Shown one piece after another: positions 1 through 47,538 of a stretch of DNA of 47,538 bases. A model generated the notes under the pieces. That model was not told the origin of the DNA. It saw nothing but the letters and a program-made list of their open reading frames with translations, and made no database searches. The stretch spans positions 1-47,538 of the forward strand of contig JADEXV010000026.1 in the NCBI GenBank assembly GCA_015206945.1. Reading direction: 5' to 3'. Each line of letters starts with the position of its first letter. Position 1 is the stretch's first letter. The DNA is from Nostocales cyanobacterium LEGE 12452. GTDB lineage: Bacteria > Cyanobacteriota > Cyanobacteriia > Cyanobacteriales > Nostocaceae. Made by a program: the position numbers and the translations under genes.

Positions 1-49
1 CCCCTTATCCCTCTTGTCCCCTTGTCCCCCTGTCCCCAATACCCAGTCC

Positions 50-1195
50 CTACACTGGTGACAATACCTTGATCTTGTCTTCTAAAGAGTTCATCAAGGA
101 CTGGAAGGGCTGGATAAACTTGTCAATACCATCGACTAACAGTTCATCCATGACGTTATCGAGATCGATGTTGATGTCGGGATCTTTGAGGTTTTCGATC
201 AGCGTGTAAGCATTATCTAAATCTGTTTCTAAGCGATCGCCTACGTTACAATGATCGGCACAAGCTTTAATCGTCGCTGGTGGTACGGTGTTGACGGTAT
301 CATGACCAATCAACTCTTCGATATACATCACGTCTCTGTAGTTGGGGTCTTTGGTACTGGTGCTAGCCCAAAGTAGCCGTTGTTGTGTAGCCCCTTTTGC
401 TGCCAAATCTTGCCAACGCTCGCTTCTAATGATTTTCTTGTATTCTTGATACGCAATCTTAGCGTTAGCGATCGCTACTTTTCCTTTAACAGCTCTTAGC
501 TTTGCTTCCACGGAAATATCATCAACGCCTTTTTTCAACTTAGCATCAATCTTGCCGTCAATGTTGCTATCGATCCGGCTGAGGAAGAAGCTAGCGACTG
601 AAGCAATTTTACTGATGTCCTTACCTTCAGCCACCCGTTTTTCTAAGCCCCGAATATAAGCCATTGCTGTGTTTACATAGCTTTCTACAGAAAACAGCAG
701 TGTAATATTAACATTCATCCCTTCGGATATTACCTGTTCTACTGCTGGCAAACCAGGTTCTGTACCAGGAATTTTAATCATCAGATTTTCCCGACCAATT
801 TCTTGGAAATAGCGTCGGGCTTCGGTTATGGTTGCTTCAGTATCATGGGCAATGGTTGGTGGAACTTCAATACTCACATAACCATCTAGTCTATTCGAGG
901 CTTCATAAACAGGGCGTAAAATATCACAGGCATTGCGGATATCTGCAAAAACTAGGGATTCGTAAATTTTGTCTATTGGTAAGTTAGCCCGAACTCCGGC
1001 TTCGATATCGGCATCATAAATAACGTTACCAGCGATCGCTTTTTCAAAGATCGCTGGGTTAGAAGTAATCCCAGAAATTCCTTGATTTTCAACCAGGTTT
1101 TTGAGTTCACCTGATTGAATAATGTCACGGCTCAAATTATCCATCCAGATACTTTGACCGTATTGGTTAATTTCTAGTAGATGATTGGTAGACAT
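50..1195 (-). CDS. tal: Transaldolase
   Basis: Transaldolase of the pentose phosphate pathway, moving a dihydroxyacetone unit between sugar phosphates in the cytosol. The 381-residue protein has the family's TSNPAIF motif at about residues 44-50 and the Schiff-base lysine at K141 in the MIKIPGTEPG motif. The length fits the long (TalB-like, about 380 aa) form of cyanobacteria. It lies 317 bp or more downstream of fbp on the same strand. In heterocystous cyanobacteria fbp, tal, zwf and opcA are usually consecutive, so zwf is expected just beyond the left edge (established knowledge, not visible here). The start codon ATG is followed by a typical N-terminus; a GGAG lies about 15 nt upstream, rather far. 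Confidence 0.95.
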   Translation of the reverse strand: MSTNHLLEINQYGQSIWMDNLSRDIIQSGELKNLVENQGISGITSNPAIFEKAIAGNVIYDADIEAGVRANLPIDKIYESLVFADIRNACDILRPVYEASNRLDGYVSIEVPPTIAHDTEATITEARRYFQEIGRENLMIKIPGTEPGLPAVEQVISEGMNVNITLLFSVESYVNTAMAYIRGLEKRVAEGKDISKIASVASFFLSRIDSNIDGKIDAKLKKGVDDISVEAKLRAVKGKVAIANAKIAYQEYKKIIRSERWQDLAAKGATQQRLLWASTSTKDPNYRDVMYIEELIGHDTVNTVPPATIKACADHCNVGDRLETDLDNAYTLIENLKDPDINIDLDNVMDELLVDGIDKFIQPFQSLMNSLEDKIKVLSPV

Positions 1196-1512
1196 AGCTA
1201 GTTTATTTCACTCCTGTATAGTGATGCTTTTAAGTAAATTTGGCAAAACGCATCAAATATTGATGGTTACTTTTGAATTGTGGCGTTGCCAATTACTTAT
1301 TGCATCGGCCAGCTGAGATAATCCTTAATTGATCTTCAAAAAGCGCTATTTTGCATCCCCAATCCTAAATCACCATGATTAACGTTTAATTAATGGCAGA
1401 TGAGAGTACAGCACAGCGTAAATAAATCACCCTTATAAAACCTCTAAAACCCTTACGTACCACTAACTACAAATTACGTTAGCAACGCAGGAGCGTCATT
1501 ACGAATTGTCTT
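1196..1512. other. fbp-tal intergenic region with one dispersed repeat
   Basis: No gene is visible in these 317 bases. The end next to fbp (about 1469-1509) holds a repeat of the form aattacgttagcRACgcaRgagcgtcatt that recurs at about 30268-30313 and, inverted, at 39084-39136. The rest is AT-rich and presumably carries the tal leader or a secondary promoter; I see no convincing promoter boxes. Confidence 0.6.
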
Positions 1513-2562
1513 CTAGTGTCCGTTTTGAATAAAAGACTCCACCTTTGCTACATCCTCTTTGCTACCAATAATTAAAGGCGTGCGCTGATGCAGTTTTTTT
1601 GGCACCACATCCAAGATATTTACTAGTCCTGTAGTAGCACGTCCACCTGCTTGCTCAATCAAAAAGGCGAGAGGAGCCGTTTCATAAAGCAAGCGTAATT
1701 TTCCTTCTGGGTTTTGAATTGTGCCTGGGTAGAGAAACACGCCGCCTTGAACCAAAATTCTATGGATGTCGCTCACCATTGCGCCGCTATAACGAGCGCT
1801 ATAGCCTTCTGTGCGATGAACGTAGCGAATGTATTCTCGAATCGATTCTTCCCACTGCCAGAAGTTACCTTCGTTCACGCTGTAAACAGACCCGTGGTTA
1901 GGAATGCGAATATTTTCTTCTGTGAGAATAAACTCTCCTAAGCTGGGATCGAGAACAAAGGAATGAACGCCCTTACCTATAGTATAAACCAGCATCGTGC
2001 AGGGCCCATACAGGATGTATCCGGCAGCGAGTTGCTTATGTCCATTGGCGAGTAGGTCGGTTGCCTTACCATCGCTATCAGTTCCTTCTTGTTGGCGAAT
2101 GGCGAAAATGGAACCTAAGCTGAGATTATTATCAGTGTTGGATGAGCCATCAATTGGGTCATACAGTAGGGTATAGCGCCCAATGGGGCAATTTTCCGGG
2201 ATGTAGTAAGGATTTTCCATTTCCTCAGACGCGAGGCGACAGACTAAGCCGCTTTGCTTAAACACTGAGATAAATACATCATTGGCATAAACATCCATTT
2301 TTTTGACGGATTCGCCTTGGACATTAACTTCCCCAGTAAATCCCAGAACACCTTCCATTAAACCAGCGCGACTCATGCGACGAGCCACCAGTTTTCCGGC
2401 CAGGGCGATGCGATTCATCAGCGCACTTAAATCCTGTGCATCTGGCGAAAAACTCTGAAGTTGTTGGAGGACGTGACGGGATAAGGTTGTACAGTCACGA
2501 TCTAAGGCTCTGTCTGTAGCATCGTAAGCAGATAAGTCTAAAGATTCCGGCGCTTTAGTCAT
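1513..2562 (-). CDS. fbp: Class I fructose-1,6-bisphosphatase
   Basis: Hydrolyses fructose 1,6-bisphosphate to fructose 6-phosphate in gluconeogenesis and the Calvin cycle. The metal-binding signature [11 protein letters not shown] lies near residue 141 (numbering from an upstream GTG at 2583), with the SEEMENP acidic loop just before it. I prefer the ATG at 2562: it gives an N-terminus MTKAPESLD and has GGAG about 9 nt upstream, whereas the upstream GTG at 2583 would place that ribosome site inside the gene. Length is about 349 aa, normal for class I enzymes. It is followed on the same strand by tal, the usual cyanobacterial order for oxidative and reductive pentose phosphate genes. Confidence 0.95.
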
Positions 2563-3007
2563 TTTTATGTTCTCCGCAGCCACTAGCTGTTAATTGGGTT
2601 TTAGTCATCTATAGCAACTTATAGTTGCTGCTTCTATCTTAGAAAGGTAATTTGATAACTTAGATGCGACTTTAGATAAACTAAAGAAATGAATCTTCAG
2701 TGACCCCCGCACCTAGATCCTAGCTACTTCGACTGAACACGATTTTCTCAAGCGGGCGGGACTGCCTTCTGCCTTTCTTTGTAAAATTCCCACATTTGCG
2801 GCAGGGGCTATAGGCTGACTCTGAAACATTAATACAAAACTAGTATCAGATTTGCCCAAGGCAAGCAATCTGCCTGGTTAACTAAGTACAGCTTTGCGTA
2901 AAAGCGTAGCGTTTTTAATGCAAGTCAATGCATTAACAAGGCGGCCGACGCATTAACATTGTCGTGTATTGCCAATTTAATTCGGTACGAATTAATGAAA
3001 TGCTGTA
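2563..3007. other. Intergenic region upstream of fbp
   Basis: About 440 bases between fbp and a small unknown gene, both on the minus strand. No open frame of note. It should hold the fbp promoter, but I cannot pick boxes with confidence. A short direct repeat (gcattaaca, twice between about 2930 and 2960) is present; nothing else stands out. Confidence 0.5.
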
Positions 3008-3271
3008 CTAAGATACTTTTGGTTGCTGCCAGAGGATGAGTTTCAATTCAGAGCAGTAGTAAGCCTCATCACTGATTTGGTGTTCGTGGTCAGCTATCCA
3101 ATCATAAATTTGTGTTGCTTTTGCTAATGCCACTTTTTCTGAACGATAAAGCTGAGGAGTAGGGCAGTAGGCTTGGCCATTGATGTGTATAGCTGCAATC
3201 TGCCAATAATCGCTCTCTGGTACAACTTCTAAAAACCCGTTACTGTAAGGCTGGATTATTCCTATATTCAT
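3008..3271 (-). CDS. Unknown small protein (87 aa)
   Basis: I do not recognise a family. The 87-residue product looks like a real soluble protein: mixed composition, three tryptophans, five tyrosines and two cysteines, no membrane segment and no signal peptide. It starts with ATG and is divergent from the decayed small gene beginning at 3296, with only 24 bp between their starts, so the two may once have shared a regulatory region. It resembles the small hypothetical proteins common in Nostocales genomes; no function can be assigned. Confidence 0.6.
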   Translation of the reverse strand: MNIGIIQPYSNGFLEVVPESDYWQIAAIHINGQAYCPTPQLYRSEKVALAKATQIYDWIADHEHQISDEAYYCSELKLILWQQPKVS

Positions 3272-3295
3272 CTACAACCATCAAACTTTTTAACA

Positions 3296-3521
3296 TTGGC
3301 CACAACAAAGCCGATACCAGCCAATTCTTCCGAGTTAAAGCTGGAATCACCAGGGAATGCAGTCGCAACCCCTGCTAATGATTTTGGGTTCGTAGTCAAT
3401 GGAAATCTGAATTATTGGTCACTTTTTTGGCTTGATTCCGTTATTGGCAGGAATAATGGCACAAGAGACTGGTCGGCGCGGCTACATTGGGATTGCTCAA
3501 ACTCAGAGTATGGCTGGATAG
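3296..3521 (+). pseudogene. Decayed small membrane-protein gene (frameshift)
   Basis: The reading frame starts MATTKPIPANSSELKL with TTG where ATG would be expected, and runs well to NGNLNYWSLFWL. It then leaves frame at about 3437: skipping one base restores IPLLAGIMAQETGRRGYIG and ends at TAG 3519-3521. The repaired product would be about 74 aa with one hydrophobic helix near the C-terminus. The size and single helix recall small high-light-inducible-type or other single-helix thylakoid proteins, but I see no clear chlorophyll-binding motif, so the family is a guess. Either the gene is dead (lost ATG plus one extra base) or the extra base is a sequencing error. Confidence 0.4.
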
Positions 3522-3595
3522 ATGATAATCTGTAGAGCGAACAGGCAACTCGCAGTACTCACTCAAAATAACCGTACAAAAGGAGTAAATTTATC

Positions 3596-4084
3596 ATGTC
3601 CCGTCTGCTAACAGCGTTCCGGCAGCGATTCTTGCAGAGTATCGCTTTTGCAATACTCTTAACTTTGATTAGTAGTTTAATACTTCCTGGGGCTACTTGG
3701 GCTGCTTCTAGCTTGGGAATTGATAATGGTCATCTTAGTTCTTGTCCGGCTTCAGACAACTGTGTTGTCAGTCAAAACGCGGATGAAAAACACGCCATCG
3801 ACCCGATTCCTTATCATGTAGACCGTAATGCAGCTAGAGAAATCTTACTAAAAGTTATCGGTGTTGTTCCGCGTACAGAAATTGTAGAACAAACAGATAA
3901 TTACATCCACGCTCTTTCTAAAAGCCGTATCTTCAAATTTGTTGATGATGTAGAATTTTATTTACCTCCTAATGAGTCAGTAATTCATCTGCGATCGGCA
4001 TCTCGCGTGGGAGAGTCGGATCTCGGTGTCAACCGCAGACGAGTCGAGCAAATTCGTCTGGCTCTACGCGATTTAAACATTTGA
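3596..4084 (+). CDS. DUF1499-family secreted protein
   Basis: A 162-residue protein with an N-terminal signal peptide or membrane anchor (basic start, hydrophobic stretch about residues 15-35 ending at ATWAAS) followed by a domain that fits DUF1499: the NxxxCVVSQ-type motif near residue 55, then HxIDPIPY and a C-terminal FYLPPNESVIHLRSASRVGESDLGVN block. DUF1499 has no established biochemical function; cyanobacterial members are probably exported or thylakoid-lumenal. A good ribosome site (AAAGGAG) lies about 11 nt before the ATG. It sits alone between the decayed gene and the tRNA region. Confidence 0.85.
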   Translation: MSRLLTAFRQRFLQSIAFAILLTLISSLILPGATWAASSLGIDNGHLSSCPASDNCVVSQNADEKHAIDPIPYHVDRNAAREILLKVIGVVPRTEIVEQTDNYIHALSKSRIFKFVDDVEFYLPPNESVIHLRSASRVGESDLGVNRRRVEQIRLALRDLNI

Positions 4085-4154
4085 TTTTGCCGCTACTTGT
4101 TCTCATATAACTTATAGAAGTGCGATCGCAATACCATTTAAAAATTTATACTTA

Positions 4155-4337
4155 GTGGAGAAATATCAGACTATCTGCAATGATTGTGCTTTCCATGCCT
4201 TAGTAGAAGAAGTGATAACGTGCATTCACCCTGACGAAGTTGGGGTTAATTGTTCTACCGTTATTTTCTGCAATTCATTTGAGCCAGCGCTGATAATTGA
4301 CAGTCCTTGCGTGACATACGGCAATGATGAAAAATAA
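4155..4337 (+). CDS. Small cysteine-rich protein
   Basis: A 60-residue protein with five cysteines clustered as CxxC near the start, then C, C and C in the middle, plus histidines (motifs CNDCAFH, TCIHPDEVG, NCSTVIFCNSF). The pattern suggests a small metal-binding, perhaps zinc-ribbon-like, fold. I do not know a named family. The start is GTG; AGTGGAG around the start gives only a weak ribosome site. It ends 86 bp before tRNA-Val and is outside the transposon, in the chromosomal flank. Confidence 0.55.
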   Translation: MEKYQTICNDCAFHALVEEVITCIHPDEVGVNCSTVIFCNSFEPALIIDSPCVTYGNDEK

Positions 4338-4386
4338 CGTCAAAAGTGTAGGCACAGCAAGTAAGCTTTTGGCATTTCAACTTACG

Positions 4387-4413
4387 TTGCTATTTAGTAA
4401 ATTATGGTAAGAT
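4387..4413 (+). promoter_or_regulatory. Likely tRNA-Val promoter
   Basis: TTGCTA (4387-4392) and TAAGAT (4408-4413) stand 15 bp apart and 10 bp before the mature tRNA 5' end. Spacing is a little short of the ideal 17, so this is a moderate call. Confidence 0.4.
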
Positions 4414-4423
4414 AAACTGTCTT

Positions 4424-4495
4424 GGGCGATTAGCACAGGGGTAGCGCACATCCTTCACACGGATGGGGTCACTGGTTCAAATCCAGTATCGCCCA
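4424..4495 (+). tRNA. tRNA-Val (anticodon CAC), CAST attachment gene
   Basis: A 72-nt cloverleaf: acceptor stem GGGCGAT pairs with ATCGCCC (4488-4494), followed by discriminator A and no encoded CCA. The anticodon stem CATCC/GGATG encloses the loop TTCACAC, giving anticodon CAC (valine, GTG codons). The T arm is ACTGG-TTCAAAT-CCAGT. The gene is intact. Its D-arm to anticodon-loop segment (4444-4460) is the protospacer of the transposon's homing spacer, and the transposon starts 10 bp after the discriminator base, so insertion leaves the tRNA functional. Confidence 0.95.
4441..4460 (+). other. PAM (GTA) and protospacer of the homing crRNA
   Basis: GTA at 4441-4443 fits the GTN PAM known for Cas12k. 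The following 17 bases, GCGCACATCCTTCACAC, match the truncated-repeat spacer at 4732-4748 in 16 of 17 positions; the single difference is C in the gene versus T in the spacer at position 10, which would give a tolerated rU:dG wobble. From the base after the PAM to the base before the transposon is 62 bp, inside the 60-66 bp window reported for ShCAST. Confidence 0.9.
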
Positions 4496-4505
4496 CTCAT
4501 GTAGA

Positions 4506-4627
4506 TGTACATTCGCAAATTAAATGTCGCAATTCGCAAATTAATGTCGTTTTTTGCAAATTAGCGTCTCTATTTATTAAATAAAACAGTTGCCTTATTT
4601 CTAATATCATTAGCAAATTAATGTCGC
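4506..4627 (+). repeat. CAST end, tRNA-proximal, with four TnsB-type repeats
   Basis: The outermost TGTACA is followed by repeats of the type TTCGCAAATTAAATGTCGC at about 4511-4530, 4532-4549, 4552-4570 (TTTGCAAATTAGCGTC) and, after a gap, 4609-4627 (TTAGCAAATTAATGTCGC). Three tight copies and one spaced copy match the end structure known from ShCAST, where TnsB binds such repeats. Confidence 0.9.
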
Positions 4628-4731
4628 TGGAAAGCAGAATTATCACTGTCGGCTAACAAAGCAATAATTGTGTTGAAGCAATCTGGACTATTATAATTAA
4701 TAGTATCAAGATTAGTTCAGTAATCTAAATG

Positions 4732-4768
4732 GTGTGAAAGATGTGCGCCTTTCAACCCTCCCATAGCA
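4732..4768 (-). ncRNA. Truncated repeat with homing spacer (delocalised crRNA)
   Basis: On the minus strand a 20-nt degenerate copy of the repeat 3' half (4768-4749, TGCTATGGGAGGGTTGAAAG) is followed by the spacer GCGCACATCTTTCACAC (4748-4732). The canonical repeats end GGCTAGGGGTGGGTTGAAAG, so the last eight bases are identical and the upstream part has diverged. The spacer matches tRNA-Val beside a GTA PAM. Type V-K elements are known to use such a short, delocalised guide separate from the array to home to tRNA genes. It lies 118 bp beyond the last array repeat in the direction of transcription and may be read from the same transcript. Confidence 0.9.
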
Positions 4769-4886
4769 TTAAAGTGCAATGATAATAACTTTAAACGTCA
4801 AGTTTAATTCAACGCACCATTAATTAGATGGAATAGTTGATAAAACCTAGATCAAAAATGCTATCTTTGCGATTTAGATAAAATGA

Positions 4887-4995
4887 CTTTCAACCCACCC
4901 CTAGCCGGGATGGTTGTTGAAACCCAAGCTTTGTACTGCCCAAACTCGATTCGGGCGGCTTTCAACCCACCCCTAGCCGGGATGGTTGTTGAAAC
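4887..4995 (-). CRISPR. Type V-K mini CRISPR array, two repeats
   Basis: Two identical 37-bp repeats (4887-4923 and 4959-4995) reading on the minus strand GTTTCAACAACCATCCCGGC... ending GGGTGGGTTGAAAG, the canonical V-K repeat. They enclose one 35-bp spacer (4924-4958, minus strand starting CCGCCCGAATCGAGTTTGGG). Sequence after the second repeat (4886 downward, TCATTTTATCTAAATCGC on the minus strand) may act as a second spacer, but no third full repeat closes it. The array reads in the same direction as cas12k and the tracrRNA. The spacer has no match inside the window that I can see. Confidence 0.95.
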
Positions 4996-5077
4996 TCTAC
5001 CCGTCTAGAACCCTTGCTATAAAAGCTTTCCATACACATAATTTGGCAGGTCTGCTTAAAAAGTCTCGAATTGCAAA

Positions 5078-5114
5078 TTAAAAAACTAAATGCATTGACA
5101 CACTAGTTTTTTAA
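5078..5114. terminator. Inverted repeat between tracrRNA and array
   Basis: TTAAAAAACTA (5078-5088) and TAGTTTTTTAA (5104-5114) form an 11-bp AT-rich stem with a 15-nt loop. It lies after the tracrRNA 3' end in the minus direction. It could end the tracrRNA transcript or be a processing structure; the lack of GC pairs makes it a weak terminator. Confidence 0.4.
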
Positions 5115-5184
5115 GTCAAGACTGGATAAGGGTTTTAAAGTTTTGGCGGGACTCCAGGGATTTTGCTCCCGCTTTGACACGCCA

Positions 5185-5442
5185 AAAAAATATTTGGAGG
5201 GTTCCCCCGACGAAGGGGGTGATTCAGTAGCCACCACTGTGGTAATCCACACCGTTATGAATAACGACTATGGCTAAAAGCCTTACTTCTTATTGCTGGG
5301 AGCGCACCTATCCTGTCTTGCGACAGCAGCATCAGAAGCGGGCAGCTACCAGGGTCAGAAAGCATGACGGTCTTCCAACCGCCAAACTAACCCAGATTTT
5401 TCACAGTACATTGGCTCAAAAGAGCATGAACTGCGGCGCTGT
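5185..5442 (-). ncRNA. Cas12k tracrRNA
   Basis: Read on the minus strand, this stretch matches the ShCAST tracrRNA as I remember it: AGCGCCGCAGTTCATGCTC near the start, GGGTTAGTTTG, CTTTCTGACCCTGGTAGCTG in the middle, GACAGGATAGGTGCGCTCCC, then GTGGCTACTGAATCACCCCC and a GGGGGAACCCTCC hairpin before the 3' end, whose CCCTCC pairs with the GGTGGG of the repeat. It sits between cas12k (45 bp upstream on the same strand) and the array, the normal V-K order. The 5' end near 5442 is set by a TATAAT-like box at about 5451-5456; the 3' end near 5185 is approximate. A 68-codon open frame on the opposite strand here is a chance frame. Confidence 0.9.
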
Positions 5443-5486
5443 TATAAAAATATTATATTTTCTAGGTTCGGATTAGTGAATTAAAT

Positions 5487-7394
5487 TTAAGCGGCTTGAC
5501 GTTCTTGGTAAGCAAAGACGGCTAAAATGCCCGCTTTTTCTTGTGGACTACCTTTGATTGGCTGTGTACCAATTTCAGTAGAAATTCCGACTTTTGCAGC
5601 TTGGGATTTAATACTTTCAATTAATCGGCCGTAACTCCAGCGATGAATGCTTATACGATATTCTTTGGCATATTTTTGTTGAGCTTCCTTGTAACCAGGA
5701 CATTTCTTTTCTGCTCTAGATTGGATTTCGCTACTGATTTGCTCACGCATATCACGGAGTTTTGGGATAACTATGCTGTCTGCTTGATAGGTTTTGGCGA
5801 TCGCAATAATTGCATCTGCTAATAACCTATCTACATATTGCCCTAACTCTGATTCACCAAAGGAGGTTGGCGCATTCTGTTTCTGAGCTTTGTGTCGTTC
5901 GTGAGATAGGCGTTGCTGTTGTTGTCGCTGACGATTGAGAAGATTGTAGTTTTTACCAAGTAGTTGTTTGACGCTGCGATAAGCTAGAACTTCATTTTTA
6001 ACAACATCTACCACCGCTACAGTGACTGGCTTTTCTAGACCAAAACTAACGCCAACTAGGATTGAGGGTTGACCTTGATAATTAGGCTTGCTGGGGCGAG
6101 GGAAAGGGTTATTAATTCGATCTAGCGTGGATTGCTGACGAGTGATAAAAGCTTGTTGTTCATCGTTGAGGTCATCTTTCTGTTTTGTTACAGTTAAAAT
6201 TTTGGTAATTTTTGTGACTTTCTCCTGAATTACTTGTTGAGTTCCTTCAGTAGTCAACAACCGAGTATCTAAAGCACAATAAAGATTCAGTTGATTTACT
6301 TTCCAGGCCTCACCTTTTTCTTCTCTTGGCAACCAAGCAAGTCTTCCTGAACACAGAGTGAACACACTGCTTGAGTATTGCTTTTTATTACTGCGTTTAA
6401 TTTCTTGATCCTCTAGAAAGCGTTGGAAGTAGTGCAAATGACGTTTGTCGCAGTAAATCTCAAAGATCAGTTTTCTGAAATCCTTGCCCTTGAACCGAAC
6501 AAAAAGACGATTTTTATCATTCTTTAACCATGTTATATCTTCTTTAGATTCGTAAGCCACAGGAAAGGGAACATCAGCAGTTTTTCTTAAAAGTGCTGCT
6601 TGCCAAGCTGTTGTCTCTTTTTCATTTTGAGCTACATTAGCTGTAGCAATTTCTAAAGTTTCTAACCACTCTTCTCCTGTCAAATCTCTACCTTTCGGTA
6701 TGCGGCTTTGAAGTTGGTCTTTTAATCGCTCAATTTCTATTTCCTTTTTGCGTCTATTTCTAGTAAATTCTTCTGGATCTTCGTCGAGTTCACTGATTTT
6801 ACACTTATTTTTGAGCAGATATGCGAGAGCGCAACGAGTAAGAGGGTCTTGTGTTTCTCCGTAAGTATTTAAGAGAATTTGGAAAAGTGAAGATTTTTTA
6901 GACTTTGTAGATTTTTTAGTCTTTTTGCCCTTTTTCTGGTTGCTATTCTGCTCGGACTTGGGGGTAAATTTGGCAAGAATTTCAGTGGCTTTAGTACGAA
7001 TTAAGTTTAAGCTACATTGACTTTCTTGTTCGAGTTCTAGATCGCTTTTGAGCATTTTCAGCCAACGCTCTTTCCCTTCTATTTGGTACTTTCTACGTTT
7101 TTGTAATGCAAACCAGGATTTATATACATAATCCACTAAAGCGATCGCAGAAGTGTAAAAGCGTCCAGGTTGATCAGCAAAACGCTCTTGAGTTTTGAGT
7201 GAGTTAACAAGCTTTTTGGGTAATTGAGTAGGTAGTTTGCCTTCTTCTAGCCAGGTTTCAAATCCTGGGTGCTTTCCTACCTGTAGCAACAGTTCATTGA
7301 TAAGTGGTGTATTTTTTTCAGCCATAAGTTCCCACAGTTGACGGAGAGTGTCTTCTTCCGCAACCAAGCGACATTGAATTGTAATAACGCTCAT
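5487..7394 (-). CDS. cas12k: Cas12k, CRISPR effector of the CAST
   Basis: RNA-guided, nuclease-dead effector that recognises target DNA and recruits TniQ, TnsC and TnsB. The 635-aa protein has the usual Cas12k length and an N-terminus (MSVITIQCRL, then PLINELLLQVG and SAIALVDYVYKSW) close to known family members. The RuvC region is degenerate, as in all Cas12k: in motif I near residue 448 GVSFGLEKP has serine where nucleases have aspartate; motif II near 543 reads IVIPKL with no catalytic glutamate; motif III near 615-620 lacks the final aspartate. The start ATG has GAGGAC 5 nt upstream. It is divergent from the small ribbon-helix-helix gene at 7557, with repeats between them overlapping its promoter. 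Confidence 0.97.
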   Translation of the reverse strand: MSVITIQCRLVAEEDTLRQLWELMAEKNTPLINELLLQVGKHPGFETWLEEGKLPTQLPKKLVNSLKTQERFADQPGRFYTSAIALVDYVYKSWFALQKRRKYQIEGKERWLKMLKSDLELEQESQCSLNLIRTKATEILAKFTPKSEQNSNQKKGKKTKKSTKSKKSSLFQILLNTYGETQDPLTRCALAYLLKNKCKISELDEDPEEFTRNRRKKEIEIERLKDQLQSRIPKGRDLTGEEWLETLEIATANVAQNEKETTAWQAALLRKTADVPFPVAYESKEDITWLKNDKNRLFVRFKGKDFRKLIFEIYCDKRHLHYFQRFLEDQEIKRSNKKQYSSSVFTLCSGRLAWLPREEKGEAWKVNQLNLYCALDTRLLTTEGTQQVIQEKVTKITKILTVTKQKDDLNDEQQAFITRQQSTLDRINNPFPRPSKPNYQGQPSILVGVSFGLEKPVTVAVVDVVKNEVLAYRSVKQLLGKNYNLLNRQRQQQQRLSHERHKAQKQNAPTSFGESELGQYVDRLLADAIIAIAKTYQADSIVIPKLRDMREQISSEIQSRAEKKCPGYKEAQQKYAKEYRISIHRWSYGRLIESIKSQAAKVGISTEIGTQPIKGSPQEKAGILAVFAYQERQAA

Positions 7395-7459
7395 GGTGTC
7401 CTCAGCTTTGTAGATTCGGTAACACTGACAGGATTGTTAATTGTTTTTTTACTTCTAAT

Positions 7460-7487
7460 ATTGTAGCGCAATGCCGTAATAGCGCAA
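7460..7487 (-). promoter_or_regulatory. Predicted cas12k promoter
   Basis: On the minus strand TTGCGC (7487-7482) and TACAAT (7465-7460) are separated by 16 bp, about 65 bp before the cas12k ATG. The boxes overlap the direct repeats at 7464-7492, which suggests the promoter is controlled by a protein binding there. Confidence 0.55.
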
Positions 7488-7492
7488 TGCCG
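7464..7492. promoter_or_regulatory. Direct-repeat operator between cas12k and the RHH gene
   Basis: The 13-mer TAGCGCAATGCCG occurs twice, at 7464-7476 and 7480-7492, a 16-bp period (about one and a half helical turns). It overlies the predicted cas12k promoter and lies 65 bp before the ribbon-helix-helix start. Ribbon-helix-helix proteins often bind short repeated half-sites, so this is a natural operator candidate for repression of cas12k and autoregulation. Confidence 0.6.
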
Positions 7493-7556
7493 CAAATGTT
7501 TTTTTACTGAGAGGCTGTGCAAAAATGAAAGCCGCAAGCTTTGGCTTCAAATTAGG

Positions 7557-7730
7557 ATGGCAGAAGAAACTAGAGAAGTTCGGGGTAGACTCCCTAAAGA
7601 CTTAAAAATCGCCTTTGAAATTGCCTGTGCGCGTCTGGAATTGACCCAGACTGCGGCTTTGGAGGAGGCGATTAGAGATTGGTTGGCAAAAAAAGATTCC
7701 CCTGCTGGTGGAGAGTCACAGGGGAGTTAA
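7557..7730 (+). CDS. Small ribbon-helix-helix (Arc-type) regulator
   Basis: A 57-residue protein, MAEETREVRGRLPKD... ending GESQGS. The alternating pattern EVRGRLP followed by two helices (about residues 14-27 and 31-44, with TQTAALEEAIRDWL) is the ribbon-helix-helix shape: one beta strand that would sit in the DNA major groove and two helices for dimerisation. It is transcribed away from cas12k. V-K CASTs are known to carry small repressors next to cas12k, the best studied being the MerR-type CvkR; this one belongs to a different fold and is presumably a functional substitute (inference). Start: ATG at 7557 preceded by a weak TTAGG. Confidence 0.8.
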   Translation: MAEETREVRGRLPKDLKIAFEIACARLELTQTAALEEAIRDWLAKKDSPAGGESQGS

Positions 7731-7993
7731 AGGGTTATGGTCAAAAATACTGGAGTAATTGTATAATATATATCATATTTTTTCTTGATTACTGCTTTGT
7801 CAGCCTTTGTGAGAAGGCGAGGTTTACAGCTACAACAATCGATAAGTTCAATCTAGGCTGAGGAGTTTTAGATTGCATTAATTATGTAATTTTTTTGACC
7901 GTGGCGTAGCACTGAATCACACGCTCATTTCACCTTGTAGGTGCAAAATTATGAGCCAAGCTATTAATATTAAAAATCCCACAGTAAAGCTAA
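7731..7993. other. Leader of the R-M operon
   Basis: AT-rich stretch of 263 bases between the RHH gene and hsdM. It should carry the R-M operon promoter; TATAAT-like runs occur near 7762-7775 but no unique pair can be chosen. A 20-codon frame starting ATGAGCCAAGC near 7951 overlaps the hsdM start; it could be a leader peptide but has no support beyond position. Confidence 0.4.
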
Positions 7994-9508
7994 ATGTTCG
8001 AGCAAACTTTTAAAAATATTGATGATGTTCTCTGGAAAGAGGCGGGTTGTACTACAGAGTTAGATTACACGGAGCAAACCTCTTGGCTGCTGTTTCTGAA
8101 GTATTTGGATGATTTGGAGCAGGAAAGGGCGCTAGAGGCGGAACTGGCTGGCAAGCCATACGAATTTATTATTGATGAGGCACATCGCTGGTCATCTTGG
8201 GCAGCACCGAAAAAAGCGGACGGTACATTGGATCATGATAATGCGCTGATTGGCGATGATTTGATTGATTATGTCAACCGCAAGTTATTCCCATATTTAC
8301 AGAGTTTCAAGCAACGGGCTACTAGTCCAGATACAATCGAATACAAGATTGGGGAAATTTTTAGCGAGATTAAGAATAGGTTTCAAAGCGGCTACAGCTT
8401 GCGGGATGCGCTGGAATATATTGATGAGCTACGGTTTCGATCGCAACAGGAGAAACACGAGCTATCGCATCTCTATGAAGCCAAAATCAAAAATATGGGT
8501 AATGCAGGGCGTAATGGTGGGGAATATTACACGCCGCGTCCGTTGATTCGGGCAATGATTCAGGTGGTGAAGCCGAAGATTGGTGATCGCATTTATGATG
8601 GTGCTTGTGGTTCGGCTGGGTTTTTGTGCGAGAGTTACGACTATTTACGTCGGGGTAAGCTGACAACAAAAGAGCTTGAGATTCTTCAAAAACATACGTT
8701 TACGGGTAAAGAAAAGAAAAGTTTGGCGTATGTGATTGCGATCATGAATATGATTTTGCATGGCATTGATGCGCCGAATATTATCCACACCAACACGCTG
8801 ACGGAAAATCTCAGTGATATTCAAGACAAGAATCGCTTTGATGTCATCTTGGCTAATCCGCCATTTGGGGGGAAAGAACGCAAGGAAGTACAGCAGAATT
8901 TCCCGATTAAGACAGGGGAAACGGCGTTTCTGTTTTTGCAGCATTTCATCAAAATTCTGAAGATGGGCGGTAGGGCGGCGGTAGTAATCAAAAACACGTT
9001 TCTGTCAAATTCGGATAATGCTTCGCGGGCGTTGCGTCAAGAGCTTTTGAGTAGTTGCAATCTGCACACGATTTTGGATTGTCCGAGTGGGACTTTTATC
9101 GGGGCAGGGGTTAAGACGGTGGTGCTGTTTTTTGAGAAAGGAAAGCCCTTTGACTCCGTTCAGGGAACGCCTTTATTTTCTCAGGAAAAACCTTTAACTC
9201 AGGGAATGGCTACTCAAAAAATTTGGTATTACCAACTCGCTCCGGGGCGGAATATGGGTAAAACCAATTCCCTGAATGATGAGGATTTATGCGAGTTTGT
9301 GGAGTTACAGGCTAGGTTTGCGGAAACAGAAAAGTCTTGGCTGGTGGATATTGCTGATTTGGATCGGGAATCGTTTGATTTATCGGTGAAGAATCCAAAT
9401 AAAGCTGAGGAATCACTGTTACGAGAACCGCAGGAAATTTTGGATGAGATTGGGGCTTTGGATGCGGAGAGTGCAGAAATTTTGGCGGGTATTGGGGGAA
9501 TGTTGTGA
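7994..9508 (+). CDS. hsdM: Type I restriction-modification, methyltransferase subunit
   Basis: Adenine-N6 methyltransferase subunit of a type I R-M system; with HsdS it protects host sites, and with HsdR it forms the nuclease. The 504-aa protein begins MFEQTFKNIDDVLWKEAGC, the typical HsdM_N domain (to about 160). The N6_Mtase core follows: GGEYYTPRPLI near 176, SAM-binding motif I DGACGSAGFL at 202-211 (usually DPACGSGGFL) and catalytic NPPF at 288-291. Its stop overlaps the hsdS start by 4 bp (GTGA), so the two are translationally coupled. Confidence 0.95.
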   Translation: MFEQTFKNIDDVLWKEAGCTTELDYTEQTSWLLFLKYLDDLEQERALEAELAGKPYEFIIDEAHRWSSWAAPKKADGTLDHDNALIGDDLIDYVNRKLFPYLQSFKQRATSPDTIEYKIGEIFSEIKNRFQSGYSLRDALEYIDELRFRSQQEKHELSHLYEAKIKNMGNAGRNGGEYYTPRPLIRAMIQVVKPKIGDRIYDGACGSAGFLCESYDYLRRGKLTTKELEILQKHTFTGKEKKSLAYVIAIMNMILHGIDAPNIIHTNTLTENLSDIQDKNRFDVILANPPFGGKERKEVQQNFPIKTGETAFLFLQHFIKILKMGGRAAVVIKNTFLSNSDNASRALRQELLSSCNLHTILDCPSGTFIGAGVKTVVLFFEKGKPFDSVQGTPLFSQEKPLTQGMATQKIWYYQLAPGRNMGKTNSLNDEDLCEFVELQARFAETEKSWLVDIADLDRESFDLSVKNPNKAEESLLREPQEILDEIGALDAESAEILAGIGGML

Positions 9509-10749
9509 AGAATAACTGGGAAAAGAAGAAGATAGGGGAACTCTGCAAACTTTCTCAAGGACTAGCAATTAATGTCAAAACAAAACATTATCTAGTTGAA
9601 AAAAGTGATTTGCCACTATTGAGAATCAAGGATCTTAAAAATAACACAGTAGAACAATATGTCGATCCAAATAATTATCCAAAAAACTGTTTGGTTACTG
9701 AGAAGGATTTGATTTATACAAGAACAGGACAAATTGGGCTGGTTTTTACTGGAAGGTTTGGAATTTTACACAATAACAGCTTTAAAATTGAACCTGACAA
9801 GTCTTTGCTAAGAGAGTATCTTTTTTTGTTTTTGCAGAGTGAGAGCTTCAAAAACCAAATATTAAAATTAGCTTCAAGAACAGCACAACCAGATATTACG
9901 CACAAAATTTTTAAGGAGCAGATTATTTTTGTTCCACCGATATCTGAACAAAAGCGGATTGTGGCAATTTTGGATGAGGCGTTTGAGGGGATTGATAGAG
10001 CGATCGCAAACACCGAAAATAACCTCACCAACTCCCGCGAACTATTTGAAAGCTATCGAAATTCTATCTTGACTCAGAATAATAAAGAGTGGAAAGAAAC
10101 AACACTGGGTGCAGAAATAGATTTAATGACTGGATTTCCATTTAAGAGCAGCGGATATACAGATTCAGACCAGAGCATCCGATTACTTCGAGGGGATAAT
10201 ATTGTTCAAGGTGCGCTTCGTTGGGATGATGTTAAGAAGTGGCCAGAATCTGAGATAAATGAATACCTTAGTTATCAACTCAAAGAGGGCGATGTAGTTC
10301 TTGCGATGGATCGTCCTTGGGTGAAAGCGGGTTTGAAACACGCGATGATCTCTTCCGATGATTTGCCATGCTTACTTGTTCAACGAACTGCTTGTCTTCG
10401 TGGTAATAAAAATATTAACAATCGATTTCTTATCTATTTGATAGGTAGTCATTCATTTATACAACATATACTGAGTAATCAAACTGGCATTGGAGTTCCG
10501 CATATTAGTGGAAAACAGATTCAAAGCTTCAAATTTCTGAAACCATTTCTCTCTGAGCAGAATTTCATTAGTGATAGTCTCGACGATCTAAGGTCAAAAT
10601 CACAACGCCTCGAAACCATCTACCGCCAAAAACTTGCCGCACTCAACGAACTCAAACAATCCATCCTGCAAAAAGCCTTCACTGGCGAACTCACCGCAGA
10701 CACCCCTAACCAAGTAAGGAAAACCGCTAAGGAGGGAATTGCAGCATGA
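9505..10749 (+). CDS. hsdS: Type I R-M, specificity subunit
   Basis: DNA sequence-recognition subunit that directs HsdM and HsdR. The 414-aa protein has the expected two half-subunits: target-recognition domain 1 (about residues 1-150), a conserved helical spacer (EQKRIVAILDEAFEGIDRA, then NLTNSRELFESYRN), target-recognition domain 2 starting at WKETTLGAEID, and the second conserved helix near the C-terminus (LAALNELKQSILQKAFTGEL). The start is GTG, overlapping the hsdM stop. The end overlaps the next gene by 4 bp (ATGA). TRD2 shows no sign of truncation. Confidence 0.93.
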   Translation: MKNNWEKKKIGELCKLSQGLAINVKTKHYLVEKSDLPLLRIKDLKNNTVEQYVDPNNYPKNCLVTEKDLIYTRTGQIGLVFTGRFGILHNNSFKIEPDKSLLREYLFLFLQSESFKNQILKLASRTAQPDITHKIFKEQIIFVPPISEQKRIVAILDEAFEGIDRAIANTENNLTNSRELFESYRNSILTQNNKEWKETTLGAEIDLMTGFPFKSSGYTDSDQSIRLLRGDNIVQGALRWDDVKKWPESEINEYLSYQLKEGDVVLAMDRPWVKAGLKHAMISSDDLPCLLVQRTACLRGNKNINNRFLIYLIGSHSFIQHILSNQTGIGVPHISGKQIQSFKFLKPFLSEQNFISDSLDDLRSKSQRLETIYRQKLAALNELKQSILQKAFTGELTADTPNQVRKTAKEGIAA

Positions 10750-12164
10750 TTACCCTTGAAACTCTTGAAAAATGGCTGCTTGTACCCACAGAGACAGAAC
10801 ATCTTGAATTTAAAGAAGCCAAACTACAGTTTGATTCGACTAAACTGCTGAAATATTGTGTAGCACTAGCGAATGAAGGAGGTGGTTATATTGTTTTGGG
10901 TATTACCGATAAGCGACCTCGCCAAGTAGTAGGTTCCATAGCTTACTCAAAAGCAGGAGAACTGAACGGTATTAAGTCAAGAATAGTTAATGAACTCAGA
11001 TTTCGGGTAGAAGTTACAGAATTACAACATCCAAATGGTCGAGTACTAGTTTTTGAAGTGCCTACCCGTCCTGTAGGTCGTGCATTGGACTATGAGGGAG
11101 CCTACCTGATGAGAGTTGGTGAAGAACTGCGACCAATGACTCCTGATATGCTGAAGCGGATTTTTGCTGAAGACCAACAAGATTGGTTTTCCCAACCCGC
11201 TCGATGTGACGCAAGTCCTGATGATGTAATAGCCCTTCTAGATACCCAAACCTACTTTGAACTGCTAAAAATCTCATATCCGACTAGCCGCGATGCTGTC
11301 TTAGAACGATTGCAGAGCCAAGATTTAATCAAACAGACAGTACAGGGTTGGACAATCAGCAACATAGCCGCTATCCTTTTGGCAAAAAAACTGGATGCCT
11401 TTTCCCCTGCATTGGCTCGTAAAGCTCCCCGCGTTGTTATATATGAAGGTATCAATAAGCTAAAAACTCGTGACGACAACACAGGCAACCGAGGATATGC
11501 CGTTGGCTTTGGCAGATTAGTAGATTTTGTTCACTCAGCAGCACCGCAAAATCGCTTTATCGAAGAAGTTGTGCGAGAAGAAGTAAAGATGTTCCCGGAA
11601 CAGGCTTTACGAGAACTTATTGCTAATGCTTTAGTGCATCAGGATTTTCTAGCAACAGGTACTTCAGTGATGATCGAGATGTATAGCGATCGCATTGAGA
11701 TATCTAATCCCGGCATTCCGCCTATTAAGGTGGAGCGATTTATTGATGAAAATCGCTCCCGTAACGAACAACTCGCAGACATAATGCGACGTTTCGGTAT
11801 ATGTGAAGAAAAAGGCAGTGGCATTGACAAAGTTGTAAGCGCAGCAGAAGATTTTCAACTACCCGCACCAGATTTTCGAGTAGGTGACACACGCACTACA
11901 GCAGTGCTGTTTGCCCATCAAGATTTCGCCGGCATGAGCAAAACAGACCGAATTCGAGCCTGCTATCAGCATTGCTGTCTGCTGTATGTTAGCAATCAAC
12001 GAATGTCTAACCAAACCCTACGGGAGCGGTTCCGTCTAAGTGACTCGCAAGTAGCAACCGTTTCTCTGATTATAGGAGCTACCAAAGAAGCTGGCTTGAT
12101 CAAAGCAGATGAATCCGAATCAACCTCTACCCGCTATGCTCGTTATCTCCCTTTTTGGGCATAA
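10746..12164 (+). CDS. AlbA_2 (Schlafen-type) and HATPase_c_4 protein
   Basis: A 472-aa protein of the COG2865 type. An N-terminal AlbA_2 (Schlafen-fold) domain holds HLEFKEAKL and ANEGGGYIVLGITD (about residues 18-60). A GHKL-type ATPase region follows, ELIANALVHQDF with YSDRIEISNPG and GICEEKGSGI (about 285-360), and then a winged-helix-like C-terminus. Members are variously called ATP-binding transcriptional regulators or helicase-related; the role is not settled. Such genes recur inside type I R-M operons of bacteria. Here the ATG overlaps the hsdS stop (ATGA), so it is co-translated with the R-M genes and is probably an accessory or regulator of the system (inference). Confidence 0.85.
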   Translation: MITLETLEKWLLVPTETEHLEFKEAKLQFDSTKLLKYCVALANEGGGYIVLGITDKRPRQVVGSIAYSKAGELNGIKSRIVNELRFRVEVTELQHPNGRVLVFEVPTRPVGRALDYEGAYLMRVGEELRPMTPDMLKRIFAEDQQDWFSQPARCDASPDDVIALLDTQTYFELLKISYPTSRDAVLERLQSQDLIKQTVQGWTISNIAAILLAKKLDAFSPALARKAPRVVIYEGINKLKTRDDNTGNRGYAVGFGRLVDFVHSAAPQNRFIEEVVREEVKMFPEQALRELIANALVHQDFLATGTSVMIEMYSDRIEISNPGIPPIKVERFIDENRSRNEQLADIMRRFGICEEKGSGIDKVVSAAEDFQLPAPDFRVGDTRTTAVLFAHQDFAGMSKTDRIRACYQHCCLLYVSNQRMSNQTLRERFRLSDSQVATVSLIIGATKEAGLIKADESESTSTRYARYLPFWA

Positions 12165-12390
12165 AAGTGTTTTAACGCAAACCGAGACAAGTAACTCTCA
12201 AATTCTGAAACCCTTGCAGAACCAACATAAAAGTGTTTTAACGCAAACCGAGACAAGTAACTCTCAAATTCTGAAACCCTTGCAGAACTAACAAAAAAGT
12301 GTTTTAACGCAAATCGAGATGAGTCACTCTCAAACTCTGAAACCCTTGCAGAACTAACCAAAAAGTGTTTTAACGCAAATCGAGATGAGC
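12163..12390 (+). repeat. 66-bp tandem repeats before hsdR
   Basis: Three full 66-bp units begin at 12163, 12229 and 12295 with AAAAGTGTTTTAACGCAAA; a partial fourth starts at 12361 and runs to about 12390, six bases before the hsdR ATG. Units 1 and 2 are nearly identical, unit 3 differs at a handful of positions, so they arose by tandem duplication. The period is a multiple of three, which is why long open frames run through on both strands, but none looks like a real protein. The partial unit ends in the hsdR ribosome-binding area. Confidence 0.9.
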
Positions 12391-12395
12391 GAAAT

Positions 12396-14750
12396 ATGAA
12401 CGAAGCCGAAACCCGTGCCGAACTAATTGACCCCGCACTAAAAACCGCAGGCTGGGGAGTTATTGAAGATAGTCGCATCCGCCGCGAAGTTATTGCCCCT
12501 GGTCGCTTAGTTGGCAACGGTAAACGCGCTCAATCAGACATCGCCGATTATGTCCTGGTTTATCGCGGTGAAAAACTTGCCGTCATCGAAGCGAAAAAAC
12601 GTGACTTACGAGATACCGAAGGTTTAGGGCAAGCCAAAAAATACGCTGAAAAGTTGCAGACTCGATTCGCCTACTCCACAAATGGCATCGGAATCTACCA
12701 AGTAGATATGCACACAGGGGCAGAAGGCTACATCAATCAATATCCCACCCCGGAGCAACTTTGGGAAGCCACCTTTAGCGAAGATAATGAGTGGCGCGAT
12801 CGCTTTGCTGCCATCCCCTTTGAAGACAAAAGCGGCACATGGGAAGCCCGTTATTATCAACATAATGCCATTAAGCACGTCCTAGAAGCAATTTGCCAAG
12901 GACAAGACCGGATTTTGTTAACGATGGCAACTGGCACGGGTAAAACCTTCATCGCCTTCCAACTCGCCTGGAAACTCTTTCAAAGTCGTTGGAACCTCAG
13001 CCGACAACCCACCCGTCGTCCGCGAATTTTGTTTTTAAGCGATCGCAATATCTTAGCCAACCAAGCCTATAACTCATTCTCTGCCTTCCCCGACGATGCC
13101 CTAGTCCGCATCGACCCCGAAGCCATCAAAAAACGGGGTCGAGTCCCCAAAAATGGCAGTATCTTTTTTACGATTTTCCAGACTTTTATGACTGGACGGG
13201 ACGACGCTGGCAATCCTACGCCCAAATTCAGCGACTATCCCCCCGACTTCTTTGACTTTATTATCATTGATGAATGTCACCGAGGCGGAGCCAGTGACGA
13301 AAGCACCTGGCGGGGCATTTTAGAATACTTCTCCCCAGCAGTACAACTGGGACTCACCGCCACTCCTAAACGAAAATATAACGCAGACACCTATGCCTAC
13401 TTCGGCGAGCCAGTCTATACCTATGCCCTCAAAGACGGCATTAACGACGGGTTTCTTACTCCCTTTAAAGTCAGGCAAATCGAAACTAACCTAGATGAAT
13501 ATATTTACAGCACCGAAGATGAACTGATCGAAGGTGCAGTAGACGAAGCCAGAACCTACACTGAAGCTGACTTCAACCGTATCATTGAAATTAGCGATCG
13601 CGAACGCTACCGGGTGCAGCTGTTCATGGAAGAAATCGACCAGAATCAAAAAACTCTGGTGTTTTGTGCCAATCAACCCCACGCTCTAGCTGTGCGGGAT
13701 TTAATCAACCAAATGAAGATTAGCAGTGACCCTAATTACTGTGTTCGCGTCACCGCCGATGATGGGAAACTAGGAGAGCAGCACCTCAGCAACTTTCAAG
13801 ACAATGAGAAAACTATCCCCACCATTCTCACCACTTCTCAAAAGCTTTCCACTGGGGTTGATGCCCGGAATGTTCGTAACATTGTGCTGATGCGCCCCAT
13901 CAACTGGATAATTGAATTTAAACAAATTATTGGTCGCGGTACTCGTCTATTTGATGGGAAAGACTACTTCACTATTTATGATTTCGTCAAAGCCTACGAA
14001 CGCTTCGACGATCCTGAATGGGACGGCGAACCCCAAGAACCTGTTCTCGTCAAAATTGCCAGAGGAGGAGAGAAATCAGGTGGATACAACGACTCTACAA
14101 CAGATAGTGGTATAAATAGAGGCAAAAATAGAAACGAAATTGCAGAAGTTCCCAACCCCAAAACCATCAAAATCAAACTCGCCGATGGTAAAGAACGAAC
14201 TCTCCAGCACCGAATGTCTACCAGCTTCTGGAGTCCAGACGGTAAACCTATGAGCGCCGCAGAATTTGTGCAACGTCTCTTTGGTGAAATTCCTGAACTA
14301 TTTAGAGATGAAGACGAATTAAGAGCAATCTGGAGTCGCCCTGACACCCGTAGAGCTTTATTAGAAGGACTGGCAGAGAAGGGCTACGGGGAAGAACAAC
14401 TCACAGAAATTAGTCGCCTAATTGATGCTGAGAAAAGCGATTTATATGATGTGCTGGCTTATATCGCCTATGCCTCACCACCTATAAGCCGCCGAGAGCG
14501 TGTCCTCGCTCACAAATCATTAATTTTCTCGCGCTATATCGGCAAACAACAAGAATTTCTCGACTTTATACTCGAACAATACATCAAAGCTGGGGTGGGG
14601 GAACTCGATCGCACTAAATTACCTCAACTGTTGGAGTTGAAATATCATACCGTTCGTGATGCTGTAGAAGAACTAGGAAGCGTTGCAAATATCAGTCAAG
14701 TATTTATCGGGTTTCAGCAGTATTTGTATTTGCAGGACAGAGCTGCTTAA
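12396..14750 (+). CDS. hsdR: Type I R-M, restriction and translocase subunit
   Basis: ATP-driven DNA translocase and endonuclease of the type I system. The 784-aa protein has, in order, a PD-(D/E)XK nuclease domain at the N-terminus (D51 in IADYVL, E65 and K67 in VIEAK), a superfamily 2 helicase with Walker A ATGTGKTF at 178-185, DECH box at 292-295, LTATPKR, and motif VI QIIGRGTRLF, then an EcoEI-R-type C-terminal region. The size matches EcoEI/type IB-like HsdR. The ATG at 12396 follows the tandem repeat array, which separates it by 231 bp from the AlbA_2 gene, so it may have its own promoter or leader control. Confidence 0.94.
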   Translation: MNEAETRAELIDPALKTAGWGVIEDSRIRREVIAPGRLVGNGKRAQSDIADYVLVYRGEKLAVIEAKKRDLRDTEGLGQAKKYAEKLQTRFAYSTNGIGIYQVDMHTGAEGYINQYPTPEQLWEATFSEDNEWRDRFAAIPFEDKSGTWEARYYQHNAIKHVLEAICQGQDRILLTMATGTGKTFIAFQLAWKLFQSRWNLSRQPTRRPRILFLSDRNILANQAYNSFSAFPDDALVRIDPEAIKKRGRVPKNGSIFFTIFQTFMTGRDDAGNPTPKFSDYPPDFFDFIIIDECHRGGASDESTWRGILEYFSPAVQLGLTATPKRKYNADTYAYFGEPVYTYALKDGINDGFLTPFKVRQIETNLDEYIYSTEDELIEGAVDEARTYTEADFNRIIEISDRERYRVQLFMEEIDQNQKTLVFCANQPHALAVRDLINQMKISSDPNYCVRVTADDGKLGEQHLSNFQDNEKTIPTILTTSQKLSTGVDARNVRNIVLMRPINWIIEFKQIIGRGTRLFDGKDYFTIYDFVKAYERFDDPEWDGEPQEPVLVKIARGGEKSGGYNDSTTDSGINRGKNRNEIAEVPNPKTIKIKLADGKERTLQHRMSTSFWSPDGKPMSAAEFVQRLFGEIPELFRDEDELRAIWSRPDTRRALLEGLAEKGYGEEQLTEISRLIDAEKSDLYDVLAYIAYASPPISRRERVLAHKSLIFSRYIGKQQEFLDFILEQYIKAGVGELDRTKLPQLLELKYHTVRDAVEELGSVANISQVFIGFQQYLYLQDRAA

Positions 14751-14814
14751 TTGAGCAGGTCGCTAAAATTAGTCAGAAGATTAATTCAAAGCTACATAAC
14801 CATAGCTAAAAATG

Positions 14815-14900
14815 GCGATCGCTTCTCGCCATCTCCGTGCTGTGGGAGATGGACGCTGTGAGTGCGTAGGTTTAGCCCGTCGTAGACATCGCCATAACTC
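14815..14900. repeat. Dispersed cyanobacterial repeat after hsdR
   Basis: Contains CCATCTCC/GGAGATGG inverted arms (14829-14836 and 14845-14852) and the string GTAGCCCGT-like 'tttagcccgtcgtagacatcgcc', of which a close relative (ggcgtagcccgtagtaggcatcgc) is at 19374-19398. Such GC-rich modules are spread through Nostoc genomes. It lies at the 3' side of the R-M operon and may act as an mRNA end. Confidence 0.5.
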
Positions 14901-14963
14901 TAGATTCGGCATTAAATGTATAATTGCTGAGTATTTTGTATATTTACTGGTTAAAGCTCTTAA

Positions 14964-15344
14964 ATGATTACCGTTACACCAGAGGAAATTAGTCAGTTTC
15001 GCAGCCAGTTGGCAGATAATTCAGAGGCTTTAGCAGCTTTGGATGCTATAGAAGAGTGTCAGGGAAATCTGGAAGCAGCAGCACAGTTAATTGCTGTTGA
15101 GACAACCGAAGCAGAAGTCAGCTTGAGGGGAGATTCAAATTATTTAGAGAAATTAGCACAAAAACTCAGCAAAATTATCTGTCAGGAAGAATTTGACGAC
15201 TTGATGACGGGAGTATTGACAGCTGCGATCGCCACCTTAGCAGTAAGTGGTAATATTCCCATAGCTCTGGCAACTCCAGTAGTAATTTATGTTGCCAAAA
15301 TCGGCGTAAAGCAGTTTTGTGAAGCTACCAAACCTGAACCCTAA
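14964..15344 (+). CDS. Unknown small protein with hydrophobic C-terminal segment
   Basis: A 126-aa protein starting MITVTPEEISQFRSQLADN. Residues 1-60 are acidic and helical (ALDAIEECQGNLEAAAQLI resembles a UBA-like or death-effector-like helical bundle, weakly). Residues about 82-112 form a long apolar stretch (TGVLTAAIATLAVSGNIPIA then TPVVIYVAKIGV) that could insert in a membrane. It converges on, and overlaps by 4 bp, the TPR-CHAT gene. No named family is known to me. Its position beside a CHAT protease raises the possibility that it is a cleavage substrate or partner of the protease (inference only). Confidence 0.6.
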   Translation: MITVTPEEISQFRSQLADNSEALAALDAIEECQGNLEAAAQLIAVETTEAEVSLRGDSNYLEKLAQKLSKIICQEEFDDLMTGVLTAAIATLAVSGNIPIALATPVVIYVAKIGVKQFCEATKPEP

Positions 15345-18300
15345 AGCCCTGTAGCTGTAAATCCTGCCCAGTAAAATGCTGCTGCAAAAGGGTGAGGTTT
15401 ACGCTTGCAGGTTCTTTTTAATATCGCTCTTGCAACTGGACGCTTTTCTTCTGGGAGTTGAGCAAAAATTTCTTCTATTTGTGGCTGATATTTAATTAAT
15501 AGTGCTTCAAATTCCTCTGTAGTTAAATTTCGCAACCACTGTTGTGCTTGATTAAGTGCTAAGGAGACACTATTTATTTTTTGCAGGTTTTCATAAAATT
15601 TCATCATCAAAAATGCTGTAGATAAATCGCTGACAGTCCACAAACTACTAACTACAGCTCGACTACCAGCTAACAGAAAACCGCTAGGTAAACCAATATA
15701 TTCATCGCTGATATTTCTATAATCAATCAACCCAGTTTCGCAAGCGGAAAGGGTGACCAGGCGACATTTTTCTAATTGCAGAGCCAAGATTTTATCTAGG
15801 GTAAGACATTTTTCTAAATCGTGGGTTTCTCCTGCTCGCACATTTAAGTAACGTTCGGAGTCTGCTTTTGTTGGTGTGTCTGCGGTGGGTGCATTTGCTA
15901 AAATTAGGGCTGATTTACCAGCGTTTGTTAAGTCAAAATACCCGTGACAGCTAAAGTGGGCGCAGTGGTAAGTATTTAAGTCAGAATTATTAATTGCGGT
16001 GAGTGTCGCATCTGTTCTTTTCAGGACGTTGGCAGTATTAAAGTAGCTTTGAATAACTTGTACTTCTAAATCTGTATAGTTTAGATCGCCTGTAGGGTTT
16101 TGAATCGCAAACAGGGATTGAAAATCAGGACGTTTGCGCTGTTGTACCTGTTGCAGTAGTTGACAACTGGGTGCATAGCTGACACCACCAGCAAATAAAT
16201 CTAGAAGACAAGACGAACTTTCAGAATTTGTGGCTGGTTTTTCTCCATTGCTCCCTGCTCCCTGCTCCCTGCTCCCCTGCTTTTTCACTGGCAGCGCATG
16301 AAGGGGGAATAAGTGCAAGTACCTATGGGGAATTAGGATGAGTTGATTACAGTGCTTTGGTATCTGGGTTAAGATTTCATCAATGTGCAGAATTGCGGCT
16401 AATTCTTGGAGTGATGCTCCTAAATTATTAAGCCATTGGTCTTTTTGAGTGTAGTAGTTTTGTAAATATTGATTTACCCAATCATACAAAGCTTTTTGGT
16501 CTTCTGGTTGGGATTGCCAAACTGTTACCTCTCTTTGTTTTGTGACAATAAACGCCAATATCTTATCATTCAGAATATACCACTCAATAATGACTGTATT
16601 CTCATTCAAAGTAGCCTGGAATGAATTAAAGTTGAAACCATAACCAACAGGTAAATATTCGTTTTGTAATTCATTACGCTGTCGGCGCAATTCTTGGAGA
16701 TATTTTGCTAAGACTTGGGGATTTTCTGCTTTGCCATTTTGAATTTGATATTGTCCTACGGCTATTTCATCCCTATAGTTTTCTAATTGAGTGAATACTT
16801 CTGGAGGGAAGATAGTTTTAGAGTCACGTTCAAGAATTTGTTCAACTAAATTGCGGGTTTTACTACGTTCAACATATTCAATTGCTTCTGTAGTCTTATT
16901 TAATTGCAAGCAAACTTGTATCATGCAGTTATAAACTCCGTTAAAACGTTCCGCCTGTTTGCGTTTGCTTTCGTCTCCAGATACTATTTCTGATCGCAAA
17001 GATTCTATGGTGACAATGGCAGAATTAAAAGTATTGTATGCTACATTCAACTGGTTTGCGTCTTGATAAGTAATTCCCAATCCCCACAAAGTTTCTGCAT
17101 AGTCTTGAGGGAAAGCTTCCTTGGTTCTGACAATTAAAGCCTCAGTATAAGCAGCGATCGCCTGTTCAACATTCTCTGCTTTGTCTCCTTTGATTCTATC
17201 TCTGTAGGCAATGGCGAGATTATTTTGCGTTGCTGCCCAATCTTGAGGGAAAGCTTCCTGGGTTCTGACAGTTAAAGCCGCAGTATAAGCAGCGATCGCC
17301 TTTTCTAAATTGTCAACTCTATCCCCTCTAACTCTGTCATAGTAAGCAAGAGCCAAATTATTTTGTGTCATTGCCCATTCATAAGGAAATGTGTCAAAAC
17401 TTCTTACTTTCAATGCTTCTGCATAAGTAGCGATCGCCTTTTCCAAATTATCAAACTTATAACCTCCGAGTATATCTGAGTCAGAATAAGCATTAGCCAA
17501 ATTATTTTGTGTCATTGCCCATTCATAGGGAAATGAGTCAAAAGTATAAACTTTCAAAGCTTCTATGTAAGCAGTGATCGCCTTTTCTAAATTGTCAACT
17601 CTATTCCCTCTTATTCTGTCACTGTAAGCAAGAGCGAGATTATTTTGTACCATTGCCCAATCTTTAGGAAAAGCGTTAAAAGTCAATACTTTCAATGCCT
17701 CTTGACAAACAGCAATTGACTTTTCTAAATTGTCAGCTTTATCTCCTCTTATTCTCTCGCGGTAACTAGCAGCGAGATTATTTTGTGTATCTGCCCATTG
17801 ATAGGAAAAAGCGTTAAAATTGTAAACTTTCAATGCTTCTTGGCAAACAGCAATTGACTTTTCTAAATTGCCAGCTTTATCCCCTCTGATTCTTTCACGG
17901 TAAACATTAGAGAGGTTATGTTGTGTCATTGCCCATTCATAGGGAAATGCGTCAAAAGTATAAACTTTCAATGCTTCTTGGCAAACAGCAATTGACTTTT
18001 CTAAATTGTCAGCTTTATCCCCTCTTATTCTTTCACAGTAGGAATTAGCGAGATTATTTTGTGTTCTTGCCCATTCATAGGGAAATGCGTCAAAAGTATA
18101 AACTTTCAATGCTTCATTGTAAGCAATGATCGCTTTTTCTAAATTGTTAGCTTTATCCCCTTTAATTCTGTAAAAGTAAGCAATAGCAAGATTATTCTGC
18201 GTGTCCGCGAAATATTGGGGAAATTTCTCAAAAGTTCTCACTTTTAGGGCTTTTTGACAACTTGTGATCGCCTTTTCTAAATTGTCAGCTTTATTTCCTC

Positions 18301-19234
18301 TAATTCTTTCAATGTAAACAGCAGCGAAATTATTTTGTATTATTGCCCATTCATAGGGAAATACGTCAAAAGTATAGACTTTCAATGCTTCATTGTAAGC
18401 AATGATCGCTTTTTCTAAATTGTTAGCTTTATCGCCTTTAATTCCTTTACGGTAAGCTTCACCAAGATTATTTTGTGTTCTTGCCCATTCATAGGGAAAA
18501 GCGTCAAAAGTATAAACTTTCAGAGCATTTTGGTAACAAGTGATCACCACATCTAAATTCTCAGTCCTTTCCCCTCTGATTCTTTCACTGTAAGCTACAC
18601 CAAGATTATTTTGCGTCATTGCCCATTTATAGGGAAAAGCTTGCTGGGTGTAGACTGTTAGCGCGACTTCATAGCCAGTAATGGCAATTTCCACATTATT
18701 AGCTTTGTTACCCAAGGGGAATTGCCGAATTAGATTACTAAATGCGACAATATCTGCTGTTAGGTATTCCACCCTATCTGCTTGCGCTTCCCTTAGTATA
18801 TTTGTCCCCGACTGGCGCAATATTTCTGCTAACACCTCGTCGAGTTTGTCTGTATTCTTTGCCAGCAACGAGTAAACTACCTGCGCGTCACCTTCACTGT
18901 CTACAGTTGCTTGTAGTATCTCCATCAAGAATTGAAAATATGCCTGTATCTCCTCCTCACTAAGAGATTGTAAATCTACTGTAGTATCTAGATTCAACTT
19001 TTCCCTTAATTGCATTGCCAAACCTTGCAACCAATTAGCTGTCTTCTCATCTCCGTGTTGGGAACACATCTGTGCTACTTCTTCTACCTTCTGCACAAAG
19101 CCAGCATCAAGTAACTCTTGGTTTGCTGCCAAAATCTCTGATTCTTCACCACTGGGGGAATCTAACAGGCTGCGAATAAGGTTGAGATAAACTTGCTGAC
19201 GCTGTTCGTTCATAAGTAAAGGCGTGAGACGCAA
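15341..19234 (-). CDS. TPR-CHAT caspase-like protein
   Basis: A 1297-residue protein: N-terminal helical region (about 1-180), roughly twelve 50-residue repeats of the form NNLAxAYxxRIxGDKxxNLEKAI.AY.EALKVxTFxxFPYEWAxTQ (about 185-790; TPR-type), a linker, and a C-terminal CHAT domain. The catalytic dyad of caspase-like CHAT proteases is visible as H1097 (FSCHGYFD) and C1165 (LSACETGL). TPR-CHAT proteins act in type III-E and other defence systems as proteases switched by a sensor; here the TPR array is probably the sensor or partner-binding part. A short-sequence repeat encodes a low-complexity stretch GSREQGAGS near residue 983. Repeats are about 150 bp in DNA and very alike, so copy number may vary. 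Confidence 0.85.
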   Translation of the reverse strand: MRLTPLLMNEQRQQVYLNLIRSLLDSPSGEESEILAANQELLDAGFVQKVEEVAQMCSQHGDEKTANWLQGLAMQLREKLNLDTTVDLQSLSEEEIQAYFQFLMEILQATVDSEGDAQVVYSLLAKNTDKLDEVLAEILRQSGTNILREAQADRVEYLTADIVAFSNLIRQFPLGNKANNVEIAITGYEVALTVYTQQAFPYKWAMTQNNLGVAYSERIRGERTENLDVVITCYQNALKVYTFDAFPYEWARTQNNLGEAYRKGIKGDKANNLEKAIIAYNEALKVYTFDVFPYEWAIIQNNFAAVYIERIRGNKADNLEKAITSCQKALKVRTFEKFPQYFADTQNNLAIAYFYRIKGDKANNLEKAIIAYNEALKVYTFDAFPYEWARTQNNLANSYCERIRGDKADNLEKSIAVCQEALKVYTFDAFPYEWAMTQHNLSNVYRERIRGDKAGNLEKSIAVCQEALKVYNFNAFSYQWADTQNNLAASYRERIRGDKADNLEKSIAVCQEALKVLTFNAFPKDWAMVQNNLALAYSDRIRGNRVDNLEKAITAYIEALKVYTFDSFPYEWAMTQNNLANAYSDSDILGGYKFDNLEKAIATYAEALKVRSFDTFPYEWAMTQNNLALAYYDRVRGDRVDNLEKAIAAYTAALTVRTQEAFPQDWAATQNNLAIAYRDRIKGDKAENVEQAIAAYTEALIVRTKEAFPQDYAETLWGLGITYQDANQLNVAYNTFNSAIVTIESLRSEIVSGDESKRKQAERFNGVYNCMIQVCLQLNKTTEAIEYVERSKTRNLVEQILERDSKTIFPPEVFTQLENYRDEIAVGQYQIQNGKAENPQVLAKYLQELRRQRNELQNEYLPVGYGFNFNSFQATLNENTVIIEWYILNDKILAFIVTKQREVTVWQSQPEDQKALYDWVNQYLQNYYTQKDQWLNNLGASLQELAAILHIDEILTQIPKHCNQLILIPHRYLHLFPLHALPVKKQGSREQGAGSNGEKPATNSESSSCLLDLFAGGVSYAPSCQLLQQVQQRKRPDFQSLFAIQNPTGDLNYTDLEVQVIQSYFNTANVLKRTDATLTAINNSDLNTYHCAHFSCHGYFDLTNAGKSALILANAPTADTPTKADSERYLNVRAGETHDLEKCLTLDKILALQLEKCRLVTLSACETGLIDYRNISDEYIGLPSGFLLAGSRAVVSSLWTVSDLSTAFLMMKFYENLQKINSVSLALNQAQQWLRNLTTEEFEALLIKYQPQIEEIFAQLPEEKRPVARAILKRTCKRKPHPFAAAFYWAGFTATGL
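16250..16280. repeat. Short tandem repeat inside the CHAT gene
   Basis: Four near copies of the heptamer CTCCCTG (last one CTCCCCTG). The same short repeat occurs between genes at 23913-23930 and about 38268-38326. Here it is in frame in the linker just before the CHAT fold and adds Gly/Gln/Arg/Glu-rich residues. Confidence 0.75.
17100..18660. repeat. About 150-bp coding tandem repeats (TPR array)
   Basis: Units containing 'attattttgtgtcattgccc' and 'gccttttctaaattgtcag' recur every 150 bp or so (one unit is 156 bp). The DNA identity between neighbours is high, indicating recent expansion or gene conversion. Confidence 0.85.
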
Positions 19235-19373
19235 CTAGATCATCAGAATAATTCAACATTAACGCTCTAAATTCCAGAAAAGTGGAGAATTTCATCACTG
19301 ATGTTGCGTTTTTGAGGACGAGCGATAATCCCCCTATTGCCCAGTGGCAATTTCACTTAACAGCAGGATGCGT

Positions 19374-19398
19374 TGGCGTAGCCCGTAGTAGGCATCGC
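19374..19398. repeat. Dispersed repeat copy
   Basis: A short GC-rich string (gttggcgtagcccgtagtag then catcgc) related to the one at about 14868-14892. The surrounding 19235-19442 interval upstream of the CHAT gene shows no gene. Confidence 0.5.
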
Positions 19399-19442
19399 TA
19401 ATTGTTGATGAGTGCGATCGCTCAACTCCCAACGCCCTAAAA

Positions 19443-19703
19443 TCACACCACTTCAACGCTAGAAACTACCTTGCCATCGTCATCATTGGGTAAATATTCC
19501 AAAAGCTCCCCAGGTTGACAATCCAAAGCCTTACAAATGCCGTTTAACCTTTCTGGGGCTAATCGTGGCATTTCGTCAACCTTACGCAGTCTGTACACTG
19601 AATTTTCAGTTATTCCTAAAGCCTCAGCTAAATCCTTGTTCCTGACTCGCTTTCGCGCCATCACTTCATTTAATTTCCAGCGAATCACTTTATCCATAGG
19701 CAT
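19443..19703 (-). CDS. XRE-family (Cro/C1-type) regulator
   Basis: An 86-residue protein with a helix-turn-helix at about residues 12-66: KLNEVMARKRVRNKDLAEAL, then GITENSVYRLRKVDEMPRLA, ending in a CKALDCQPGELLEYLP motif typical of Cro/C1-type and YozG-like regulators. It starts with an ATG pair (M1 and M3). Upstream, within 19730-19840, lie an inverted repeat and several ATCTAC motifs, a probable operator region. It may repress its own gene and the divergent gene at 19924, or cargo genes such as the downstream CHAT gene on the same strand (inference). Confidence 0.85.
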   Translation of the reverse strand: MPMDKVIRWKLNEVMARKRVRNKDLAEALGITENSVYRLRKVDEMPRLAPERLNGICKALDCQPGELLEYLPNDDDGKVVSSVEVV

Positions 19704-19732
19704 ATTACTACATCCCCAGTTTAGTAGCTGTT

Positions 19733-19838
19733 AGATGTAGATTTCTCTACTTGTCAGTATCTAAGCTTACAAGTAGACTTATAACACTCTGATTTTTATA
19801 AATCTACACTTGACGCATATCTACGCGTCACGTAGATT
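19733..19838. promoter_or_regulatory. Operator-like cluster upstream of the XRE gene
   Basis: An inverted repeat TCTACTTGT (19746-19754) / ACAAGTAGA (19769-19777), flanked by further ATCTAC or GTAGAT motifs (gatgtagatt near 19733, aatctacact at 19800, atatctacgc at 19818, cgtagatta at 19831). TGACGC / GCGTCA arms also pair around 19811-19829. The repeated half-site suits an XRE dimer. Confidence 0.5.
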
Positions 19839-19852
19839 AAGTTATAGAAAAA

Positions 19853-19896
19853 ACAAAAGCGATCGCTCTCCGGGAAGAGTCTGCGATCGCCTTTTG
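19853..19896. terminator. HIP1-containing inverted repeat
   Basis: ACAAAAGCGATCGC and GCGATCGCCTTTTGT form a 14-bp stem with one bulged base around a 15-nt loop, ending in TTTTGT. Position just before the gene at 19924 means it could be an attenuator-like terminator in that gene's leader or simply a paired HIP1 element. Confidence 0.45.
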
Positions 19897-19923
19897 TGCA
19901 ACCCCATTGATGAGGTCATTCAC

Positions 19924-20226
19924 ATGATTACACAAGAAGTATTTGACAACCAAACTTTGGCACAATCCGAATTCGAGGAATACGTTGAGGAGTTAGCTGA
20001 TGCAGTAGCACCAGAAATTGAAATCGACTCAGTGCCAGATGATCTTGGAGAAATGTACCGAGTTTGGTATGGTTCTCAGCTTCTCGGAACTTTTTATCAA
20101 AATTTTGAGGGCAAATGGGTAGCACAACCCTGTAATAGAGATGAAAGACCTTGTTGTAACACTCCTGAGTTAGCACAGATTTTCATCGTCGCTGTCAACG
20201 GTTTGCTAGTAGCAGATGTAGCCTAA
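19924..20226 (+). CDS. Unknown 100-aa protein in the CAST
   Basis: An acidic protein starting MITQEVFDNQTLAQSEFEEY with a central RVWYGSQLLGTFYQNFEGKW stretch that looks like a small beta sheet, and a pair of cysteines (CC) near residue 78. I choose the ATG at 19924 because an upstream extension to 19810 would encode a basic, repeat-derived tail through the HIP1 hairpin. No family recognised. It is divergent from the XRE gene across the operator-like cluster and converges on tniQ with a strong terminator between, so XRE control is plausible. Confidence 0.65.
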   Translation: MITQEVFDNQTLAQSEFEEYVEELADAVAPEIEIDSVPDDLGEMYRVWYGSQLLGTFYQNFEGKWVAQPCNRDERPCCNTPELAQIFIVAVNGLLVADVA

Positions 20227-20258
20227 TAACTTTCATCCATTAATTTTCCATTACCTGG

Positions 20259-20287
20259 AGACGTGAACTTAATCACGTCTTTTTCTT
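20259..20287 (+). terminator. Rho-independent terminator
   Basis: Perfect 8-bp stem AGACGTGA (20259-20266) / TCACGTCT (20273-20280), 6-base loop, then TTTTCTT. It ends the plus-strand gene at 19924 and separates it from the converging tniQ. Confidence 0.85.
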
Positions 20288-20302
20288 ATTTGGAGTTTTT
20301 TG

Positions 20303-20857
20303 TCAATAGTGCTTCTGACGCTTCACCATTTTTGCAAAAGGCAAGGAACAATGAGCGCATTCTCTTTGCACCCAATTGGAAGGAATTAGGAAGGGTGTTT
20401 CACAGTTAGTGCATTTTGTTAACAAACCCAACTGGTGGCGATCGCACTTGATTTTCTCCTTAAACTGCCACTCAATGCGGTGACAAGGAACTTCTGCATA
20501 GCAAGCACCACATAACCGAATTGGTCTAGGTTTCATAGTTACACCCTTTGGTGGCAGCATCTCATATAACCTCTCGATCTGCACACCAATTACCTTACTC
20601 AAAGCTTTTAATTCCTCAAGACTCGGAAAGGGATTGAAATAAAGCTTCTCCCATCGCGTTGTGATAGCACCAAGACCAGTAATTTTTCCTAAAGAATATC
20701 CTGAAGGAAGACTGTTAGCCTTAAATCGGCGCAAGCGTCCTAGATAATGACTGATGCTTTCATTTGGGTATGGCTCAACATAGCCCAACCTTGGCAGAAT
20801 GTCATAATCTTCATTTATTGCTATTTCTGTTTTCTGGGGGAATGTATTTTCTGCCAT
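20303..20857 (-). CDS. tniQ: TniQ, short V-K type
   Basis: Bridges the target complex (Cas12k with tracrRNA) and the TnsC filament. The 184-aa length is typical of V-K TniQ, much shorter than TnsD or type I-F TniQ. The N-terminal TniQ motif EPYPNESISHYLGRLRR is at about 28-44. Two zinc-binding groups follow: C116xxC119 with CH125-126 and C138/H141, and C149xxC152 with C167xxC170. It overlaps tnsC by 47 bp in another frame, which suggests translational coupling; the last codons of tnsC contain its ribosome site. Confidence 0.95.
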   Translation of the reverse strand: MAENTFPQKTEIAINEDYDILPRLGYVEPYPNESISHYLGRLRRFKANSLPSGYSLGKITGLGAITTRWEKLYFNPFPSLEELKALSKVIGVQIERLYEMLPPKGVTMKPRPIRLCGACYAEVPCHRIEWQFKEKIKCDRHQLGLLTKCTNCETPFLIPSNWVQRECAHCSLPFAKMVKRQKHY

Positions 20858-21665
20858 ACCGACTAGCGATTTTTTCTAAAATGCCTTGATCAACTTTGCC
20901 AAAGCCATTCTTGAGTGAATGTAAAACTGCCTTAGTGAGTATTTTTACTAGCAGTCCTATTCGCGCACCTGTACTTTCAGCTAGAATCTCGAATATAGGA
21001 CTGCAAAATAAATTAGAAGCTTCAGGCAGAGCCAGAATATCGAATTCAATTGTACTTAGTGTTTTCTTAAAATCATCGTATTCTAGGCGGTCAAACTCAT
21101 ACAGTGTTGGAAAGCTAGTCAACAAATCAAAATCGGCCAAGATTTTATCTAGCTCCTGTCCTCCAACTAAGACGACAGGAACATGACATTCGTCAAAAAG
21201 TTGCTTGAGGTCTAGCAGTGCTTCTCTTTGGAGATTTTCAGCATTGTCAATAATGACCTGTTCTATCCCAAATAATTCAAGACTACCAGCCAATCTTGGA
21301 CGTAAATCTACCCGCTTACCTGTTGGTGCTGCGTGGTTAATATCCTTAAGAATTTGCGAAAATAGACGTTTGGAACTTGATGCTGACCAAGCTCTGACAT
21401 ACGAAAGTTTTTTCCTATCCTCTTCCCGATAGTGACGAGACGCTCGACTTTTCCCCACATCTCTGGGGCCAATTACTCGACCGCATTGTTTCAGTATCCG
21501 CAACTCATCTAACCATCTGAAATATTCTGAAGCACGATCAGTTGGTATGAAGCAATTATTGAATATCTCTTCAACTTCAACAACTTTAGCAAGTTGAGCA
21601 TTTAAATCTAGCTCAGGAGCTAAGGCTTCAACCGAGGACTGAATAGCAAGTTGCGATCGCGCCAT
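20811..21665 (-). CDS. tnsC: TnsC, AAA+ regulator
   Basis: AAA+ ATPase that polymerises on target DNA and passes the target signal to TnsB. The 284-aa protein has Walker A GPRDVGKS at 66-73 and Walker B VIIDNAE at 137-143. A GGQEL sensor-1-like segment is near 168. The length matches V-K TnsC (about 275-280 aa) and lacks the long tails of Tn7 TnsC. It starts 3 bases after the tnsB stop and overlaps tniQ, forming a compact tnsB-tnsC-tniQ operon. Confidence 0.96.
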   Translation of the reverse strand: MARSQLAIQSSVEALAPELDLNAQLAKVVEVEEIFNNCFIPTDRASEYFRWLDELRILKQCGRVIGPRDVGKSRASRHYREEDRKKLSYVRAWSASSSKRLFSQILKDINHAAPTGKRVDLRPRLAGSLELFGIEQVIIDNAENLQREALLDLKQLFDECHVPVVLVGGQELDKILADFDLLTSFPTLYEFDRLEYDDFKKTLSTIEFDILALPEASNLFCSPIFEILAESTGARIGLLVKILTKAVLHSLKNGFGKVDQGILEKIASRYGRKYIPPENRNSNK

Positions 21666-21668
21666 AAA

Positions 21669-23543
21669 TTACCAAATCTTCTTCAAATGTTGTTTACGGT
21701 TAGGGACAAGCAGCTTGTGTCTCTCCTGCTCTTGAGTGTCAACTTGACCAGATAGTTCTGGTTGCAATTCTGTTGTCTGAAGCTGTATTTCTTCCCTTGA
21801 AACTCTCTCTGGCAAGAGTTCCAGTTTTTCATCTCTCTTTGAAGAAACATTAGCTCTACTTTTCCTCAGTTCAACAACATTTGAGGTTTTCTTGGAAGCT
21901 GAACGTAGACGCTTTTGTTCTGAGCGTCTTTTTTCCTTTTTGTCTTCTTTACGTTCCTCTACAAGTTCCTTCCGTTTACCTAATGCTAATAAGGCATCAT
22001 AGTTAAAATGCTCCTTACGAGCTTGACTTCGCTCTTTATTCAAGGCTTTCAATTCTTCTATACTCAAATCATGGGTATCCATGTTCACGGCATGAGCATA
22101 GCCCAAAAAATCTTCTAAATTATCATTGGTTTCGCAACTGTAGATATATAAAGTCAGGATATGGTCTGGATCATATCTAAGCGTTACAAATTCACCTCTA
22201 TATGCATTGAGTGATTCTCCTCGATAAATCAGGTTCTCAAACTGTATAGATCCATGCGCTTGAACAACTCGTTGCGCTTCTTTCATCAAACAGATATCTA
22301 ATTCTCGCTCATCCAAAGGTTCAGGCAATTTTCCTCCCATTCCTGTAAACCAGCGCTCAAATCTTGTTTCGCGGGGATCTTTGGGATATGGTTCGTGGTT
22401 ATAAATATCACAAAAGAAACTAGCTAGGATCTTGTCTATATCTTGTATTGTCAAACACGCTTCTTTCTCTGCATTTTTAGGACGTTCCTGAACATTTGCC
22501 CCTGTATAACCAGGTAAATCTTTGAGAACTTGAGTATTAATAGTTTTAAAAATGCGTTCTACAATACCGCCTTCGGGAGGGCGATCGCGTAGTTCACACT
22601 GAAATCCTAGTTTTTTACCAATGGCTTTAAGATGTTTTGAGCGAAAATCTTTTCCACCATCAGTAAAAAAATATTGAAAAGGAGTCCCGTATATTTCCCA
22701 AACTTTATTTAACTTATAATCATCAGGGTAGTTTTTGGGCAAAATAGCGTGTCTTAAAGCTAAAGCCACCTCTGTAGAACCTGGTTGTTTGATCCATAAG
22801 CGGAAACCAACAATACAGCTTGAATAAGTATCCACAATAGTGGTTAGCCAAGGACGGTCAGACAATAAATTACCATCACTATCAACTATGCAAATATCCA
22901 GCTTAGTATGGTCGCATTGAATAATTTGGTTACTAAAGTCAGCCTTCAGTAGCTGTCCATCTAGTGTTACAACTGTCATCCAAGATCCTGAACCCGGATT
23001 TCTGACTTTTGTCTTCTGTTTCTGTTGTGCAATTAAAGGATCTAAAATCCTATAAACAGTAGCTTGATGAGGATAATCTCCTGCTTTGAGCTTAAGGTCA
23101 ACGATCGCGTGTCGCTTTACTTCGCGAACTATAGATGCTGGTGAAATTGGATGTTTGTTTTTAATACTTTTTTCATAAATTGCTTTGATAAATTTTTGCC
23201 AGTCTTCGCTGACTCGATGTTTTCCCTTATCTGAGCGTTGTACTCCTGCTGATTCTGATAACTTGTCATCATGGTATTGCTTCAGGAGACGTTCCACCTG
23301 GCGAGTAGAAACACCAAGAGTATTTGCAACAGCCTGCTTTCTCTGAGACTTAATTGTGCGATTCGGTGATTCAGCAAGCCACTGGATCAGATTAAATGTC
23401 AGTTTATGCCTATCTGATGTTTCCAGAATAATTTGGGATGGATCTACAACAAAATTACTCTTGTCAAGAAAAATAGCATCTGGAGCTTGCGTTAATTCTT
23501 CCGTGAATTCAAATTGTTTGTCTGCCATTGGAGTGAAAAACAC
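21669..23543 (-). CDS. tnsB: TnsB transposase (DDE)
   Basis: DDE transposase that binds the end repeats and joins the ends to target DNA. From the GTG at 23543 the product is 624 aa: N-terminal winged-helix DNA-binding domains (VANTLGVSTRQVERLLKQY at 72-90), then the retroviral-integrase-like core with D211 (IIQCDHTKLD), D295 (FTDGGKDF) and E329 (GGIVERIF), a mu-type beta barrel (GEFVTLRYDPDHI), and a charged C-terminal tail that in this family contacts TnsC. Residue spacing fits known V-K TnsB. An ATG at 23528 (MADKQFEF) is an equally good start. No tnsA is nearby, so only the 3' strand is expected to be cut. Confidence 0.96.
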   Translation of the reverse strand: MFFTPMADKQFEFTEELTQAPDAIFLDKSNFVVDPSQIILETSDRHKLTFNLIQWLAESPNRTIKSQRKQAVANTLGVSTRQVERLLKQYHDDKLSESAGVQRSDKGKHRVSEDWQKFIKAIYEKSIKNKHPISPASIVREVKRHAIVDLKLKAGDYPHQATVYRILDPLIAQQKQKTKVRNPGSGSWMTVVTLDGQLLKADFSNQIIQCDHTKLDICIVDSDGNLLSDRPWLTTIVDTYSSCIVGFRLWIKQPGSTEVALALRHAILPKNYPDDYKLNKVWEIYGTPFQYFFTDGGKDFRSKHLKAIGKKLGFQCELRDRPPEGGIVERIFKTINTQVLKDLPGYTGANVQERPKNAEKEACLTIQDIDKILASFFCDIYNHEPYPKDPRETRFERWFTGMGGKLPEPLDERELDICLMKEAQRVVQAHGSIQFENLIYRGESLNAYRGEFVTLRYDPDHILTLYIYSCETNDNLEDFLGYAHAVNMDTHDLSIEELKALNKERSQARKEHFNYDALLALGKRKELVEERKEDKKEKRRSEQKRLRSASKKTSNVVELRKSRANVSSKRDEKLELLPERVSREEIQLQTTELQPELSGQVDTQEQERHKLLVPNRKQHLKKIW

Positions 23544-23566
23544 TCATGAATAATTAAGGTACTAAT

Positions 23567-23796
23567 GTACCATTAATTTGCTAAGAATGCGACATACAAT
23601 TTGATAAATGCCTAAATCTTAACAAACGACATTTAATTTGAGAATCTAGGATTTACGACATAGAAAATGCGAATTAGACAAATCTATTTTTTATGTGAGT
23701 AAATAGTGTGTAATCTTTACAGGGTAAAGGTTTTAGCTATTTAAATGCGGTTGCGACACTATCTGCGAATTGCGACATCTAATTTGCGAATGTACA
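23567..23796 (-). repeat. CAST end, tnsB side, with about six TnsB-type repeats
   Basis: Read inward on the minus strand from TGTACA at 23796: TTCGCAAATTAGATGTCGC, then ATTCGCAGATAGTGTCGC (about 23754-23771), a gap, ATTCGCATTTTCTATGTCGT (23655-23674), TCTCAAATTAAATGTCGTT (23625-23643), TATCAAATTGTATGTCGC (23589-23606) and TAGCAAATTAATGGTAC (23567-23583). The innermost copy lies just upstream of tnsB, so TnsB may control its own promoter. Confidence 0.88.
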
Positions 23797-23846
23797 CCTT
23801 TAGGAGAATGACTAGAATCTACTTTGATAACGGTTGTATCAGACAT
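23797..23846 (-). pseudogene. Gene cut by the transposon end (first 16 codons left)
   Basis: On the minus strand an ATG at 23846 has an excellent ribosome site (AAAGAGG, 7 nt before) and reads MSDTTVIKVDSSHSPK before running into the transposon; the 17th codon already uses the first transposon base. The frame continues as a meaningless tail to a stop at 23733. The start resembles, from memory, small cyanobacterial cupin-domain proteins, but this needs a search. It is on the same strand and 88 bp after the alcohol dehydrogenase gene, so it was probably the last gene of that cluster. The missing part is not found at the tRNA side of the element. Confidence 0.75.
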
Positions 23847-23934
23847 ATTTTTTGCCTCTTTATAGTTTTAACTTTGGTCATGGGGAATTAAGCATTGATT
23901 ACTATTCTCTGCTCCTCTGCTCCCCTGCTCCCCA

Positions 23935-25104
23935 TTACGGTTTGAGTACCACTTTGATGCAGTTATCTTTCTTGTGCTTAAAAATTTCGTAGCCGTGGGG
24001 TGCTTGTTCTAGAGGTAAGCTGTGAGTGATTATAAACGTTGGATCAATATCACCGTTTTGGATGTGTTCTAGCAAAGGTTTTAGATACTTATGGACATGC
24101 GTTTGCCCCATTTTGAAGGTTAATCCCTTGTTCATAGCAGCGCCCATCGGGATTTTATCTAAAAAGCCACCGTACACACCTGCAAGTGATACGTGACCAC
24201 CTTTAGCAGCAGATACTATTACTTGCCGTAATGCCGTCGGTCGATCTGTTTCTAGACGTACTGCTTGCTTTACCTGGTCGTACATCGCCATAAAGTCTGT
24301 GCCGTGTGCCTCCATTCCTACTGCATCAATGCAAGCATCGGGGCCACGACCGCCAGTCATTTCTTTGAGAGCTTCGCCTATATTCACTTCTTCGTAGTTG
24401 AGAACTTCAGCTTTGCCGTATTCTTTAGCCATTTGCAGACGTTCAGGAACGCGATCAAAGGCGATTACCCGTTCTGCACCTAGCATATATGCGCTTCTGA
24501 TGGCGAATTGTCCGACTGGACCACAACCCCAAACGGCGACAATATCACCGGGTTTGATGTTGCAGTTCTCGGCTGCCATGTAGCCTGTGGGGAAAATATC
24601 TGTTAGAAATAGCACTTGCTCATCCGTTAAACCATCGGGGATTTTGAACAAGCCTACATCGGCAAATGGCACTCGTGCATACTCTGCTTGACCACCAGCA
24701 TAACCGCCGAATAAATGAGAATAGCCAAATAGACCTGCTGGCGAATGACCCATTTGCTTTTCTACTAACCAAGCATTGGGATTGGAGTTATCGCACAATG
24801 ACCATAAATCTCGATTGCAGAAAAAGCAGCTACCGCAGGAGATGGTGAAAGGAACAACGACGCGATCGCCTACGTTGACATTTTTAACTGCACTTCCAAG
24901 TTCTACGACTTCTCCCATGAATTCATGACCAAGGATATCACCCTTTTGCATGGTGGGAATGTAGCCGTCATAAATATGCAAATCTGAACCACAAATTGCT
25001 GTAGAAGTAATTTTAACAATGGCATCGCGTGGGTTGAGAATTTTGGGGTCGGGAACTGTATCTACCCGCACATCGTTTGCTCCGTGCCAGCAAACTGCTT
25101 TCAT
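23935..25104 (-). CDS. Zinc-dependent alcohol dehydrogenase (paralogue 1)
   Basis: Medium-chain dehydrogenase of the formaldehyde-dehydrogenase-like branch, oxidising an alcohol or aldehyde adduct with NAD(P). The 389-aa protein has the catalytic zinc residues in [13 protein letters not shown] and [10 protein letters not shown], structural zinc cysteines in [16 protein letters not shown], and the nucleotide-binding GCGPVGQFA motif. It lies in a minus-strand cluster downstream of a small secreted protein and a second paralogue at 25736, so the pair arose by duplication. The truncated gene at 23797-23846 follows. Substrate unknown. Confidence 0.9.
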
Positions 25105-25174
25105 AATTATTTATTCCTTAGTTATCATTTCTGCTTTGTTTATATCAAGATAAATACTCGATTTAGCCTGATTT

Positions 25175-25200
25175 TGAGACGCGATAATTATCGCGTCTCA
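25175..25200. repeat. Perfect 26-bp palindrome
   Basis: Arms TGAGACGCGATAA / TTATCGCGTCTCA join without a loop. It lies between the small secreted-protein gene and the dehydrogenase gene, on the path of transcription. A related hairpin with the same GAGACG...CGTCTC outer arms is at 41622-41646. Confidence 0.85.
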
Positions 25201-25266
25201 GGAACTACTCAAATCTAGCTCAACAATATAGGAGTCAAAAATCTAGACTCAAATTTCGCTAACAGT

Positions 25267-25674
25267 CTAGATTCTATCTCTCAGTTGCTTGCTAGGAGGA
25301 TTTTGATAATAACCTTCTCTATCTGCACCGTATGATGAAGCTTTATCTCCGGCTCTGTTTTTTGCAGGATCAAAAAACTCTTTTGTAGCTCTAGGAGTTT
25401 TTTCATCCAAGTTTAACTTTTCGCGGATAGTATCACCAGCTTCTTTTAATGGATTTTGGCTATTTTGGCTATTTCTTGTTTGGGTATCGTTTCTGACTTC
25501 ACCTTGTCCGTCTGGGATTCCTTTGTAATAAGTGCCCTCTGGACTTATAACATCAGCTTGCGCTACATTAACGTAGCTAAAAGCTTGACCCAGTAAAAAC
25601 ATAAATCCTGCTAAGAAAACTACAAGGATTTGGGAAATGCGAATATTTCGTAACCAAGAACTTAGTCGATTCAT
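25267..25674 (-). CDS. Small secreted or membrane-anchored protein
   Basis: About 135 residues starting MNRLSSWLRNIRISQ with a hydrophobic segment (ILVVFLAGFMFLLGQAFSYV) and a likely cleavage site at VAQADV. The mature part is hydrophilic, rich in Asn, Lys, Asp and Gly, probably unstructured. I choose the ATG at 25674, which has GAGG 8 nt upstream; an upstream extension to 25752 would overlap the neighbouring dehydrogenase gene. Family not recognised. It sits between two paralogous dehydrogenases on the same strand and is likely co-transcribed with them. Confidence 0.7.
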   Translation of the reverse strand: MNRLSSWLRNIRISQILVVFLAGFMFLLGQAFSYVNVAQADVISPEGTYYKGIPDGQGEVRNDTQTRNSQNSQNPLKEAGDTIREKLNLDEKTPRATKEFFDPAKNRAGDKASSYGADREGYYQNPPSKQLRDRI

Positions 25675-25735
25675 AAAAAACCTCAATTGCATTATGTAAG
25701 GTGTACAATTCAAACACTGAATGACTCTTCGCCAT

Positions 25736-26905
25736 TTAGGGTTTAAGAACAACTTTGATGCAGTTATCCTTTTTTTGTTGAAAGATGTTGTAGGCGTGTG
25801 GTGCTTGTTCTAGAGGCAATTGATGGGTGACAACAAAGGATGGATCGAGTTTTCCATCCAAAATCATCTGCAATAACAAATGCATATATTTTTGTCCATG
25901 CATTTGTCCCATCCTAAAGGTTAGCCCCTTGTTGAAGGCTGCACCAAATGGCATTTTGTCTACAAAACCACCATAAACACCCATGATTGAAAGAGTCCCG
26001 CCTTTACGACAGGCGACCATCATTTCCCGCAGAACGTGGGGACGGTCGGTTTCCAATTTGAGCTTTTGTTTTGTCTGGTCGTAGAAGTCTTCTAAACCAA
26101 CGCCGTGTGCTTCTAAACCAACGGCATCGATGCAAGCATCGGGGCCACGACCACCAGTCATCTCTTTCAACGCTTCGCCAGCATTAACTTCTTCGTAGTT
26201 AATCACTTCTGCTTTGGCAAACTTTTTCGCCATTTCCAGGCGTTCGGGAAAGCGATCAATCGCGATCACTTTTTCGGCTCCCATCATGTAGGCGCTAATC
26301 ATGGCAAATTGTCCAACAGCACCGCAACCCCAAACGGCTACAGTATCACCCGGTTGAATATCGCATAACTCTGCACCCATATAACCTGTGGGGATAGCGT
26401 CAGAGATGAATAACAACATCTCATCCGGCAAATCTGGGGGAACTTTGACAACACCCACATCAGCAAAGGGTACACGGATATATTCTGCTTGTGCCCCTGC
26501 ATAACCACCTAACATGTGGGAATAGCCATAAATGGCTGAGGTGATATTGCCAAACAATTTTTCTTCAATCCAGCCCTTGGGGTTGGAATTATCGCACAAC
26601 GACCACATATCACGCTGGCAATAATGGCAATTACCACAGCCAATTGTGGAAGGAACAACAACGCGATCGCCTATTTTTAAATTGTTGACTCCTCTGCCAA
26701 CTTCCACGACTTCTCCCATAAATTCGTGACCGATAATGTCACCCTGTTGCACTGTGGGAATATAGCCACCATATATATGTAAATCGGAGCCACAAATAGC
26801 CGTGGAAGTAATTTTAATAATTGCATCACGCGGGTTAAGAATTGTCGGATCTGGTACAGATTGTACCCGCACATCATTAGCACCGTTCCAGCAGACTGCT
26901 TTCAT
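25736..26905 (-). CDS. Zinc-dependent alcohol dehydrogenase (paralogue 2)
   Basis: 389 aa and closely similar to the gene at 23935: [14 protein letters not shown] start, [13 protein letters not shown] and [12 protein letters not shown] zinc-site motifs, four-cysteine zinc lobe [16 protein letters not shown], Rossmann motif GCGAVGQFA. Same length and gene order suggest tandem duplication. The two copies differ mainly in the middle and C-terminal parts, so they may use different substrates. Probably an oxidative or aldehyde stress enzyme given its neighbours. Confidence 0.9.
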
Positions 26906-26908
26906 AGT

Positions 26909-26960
26909 TATTAGTCCTTAGTCATTAGTCATTGGTCATTAGTAATTCATCATTGGTCAT
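26909..26960. repeat. Heptamer short tandem repeats
   Basis: Degenerate copies of (A/T)TTAGTC and ATTGGTC (ttagtccttagtcattagtc then attggtcattag) just upstream of the dehydrogenase gene. These short repeats are common between genes in filamentous cyanobacteria. Confidence 0.75.
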
Positions 26961-27005
26961 TCGCTTTAGGCAAAGGAAAAATGACAATAGACAAAGAACA
27001 AATAA

Positions 27006-27704
27006 CTAGCTGCGTCCAGAAGGTTGACCTTCTGTTGTAGCAATTTCGCCTGCTTCCATTAGCATTTTGAAGCGGCGCAATTCGTCACCAATTTGCTGTT
27101 CTGGTTCTTCACCAAAAAGTTTAGCTACGGTAGCTGCTAATGCTCCACCGGGTGGGTTATACTCCAAAACAACCTTGACTTCCGTGCCGCGATCGCCTGG
27201 TGCTTTTTTGAAGCGAACAAAACCAGAATTATCAACATCTGCACCTTCTACAGAAGCCCAAGAAATAAATTCATTTTCTCGGTCTTCGAGAATATCTGCA
27301 TCCCATTCTACTGTATTATCCAAAGGTGCATTGGCAATCCAATGAGAACGTTTTTCGTTGTACACTTTGACAGATTTGAGATGCTTCATAAATGTAGGCA
27401 AATTCTCAAAGTCATGCCAAAAGCGATACAATTCTTCTGCCGATTTATTGATAGTTACCGTCTTTTCAACTTTGATTGGCTGATTTAGACCTATTGCTTC
27501 CTGTGCTTTCTGGATTGTGCTTTGCTTGGTTGCACCTTGATAGAGCAAACCACCACCGGCTAAAGCCGTCAGCGCTCCTCGCAATGAACCTTGCCTTAAA
27601 CCCATCAGCACCATCGCACCGCCACCGATAAGGGATGCCCAACGCTCTACTTCACTAGCTTCTGGCTGGTTTGTACTTGATTTATCCCCTGATGTTGAAG
27701 TCAC
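27006..27704 (-). CDS. SRPBCC (cyclase/dehydrase) family protein
   Basis: A 232-aa protein: a glycine-rich hydrophobic N-terminal part (about 27-58, GGAMVLMGLRQGSLRGALTA) and a SRPBCC domain of the polyketide-cyclase type (VEKTVTINKSAEELYRFWHD at about 79-98, then PTFMKHLKSVKVYNEKRSHW). SRPBCC domains bind hydrophobic ligands; such YtpB/CoxG-like membrane-linked forms are common in cyanobacterial stress clusters. No enzyme activity can be stated. It precedes the dehydrogenase cluster on the same strand. Confidence 0.85.
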   Translation of the reverse strand: MTSTSGDKSSTNQPEASEVERWASLIGGGAMVLMGLRQGSLRGALTALAGGGLLYQGATKQSTIQKAQEAIGLNQPIKVEKTVTINKSAEELYRFWHDFENLPTFMKHLKSVKVYNEKRSHWIANAPLDNTVEWDADILEDRENEFISWASVEGADVDNSGFVRFKKAPGDRGTEVKVVLEYNPPGGALAATVAKLFGEEPEQQIGDELRRFKMLMEAGEIATTEGQPSGRS

Positions 27705-27809
27705 TTTTTATATCTCCATTACTGTAAATTCACCATAGAGGCGCGAATACCCTCTTCTTTCTTGTGTGTTATTTGCGCCTCTTCGGTAGCCATCTACGTT
27801 CAAAAAACC

Positions 27810-28907
27810 TTACATTGACACAGCAGCCCCTGTAGTAGGCTTAGGAGGCTGAATCTGACTGCCTATCCGCGCCCGATACAACTGTGCCAATCGCTGTTCG
27901 TATTTCAATAAATCGTGGTAAATTTCTTTGAAAATAGCAGTTGCTACTGGGTCAGTGAACATTGCAGACAAATTGCCAATATCGCCGATACCAGTTTGCA
28001 CGTCACCTAAAGCAGAACGTAACTGATATATGTCATCACTTCCGGTCATGGCAGTTTTGACCTTCGCATACTGATTGGCAATATTTGCGCCTAAAGAGGG
28101 TTTTTCGCCCAATAACTGGAGATAAGTTTCCAGTTTTTGAATGTGGCGCTGTTTATTAGCAATTATTTCTTGAAAGACTGAGTTAACTTCGTTATCTGAT
28201 TCCTTTTGCAAGTAGTTTTCAAATGCTTCTAGCGAATAACGTTCACCAGCAAGGGCATTATTTAAACCTTTGGCGATCTCACCTTTAGTTGATCCACCCC
28301 AAGCATCAGCCAGCTTCCACCATTCAGCACTTGTGTCTTTTTCATTTGGTAATGCTGCATCTTTGCCACCATAACCCAAACGGCTCAAAATAGCTGTGGT
28401 AAAAATTCCCAAGTCTCCAGGTTCGCGAGATGTAATCAAATTGCCGTCAACTACCAACGGCTCATCTAAATACTTTGCACCGGCGTTAATTATATCCTTA
28501 GCAATAGCGCTAAACCCAGTGACTTGTTTGCCTTTGAGCAAGTCGCCTTCAATCAAAACTTGTGGCCCGTGGCAAACCGCAGCAACTAATTTTCCTTGTT
28601 GGATAGCTTCTTGGACAAAGCGTACTGTGTTGATGTTCCGCCGCATTTTATCAGGAGCCATACCGCCGGGAATGATTACTGCATCAAATTCGGCTGCGAT
28701 CGCCTCTGTTGTAGTACCATCGGCTTGTATACTAAGTTTGCCTTGTTTACCCTTATATTTTTCATTCATTCGGGAACCAAGGACTACTACCTCCATTCCT
28801 GCTTGTTTGAATCCATTATAAGGAACTGTAAATTCTGCATCCTCTACTGCTTGTTCAATGAGGATAGCAACTTTTTTCTTACCGGAGTGATTGTTATGTT
28901 CAGTCAT
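27810..28907 (-). CDS. DJ-1/PfpI domain fused to a ferritin-like DUF892 domain
   Basis: 365 aa. Residues about 10-185 form a type 1 glutamine-amidotransferase-like (PfpI/DJ-1) domain with nucleophile C112 in AAVCHGPQVL. About residues 210-350 form a helical ferritin-like region (ALAGERYSLEAFENYLQKES, QEIIANKQRHIQKLETYLQ), probably DUF892/YciF-like. PfpI domains act as deglycases, proteases or hydratases in stress; the helical domain may bind metal or only oligomerise. It belongs to the minus-strand stress cluster. Confidence 0.8.
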   Translation of the reverse strand: MTEHNNHSGKKKVAILIEQAVEDAEFTVPYNGFKQAGMEVVVLGSRMNEKYKGKQGKLSIQADGTTTEAIAAEFDAVIIPGGMAPDKMRRNINTVRFVQEAIQQGKLVAAVCHGPQVLIEGDLLKGKQVTGFSAIAKDIINAGAKYLDEPLVVDGNLITSREPGDLGIFTTAILSRLGYGGKDAALPNEKDTSAEWWKLADAWGGSTKGEIAKGLNNALAGERYSLEAFENYLQKESDNEVNSVFQEIIANKQRHIQKLETYLQLLGEKPSLGANIANQYAKVKTAMTGSDDIYQLRSALGDVQTGIGDIGNLSAMFTDPVATAIFKEIYHDLLKYEQRLAQLYRARIGSQIQPPKPTTGAAVSM

Positions 28908-29353
28908 AGATGCTCTTACGTTTTTAATTCTAGTTTTTAACTAACTACAACAATGTTTATCAATTAAGACAGTTAAATAGTCAGATTTTATCCTGAATTG
29001 AATAAATAATTTTTAATTACCTATTCATTATTTACATCCGCTACTTAAAGTTCATTTAATTATTTAGCATTTAGGTAGCTATAAATCCAAATCCTAAGTT
29101 AAAATGCTAAACTTAATTTTTTGTTTTTCTATTTTGTCCAAGCAGAAAATAGTTATGAGTGAAAAGCTCGCCAATAAATAATTTCGGTTTGATAACTTCT
29201 AACTCATAACTTTCAACTACAAGTTCCTTGACCATGAATTCATAGTTACAATCCTATGGCGCGATCGCTAGTTTAGCTTCGTACCCAGGGGATAGATTAT
29301 TTTCTCAGCTATACACCTCTAGTTAGACAAATTTGTAACAGGAAAACGTTATT
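28908..29353. other. Divergent promoter region, no gene
   Basis: 446 AT-rich bases between two divergent genes (PfpI fusion and the acidic protein). It contains an inverted repeat TTTAGCATTT (29063-29072) / AAATGCTAAA (29102-29111) with a 29-base loop, a possible operator. Otherwise nothing stands out. Confidence 0.55.
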
Positions 29354-29779
29354 GTGAGAATGCAGAAAAAGGCTAGTATCATGGCAGAAAAAAATCATAA
29401 TGACAAAATTAAAAGTAATGATTTGCCACAAGAGATTACCGAATCCTACGGTACTGGTGTGAAAGACTTGCCAGGATACAATATTGGCGGACGCTCAATA
29501 AAAGCAGAAAGAGACGAGTACACAGAAACTAGTCCTGAACTGACTGGTGGGGATGTTGATGCCTATTGGCAAGATGCAGATGCAGTTGGAGATGAAGCTG
29601 TTGGTGGTAGTACTTCCACTCCCGATAAAAATGTAACAGAAGACTTAGAAGCCGCAGTAGGGCTAGAAATGGCTGATTCTGAGTTTCTCCATACCAACGA
29701 TATTTTAGAGGATCGTGATGGCGATCGCTGGGAGTTAGATCCAAAGTCTTCTGAAGATTATCAAGACCGAGGAGAATAA
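29354..29779 (+). CDS. Acidic protein, DUF6335-like
   Basis: Up to 141 aa from GTG at 29354; the ATG at 29381 (MAEKNHNDKIKSND) is a more natural start and gives 132 aa. The protein is very acidic and hydrophilic with a YGTGVKDLPGYNIGGRS motif and ESPEL/TGGDVDAYW, the layout of the cyanobacterial DUF6335 proteins as I recall. No function is known; stress-linked neighbours suggest general stress. Its stop ends within a few bases of the convergent response-regulator gene. Confidence 0.65.
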   Translation: MRMQKKASIMAEKNHNDKIKSNDLPQEITESYGTGVKDLPGYNIGGRSIKAERDEYTETSPELTGGDVDAYWQDADAVGDEAVGGSTSTPDKNVTEDLEAAVGLEMADSEFLHTNDILEDRDGDRWELDPKSSEDYQDRGE

Positions 29780-30196
29780 TTACCAATTACAAGAAGCAAC
29801 CAAATTAGCCACTATCTCCACTAGTTCTTCTGGAGCAATCGGTTTAGATACATGAGTGTCAAAGCCAGCTTCCAAAGCACGGATACGAGCCTCACTATCA
29901 GCAAATGCTGTTAAAGCAATAGCCGGGACTCGTCCAAGATTATTTGGTTTAAGCGCACGGAATTTGGAGATGAAAGTGTAGCCATCCTCCCCAGGCAACC
30001 CGATATCACTAATTAAAACATCGGGTTGCAATTCGGACAATACATTACGTGCATCTGCTGCTGATATCACTGCTATAACAGTTGCTCCATCCATTTCCAA
30101 GACAGTAGTGATAAAAAAGCGAGTATCATCGTCATCCTCAACTACCAAGATATCTAAACCAGTAAGAGTTCCAGAAGTTTGCATAATAAATGACAT
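29780..30196 (-). CDS. Response regulator (receiver domain only)
   Basis: 138 aa with a single REC domain: acidic pocket at D21-D24 (VVEDDDDTRFF), phospho-acceptor D64 in LISDIGLPG, conserved T96 and K118 (VSKPI). No output domain, so it works in a phosphorelay or by protein contact, in the way hybrid-kinase partner receivers do. Start is MSFIMQTSGT at 30196, or M5 at 30184. It converges on the acidic gene with no space between the stops. Confidence 0.9.
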   Translation of the reverse strand: MSFIMQTSGTLTGLDILVVEDDDDTRFFITTVLEMDGATVIAVISAADARNVLSELQPDVLISDIGLPGEDGYTFISKFRALKPNNLGRVPAIALTAFADSEARIRALEAGFDTHVSKPIAPEELVEIVANLVASCNW

Positions 30197-30620
30197 TTTA
30201 TTTATCCTTGCTTGCTATATTCGTAATTCGTAATTAAGAGAGTACAGAGCAAGCAGTGATTACAACTACGAATTACGTTAGCGAGTCCGCAAGCGTCATT
30301 ATCAATTACGAATTATTATGACTTTTACACCCTCTACAGCAGATTTTGGATTCACAAAAGTAGATTGATATGCTGGGAGTGTTGATGTGATACCGAAGCA
30401 GGCTCTTTTAACAAGAAATGATTTAACACCATAATTTCAAACATATAGCTTGATGGTCACTACTGCTTCATCTATTTTCCTCCTGGAAGACCACTTAGCA
30501 CAAATGAAATTCAAGCGTCATTAGAAAGTCTTCACTTATCTCGATTTACAGCATAATTCAAGAGCAGGAGTCAAAATTCATTCTGAATACTGATTGACAA
30601 AATGCGCTTTATCTTAATTC
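30197..30620. other. Gene-free interval with a dispersed repeat
   Basis: Contains the aattacgttagcgagtccgc... repeat at about 30220-30313 (aattacg strings on both sides). The rest holds no reading frame of interest; an upstream promoter for the response regulator is presumably here. Confidence 0.5.
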
Positions 30621-31029
30621 TTATTGATGCCCCATACAACAGTCGGTTTGTATCCCAGCAAACTGCTTGTCTTCTTTAACCGAAGACTGGGTTATCAGTC
30701 TTGTCGATTCAGCATCAATCGCCTGATAATAATATTTCCTTGTTTGATTTTGTGATGCCTTGCATCCCACGATTGTGACCTCCCAGATCCAGCGATTAGG
30801 AGCAACCGATTTGTCTTTATCTCCGGTATATTCAGATCATTGCACAAAGCGTTTAGAGATGGCAACAAATGGATGTCTTACACCAGTAACTAACTAAAAC
30901 TAACTGGTTTATCAATTCTTCTTTGGATCTGTAACTATTGTCAGGAAAATCATATTGGGGAATAGATGCAAGCGCAGGATAAAATAGTGAAATTTCGATT
31001 GATAAAAATAGAACAATTTGTTTAAGCAT
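30621..31029 (-). pseudogene. Decayed gene for a small secreted protein
   Basis: Too short to be noticed as one frame. The ATG at 31029 starts MLKQIVLFLSIEIS, a clear signal peptide ending FYPALA, then SIPQYDFPDNSYRSKEELIN and stops at 30853. In another frame the sequence continues from about 30890: VTGVRHPFVAISKRFVQ, a TGA at 30837-30839, SEYTGDKDKSVAPNRWIWEV, then KYYYQAIDAESTRLITQSS and a stop at 30621. A single one-base shift plus one stop codon separate this from a 135-aa protein. Both halves have protein-like composition. Family unknown. Confidence 0.6.
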
Positions 31030-31139
31030 ACAAACAAAAAAGCCAACAATATTATTATTGAAGACTTTTTTGTTTTTGGTTGCTAGTAATTATTAAAGAG
31101 GTTTTCAAATATGCTGATACTGTAAAACTACAGCAGAGA

Positions 31140-31943
31140 TTAAAATTGATTCCCAAGCCCAGCTAATTCCGTTTCGATCGAGGATAAAAATGATAGGGGC
31201 TGACTCATATTAGCAGCAAAGCCCAGAATTCCTGGATCTCGATGTTCGTAAAGTAGCTGGCCTTTGGTATCAAACAGAAAAGTTCCACCACGCTGAGTTA
31301 AGTAGGCAGAATTAGGTACATAAGTATGCCAATTGCTGAGAACTTCCACCATATTCCGTAGCCGTAGAGTAGCTAATTCAAACGGGCGTTGAAACCCACT
31401 TCCGCCAGCTAATTGGAAAAACGAGCCTTTAAAAGCAGGTAGAGGAGTACCTTGAATAATTTCATCATCAAGAATTAGTTGAGGGGCTTGACGATCTCCC
31501 CTATATCCCCGAAAAACTTCTCTTAGCGTTCCCGGACTTCCAAACCCTGCACACATTAACACTAGATTTAGCCAAGCTTTCTGAGCAGGGGAAAGTCCAG
31601 GGAGAGGAAGATTGAGACCTGGATAAAGTTTGAGTTGGTGATGTAGTTCTCCATTAGGTTCAACAAATAAATTTTCAGGTGGAAATCCTGTATATTCACA
31701 GAATCTTGTTCCAGAGGCGCGATTACCAATTCCCACTGCACGAATAGCTAGTTTTTCATCCGACAATTTTTTAGCTTCGCGCTGTAACCACCACGCATAT
31801 TCAAGACTATCAAAATCCCCAAGTTGGGGCCAGACTAAAACAAGGATATATGAGGCAGTCTCACAATTTTCTAGTAGGGGGCGGGTCATGCCATCACTAA
31901 CACGCTGAAGTCCGTTCTGATTAAGGATAGTGTAAGGATTCAT
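31140..31943 (-). CDS. Peroxiredoxin-like (AhpC/TSA family, FAM213-type)
   Basis: Thioredoxin-fold protein of about 267 aa from MNPYTILNQN (31943; an upstream in-frame ATG at 31982 is also possible). Motifs LVWPQLGDFDSLEYAWWL, then FCEYTGFPPENLFVEPNG and the C-terminal TFLFDTKGQLLYEHRDPGIL correspond to the AhpC/TSA-related (PRXL2-like) cyanobacterial family. A single cysteine sits in FCEYTGF; there is no classical TxxC peroxidatic motif, so peroxidase activity is uncertain. Alone in its neighbourhood, minus strand. Confidence 0.75.
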   Translation of the reverse strand: MNPYTILNQNGLQRVSDGMTRPLLENCETASYILVLVWPQLGDFDSLEYAWWLQREAKKLSDEKLAIRAVGIGNRASGTRFCEYTGFPPENLFVEPNGELHHQLKLYPGLNLPLPGLSPAQKAWLNLVLMCAGFGSPGTLREVFRGYRGDRQAPQLILDDEIIQGTPLPAFKGSFFQLAGGSGFQRPFELATLRLRNMVEVLSNWHTYVPNSAYLTQRGGTFLFDTKGQLLYEHRDPGILGFAANMSQPLSFLSSIETELAGLGNQF

Positions 31944-32208
31944 GACAAATGATGACTCGGATATTTGGGGTATCAGTGACACAGGATGTACTAAAGCATT
32001 AATATGCCATCATCTCAGTTTTGTAAATATTTTGTTATACTAGTTAACAGAAGTTCATATTTAGGTTTGACACCGCTAAGTAAGGGAATACTCAGTAGGC
32101 CGCTTGATGAGTGTATTACTGCTAACGGCAGCTAGATATGAATGCTTCTTCTCAAGATTGCCAACATTGACCCTTTAGTTTTCGCCTAGTTGGGCGATTA
32201 ATCCTGCG

Positions 32209-32406
32209 ATGAATCAACCCATTACATTATCTTTAGAACAAGAATTTAGCCTTAGAACTTTTGCTGACCAAGTGCAGCAGATGTCGCGTGAACAAGCTCA
32301 AGAGTTTTTGCTTATGCTCTATAAGCAGATGATAATTCGGGAAACGACTTACCAAGAATTGCTCAAACATCAGTGGGAACTTGATTCAGACTCAATATTG
32401 GGCTAA
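32209..32406 (+). CDS. nblA: NblA, phycobilisome degradation protein
   Basis: 65-aa protein strongly matching NblA: MNQPITLSLEQEFSLRTFAD, then VQQMSREQAQEFLLMLYKQM and RETTYQELLKH. NblA links phycobilisomes to the Clp protease during nitrogen or sulfur starvation. Length is the usual 60-65 aa. The upstream 200 bases contain an inverted repeat AATACTCA/TGAGTGTATT but no full NtcA site (GTA-N8-TAC) that I can confirm. Confidence 0.95.
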   Translation: MNQPITLSLEQEFSLRTFADQVQQMSREQAQEFLLMLYKQMIIRETTYQELLKHQWELDSDSILG

Positions 32407-32719
32407 AACATACAAGCAAATAAATGTTTTGAATTTAGCAGCGACAAAGAAATATTGCTAGAAACGCTGTATCGCTGGGAGCTTGCGAGAGTGCTGGAAT
32501 ATAGTAATATAAGTCCGTTTACACTCCAATTGACCTGATGTCTGCGTAAAAGTGACTTTACAACGGTTTTCATGTATTTGAACCACGCCTGTCCTAGGGG
32601 CGCAAGACCTTGCGCCCCTACCGCGTGGTCTGTTTGCCTGAAAATAGCTGTAATTCATGGGTTAGTATTGGCGCGCTCGGTGTTTCACTACTTAAGGAAT
32701 TATGTATAACTGAACATGA
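32407..32719. other. Interval with a strong dispersed hairpin
   Basis: No gene. Arms ACCACGC / GCGTGGT (32582-32588, 32623-32629) surround TAGGGGCGCAAG / CTTGCGCCCCTA (32595-32606, 32609-32620). This GC-rich hairpin is a widespread intergenic element of Nostoc-type genomes and lies between the nblA and MocR genes. Confidence 0.75.
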
Positions 32720-34228
32720 CTATAAGTGAATAGACGATACACTTACGCGTTGAGATGACAAACCTATACTGATAAAACTCTTAGTTAAATACTTTTTAAT
32801 TAGCTGACCAAGAATATTAATTCCATGTTCAATATCCTCTGGTGTTTGACAAAAGTTCAAGCGCATCGCCGGATACCCTTGCCCTAGAAAAAATGCAGCA
32901 CCACTAGCAACAAGGACATTGTGAGATAAGGCTTCAGAGCAAATTGCTTGAATAGGTAAATAGTGTGGCAGATGAGTCCACAAAAACAAACCACCTTTCG
33001 GAATTGTCCAGGTGATAGCTTCGGGAAAGTAGTTTTCCAAAGCTTGCAACATCACATTGCGACTTTGCAAGTTATTAATACGTAAACGATTCAAGTGACG
33101 GCGGTAATGTCCCGATGCTAAAAATTCACTCACAATTGCCTGTGATACTGTAGAAACATGCAAGTCATTGAGTAATTTATGCTTTACCAGAGATTGATGA
33201 TGCTCACCTGTCACCATCATGTAACCAACTCGTAGCCCAGGCATCAAGGTTTTTGAAAATGTACTAATGTAAGTGACCAAATCATGACGATCTAGTGCCT
33301 TGATAGGAGGAGGAACATGTTGAAATCTTAACCCTTCGTAGGCATTATCTTCCAAAATAAAACAATCGTATTGTTGTGCCAATTTTAATAAATCTTGCCG
33401 ATGAGTTTGGGAAGTTGTAATACCTGTTGGATTATGTAAAGTACTGATGGTGTAAATTAATTTTGGTCGGTGACTTTTGAGATACTGCTCCAACAATTCT
33501 AGATTCATTCCCTCAGCCGTCATGGGAATTCCTATAACTTTGGCCTGTAAATTTTCGAGAATTCCCAATGCTCCATGATAGGTTGGTGTTTCTACAATCA
33601 CCCAGTCATCTTTTTGCAGGTAATATTGCATAGCTAAAGATAAAGCTTGCTGTGAGCCAGTAGTAATAATTATGTCTTCAGCAGAAACTTCTAATCCTTG
33701 TTGAACTAACATCTGAGCAATCAGTTGCCGCAGCATAAGTTGTCCTTGAGGAAAGTCTTCTCTAAAAAGGATATCTCCTGCATTAGCCAATGCTCGTTTT
33801 GCAACCCGTTGCAGGTTATCTGAAATGGAACTAGAAGGAAAACCGGAACTGAACTCAATAATGTTTTGCTGCCGTCGAGCCTGAATTGAAGCTGTATATT
33901 GCTCGAAAAATGACCCTCCACCTTGTGAAATTATCACCTCTTGAGACGGAGAAAAGGTTGAACGCAAAGTCAAACTAGATAATACTGTGATTGTGCGGTT
34001 GACAAAATAGCCTGAACCCTGACGAGCATGGATGAGACCATCAGCTTCTAAGAGACTGTAAGCCTCAATTACAGTCAATTTATTAACTTGAATACTCGTA
34101 GACATCACCCGAATAGAGGGAAGTTTTTGTCCATCTGGTATTTTGCCAGATTTAATCAGACGACTGAGATAATTGCGAATCTGTAGATATATCGGGGTTG
34201 GTGAGTGCCGATCTAAAGGAATATTCAC
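32720..34228 (-). CDS. MocR-family regulator (GntR-aminotransferase)
   Basis: 502 aa: N-terminal GntR winged helix (about 1-75, PTPIYLQIRNYLSRLIKSGK, LPSIRVMS, ARQGSGYFV) and an aminotransferase-like fold I domain (about 100-490) with the PLP-binding lysine in STFSKTLMPGLRVGY. MocR regulators sense metabolites via PLP. It is divergent from a small gene and an EamA exporter, with a perfect inverted repeat between them, so it probably regulates that transporter (and itself). Confidence 0.92.
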   Translation of the reverse strand: MNIPLDRHSPTPIYLQIRNYLSRLIKSGKIPDGQKLPSIRVMSTSIQVNKLTVIEAYSLLEADGLIHARQGSGYFVNRTITVLSSLTLRSTFSPSQEVIISQGGGSFFEQYTASIQARRQQNIIEFSSGFPSSSISDNLQRVAKRALANAGDILFREDFPQGQLMLRQLIAQMLVQQGLEVSAEDIIITTGSQQALSLAMQYYLQKDDWVIVETPTYHGALGILENLQAKVIGIPMTAEGMNLELLEQYLKSHRPKLIYTISTLHNPTGITTSQTHRQDLLKLAQQYDCFILEDNAYEGLRFQHVPPPIKALDRHDLVTYISTFSKTLMPGLRVGYMMVTGEHHQSLVKHKLLNDLHVSTVSQAIVSEFLASGHYRRHLNRLRINNLQSRNVMLQALENYFPEAITWTIPKGGLFLWTHLPHYLPIQAICSEALSHNVLVASGAAFFLGQGYPAMRLNFCQTPEDIEHGINILGQLIKKYLTKSFISIGLSSQRVSVSSIHL

Positions 34229-34295
34229 TGTGAAACCCTTCCTTCGGGATGATAGTAGGGATTATAGGCAATATAAGGGATTTTTTTGGATTTGA

Positions 34296-34354
34296 ACTGG
34301 TACAGTTGAGTGCAGTTTGACTAGAACAGTTGTAAATACTGTGACTGTACCAGT
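34296..34354. promoter_or_regulatory. Probable MocR operator
   Basis: ACTGGTACAGT (34296-34306) and ACTGTACCAGT (34344-34354) are exact inverted copies, 37 bp apart, inside the divergent promoter region. A third, partial CACTGGTATT is at 34380. MocR operators often consist of separated half-sites. Confidence 0.65.
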
Positions 34355-34446
34355 CAAAATTGGACAAATCTGTACCTTCTCACTGGTATTTTTCTAAGCG
34401 AATCTAGAAAGTATCTGATGCTCGATTGAGCCAAAAGGACTTTTCT

Positions 34447-34674
34447 ATGAAGATAGTTGATAAATGGTTGCTACTAAAATCAAAACTTCAAGAATTTTGG
34501 CATAGCTTAATTACAGTAATGGCAAGCAGTTCTCAGTTGCAAGTTTGGCAAAATCACCTTGCTAATGGGGATTGTTCTTGGCACGCCTATGATCCGATGA
34601 CAGGACGTTCTGCTTGTTTTGGCTCTGAAGCTGAAATGCGAATGTGGATTGAAACCCAGTATTATACCAAGTAA
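34447..34674 (+). CDS. Small unknown protein upstream of the exporter
   Basis: About 75 aa from the ATG at 34447 (AAAAGGAC ribosome site 6 nt before); MKIVDKWLLLKSKLQEFWHS, then DCSWHAYDPMTGRSACFGSE and MRMWIETQYY. I do not recognise a named family. It ends 6 bp before the EamA exporter gene and is probably co-transcribed with it under the MocR regulator. Confidence 0.7.
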   Translation: MKIVDKWLLLKSKLQEFWHSLITVMASSSQLQVWQNHLANGDCSWHAYDPMTGRSACFGSEAEMRMWIETQYYTK

Positions 34675-34680
34675 GTTAGC

Positions 34681-35568
34681 ATGATCCGAAATGTTAATCC
34701 AGAAACACTGGGACTCGGTTGTGGCTTTTTGGGTGTGCTGGGATTTAGCCTTACCTTACCAGCAACTCGTGCTGCCGTTGCTGACTTCGATCCGACTTTT
34801 GTCGGGCTGGGACGTGCAGTAGTTGCTGGTGTTCTGGCAATGATTGTTTTGTGGGTAACTCGTCAGCCTTTACCACTAAGCAAACACTGGGGGAGCTTAC
34901 TAATTATTACAGCCGGAGTGGTTTTGGGGTTTCCATTACTATCAGCTTGGGCAATGCAGCAATTACCAGCGACAGATGGTGCAGTAATTATAGGGCTTGT
35001 TCCTTTGGTAACTGCCATTGCTGCCACACTCAAAGGTAGAGAGCGTCCTTCCCGAAAGTTTTGGTTCGCTAGTATTTTCGGTAGTACGACCGTTGTTGTA
35101 TTTGCTTTTACCTCTAGCGCGGGACAAATTCAGGGAGCAGATTTACTTTTGTTGGGCGCAGTAGGCGCAGCTGCTATTGGCTATGCAGAAGGAGGACATT
35201 TAGCTCAGATTTTGGGAGGATGGCAAGTTATTTGTTGGGCTTTAGTTATAGCATTTCCGATTTTGCTTATACCTGTAACATACACAGTGTTTCAGCACGG
35301 ATTAGTTGCTTCACCAACTGCTTGGTTGGGTTTTAGTTATGTCAGTATTTTCAGTCAGTTCCTGGCTTTCTTTGCTTGGTATCACGGGATGAGTATCGGT
35401 GGTGTTGCAAGGATCAGTCAGATACAGTTACTACAACCGTTTTTAACGATTATATTTTCTGGGCTATTATTAGGTGAACAAATTACGCCATTGATGCTGC
35501 TAGTTTCTGGTATCGTGATTGCTAGCATCGCGGTGGGAAAACAGGCATTAATTGAACGCAATATTTAA
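34681..35568 (+). CDS. EamA/DMT-family exporter
   Basis: 295-aa inner-membrane protein with about ten hydrophobic segments and two EamA repeats; the second repeat carries the typical YVSIFSQFLAFFAWYHGMSIG and RISQIQLLQPFLTIIFS motifs. Drug/metabolite transporters of this branch (YdcZ/RhtA-like) export amino acids or related compounds. Its control by the divergent MocR gene (PLP-binding) suggests an amino-compound as substrate (inference). Confidence 0.9.
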   Translation: MIRNVNPETLGLGCGFLGVLGFSLTLPATRAAVADFDPTFVGLGRAVVAGVLAMIVLWVTRQPLPLSKHWGSLLIITAGVVLGFPLLSAWAMQQLPATDGAVIIGLVPLVTAIAATLKGRERPSRKFWFASIFGSTTVVVFAFTSSAGQIQGADLLLLGAVGAAAIGYAEGGHLAQILGGWQVICWALVIAFPILLIPVTYTVFQHGLVASPTAWLGFSYVSIFSQFLAFFAWYHGMSIGGVARISQIQLLQPFLTIIFSGLLLGEQITPLMLLVSGIVIASIAVGKQALIERNI

Positions 35569-35580
35569 CTAGGTTATCAA

Positions 35581-35709
35581 AACAGAATTCAGGGGTCAGA
35601 ATACAAGATTTTCTAATTGTCGAGAAACAAGAGGTTTTTCAAGTTGGTGAGGTACACAAGCTAAGTCTGCTACCCAAGCATAAAGTATGTTTTACTCCTG
35701 AATTCTGTT
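35581..35709. repeat. Terminal inverted repeats, MITE-like
   Basis: AACAGAATTCAGG (35581-35593) and CCTGAATTCTGTT (35697-35709) are perfect 13-bp inverted repeats around a 103-bp core with no open frame. The form suits a small non-autonomous insertion element, though no target duplication is certain. Confidence 0.45.
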
Positions 35710-35860
35710 GTATATTGTCATGACGAAAGAGTCTCTGCTTCAATTGGATCTATAGATAGAGAAATATCCTGAGCGAAGCTGGTATATTTAAAACCTTTAA
35801 TAGTAAGATTTTTGAATAGAATTAAGAGATTAACCTGGTATTTTTATAAGCCTTGGCAGT

Positions 35861-36289
35861 ATGAATATGGAATTTTTTAACAGGATTCCTTTGACGCCTT
35901 TAGTATTACTCTTATTGGCTTACATTCTCCTGGGATGGTATCTCGCTGCTAATCATATTATTTGGTTAGTAGGAGCTTTTGTTGTCGCTATGGTTATAGC
36001 TGTAGTACGAAAGAGCTTTTCTTGGTTAGAGCGTTTAGTTGAGTTTGGCTCGAAAACTTTAGTTGTTATCTTGTTTTTAAGTATATCAATTGCTTTAGTA
36101 GCAACTTGGTCGATATTATTAAGGCTCTTTATTATCCCCTTAGCTACTACGCTGTTAGCTGATTTGGAAATGCGCTTTTCTGGCTGCAATAAACTAGATT
36201 CATTTTGGATTATAACTGTCCTAGCTGTATTGGGCTTGATAGTAGGTGAAGTAATAGATATTTTACTTTTTCCCAGTAGCAGATACTAA
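35861..36289 (+). CDS. Small integral membrane protein
   Basis: 142 aa with about four hydrophobic segments (roughly residues 9-25, 28-46, 65-95 and 118-138). Start ATG at 35861. Family not recognised; no soluble domain. Downstream is a long gene-free region, so it is probably a single gene. Confidence 0.6.
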   Translation: MNMEFFNRIPLTPLVLLLLAYILLGWYLAANHIIWLVGAFVVAMVIAVVRKSFSWLERLVEFGSKTLVVILFLSISIALVATWSILLRLFIIPLATTLLADLEMRFSGCNKLDSFWIITVLAVLGLIVGEVIDILLFPSSRY

Positions 36290-36904
36290 AGAATTAGGGA
36301 TAAAAATCCGATATATTATTTATTAATAAACAGCGCACAGATGTGCATCCATATTTAATCGAAATTATGGAGCGATCGCTGTCTGTACTACAGCAGGGTT
36401 AAATCAAGCAAGCATCGATTATAAATTAATAAAACGTTTCTGCTATAAAAATTATGCATAGCGTTAATAGCTTTTTTATCAAAAAATGCACGATTGTGTC
36501 TCATTAGTCAATCATTCTTTAGATTAGTATAAATCTCACTATGGGAAGACGTTTTACCAATTAAAATTTCCTATCTTACTTAGGAATAATGTTGTCTAGC
36601 AAGAAAAGTTAGAGCGATACTTACGGCGGCAAGCTACGCACAGAGATTAATCTTAATGTGGATTGATTGAGATTACGGTTTGAAGATATATCACTGGTGA
36701 CTGTCACTTTCTCGTCATATTTATTGTTAATCATAAAAGTATAGGTACTTTCTCAAAAGTTAAATTTTGGGCTGGTATCTCCAATTTCAAAGGTTTTATT
36801 GAATCATGAGTTCCCAAATCTGGAGTACATAGATGATTCCTCTGTTGAACAAAGACTATAAAACAAAGCCAAAAGTCCCAACTCAACACTAATAAGGAAG
36901 TAAT
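36290..36904. other. Gene-free interval, AT-rich
   Basis: 615 bases with no convincing frame, no tRNA and no strong terminator. It must hold the permease promoter. I see nothing else distinctive. Confidence 0.5.
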
Positions 36905-38263
36905 GTGAGTAGACGTAAAAACTACAATTTGCTCGATCAAACAACATCAACTGAAGTAGCAACACCCAAACCATCCCTGACATTACCAGACGCAGTGGCT
37001 CTAATTGTCGGTATTGTCATCGGAGCGGGGATTTTTGAAACCCCGGCTTTAGTGGCCAGTCAAGCAGGTAGCGATTTTGCTGTACTGCTTTTTTGGCTAA
37101 TGGGTGGTGTAGTATCTCTGGTAGGAGCGTTATGCTATGCAGAGTTGGCCACTGTCTATCCCGACGTTGGTGGTGTCTACTATTATTTGAAACGTGCATT
37201 TGGGCAAAGAGTCGCCTTTTTATTTGCTTGGGCGCGGATGACAGTGATTCAAACTGGTTCCATTGCTCTTTTGGCATTTGTTTTTGGCGATTATGTTTCT
37301 CAGATATGGCGGCTAGGAACGTTTTCGTCTTCTATATATGCAGCCATAGCGATCGCACTTTTAACTGCTTTGAACATCGTTGGTTTGCAACAGGGTAAGT
37401 GGACACAAAACTTGCTGAGTGCTGCGAAAGTTCTAGGTTTGTTGCTGGTAGTATTTATTGGGCTTACCGCCATTCCTAATTCTGCGACTCCTGTAGAATC
37501 TGCATCATCGGGAACCTGGGGACTGGCAATGGTGTTTGTGTTGCTATCTTACGGTGGTTGGAATGAGGCGGCTTACATCTCCGCAGAAATTCAAGATGGA
37601 CGACGTAATATTGTGCGATCGCTAATGTGGAGTATTGGTATCATTACAACCATTTATCTGCTAATCAATCTGGCTTACCTACGGGGACTGGGATTAGCAA
37701 ACATGGCACAGTCGGAAGCAGTAGCCGCAGATTTAATGCGCTCTCTTTGGGGCCAACCGGGAGCCTTATTTATCAGTGTGCTGATTGCGATCGCTACTTT
37801 AGGAGCAACCAACGCCACAATCTTTACCGGAGCGCGTACCAACTACGCACTGGGACAGGATTTTTCACTATTTGGTTTTATGGGACATTGGAAACAGCGT
37901 CCAAGTAGTCCTACTTATGCCTTATTCTTGCAAGCAGCGATCGCCTTAGCACTGGTTCTTTTAGGCACGCTCACCCGCAAAGGCTTTCAAACAATGGTGG
38001 ATTACACTGCCCCAATATTTTGGTTTTTCTTCCTGCTTTCCGGCATATCACTGCTGGTATTGCGCATCCGCGAACCCCACATAGTTCGCCCTTTCCGTGT
38101 GCCATTTTATCCTTTAACACCATTACTCTTTTGCGCAGTCTGCGCTTACTTGTTGTACTCTAGCTTGGTTTATACAGGTGTAGGAGCGATCGCAGGTGTT
38201 TTAGTGGTGGCAGCAGGTATTCCCCTGTTGTTCTGGAATAACTACCGTCAAGGTAGGACGTGA
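36905..38263 (+). CDS. APC-family amino acid permease
   Basis: 452-aa inner-membrane transporter of the amino acid-polyamine-organocation superfamily: GIVIGAGIFETPALVASQAG at the first helix (the APC signature GxG(I/V)F), PDVGGVYYYLKRAFG, and GGWNEAAYISAEI. Eleven to twelve hydrophobic segments. Start GTG at 36905 has AAGGAAG 7 nt upstream. Substrate not predictable beyond amino acid or amine. Confidence 0.93.
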   Translation: MSRRKNYNLLDQTTSTEVATPKPSLTLPDAVALIVGIVIGAGIFETPALVASQAGSDFAVLLFWLMGGVVSLVGALCYAELATVYPDVGGVYYYLKRAFGQRVAFLFAWARMTVIQTGSIALLAFVFGDYVSQIWRLGTFSSSIYAAIAIALLTALNIVGLQQGKWTQNLLSAAKVLGLLLVVFIGLTAIPNSATPVESASSGTWGLAMVFVLLSYGGWNEAAYISAEIQDGRRNIVRSLMWSIGIITTIYLLINLAYLRGLGLANMAQSEAVAADLMRSLWGQPGALFISVLIAIATLGATNATIFTGARTNYALGQDFSLFGFMGHWKQRPSSPTYALFLQAAIALALVLLGTLTRKGFQTMVDYTAPIFWFFFLLSGISLLVLRIREPHIVRPFRVPFYPLTPLLFCAVCAYLLYSSLVYTGVGAIAGVLVVAAGIPLLFWNNYRQGRT

Positions 38264-38267
38264 GATG

Positions 38268-38395
38268 AGTGAGCAGGGGAGCAGCACTTCGGCTACGCTC
38301 AGTGACCGAGGGGCAGGGGAGCAGAGGAGAAATACCAGTAAGTCTTTCCCCTCTGCCTCTTGTGCCCAATGCCCCCATACCCAATACCCAATAAC
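38268..38395. repeat. Short pyrimidine/purine repeats
   Basis: Interspersed gagcaggggagcag, gccgaggggcaggggagcag-like strings and 'cccaatacccaataac' after the permease gene. Same repeat family as at 23913-23930, 1-45 and within the CHAT gene. Confidence 0.7.
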
Positions 38396-38416
38396 TATTG
38401 ACAAAGGAGAAAATTC

Positions 38417-39070
38417 ATGAACTTCAAAAAAATTCTGTTTTTACTGGTTACAGGCGTTAGTATTACCAGTTTAGGAATTGCTGGGTGTACGCCGCAACAA
38501 CAAGATTTGGAAGCCGGAACACAACAACCTTCTACTTTAACAGGTCAGACCGAAACCGAAACACCATCGGCGACAACTCAAGTCCAAGAACGTCCTGGAG
38601 ATGTTCCCTATGTACCGACACCACAGCCAGTGGTAGATGCAATGTTACAAGTGGCAAAAGTGGGTAAAAATGATGTGCTTTACGACCTTGGTAGTGGTGA
38701 TGGCAGAATTGTTAATACTGCGGCACAAAAGTTTGGTACGCGCGGTATCGGTATAGATATTGACCCCGATCGCATCAAAGAAGCTAATGAGAATGCTAAA
38801 AAGGCAGGAGTAACCGATCGCGTCAAGTTTGTCCAACAAGATTTGTTCAACACTGATTTTAGCGAAGCAACAGTAGTTACACTTTATTTACTGCCAGAGA
38901 TCAACGCCAAACTCCGTCCCAAGCTCTTGAAAGAACTTAAACCTGGGACTCGCATTGTTTCCCACGCCTTCGATATGGGCGATTGGAAACCACAGCAGAC
39001 TCTCAATGTAGAGGGCAAAACTGTTTACTATTGGGTAGTCCCGGAACAATTGCCAGCGAATTTGCGATAG
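38417..39070 (+). CDS. Lipoprotein-like SAM methyltransferase
   Basis: 217 aa. N-terminal signal with lipobox SLGIAGC (Cys24) suggests a lipoprotein on the periplasmic side. Residues 25-65 are a Gln/Thr/Glu-rich linker. From about 66 there is a class I methyltransferase fold: motif I VLYDLGSGDGRI at 87-98, then GIGIDIDPDRI and TVVTLYLLPEIN. A SAM enzyme outside the cytoplasm is unusual because SAM is not expected there. No substrate known. Confidence 0.8.
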   Translation: MNFKKILFLLVTGVSITSLGIAGCTPQQQDLEAGTQQPSTLTGQTETETPSATTQVQERPGDVPYVPTPQPVVDAMLQVAKVGKNDVLYDLGSGDGRIVNTAAQKFGTRGIGIDIDPDRIKEANENAKKAGVTDRVKFVQQDLFNTDFSEATVVTLYLLPEINAKLRPKLLKELKPGTRIVSHAFDMGDWKPQQTLNVEGKTVYYWVVPEQLPANLR

Positions 39071-39083
39071 GGACTAACTAATT

Positions 39084-39136
39084 CGTAATGACGCTCGCAG
39101 ACTCGCTAACGCTGCGCTAACGTAATTCGTAATTAA
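39084..39136. repeat. Dispersed repeat copy (inverted orientation)
   Basis: taattcgtaatgacgctcgc and agactcgctaacgctgcgct-type string ending acgtaattcgtaatt; inverted relative of 1469-1509 and 30268-30313. Confidence 0.65.
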
Positions 39137-39143
39137 GAGGCAT

Positions 39144-39177
39144 CAGATTCAAGTTGAGTTTTCATCTCTTGAATCTG
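39144..39177. terminator. Inverted repeat after the methyltransferase
   Basis: CAGATTCAAG (39144-39153) / CTTGAATCTG (39168-39177), a perfect 10-bp stem with a 14-base loop, followed after a few bases by ATTTTT. Likely transcript end. Confidence 0.5.
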
Positions 39178-39333
39178 TAGCCTGATTTTTGAGAATTGAT
39201 TTTAGAAATTCACATTTTTTAAATTTTAATTACCTCCTTTAGGGGTTGACAGCACTAATTTTAGATATTTTAAACAATAATCTAAAATCCAAAATTGTTT
39301 GACTGAGTTCAAATTTAAGCAAGGTTAGGAAAT

Positions 39334-40143
39334 ATGATAGGCTTAAAAGGAAAGAATGCTTTAATTACAGGTGCAACTTCAGGTATCGGTCAGGCGATCG
39401 CTATCAGACTCGCTCAAGAAGGGTGCAACATCGCCATCAATTACCGCAAAGATCCCGAAGCTGCGGCAGACACGGAAGAGATGGCATTGCAAAAATCCTG
39501 CGGAAATATCGAAAATTGTGGTGTGAAGTCGCTACCGGTTCAGGGAGATGTCTCCCAAGAATCAGACATTGTTGAGATGGTCAACACCGTAGTAAAGGAA
39601 TTTGGCAGTTTAGATATTCTAGTTAACAATGCTGGCATTCAAACAGAAAGTCCATCCCACGAAGTTACCACAGCAGACTTTGACCGGGTAATTGCAGTCA
39701 ATCTCCGGGGTGCTTATCTCTGCGCCCGTGAAACTATTAAACACCTCCTGTCTGTTAATCGTCCGGGGGTGATTATTAATATTTCTAGCGTTCACGAAAT
39801 TATTCCGCGACCCATGTATATCAGTTATTCCATTAGCAAAGGCGGTATGGAAAACCTAACTAAAACTTTAGCATTGGAATATGCCAAGCAAGGTATTCGT
39901 GTCAACGCCATTGCCCCCGGAGCAACAGTCACGCCAATAAATCAAGCCTGGATAGATGATCCTGAAAAAAAGGCGATCGTGGAAAGTCACATCCCAATGG
40001 GGCGTGCTGGCTCCTCAGAGGAGATGGCAGCCGCAGTAGCTTTTTTAGCTTCGGATGAAGCCGCCTACATCACTGGACAAACGCTATTTGTAGATGGTGG
40101 ATTGACTCTATATGCTGACTTCCGGGAATCTTGGTCAGCTTGA
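39334..40143 (+). CDS. SDR-family oxidoreductase
   Basis: 269-aa classical short-chain dehydrogenase: TGATSGIG at 12-19, NNAG at 98-101, S151/S152, Y165 and K169 of the YxxxK motif (YSISKG). The sequence resembles glucose 1-dehydrogenase-like members. Probably NAD(P)-linked. It lies 65 bp before the invertase gene on the same strand; a link to sugar metabolism is plausible but not proven. Confidence 0.92.
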   Translation: MIGLKGKNALITGATSGIGQAIAIRLAQEGCNIAINYRKDPEAAADTEEMALQKSCGNIENCGVKSLPVQGDVSQESDIVEMVNTVVKEFGSLDILVNNAGIQTESPSHEVTTADFDRVIAVNLRGAYLCARETIKHLLSVNRPGVIINISSVHEIIPRPMYISYSISKGGMENLTKTLALEYAKQGIRVNAIAPGATVTPINQAWIDDPEKKAIVESHIPMGRAGSSEEMAAAVAFLASDEAAYITGQTLFVDGGLTLYADFRESWSA

Positions 40144-40208
40144 GGTTAGGCTGGCGGCGTACTTTCCACAATTAAGCCGATACATACCATTAGTGGAATT
40201 AAACGCCC

Positions 40209-41612
40209 ATGACTAGCGCGATCGATAAGAACAGTCAGATGGAAGCAGAAGCCTGGGAATTATTGGAAGATTCCGTAATTTATTACCAGGGAAAACCCAT
40301 TGGTACTGTAGCCGCCAAAGATGCGGAGGCAGATGCACTTAATTATGATCAGTGCTTCCTCCGCGATTTTGTCCCTTCTGCCTTAGTGTTTCTCATGCAC
40401 GGCAAAGCAGAGATTGTCCGTAACTTCTTAGTAGAAACACTGAAATTACAAAGTCATGAAAAGCAGATAGACTGTTTTGAACCGGGAGCGGGATTAATGC
40501 CTGCCAGTTTCAAAGTACACTCTAAGGGGAATGAGGAATTTTTGGTCGCTGATTTTGGTGAATTAGCGATCGCTCGTGTTCCCCCGATTGATTCTTGTAT
40601 GTGGTGGATTCTCTTGCTACGAGCTTATGAAAAAGCTACAGGCGATTTGTCATTAGCGCGTCAGCCAGATTTTCAAGCCGGAATCAAACTAATTTTGGAT
40701 CTTTGCTTAGTACATCGGTTTTCCATGTACCCAACAATGTTAGTTCCCGATGGCGCGTTTATGATTGACCGTCGCATGGGAGTTTACGAACATCCTTTAG
40801 AAATTCAGGTGTTATTCTACGCGTCTTTGAGGGCTGCTGGTGAATTGCTTTTACCAGATGGAGATGGCGATGCTTACCTCGGCAAAGTCAATAGGCGATT
40901 GGGATCTTTGAAATATCATATCCGCAACTATTACTGGCTAGACCTAAAGCGATTGGGGGAAATTTATCGTTACAAGGATAACGAATTTGGTAAAGAAATT
41001 GTTAATAAATTCAACATCAACTCAGAATCAATCCCCACTTGGTTGACCGAGTGGCTGCCAGAAACTGGAGGATATTTAGCGGGAAATCTGGGGCCGGGAC
41101 GGATAGATTTTCGCTTTTTTGCGCTGGGAAATCTGATGGCAATTTTAACTTCCTTAGCAAGCGAAAAAGAATCTCAAAGCATTATGAATTTATTCGCCCA
41201 ACGTTGGCAAGACTTGATCGGCTATATGCCTGTTAAAATTTGCTTTCCTGCTTTAGAAGGTTTAGAGTGGAGGATTGTTACAGGATGTGACTCTAAAAAC
41301 AGGGCTTGGTCTTATCACAACGGCGGTAACTGGCCGGTTTTACTATGGTTATTTACTGGTGCGGCACTGAAAGCCGGTCGAACAGAACTTGCTCAAGCCG
41401 CGATCGCTATTGCCGAAAGGCGTTTATTTAAAGATAAATTCCCGGAATACTACGATGGCAACAATGGTCGTTTAATTGGCAAAGAAGCCCGAATTTATCA
41501 AACTTGGACCATTGCTGGATTGCTAGCTGCTAAAAGGCTTGTGGAAAATCCAGAGTACTTAGAATTAATCAGTTTTGCAGAGGGTCTCGAAGTCCCAGGC
41601 TGTAGCCTGTAG
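40209..41612 (+). CDS. GH100 neutral/alkaline invertase
   Basis: 467-aa cytosolic sucrose-hydrolysing enzyme of glycoside hydrolase family 100. Motifs [34 protein letters not shown] and [20 protein letters not shown] match the family; lengths of cyanobacterial members are about 460-480. It would split sucrose to glucose and fructose, consistent with the sucrose economy of heterocystous cyanobacteria. It follows the SDR gene by 65 bp. Confidence 0.93.
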
Positions 41613-42125
41613 GTAGATTGTAGAGACGGCGATTCATCGCGTCTCTTCCCTGAACCGAACAGTATTGAGTAGTGAATACCTCGCAAAGTTTTACCCCAAA
41701 GATGATTAGTGGTGTAATATACAGGGTGTTTCTGCTAACTAGTACAGAGGTCCGTAAATCCAGCTACCGTCTTAATTCAGCAGACAATAGGCAGACAAGT
41801 TGTTTTGAGCAACTGGTTAAAGGTAGGCAAATTTCCGGCTGTACTAGCTATACTGACATAACATTGCAAGCAGGCAAACTTTTGGTAAGTATATTTTAGT
41901 AAATAGTGTATTTGTACTACAAAAATCTTGATTGATAAAGTTACAGCGATCGCACAGCCTACTTCTCTATAAGGGTTTACACCAACGAGTTACCCTGTCT
42001 CTGAATACCCTTCTCAAATAGCCGATAACTGATACACTATATTGTAAGAGGTATCTGAAGTGTCATACTTAGTAATATCATCAGATCGTCTTTGCATAAT
42101 TAACACGTTTTAACGTGTATTAACC
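41613..42125. other. Intergenic region with hairpin and operator-like palindrome
   Basis: After the invertase stop, AGAGAC (41622-41627) / GTCTCT (41641-41646) with inner GCGAT/ATCGC pairs form a hairpin likely to end transcription. Next to the downstream start, ACACG (42103-42107) / CGTGT (42114-42118) is a palindrome over the probable ribosome-binding area. The rest has no gene that I can support. Confidence 0.5.
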
Positions 42126-42428
42126 ATGAAAAATACTTCAGATTTAATTCTAGAATTTGAAAAACTATTCAGACAAAAATTGCAACTAAATAATTGTAAA
42201 CTTAGAAAGAAAAGACAAGAGAATAATTATGAAATTATTACTCCAGCTAAAGATATTTTTTTGATGTATTGGTCTGAATTCCCAGAAGTTAACTTAATAT
42301 ATCAGGCTGTAGGGGTACGCACTCAGCAGACTAGTGTTTATGAACGAGCTATCCGCTCCCACATTAGTTCTAGTTTGAGTAGTATTCAGGAGAACCCTCA
42401 CTCTGAATCACCATTATTGGTGCAATAG
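42126..42428 (+). CDS. Unknown 100-aa protein
   Basis: Start ATG 42126; a charged helical N-terminal half (LEFEKLFRQKLQLNNCKLRK) followed by a mixed C-terminal part with YWSEFPEVNLIYQAVGVRTQ. No known family. A palindrome lies 8-23 bp upstream of the start codon. A hairpin (42464-42496) follows, so it is probably transcribed alone. Confidence 0.6.
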   Translation: MKNTSDLILEFEKLFRQKLQLNNCKLRKKRQENNYEIITPAKDIFLMYWSEFPEVNLIYQAVGVRTQQTSVYERAIRSHISSSLSSIQENPHSESPLLVQ

Positions 42429-42463
42429 CTGAAACTCAGATAACACAGACAATATTTACTAAG

Positions 42464-42496
42464 CTCTCGCCAGTTTTGTTATATAACTGACGAGAG
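42464..42496. terminator. Inverted repeat between two unknown genes
   Basis: CTCTCGCCAGTT / AACTGACGAGAG, 12-bp arms with one mismatch around a 9-base loop. No long T run follows, so a terminator role is only likely. Confidence 0.45.
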
Positions 42497-42530
42497 TTGA
42501 TCGCCAAAAATGTGTTGATCAGAGATAAAA

Positions 42531-42998
42531 ATGCAATCCGAAAAAAATCAAGATCAGCTAGATTATAAAGCCTTGTTAGCCAATGCAAAGCAAGCCTTAA
42601 AAGTTGAATATCAAAAATCAGCCGCTTTAGCATCCCAACTGAAAGCCATCAAAACTCAGTTAGAACAGGTTCTGGCTGAAAACAAAACTCTGAGAGAAAG
42701 TACTTATGAAGATGTTGTTAAGCACTTTGAGGCGCGTACTCAAGCAGCAGAAGCACTGGCACTAAAAACAGAAGTACGCCAAAGATTCCTGGAAGCCAAT
42801 GGTTGTAAGGATGATGAGAGCTTTGATGCTCTATGGGATAGTATTAAAAATAAGATTCAGATCCAAGACAGTGAAGTGAGAATCGTTGCTCAAAATGGTA
42901 CTCCTAAGTTCACATTAACAGGCAGCATGATGACTTTGAGAGATTTTATTCAATCCCTCAAACAAGATCCAATCTCTGGAAAATTTTTCTTGAGCTAG
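42531..42998 (+). CDS. Unknown coiled-coil protein (155 aa)
   Basis: N-terminal half is a long helix, probably coiled coil (about residues 12-85: ALLANAKQALKVEYQKSAAL, LKAIKTQLEQVLAENKTLRE), with a C-terminal alpha/beta part ending TLRDFIQSLKQDPISGKFFL. The pattern resembles small phage scaffold- or plasmid-type proteins, but without a firm family. No membrane segment. Confidence 0.6.
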   Translation: MQSEKNQDQLDYKALLANAKQALKVEYQKSAALASQLKAIKTQLEQVLAENKTLRESTYEDVVKHFEARTQAAEALALKTEVRQRFLEANGCKDDESFDALWDSIKNKIQIQDSEVRIVAQNGTPKFTLTGSMMTLRDFIQSLKQDPISGKFFLS

Positions 42999-43341
42999 AG
43001 AGCCAAATTAATGAAAACTTCTCGCTAAAAGTGGACTAACGATTGCACTCAAAAGTTATTTATCTTCGTCTTTTGGCGACCGTTAGCTCTGACTTTGTTG
43101 GGCATTCCACTCCAAAGTAATACACTCCCAAGACTTCTTTGTTAAGGGAAAAAGGGGAAGGGAAAAGGGAAAGAAAAAACCTTTAACCCTTCCCCTTTTT
43201 ATTTTTCCCAAAACCCGATTCCGAATCAAAAATGCACAAAGCGAGAAGTATTGAATGCACTCCAACATTTAAGATTGCGTACAGTTATTAACATTGGCGT
43301 ATATTTTAATCAGCCAATTTCAATTCCAGAGAAATTTAATT
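42999..43341. other. Interval with a strong terminator
   Basis: AAAAAGGGGAAGGG (43149-43162) / CCCTTCCCCTTTTT (43187-43200) is a perfect 14-bp inverted repeat with a 24-base loop, ending in a T-rich run; it probably terminates the upstream genes. No gene found. Confidence 0.7.
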
Positions 43342-43851
43342 ATGATACAAGATGATGAAATACTTGACATTGTAGATGTAAATGATTGCGTAATTGGGCA
43401 GAATAAACGTTCGGAAATATATAGCCAAAGACTATGCAATTTTAGAGTTGTTAATGCTTTTATTGTTAATTCATTAGGTCAACTGTGCATACCTCGGCGT
43501 TCTGCACACAAAAGTATCTTTCCTCTTTGTCTTGATGTCAGTATGGGGGGTCATGTTGAAACCGGAGAAACCTATGAATATGCTCTACAACGCGAACTTA
43601 AAGAAGAGTTGAATTTAGAATTAAATATACTTAATGTTCGAATTTTGGGATATTTAGCACCACATCAATATCAAGTATCTGCTTTTATGAAGGTTTATGA
43701 AATCAAATTAGATTGTAGCCCAGAGTACAATAAAAATGATTTTATTGAAAGTTTTTGGTTATCGCCTGATGATTTAATAAAATGGTTGTATGGCGGTGAG
43801 CCTGCAAAAAGTGACTTGCTCAAACTTGTGCAAATATTTTATCAAGATTAA
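43342..43851 (+). CDS. Nudix hydrolase
   Basis: 169 aa from the ATG at 43342 (an upstream start at 43294 is possible but less protein-like). The Nudix box GGHVETGETYEYALQRELKE plus ELN runs from about residue 69 to 92 and fits GX5EX7REX2EE. The architecture, with EIYSQRLCNFRVVNAFIVN before the box, resembles isopentenyl-diphosphate isomerase-like or YfcD-like members. Substrate unknown. Confidence 0.9.
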   Translation: MIQDDEILDIVDVNDCVIGQNKRSEIYSQRLCNFRVVNAFIVNSLGQLCIPRRSAHKSIFPLCLDVSMGGHVETGETYEYALQRELKEELNLELNILNVRILGYLAPHQYQVSAFMKVYEIKLDCSPEYNKNDFIESFWLSPDDLIKWLYGGEPAKSDLLKLVQIFYQD

Positions 43852-43905
43852 GTATAATTCTTCGTTTGATATTTGTTCATATTAATTATAAATATAACGA
43901 TCCAG

Positions 43906-44547
43906 ATGACACCACAAGACGCACGAAAATACGCACCAGCAACCGAGCGTAACCGCGAAGCAATTCTAGAAGTACTTTTACAAGTACTGCCGGAGAGCGG
44001 CACTATTTTAGAAATAGCAAGTGGTACTGGTGAACACGCAGTCTTTTTTGCATCCAAGCTCAGAGATTATCTGTGGCTCCCAACCGATGTAAATCCACAA
44101 TCAAGAGCCAGCATTATTTCTTGGACTGAACACAATGTATGTGATAACGTTTATGCACCGCTTGAACTAGATGTCAGAGAACCAGTTTGGGCTGTGGAAA
44201 ATGGTGAATTTGATGGGCTGAATCAGAAGCCAATTGTCGCCATTGTCAACATCAATATGATTCACATTTCACCTTGGTCAGCCTGTTTGGGGTTAATGGC
44301 AGGAGCAGGTCGTATCCTAAAAGCAGGAGGTATCCTCTATTTATATGGCCCCTTTAAACAAGGTGGAGAACATACAGCTGCGAGTAATGCAGCTTTTGAC
44401 GAATATTTACGTACTGAAAAACCAGAGTGGGGTGTGCGTAACTTGGATGATGTTGTAGCAGTAGCTAGGGCACAAAATCTGATATTGCAACAGATTTACC
44501 AAATGCCAGCTAATAATCTTTCAGTAGTGTTTCAATGTTCAGGGTAA
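43906..44547 (+). CDS. DUF938-family SAM methyltransferase
   Basis: About 213 aa from ATG 43906 (MTPQDARKYAPATERNREAI); an extension to 43873 is unlikely. SAM-binding motif ILEIASGTGEHAVFFA at about 34-49, then NINMIHISPWSACLGLMAGA and LYLYGPFKQGGEHT, which are typical of DUF938. Substrate not established. Confidence 0.9.
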   Translation: MTPQDARKYAPATERNREAILEVLLQVLPESGTILEIASGTGEHAVFFASKLRDYLWLPTDVNPQSRASIISWTEHNVCDNVYAPLELDVREPVWAVENGEFDGLNQKPIVAIVNINMIHISPWSACLGLMAGAGRILKAGGILYLYGPFKQGGEHTAASNAAFDEYLRTEKPEWGVRNLDDVVAVARAQNLILQQIYQMPANNLSVVFQCSG

Positions 44548-44555
44548 CTGAAACT

Positions 44556-44597
44556 TTAGGTTTTAAAATCCTTCATTTGTATGAAGGGTTTTAACAT
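44556..44597. terminator. Bidirectional-type terminator hairpin
   Basis: TTAAAATCCTTCA / TGAAGGGTTTTAA pair imperfectly around a short TTTGTA loop and sit between two converging genes. Confidence 0.6.
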
Positions 44598-44610
44598 CAG
44601 GTCACGAGAA

Positions 44611-46896
44611 TCACTTTACACTTACTTTCTTCTCACGCCGACTACGAAAACCCTGTTTACCATTAACTTGGTCAAAGAGTACATCGTATTTATCAAACAA
44701 GGCGATTCCAGGATTTACAAATATAGTCAGTTCTGATTGTGGCGAGATACTCAAATTCCAGCGATTAAATCCGTCACGGGTTCCTGGTGTCAAACTGTAA
44801 TCAAAAATGCCATTAATTCCTAGTTTCACAGCATTTGCTGACCCTAATACTCCGGGTTTGAGTTTACCTGCTGTAGAAGCTGACTTGAATTCAGTCAAAC
44901 CATTAATAGTTCCAGTATCAGCGATCGCTCTGCTATTACACGAATTTTTCGCAGAACTCCCAGCAAGAGTTAAACAAACTTTGTTCAGTCGAGAATCCCA
45001 TCTTTTACCGGGTACACCATTAATTTCGGGTTGTTGACTCCAAGAAGCCATTTTGAAACCTGCTTGATTCTCGGCAGTTAAACCGAGAATAAGGCTGCCA
45101 TTGTTGTTACTACCACCATTGCCAACGACAATAAATCCGTTACTCAGATTGCCTGATAATTTTCTCAACGGGTTATAGGGAAGTGATTTTTCAAAATAGT
45201 TAACACCGACAATTCCCGAAAATGGTACACCACTATTCGCTGAACATTTAGGTTTTTGGGCAGTACATTGGCGACTAGTAACAACTTGTACGGGAACAGG
45301 TTCGGCGGTGGGAATCAAACCAAACCGGACATTAGCGTAAACTAATTCTCCTTCCAGGATAGTACCATCGCTTAATACCTCCTTGATATTTTGACCTGTT
45401 CTTTCGATCGGAGAATTACCTAAAAACTCTTTGGGAACTCTTAGCCCTGCTGACCCTGTATCTAATAAAATACGTTTTGGTTGACCATTTGCGATCGCAA
45501 CTTCCAAAAAATAACCGCGAACACGTTGCCCAAGGGAAGGTTTTGGATATAAAGGTAAGCTTACCGTGTTAAAAGTTGCCTTGCGGGGTGTATTTTGCGA
45601 GATATCGCGCAACGCTGAATTTGGGAAAAGAGCCGCAAATGCCGACTGACGTTGCGCTGCTGGTTCAGGGGCAATATCCCAAAGGCTTTCGTAGTAGAAA
45701 AAGCCGATACCTAAACCACGTTGTTGCGCTGCTTCTACTTGAGATTTGATTTGTGGGATGGCAACTGGACGATTTCGTAACCCTGCCATAATACCAATAC
45801 CAGTTGGAATGATTTGTTGGGTTTCTAAAATTTCTGGGCGGGTAATTTGAGCGATAAAACTTTCCAAATCATTACGGTACACCTGCATCACTAACTCATC
45901 AACAATACCCAAGCGTACCCAGTTTAGCCAATCTTGCAGTTGCATTTTATAGGCGAAATTATAGTAATTAGGAGCAACTGAAAAAATGGCATTCGGTTTT
46001 CTGGCTTTCACTGTTTGGTAAAGGTCTACCATGAATGCAGTCATTTTATCTGCCCGCCATTTTATCCATGCTTGGGCTTGGGGATTAGGTGGTGGAGGAT
46101 TGCCAGTTTCTTGAGTATATAAACTAATCGTGTACTTATCGTAACCAAAATCTACAGGTAAACTCATGTGGTCGTCAAATTGAACGCCATCAGCATCGTA
46201 TTTAGCTATAACTTCTATCACGAGTTCGCGAATAAGCTGTTGCACTTCGGGGTGAAAGGGATTCAACCACGCTACTTCACCCGCAGCACTAATTGAAGTT
46301 TGAGTCCCATCGCCTTTTTGCGTTAACCAATCTGGATGCTGTGATGCAAGTTCCGAAGTTAGAGGAACCATAAAACCAAATTCAAACCAAGGTATTGCTA
46401 GTAACCCTTGGCTGCGGGCTTGAGTGATAATGTCTGCAATTACATCTTGTCCCTCTGCTCCTTTGAAGAAAAAGGGTATCCCCTTTTTCTGCATGATGGC
46501 ACTGGGGTATTGTGTATAACCATCATTCCAAACTACAGGATAAACAGTATTAAAGTTTAACTGCCGCAGTTTGCTCATGGCTGCTTGCACCTGTGAACGA
46601 TTTCTAAAAACGCTAAAATCGTTACCACTTAGCCAAACTCCTCGAATTTCCTGACGAGGTTGAGCAGGTAGTTGGGCAACGGCAGGGGCAAAGCTGTTGA
46701 GTAGCAATACTAGAAAGAATGATATCAGACATAATAATGGCAGCAGGCGTTTTTTCAAAAGCCACGGCGCTGTCTGTTGACTTGTTACCTGTAGCTTACT
46801 TAGACCTACTATTACTCGTCTGTGTACAGGCTTAAATAGTAAGTTAGTTAGAATTGCGTTAATTTCTCTACTTTTTTCCCAAAACTGAGTTGTCAT
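44611..46896 (-). CDS. GH10-like hydrolase fused to an aspartic-protease-like domain
   Basis: 761 aa. An N-terminal hydrophobic segment (about 45-75, LLPLLCLISFFLVLLLNSFA) exports or anchors it. About residues 80-420 form a glycosyl-hydrolase-like (COG1649/GHL10) barrel: EIRGVWLSGNDF, NTVYPVVWNDGYTQYP, DGVQFDDHMSLP. About residues 450-750 have two DTG motifs, D479 (ILLDTGSAGLRV) and D660 (AIADTGTINGL), suggesting a bilobed aspartic-protease (DUF3443-like) fold. The fusion of these two is unusual. Function unknown; envelope polysaccharide or protein turnover is a guess. Confidence 0.8.
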   Translation of the reverse strand: MTTQFWEKSREINAILTNLLFKPVHRRVIVGLSKLQVTSQQTAPWLLKKRLLPLLCLISFFLVLLLNSFAPAVAQLPAQPRQEIRGVWLSGNDFSVFRNRSQVQAAMSKLRQLNFNTVYPVVWNDGYTQYPSAIMQKKGIPFFFKGAEGQDVIADIITQARSQGLLAIPWFEFGFMVPLTSELASQHPDWLTQKGDGTQTSISAAGEVAWLNPFHPEVQQLIRELVIEVIAKYDADGVQFDDHMSLPVDFGYDKYTISLYTQETGNPPPPNPQAQAWIKWRADKMTAFMVDLYQTVKARKPNAIFSVAPNYYNFAYKMQLQDWLNWVRLGIVDELVMQVYRNDLESFIAQITRPEILETQQIIPTGIGIMAGLRNRPVAIPQIKSQVEAAQQRGLGIGFFYYESLWDIAPEPAAQRQSAFAALFPNSALRDISQNTPRKATFNTVSLPLYPKPSLGQRVRGYFLEVAIANGQPKRILLDTGSAGLRVPKEFLGNSPIERTGQNIKEVLSDGTILEGELVYANVRFGLIPTAEPVPVQVVTSRQCTAQKPKCSANSGVPFSGIVGVNYFEKSLPYNPLRKLSGNLSNGFIVVGNGGSNNNGSLILGLTAENQAGFKMASWSQQPEINGVPGKRWDSRLNKVCLTLAGSSAKNSCNSRAIADTGTINGLTEFKSASTAGKLKPGVLGSANAVKLGINGIFDYSLTPGTRDGFNRWNLSISPQSELTIFVNPGIALFDKYDVLFDQVNGKQGFRSRREKKVSVK

Positions 46897-47101
46897 TACT
46901 TCTGCTTACTAAATGAGGTTAATTGGTTATATTTAGTACCATATAAAGGTTAAATTACTACATCAGAAAACTGATGCAGTAATTTAGCTGCAAGATAGTT
47001 GACGCAGTTATAAGCTTAGTGGTGCCAAATAGAAATGTTTCAAATGTAAGCTGTAATCGAGATGCTGTGATGAAATTTATTATTGTGCGATCGTCAAACC
47101 C

Positions 47102-47538
47102 ATGAATTTTCAACCTCACCAAAATACTTTTGAGGACAAATTAAGCGCAAGTATTGGGCTAGTCATTGGATTACTGTTCATTGGGGGCGGTTTTTGGGTA
47201 CGTAATATAATCGCGCACGAAGGTGCAACACTAAACGAAACACGTGGTACGGTGGTAGACAGCATTAGCCGCCGCGATCGCAGCAGTACGAACAACAATG
47301 AGCAAAAAGAAACCTATGCGCCAGTTATCGAGTTTTTAGCCAACGGTAAACGCACTCGTTTTACAGGCAATTATGAGTCTTACCGCTCCAGCAACGGCCA
47401 GATGGTGGTGATACGTTACAATCCTCAACAACCCATAAATACAGCGCGTGTGGTGAATCCGCTGGAAGGTTTAGTACCTTGGGGAATGTTTGGGATGGGT
47501 GGGTTAGCTGTGGTTTTTAGCGTCGGTACACTGTTGCC
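47102..47538 (+). CDS. DUF3592-like membrane protein (partial, runs off edge)
   Basis: Starts ATG 47102 and is open to the window end (145 codons seen). One transmembrane helix near residues 17-33 (SIGLVIGLLFIGGGFWV), then a soluble extracytoplasmic part (ETRGTVVDSISRRDR, YAPVIEFLANGKRTRF, VIRYNPQQP) and the start of a second helix (GMFGMGGLAVVFSVGTLL). The GTVVD...Y.PVIEF...G pattern is that of DUF3592. Function unknown. Confidence 0.75.
   Translation, partial: MNFQPHQNTFEDKLSASIGLVIGLLFIGGGFWVRNIIAHEGATLNETRGTVVDSISRRDRSSTNNNEQKETYAPVIEFLANGKRTRFTGNYESYRSSNGQMVVIRYNPQQPINTARVVNPLEGLVPWGMFGMGGLAVVFSVGTLL

Follow-up and report, generated by a model that had tools for sequence, protein, structure and literature searches.

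Saito et al. 2021 and a preprint by Hsieh and Peters from the same year are said to have described the delocalized crRNA homing of type V-K CASTs, a mode which, like the locus analysed here, combines a truncated repeat with a short spacer that lies apart from the array and matches a tRNA gene beyond the left end. Passages in two reviews credit the homing role in V-K elements to these two studies (PMC11406308, PMC8730458). A portion of the text of Ziemann et al. 2023 gives a truncated repeat (R*) of ~12 nt, a 17-nt anchor spacer, a GTN PAM and a distance of 46-82 nt to the left end, plus one case at 147 (PMC9938897); a comparison of R* with the tracrRNA was not found in that portion, and the word 'mismatch' is absent from the main text. 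According to part of a review, type I-F3 CASTs have atypical crRNAs in which a separate, diverged repeat sets the att-site guide apart and favours its use (PMC11406308). The guide described below likewise pairs a separate diverged repeat with an att-site spacer, but type I-F3 acts through TniQ and Cascade, whereas a V-K preference would act through tracrRNA pairing.

The stretch of DNA that was analysed (hereafter the window) comprises 47,538 nt of contig JADEXV010000026.1 of Nostocales cyanobacterium LEGE 12452. It has the anchor/R* layout of Ziemann et al. 2023, that is, tRNA, left end, R* with 17 nt, array, tracrRNA, cas12k and a small reversed regulator gene, and its distance of 62 nt lies within the range of 46-82 nt given in the portion cited (PMC9938897). 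What sets it apart from delocalized crRNA homing as described is its target, tRNA-Val(CAC), with one wobble mismatch. The repeat-tracrRNA co-variation reported below is an addition of the present analysis; a literature search whose reach ended short of Saito et al. 2021 and Hsieh and Peters 2021 found no earlier report of R*-tracrRNA co-variation.

Anatomy of the element

The element, which spans 4506-23796 of the window (19.3 kb) with all expected parts present (Table 1), is a type V-K CAST, having Cas12k, tnsB/tnsC/tniQ, an array and a tracrRNA. The genes tnsB, tnsC and a small tniQ sit at the right end (Pfam), a scan of 30 ORFs detected no TnsA family at E ≤ 0.001 (Pfam), and the array and the tracrRNA, the latter recognized by similarity, are placed between the left end and cas12k. 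The terminal motifs are inverted at the two ends of the element, and the repeated GCAAATTA..TGTCG motifs of the left end probably represent TnsB-like sites. Rfam CRISPR-DR15 matches occur at 4887-4923 and 4959-4995, and a search of plasmid and phage collections with the spacer between them (4924-4958) gave no match. Within and beside the tracrRNA region, a terminator-like element (5208-5196) and a promoter-like element (5480-5452) are consensus matches of a kind found about as often in shuffled sequence. The ribbon-helix-helix gene occupies the place of V-K regulators. Beside the type I restriction-modification set, the cargo includes a TPR-CHAT protein of 1297 aa (15341-19234), together a defence-like load.

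Table 1. Features of the tRNA-Val(CAC) locus and its V-K CAST, with window coordinates and the basis of each assignment.
Feature	Position	Strand	Basis
tRNA-Val(CAC), homing site	4424..4496	+	ARAGORN; Rfam tRNA 61 bits
PAM GTA	4441..4443	+	sequence beside protospacer
Anchor protospacer	4444..4460	+	16/17 identical to spacer
Left end (TGTACATTCG), repeated GCAAATTA..TGTCG motifs	4506..4575		sequence motifs
Homing cassette	4652..4886	-	alignable with L017 cassette, not with L006 or L014
17-nt anchor (homing) spacer GCGCACATCTTTCACAC	4732..4748	-	match to tRNA-Val
Truncated repeat R* (ATGGGAGGGTTGAAAG)	4749..4764	-	8/8 Watson-Crick with tracrRNA anti-repeat
CRISPR array, two 37-nt repeats and one 35-nt spacer	4887..4995	-	Rfam RF01329
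tracrRNA region (ends approximate); anti-repeat AACCCTCC at 5203-5196	5181..5452	-	motif similarity
cas12k, 635 aa	5487..7394	-	NF038191, 947 bits, profile positions 2-629/629
Ribbon-helix-helix protein, 57 aa, divergent from cas12k	7557..7730	+	PF21432, E 8.6e-15
Cargo: hsdM, hsdS, AlbA_2 (Schlafen) protein, hsdR	7994..14750	+	Pfam-type domain matches
tniQ	20303..20857	-	PF06527
tnsC	20811..21665	-	AAA_22/TniB
tnsB	21669..23543	-	Mu-transpos_C
Right end (..CGAATGTACA)	23754..23796		end motifs; ~50 nt inside cupin-like gene

The homing guide and its tRNA-Val target

The spacer GCGCACATCTTTCACAC (4732-4748, minus strand) and the protospacer GCGCACATCCTTCACAC (4444-4460, plus strand) differ solely at position 10, which is T in the guide and C in the tRNA gene. 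The second-best match to the spacer inside the window has 4 mismatches; assuming equal base frequencies, the window should contain ~2e-5 matches this good beside a GT PAM; and a search of the whole draft genome for the 17-mer with C or T at position 10, allowing up to 2 mismatches, returned the tRNA, the spacer and one 2-mismatch site. Upstream of the spacer, ...GGGAGGGTTGAAAG closely resembles the 3' part of the CRISPR repeat of the element (...GGGGTGGGTTGAAAG), and the left end begins (4506, TGTACATTCG...) exactly 62 nt from the PAM. An earlier note on this DNA had claimed a homing guide at tRNA-Val from a 16/17 spacer match behind a degenerate repeat, and its coordinates hold; the GTA PAM and the 62-nt insertion distance were both recomputed and came out as it had claimed, and its U:G wobble is geometrically correct, with the crRNA U opposite the G of the target strand.

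On the strength of this sequence match, PAM, distance, truncated repeat and gene set, and of like anatomy in 80/109 loci, the guide at 4748-4732 is almost certainly the homing (anchor) guide of a type V-K CAST. Anchor spacers of this kind, also called delocalized crRNAs, are published for V-K CASTs, so the homing mode is already known. In the predicted sequence of events, a crRNA consisting of the truncated repeat and the 17-nt spacer would pair with the tracrRNA and load Cas12k, and the loaded Cas12k would bind tRNA-Val(CAC) over the section from D-arm to anticodon loop, beside the GTA PAM, and recruit TniQ-TnsC-TnsB; the element would then be inserted ~62 nt downstream, just beyond the 3' end of the tRNA gene, which would thus remain whole. 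Guide expression, Cas12k loading and transposition are all predictions from the DNA.

The right junction

Tn7-like insertion produces a target-site duplication of 5 bp. Such a duplication is absent here, the flanks reading GTAGA on the left (4501-4505) and CCTTT on the right. The left (tRNA-Val) and right flanks are different loci in four relatives (G240, G384, G403 and G427), and in G427 the two flank sites lie ~1.09 Mb apart on one contig and in opposite orientation. The right end falls ~50 nt inside a cupin-like gene (flank 23797-23846) and truncates it, and the gene is whole, at 113 aa, in relatives L146 and L149. A search of the genome of the window for the remaining half of the cupin gene came back empty, a result that alone shows little, and the DNA further upstream of the cupin gene in L146, searched in the same genome, yielded nothing beyond a 68% match and short repeats. 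The gene that lies downstream of tRNA-Val in relatives is located where contig C104 of G000, the genome of the window, ends, and the last 120 nt of that contig are without CAST sequence.

Because the right flank comes from another locus and a target-site duplication is absent, the window is not one simple undisturbed insertion at tRNA-Val but a rearrangement or an assembly join. Since the two sites in G427 are so far apart and in opposite orientation, this joint would follow from an inversion between two copies or from a replicative inversion. The same joint would arise if a copy of the element at tRNA-Val and a second copy in the cupin gene had been merged in assembly, and a draft of 551 contigs, flanks that are far apart in relatives (G427) and the missing duplication all agree with such a merger; the assembly nevertheless contains a single full left-end region, and the failure to find the other cupin half, which equally fits a real rearrangement with loss, also weighs against it. 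We regard an assembly join as a strong contender that falls slightly short of probable.

Anchor guides across Cas12k loci

The survey covered 109 loci, namely 28 from a contig search, 80 hand-picked regions (mostly the top of the matches listed in a Cas12k-family search of 388 order genomes) and the window, and an anchor guide was called where a repeat-like 3' end was followed by a 17-nt spacer with an upstream GTN-flanked match of at most 3 mismatches. Such a guide was present in 80/109 loci, window included, and in none when spacers were reversed. No anchor guide was called in the other 29/109, three of which end within ~200 nt of cas12k, and an alternative filter yields anchors in four more loci (L007, L012, L039 and L069). 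The protospacer is on a tRNA in 72/80 anchor loci, GTA is the PAM in 54/80 (GTN being demanded by the search), and the distance from the PAM to the TGTACA end is 36-67 nt in the 46/80 loci where that motif was found. By mismatches, 40 of the 80 guides have none, 31 one, 8 two and 1 three; these per-locus counts are not independent, at least L010/L051, L011/L063, L012/L069 and L024/L110 having been fetched twice, and the classes used below (54 spacer-target pairs and 52 combinations) are less dependent than loci, yet share ancestry. tRNA-Val(CAC) is the target in 3/80, that is, in the window, in L017 (0 mismatches) and in L036 (one mismatch, at position 11), and the matching spacer that the earlier note expected in related elements at this tRNA is therefore present in the only other survey loci of this kind.

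Among the matches listed, at least two or three Cas12k matches lie within ~10-35 kb of each other in G330:C1, G206:C35, G328:C195, G039:C50 and G169:C3; these are possible stacked CASTs, a natural setting for homing-cassette exchange.

The mismatch at position 10

Mismatches occur in 32 of the 54 distinct spacer-target classes, and the 31 classes with at most two each hold 39 in total, of which 4 fall at PAM-proximal positions 1-8 (binomial p ~1e-6, shared ancestry disregarded) and 10 at position 15, the most frequent site. Wobble-compatible transitions (spacer T/gene C, spacer G/gene A) number 20, the opposite transitions 5 and transversions 14, although given base composition the wobble excess is modest (T/C versus A/G, p 0.025; G/A versus C/T, p 0.19). 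The T-for-C of the window belongs to the commonest sort of mismatch, and the overall pattern looks like tolerated drift under seed constraint rather than selected weakening; the single C-to-T change in the guide is best read as tolerated drift as well.

An alternative interpretation is that the mismatch is selected, with a weakened guide lowering re-binding of the tRNA gene after homing, whether as a roadblock or through repeat insertion, and the earlier note had suggested in a similar vein that the mismatch may soften self-targeting. That 40/80 guides are imperfect, mostly by wobble-type changes at PAM-distal positions, accords with selection, but the other 40/80 are perfect, L017 at the same tRNA among them, the distribution is consistent with drift under seed constraint, and the composition-conditioned wobble excess is drawn from classes that share ancestry; we therefore consider selection unlikely. 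Softened self-targeting is unsupported by the same perfect guides and is also set against the description of Cas12k as nuclease-inactive in part of a published source (PMC10293859). Far less probable still is that the spacer was copied from a T-bearing tRNA of an earlier host. According to part of a review, closely related V-K CASTs can have different att sites (PMC11406308), which would have guides change hosts and targets; against this, the 22-nt tRNA-Val site is present in 17/388 order genomes with C in all 17, its T form occurs in 0/388 class genomes, and the L017 cassette, alignable with that of the window, has C in its spacer. A donor-allele origin is disfavoured, there being no T-bearing tRNA-Val among the 388 class genomes. 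Under the preferred reading of tolerated drift, the T of the window looks derived, since the similar cassette of L017 has a perfect spacer and no T-allele tRNA was found.

Two further observations concern mismatches elsewhere. Spacers for tRNA-Ala(CGC) recurrently mismatch at position 15, where some elements have A and others T, and that of L091 is perfect. A further, distantly related V-K CAST in the genome of the window (L034, G000:C13; Cas12k ~59% identical) has an anchor spacer that is likewise T-for-C at position 10.

Pairing of R* and array repeats with the tracrRNA anti-repeat

The anti-repeat was located after the conserved tracrRNA hairpin, independently of R*. Twelve of the 80 anchor loci were without the tracrRNA motif and 3 without the anti-repeat pattern, leaving 65, and 60 of these with an array call gave 52 combinations; R* was excluded from the array-repeat set by position, and the loose array filter lets in some false repeats. 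In the window, R* (GGAGGGTT) pairs 8/8 with the anti-repeat AACCCTCC and the array repeat (GGTGGGTT) 7/8, with a U-U at position 6 of the 8-bp helix. Compared with the commonest array repeat across the 52 combinations, R* pairs better in 35, equally in 14 and worse in 3, the exceptions being L034, L088 and L095; compared with the best array repeat in the 60 loci, it is better in 38, equal in 19 and worse in 3. A full 8-pair helix is formed by R* in 29/52 and by the array repeat in 3/52, array repeats usually having at least one non-Watson-Crick pair. The difference is greatest at position 6 (paired in 47/52 for R* against 17/52 for arrays), is smaller at position 3 (46/52 against 36/52), and is slightly in favour of arrays at positions 4 (51 versus 50 of 52) and 8 (42 versus 39 of 52). 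In L113, which lies outside the pattern and was judged by eye, R* fits and the array does not. When anti-repeats were shuffled among elements (5000 trials), the R* value was reached 0 times and the array value once; arrays too fit their own anti-repeat to some extent, so the contrast with R* is one of degree.

Co-variation was followed on a Cas12k tree made by a quick method, with L027 excluded (long branch), by counting tree-independent pairs, that is, rows that differ in anti-repeat on paths sharing no branch. Pooled over positions 3-8, R* follows the anti-repeat in 14.7 such pairs, opposes it in 1.2 and is unchanged in 8.1, and array repeats follow in 2.2, oppose in 0.3 and are unchanged in 17.4; single positions offer 1 to 9 pairs, below significance, and the trend is clear only in this pooling, which treats positions as independent.

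These patterns suggest that R* co-varies with the anti-repeat and that its fit is usually at least as good as that of array repeats and often better, and we infer that the homing crRNA would be the better tracrRNA partner in the 8-bp helix. An alternative reason for the difference is that R*, being without the 5' part of the repeat, relies on this helix alone, and full repeats can afford a mismatch; under both accounts the homing crRNA would be the partner that pairs better here. We put forward, as a tentative proposal that we hold slightly more doubtful than probable, that V-K CASTs tune the tracrRNA to the homing guide rather than to the array, that the homing crRNA outcompetes array crRNAs for tracrRNA/Cas12k and sets pathway choice, and that cassettes and left ends may be exchanged, changing the target tRNA.

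Relationships of the homing cassette

The stretch that begins with the array and ends with cas12k is ~94% identical between the window and L006 and L014, which home to tRNA-Thr and tRNA-Gly, respectively, and the first 48-58 left-end bases of both are >90% identical to those of the window (91% to L014 over the first 58 nt). Between the left end and the array, the window and these two loci have no match of ≥40 nt. Aligned with that of L017, the cassette at 4652-4886 agrees in 78% of columns on the upstream side of the spacer and in 71% on the downstream side, and with those of L006, L014 and L036 in about 50%; between L017 and the window, identity is 58% of Cas12k residues, 71% in the cas12k gene and 72% over the stretch 4424-4996. 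Two histories are compatible with these values, in that the window and L017 may have exchanged a cassette, or an old cassette may have been kept while closer relatives replaced theirs, and by either history, exchange or vertical descent, close relatives would swap homing cassettes. In relatives whose Cas12k is 90-95% identical, the homing target is a different tRNA. L049 and L094, 89% identical across 374 nt that take in the left end and 65-72% in pieces of the cas12k gene, offer what appears to be a clearer case of exchange than the window and L017.

A 25-bp exact relic of the left end lies at 930-954 of L162 (G000:C358), one base past a tRNA-Ala(CGC) (956-1028) to which related elements home, L008 and L041 among them; it is as if an earlier CAST had been seated at that tRNA.

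Implications for V-K CASTs

The window adds one more tRNA gene to the published homing mode. The mismatches found in nature serve as a field record of the guide positions that matter, and the R* comparison hints at a change to the repeat by which engineered V-K guides might be improved. The fit between R* and the tracrRNA provides a testable idea for how V-K CASTs may rank homing over array guides in nature.
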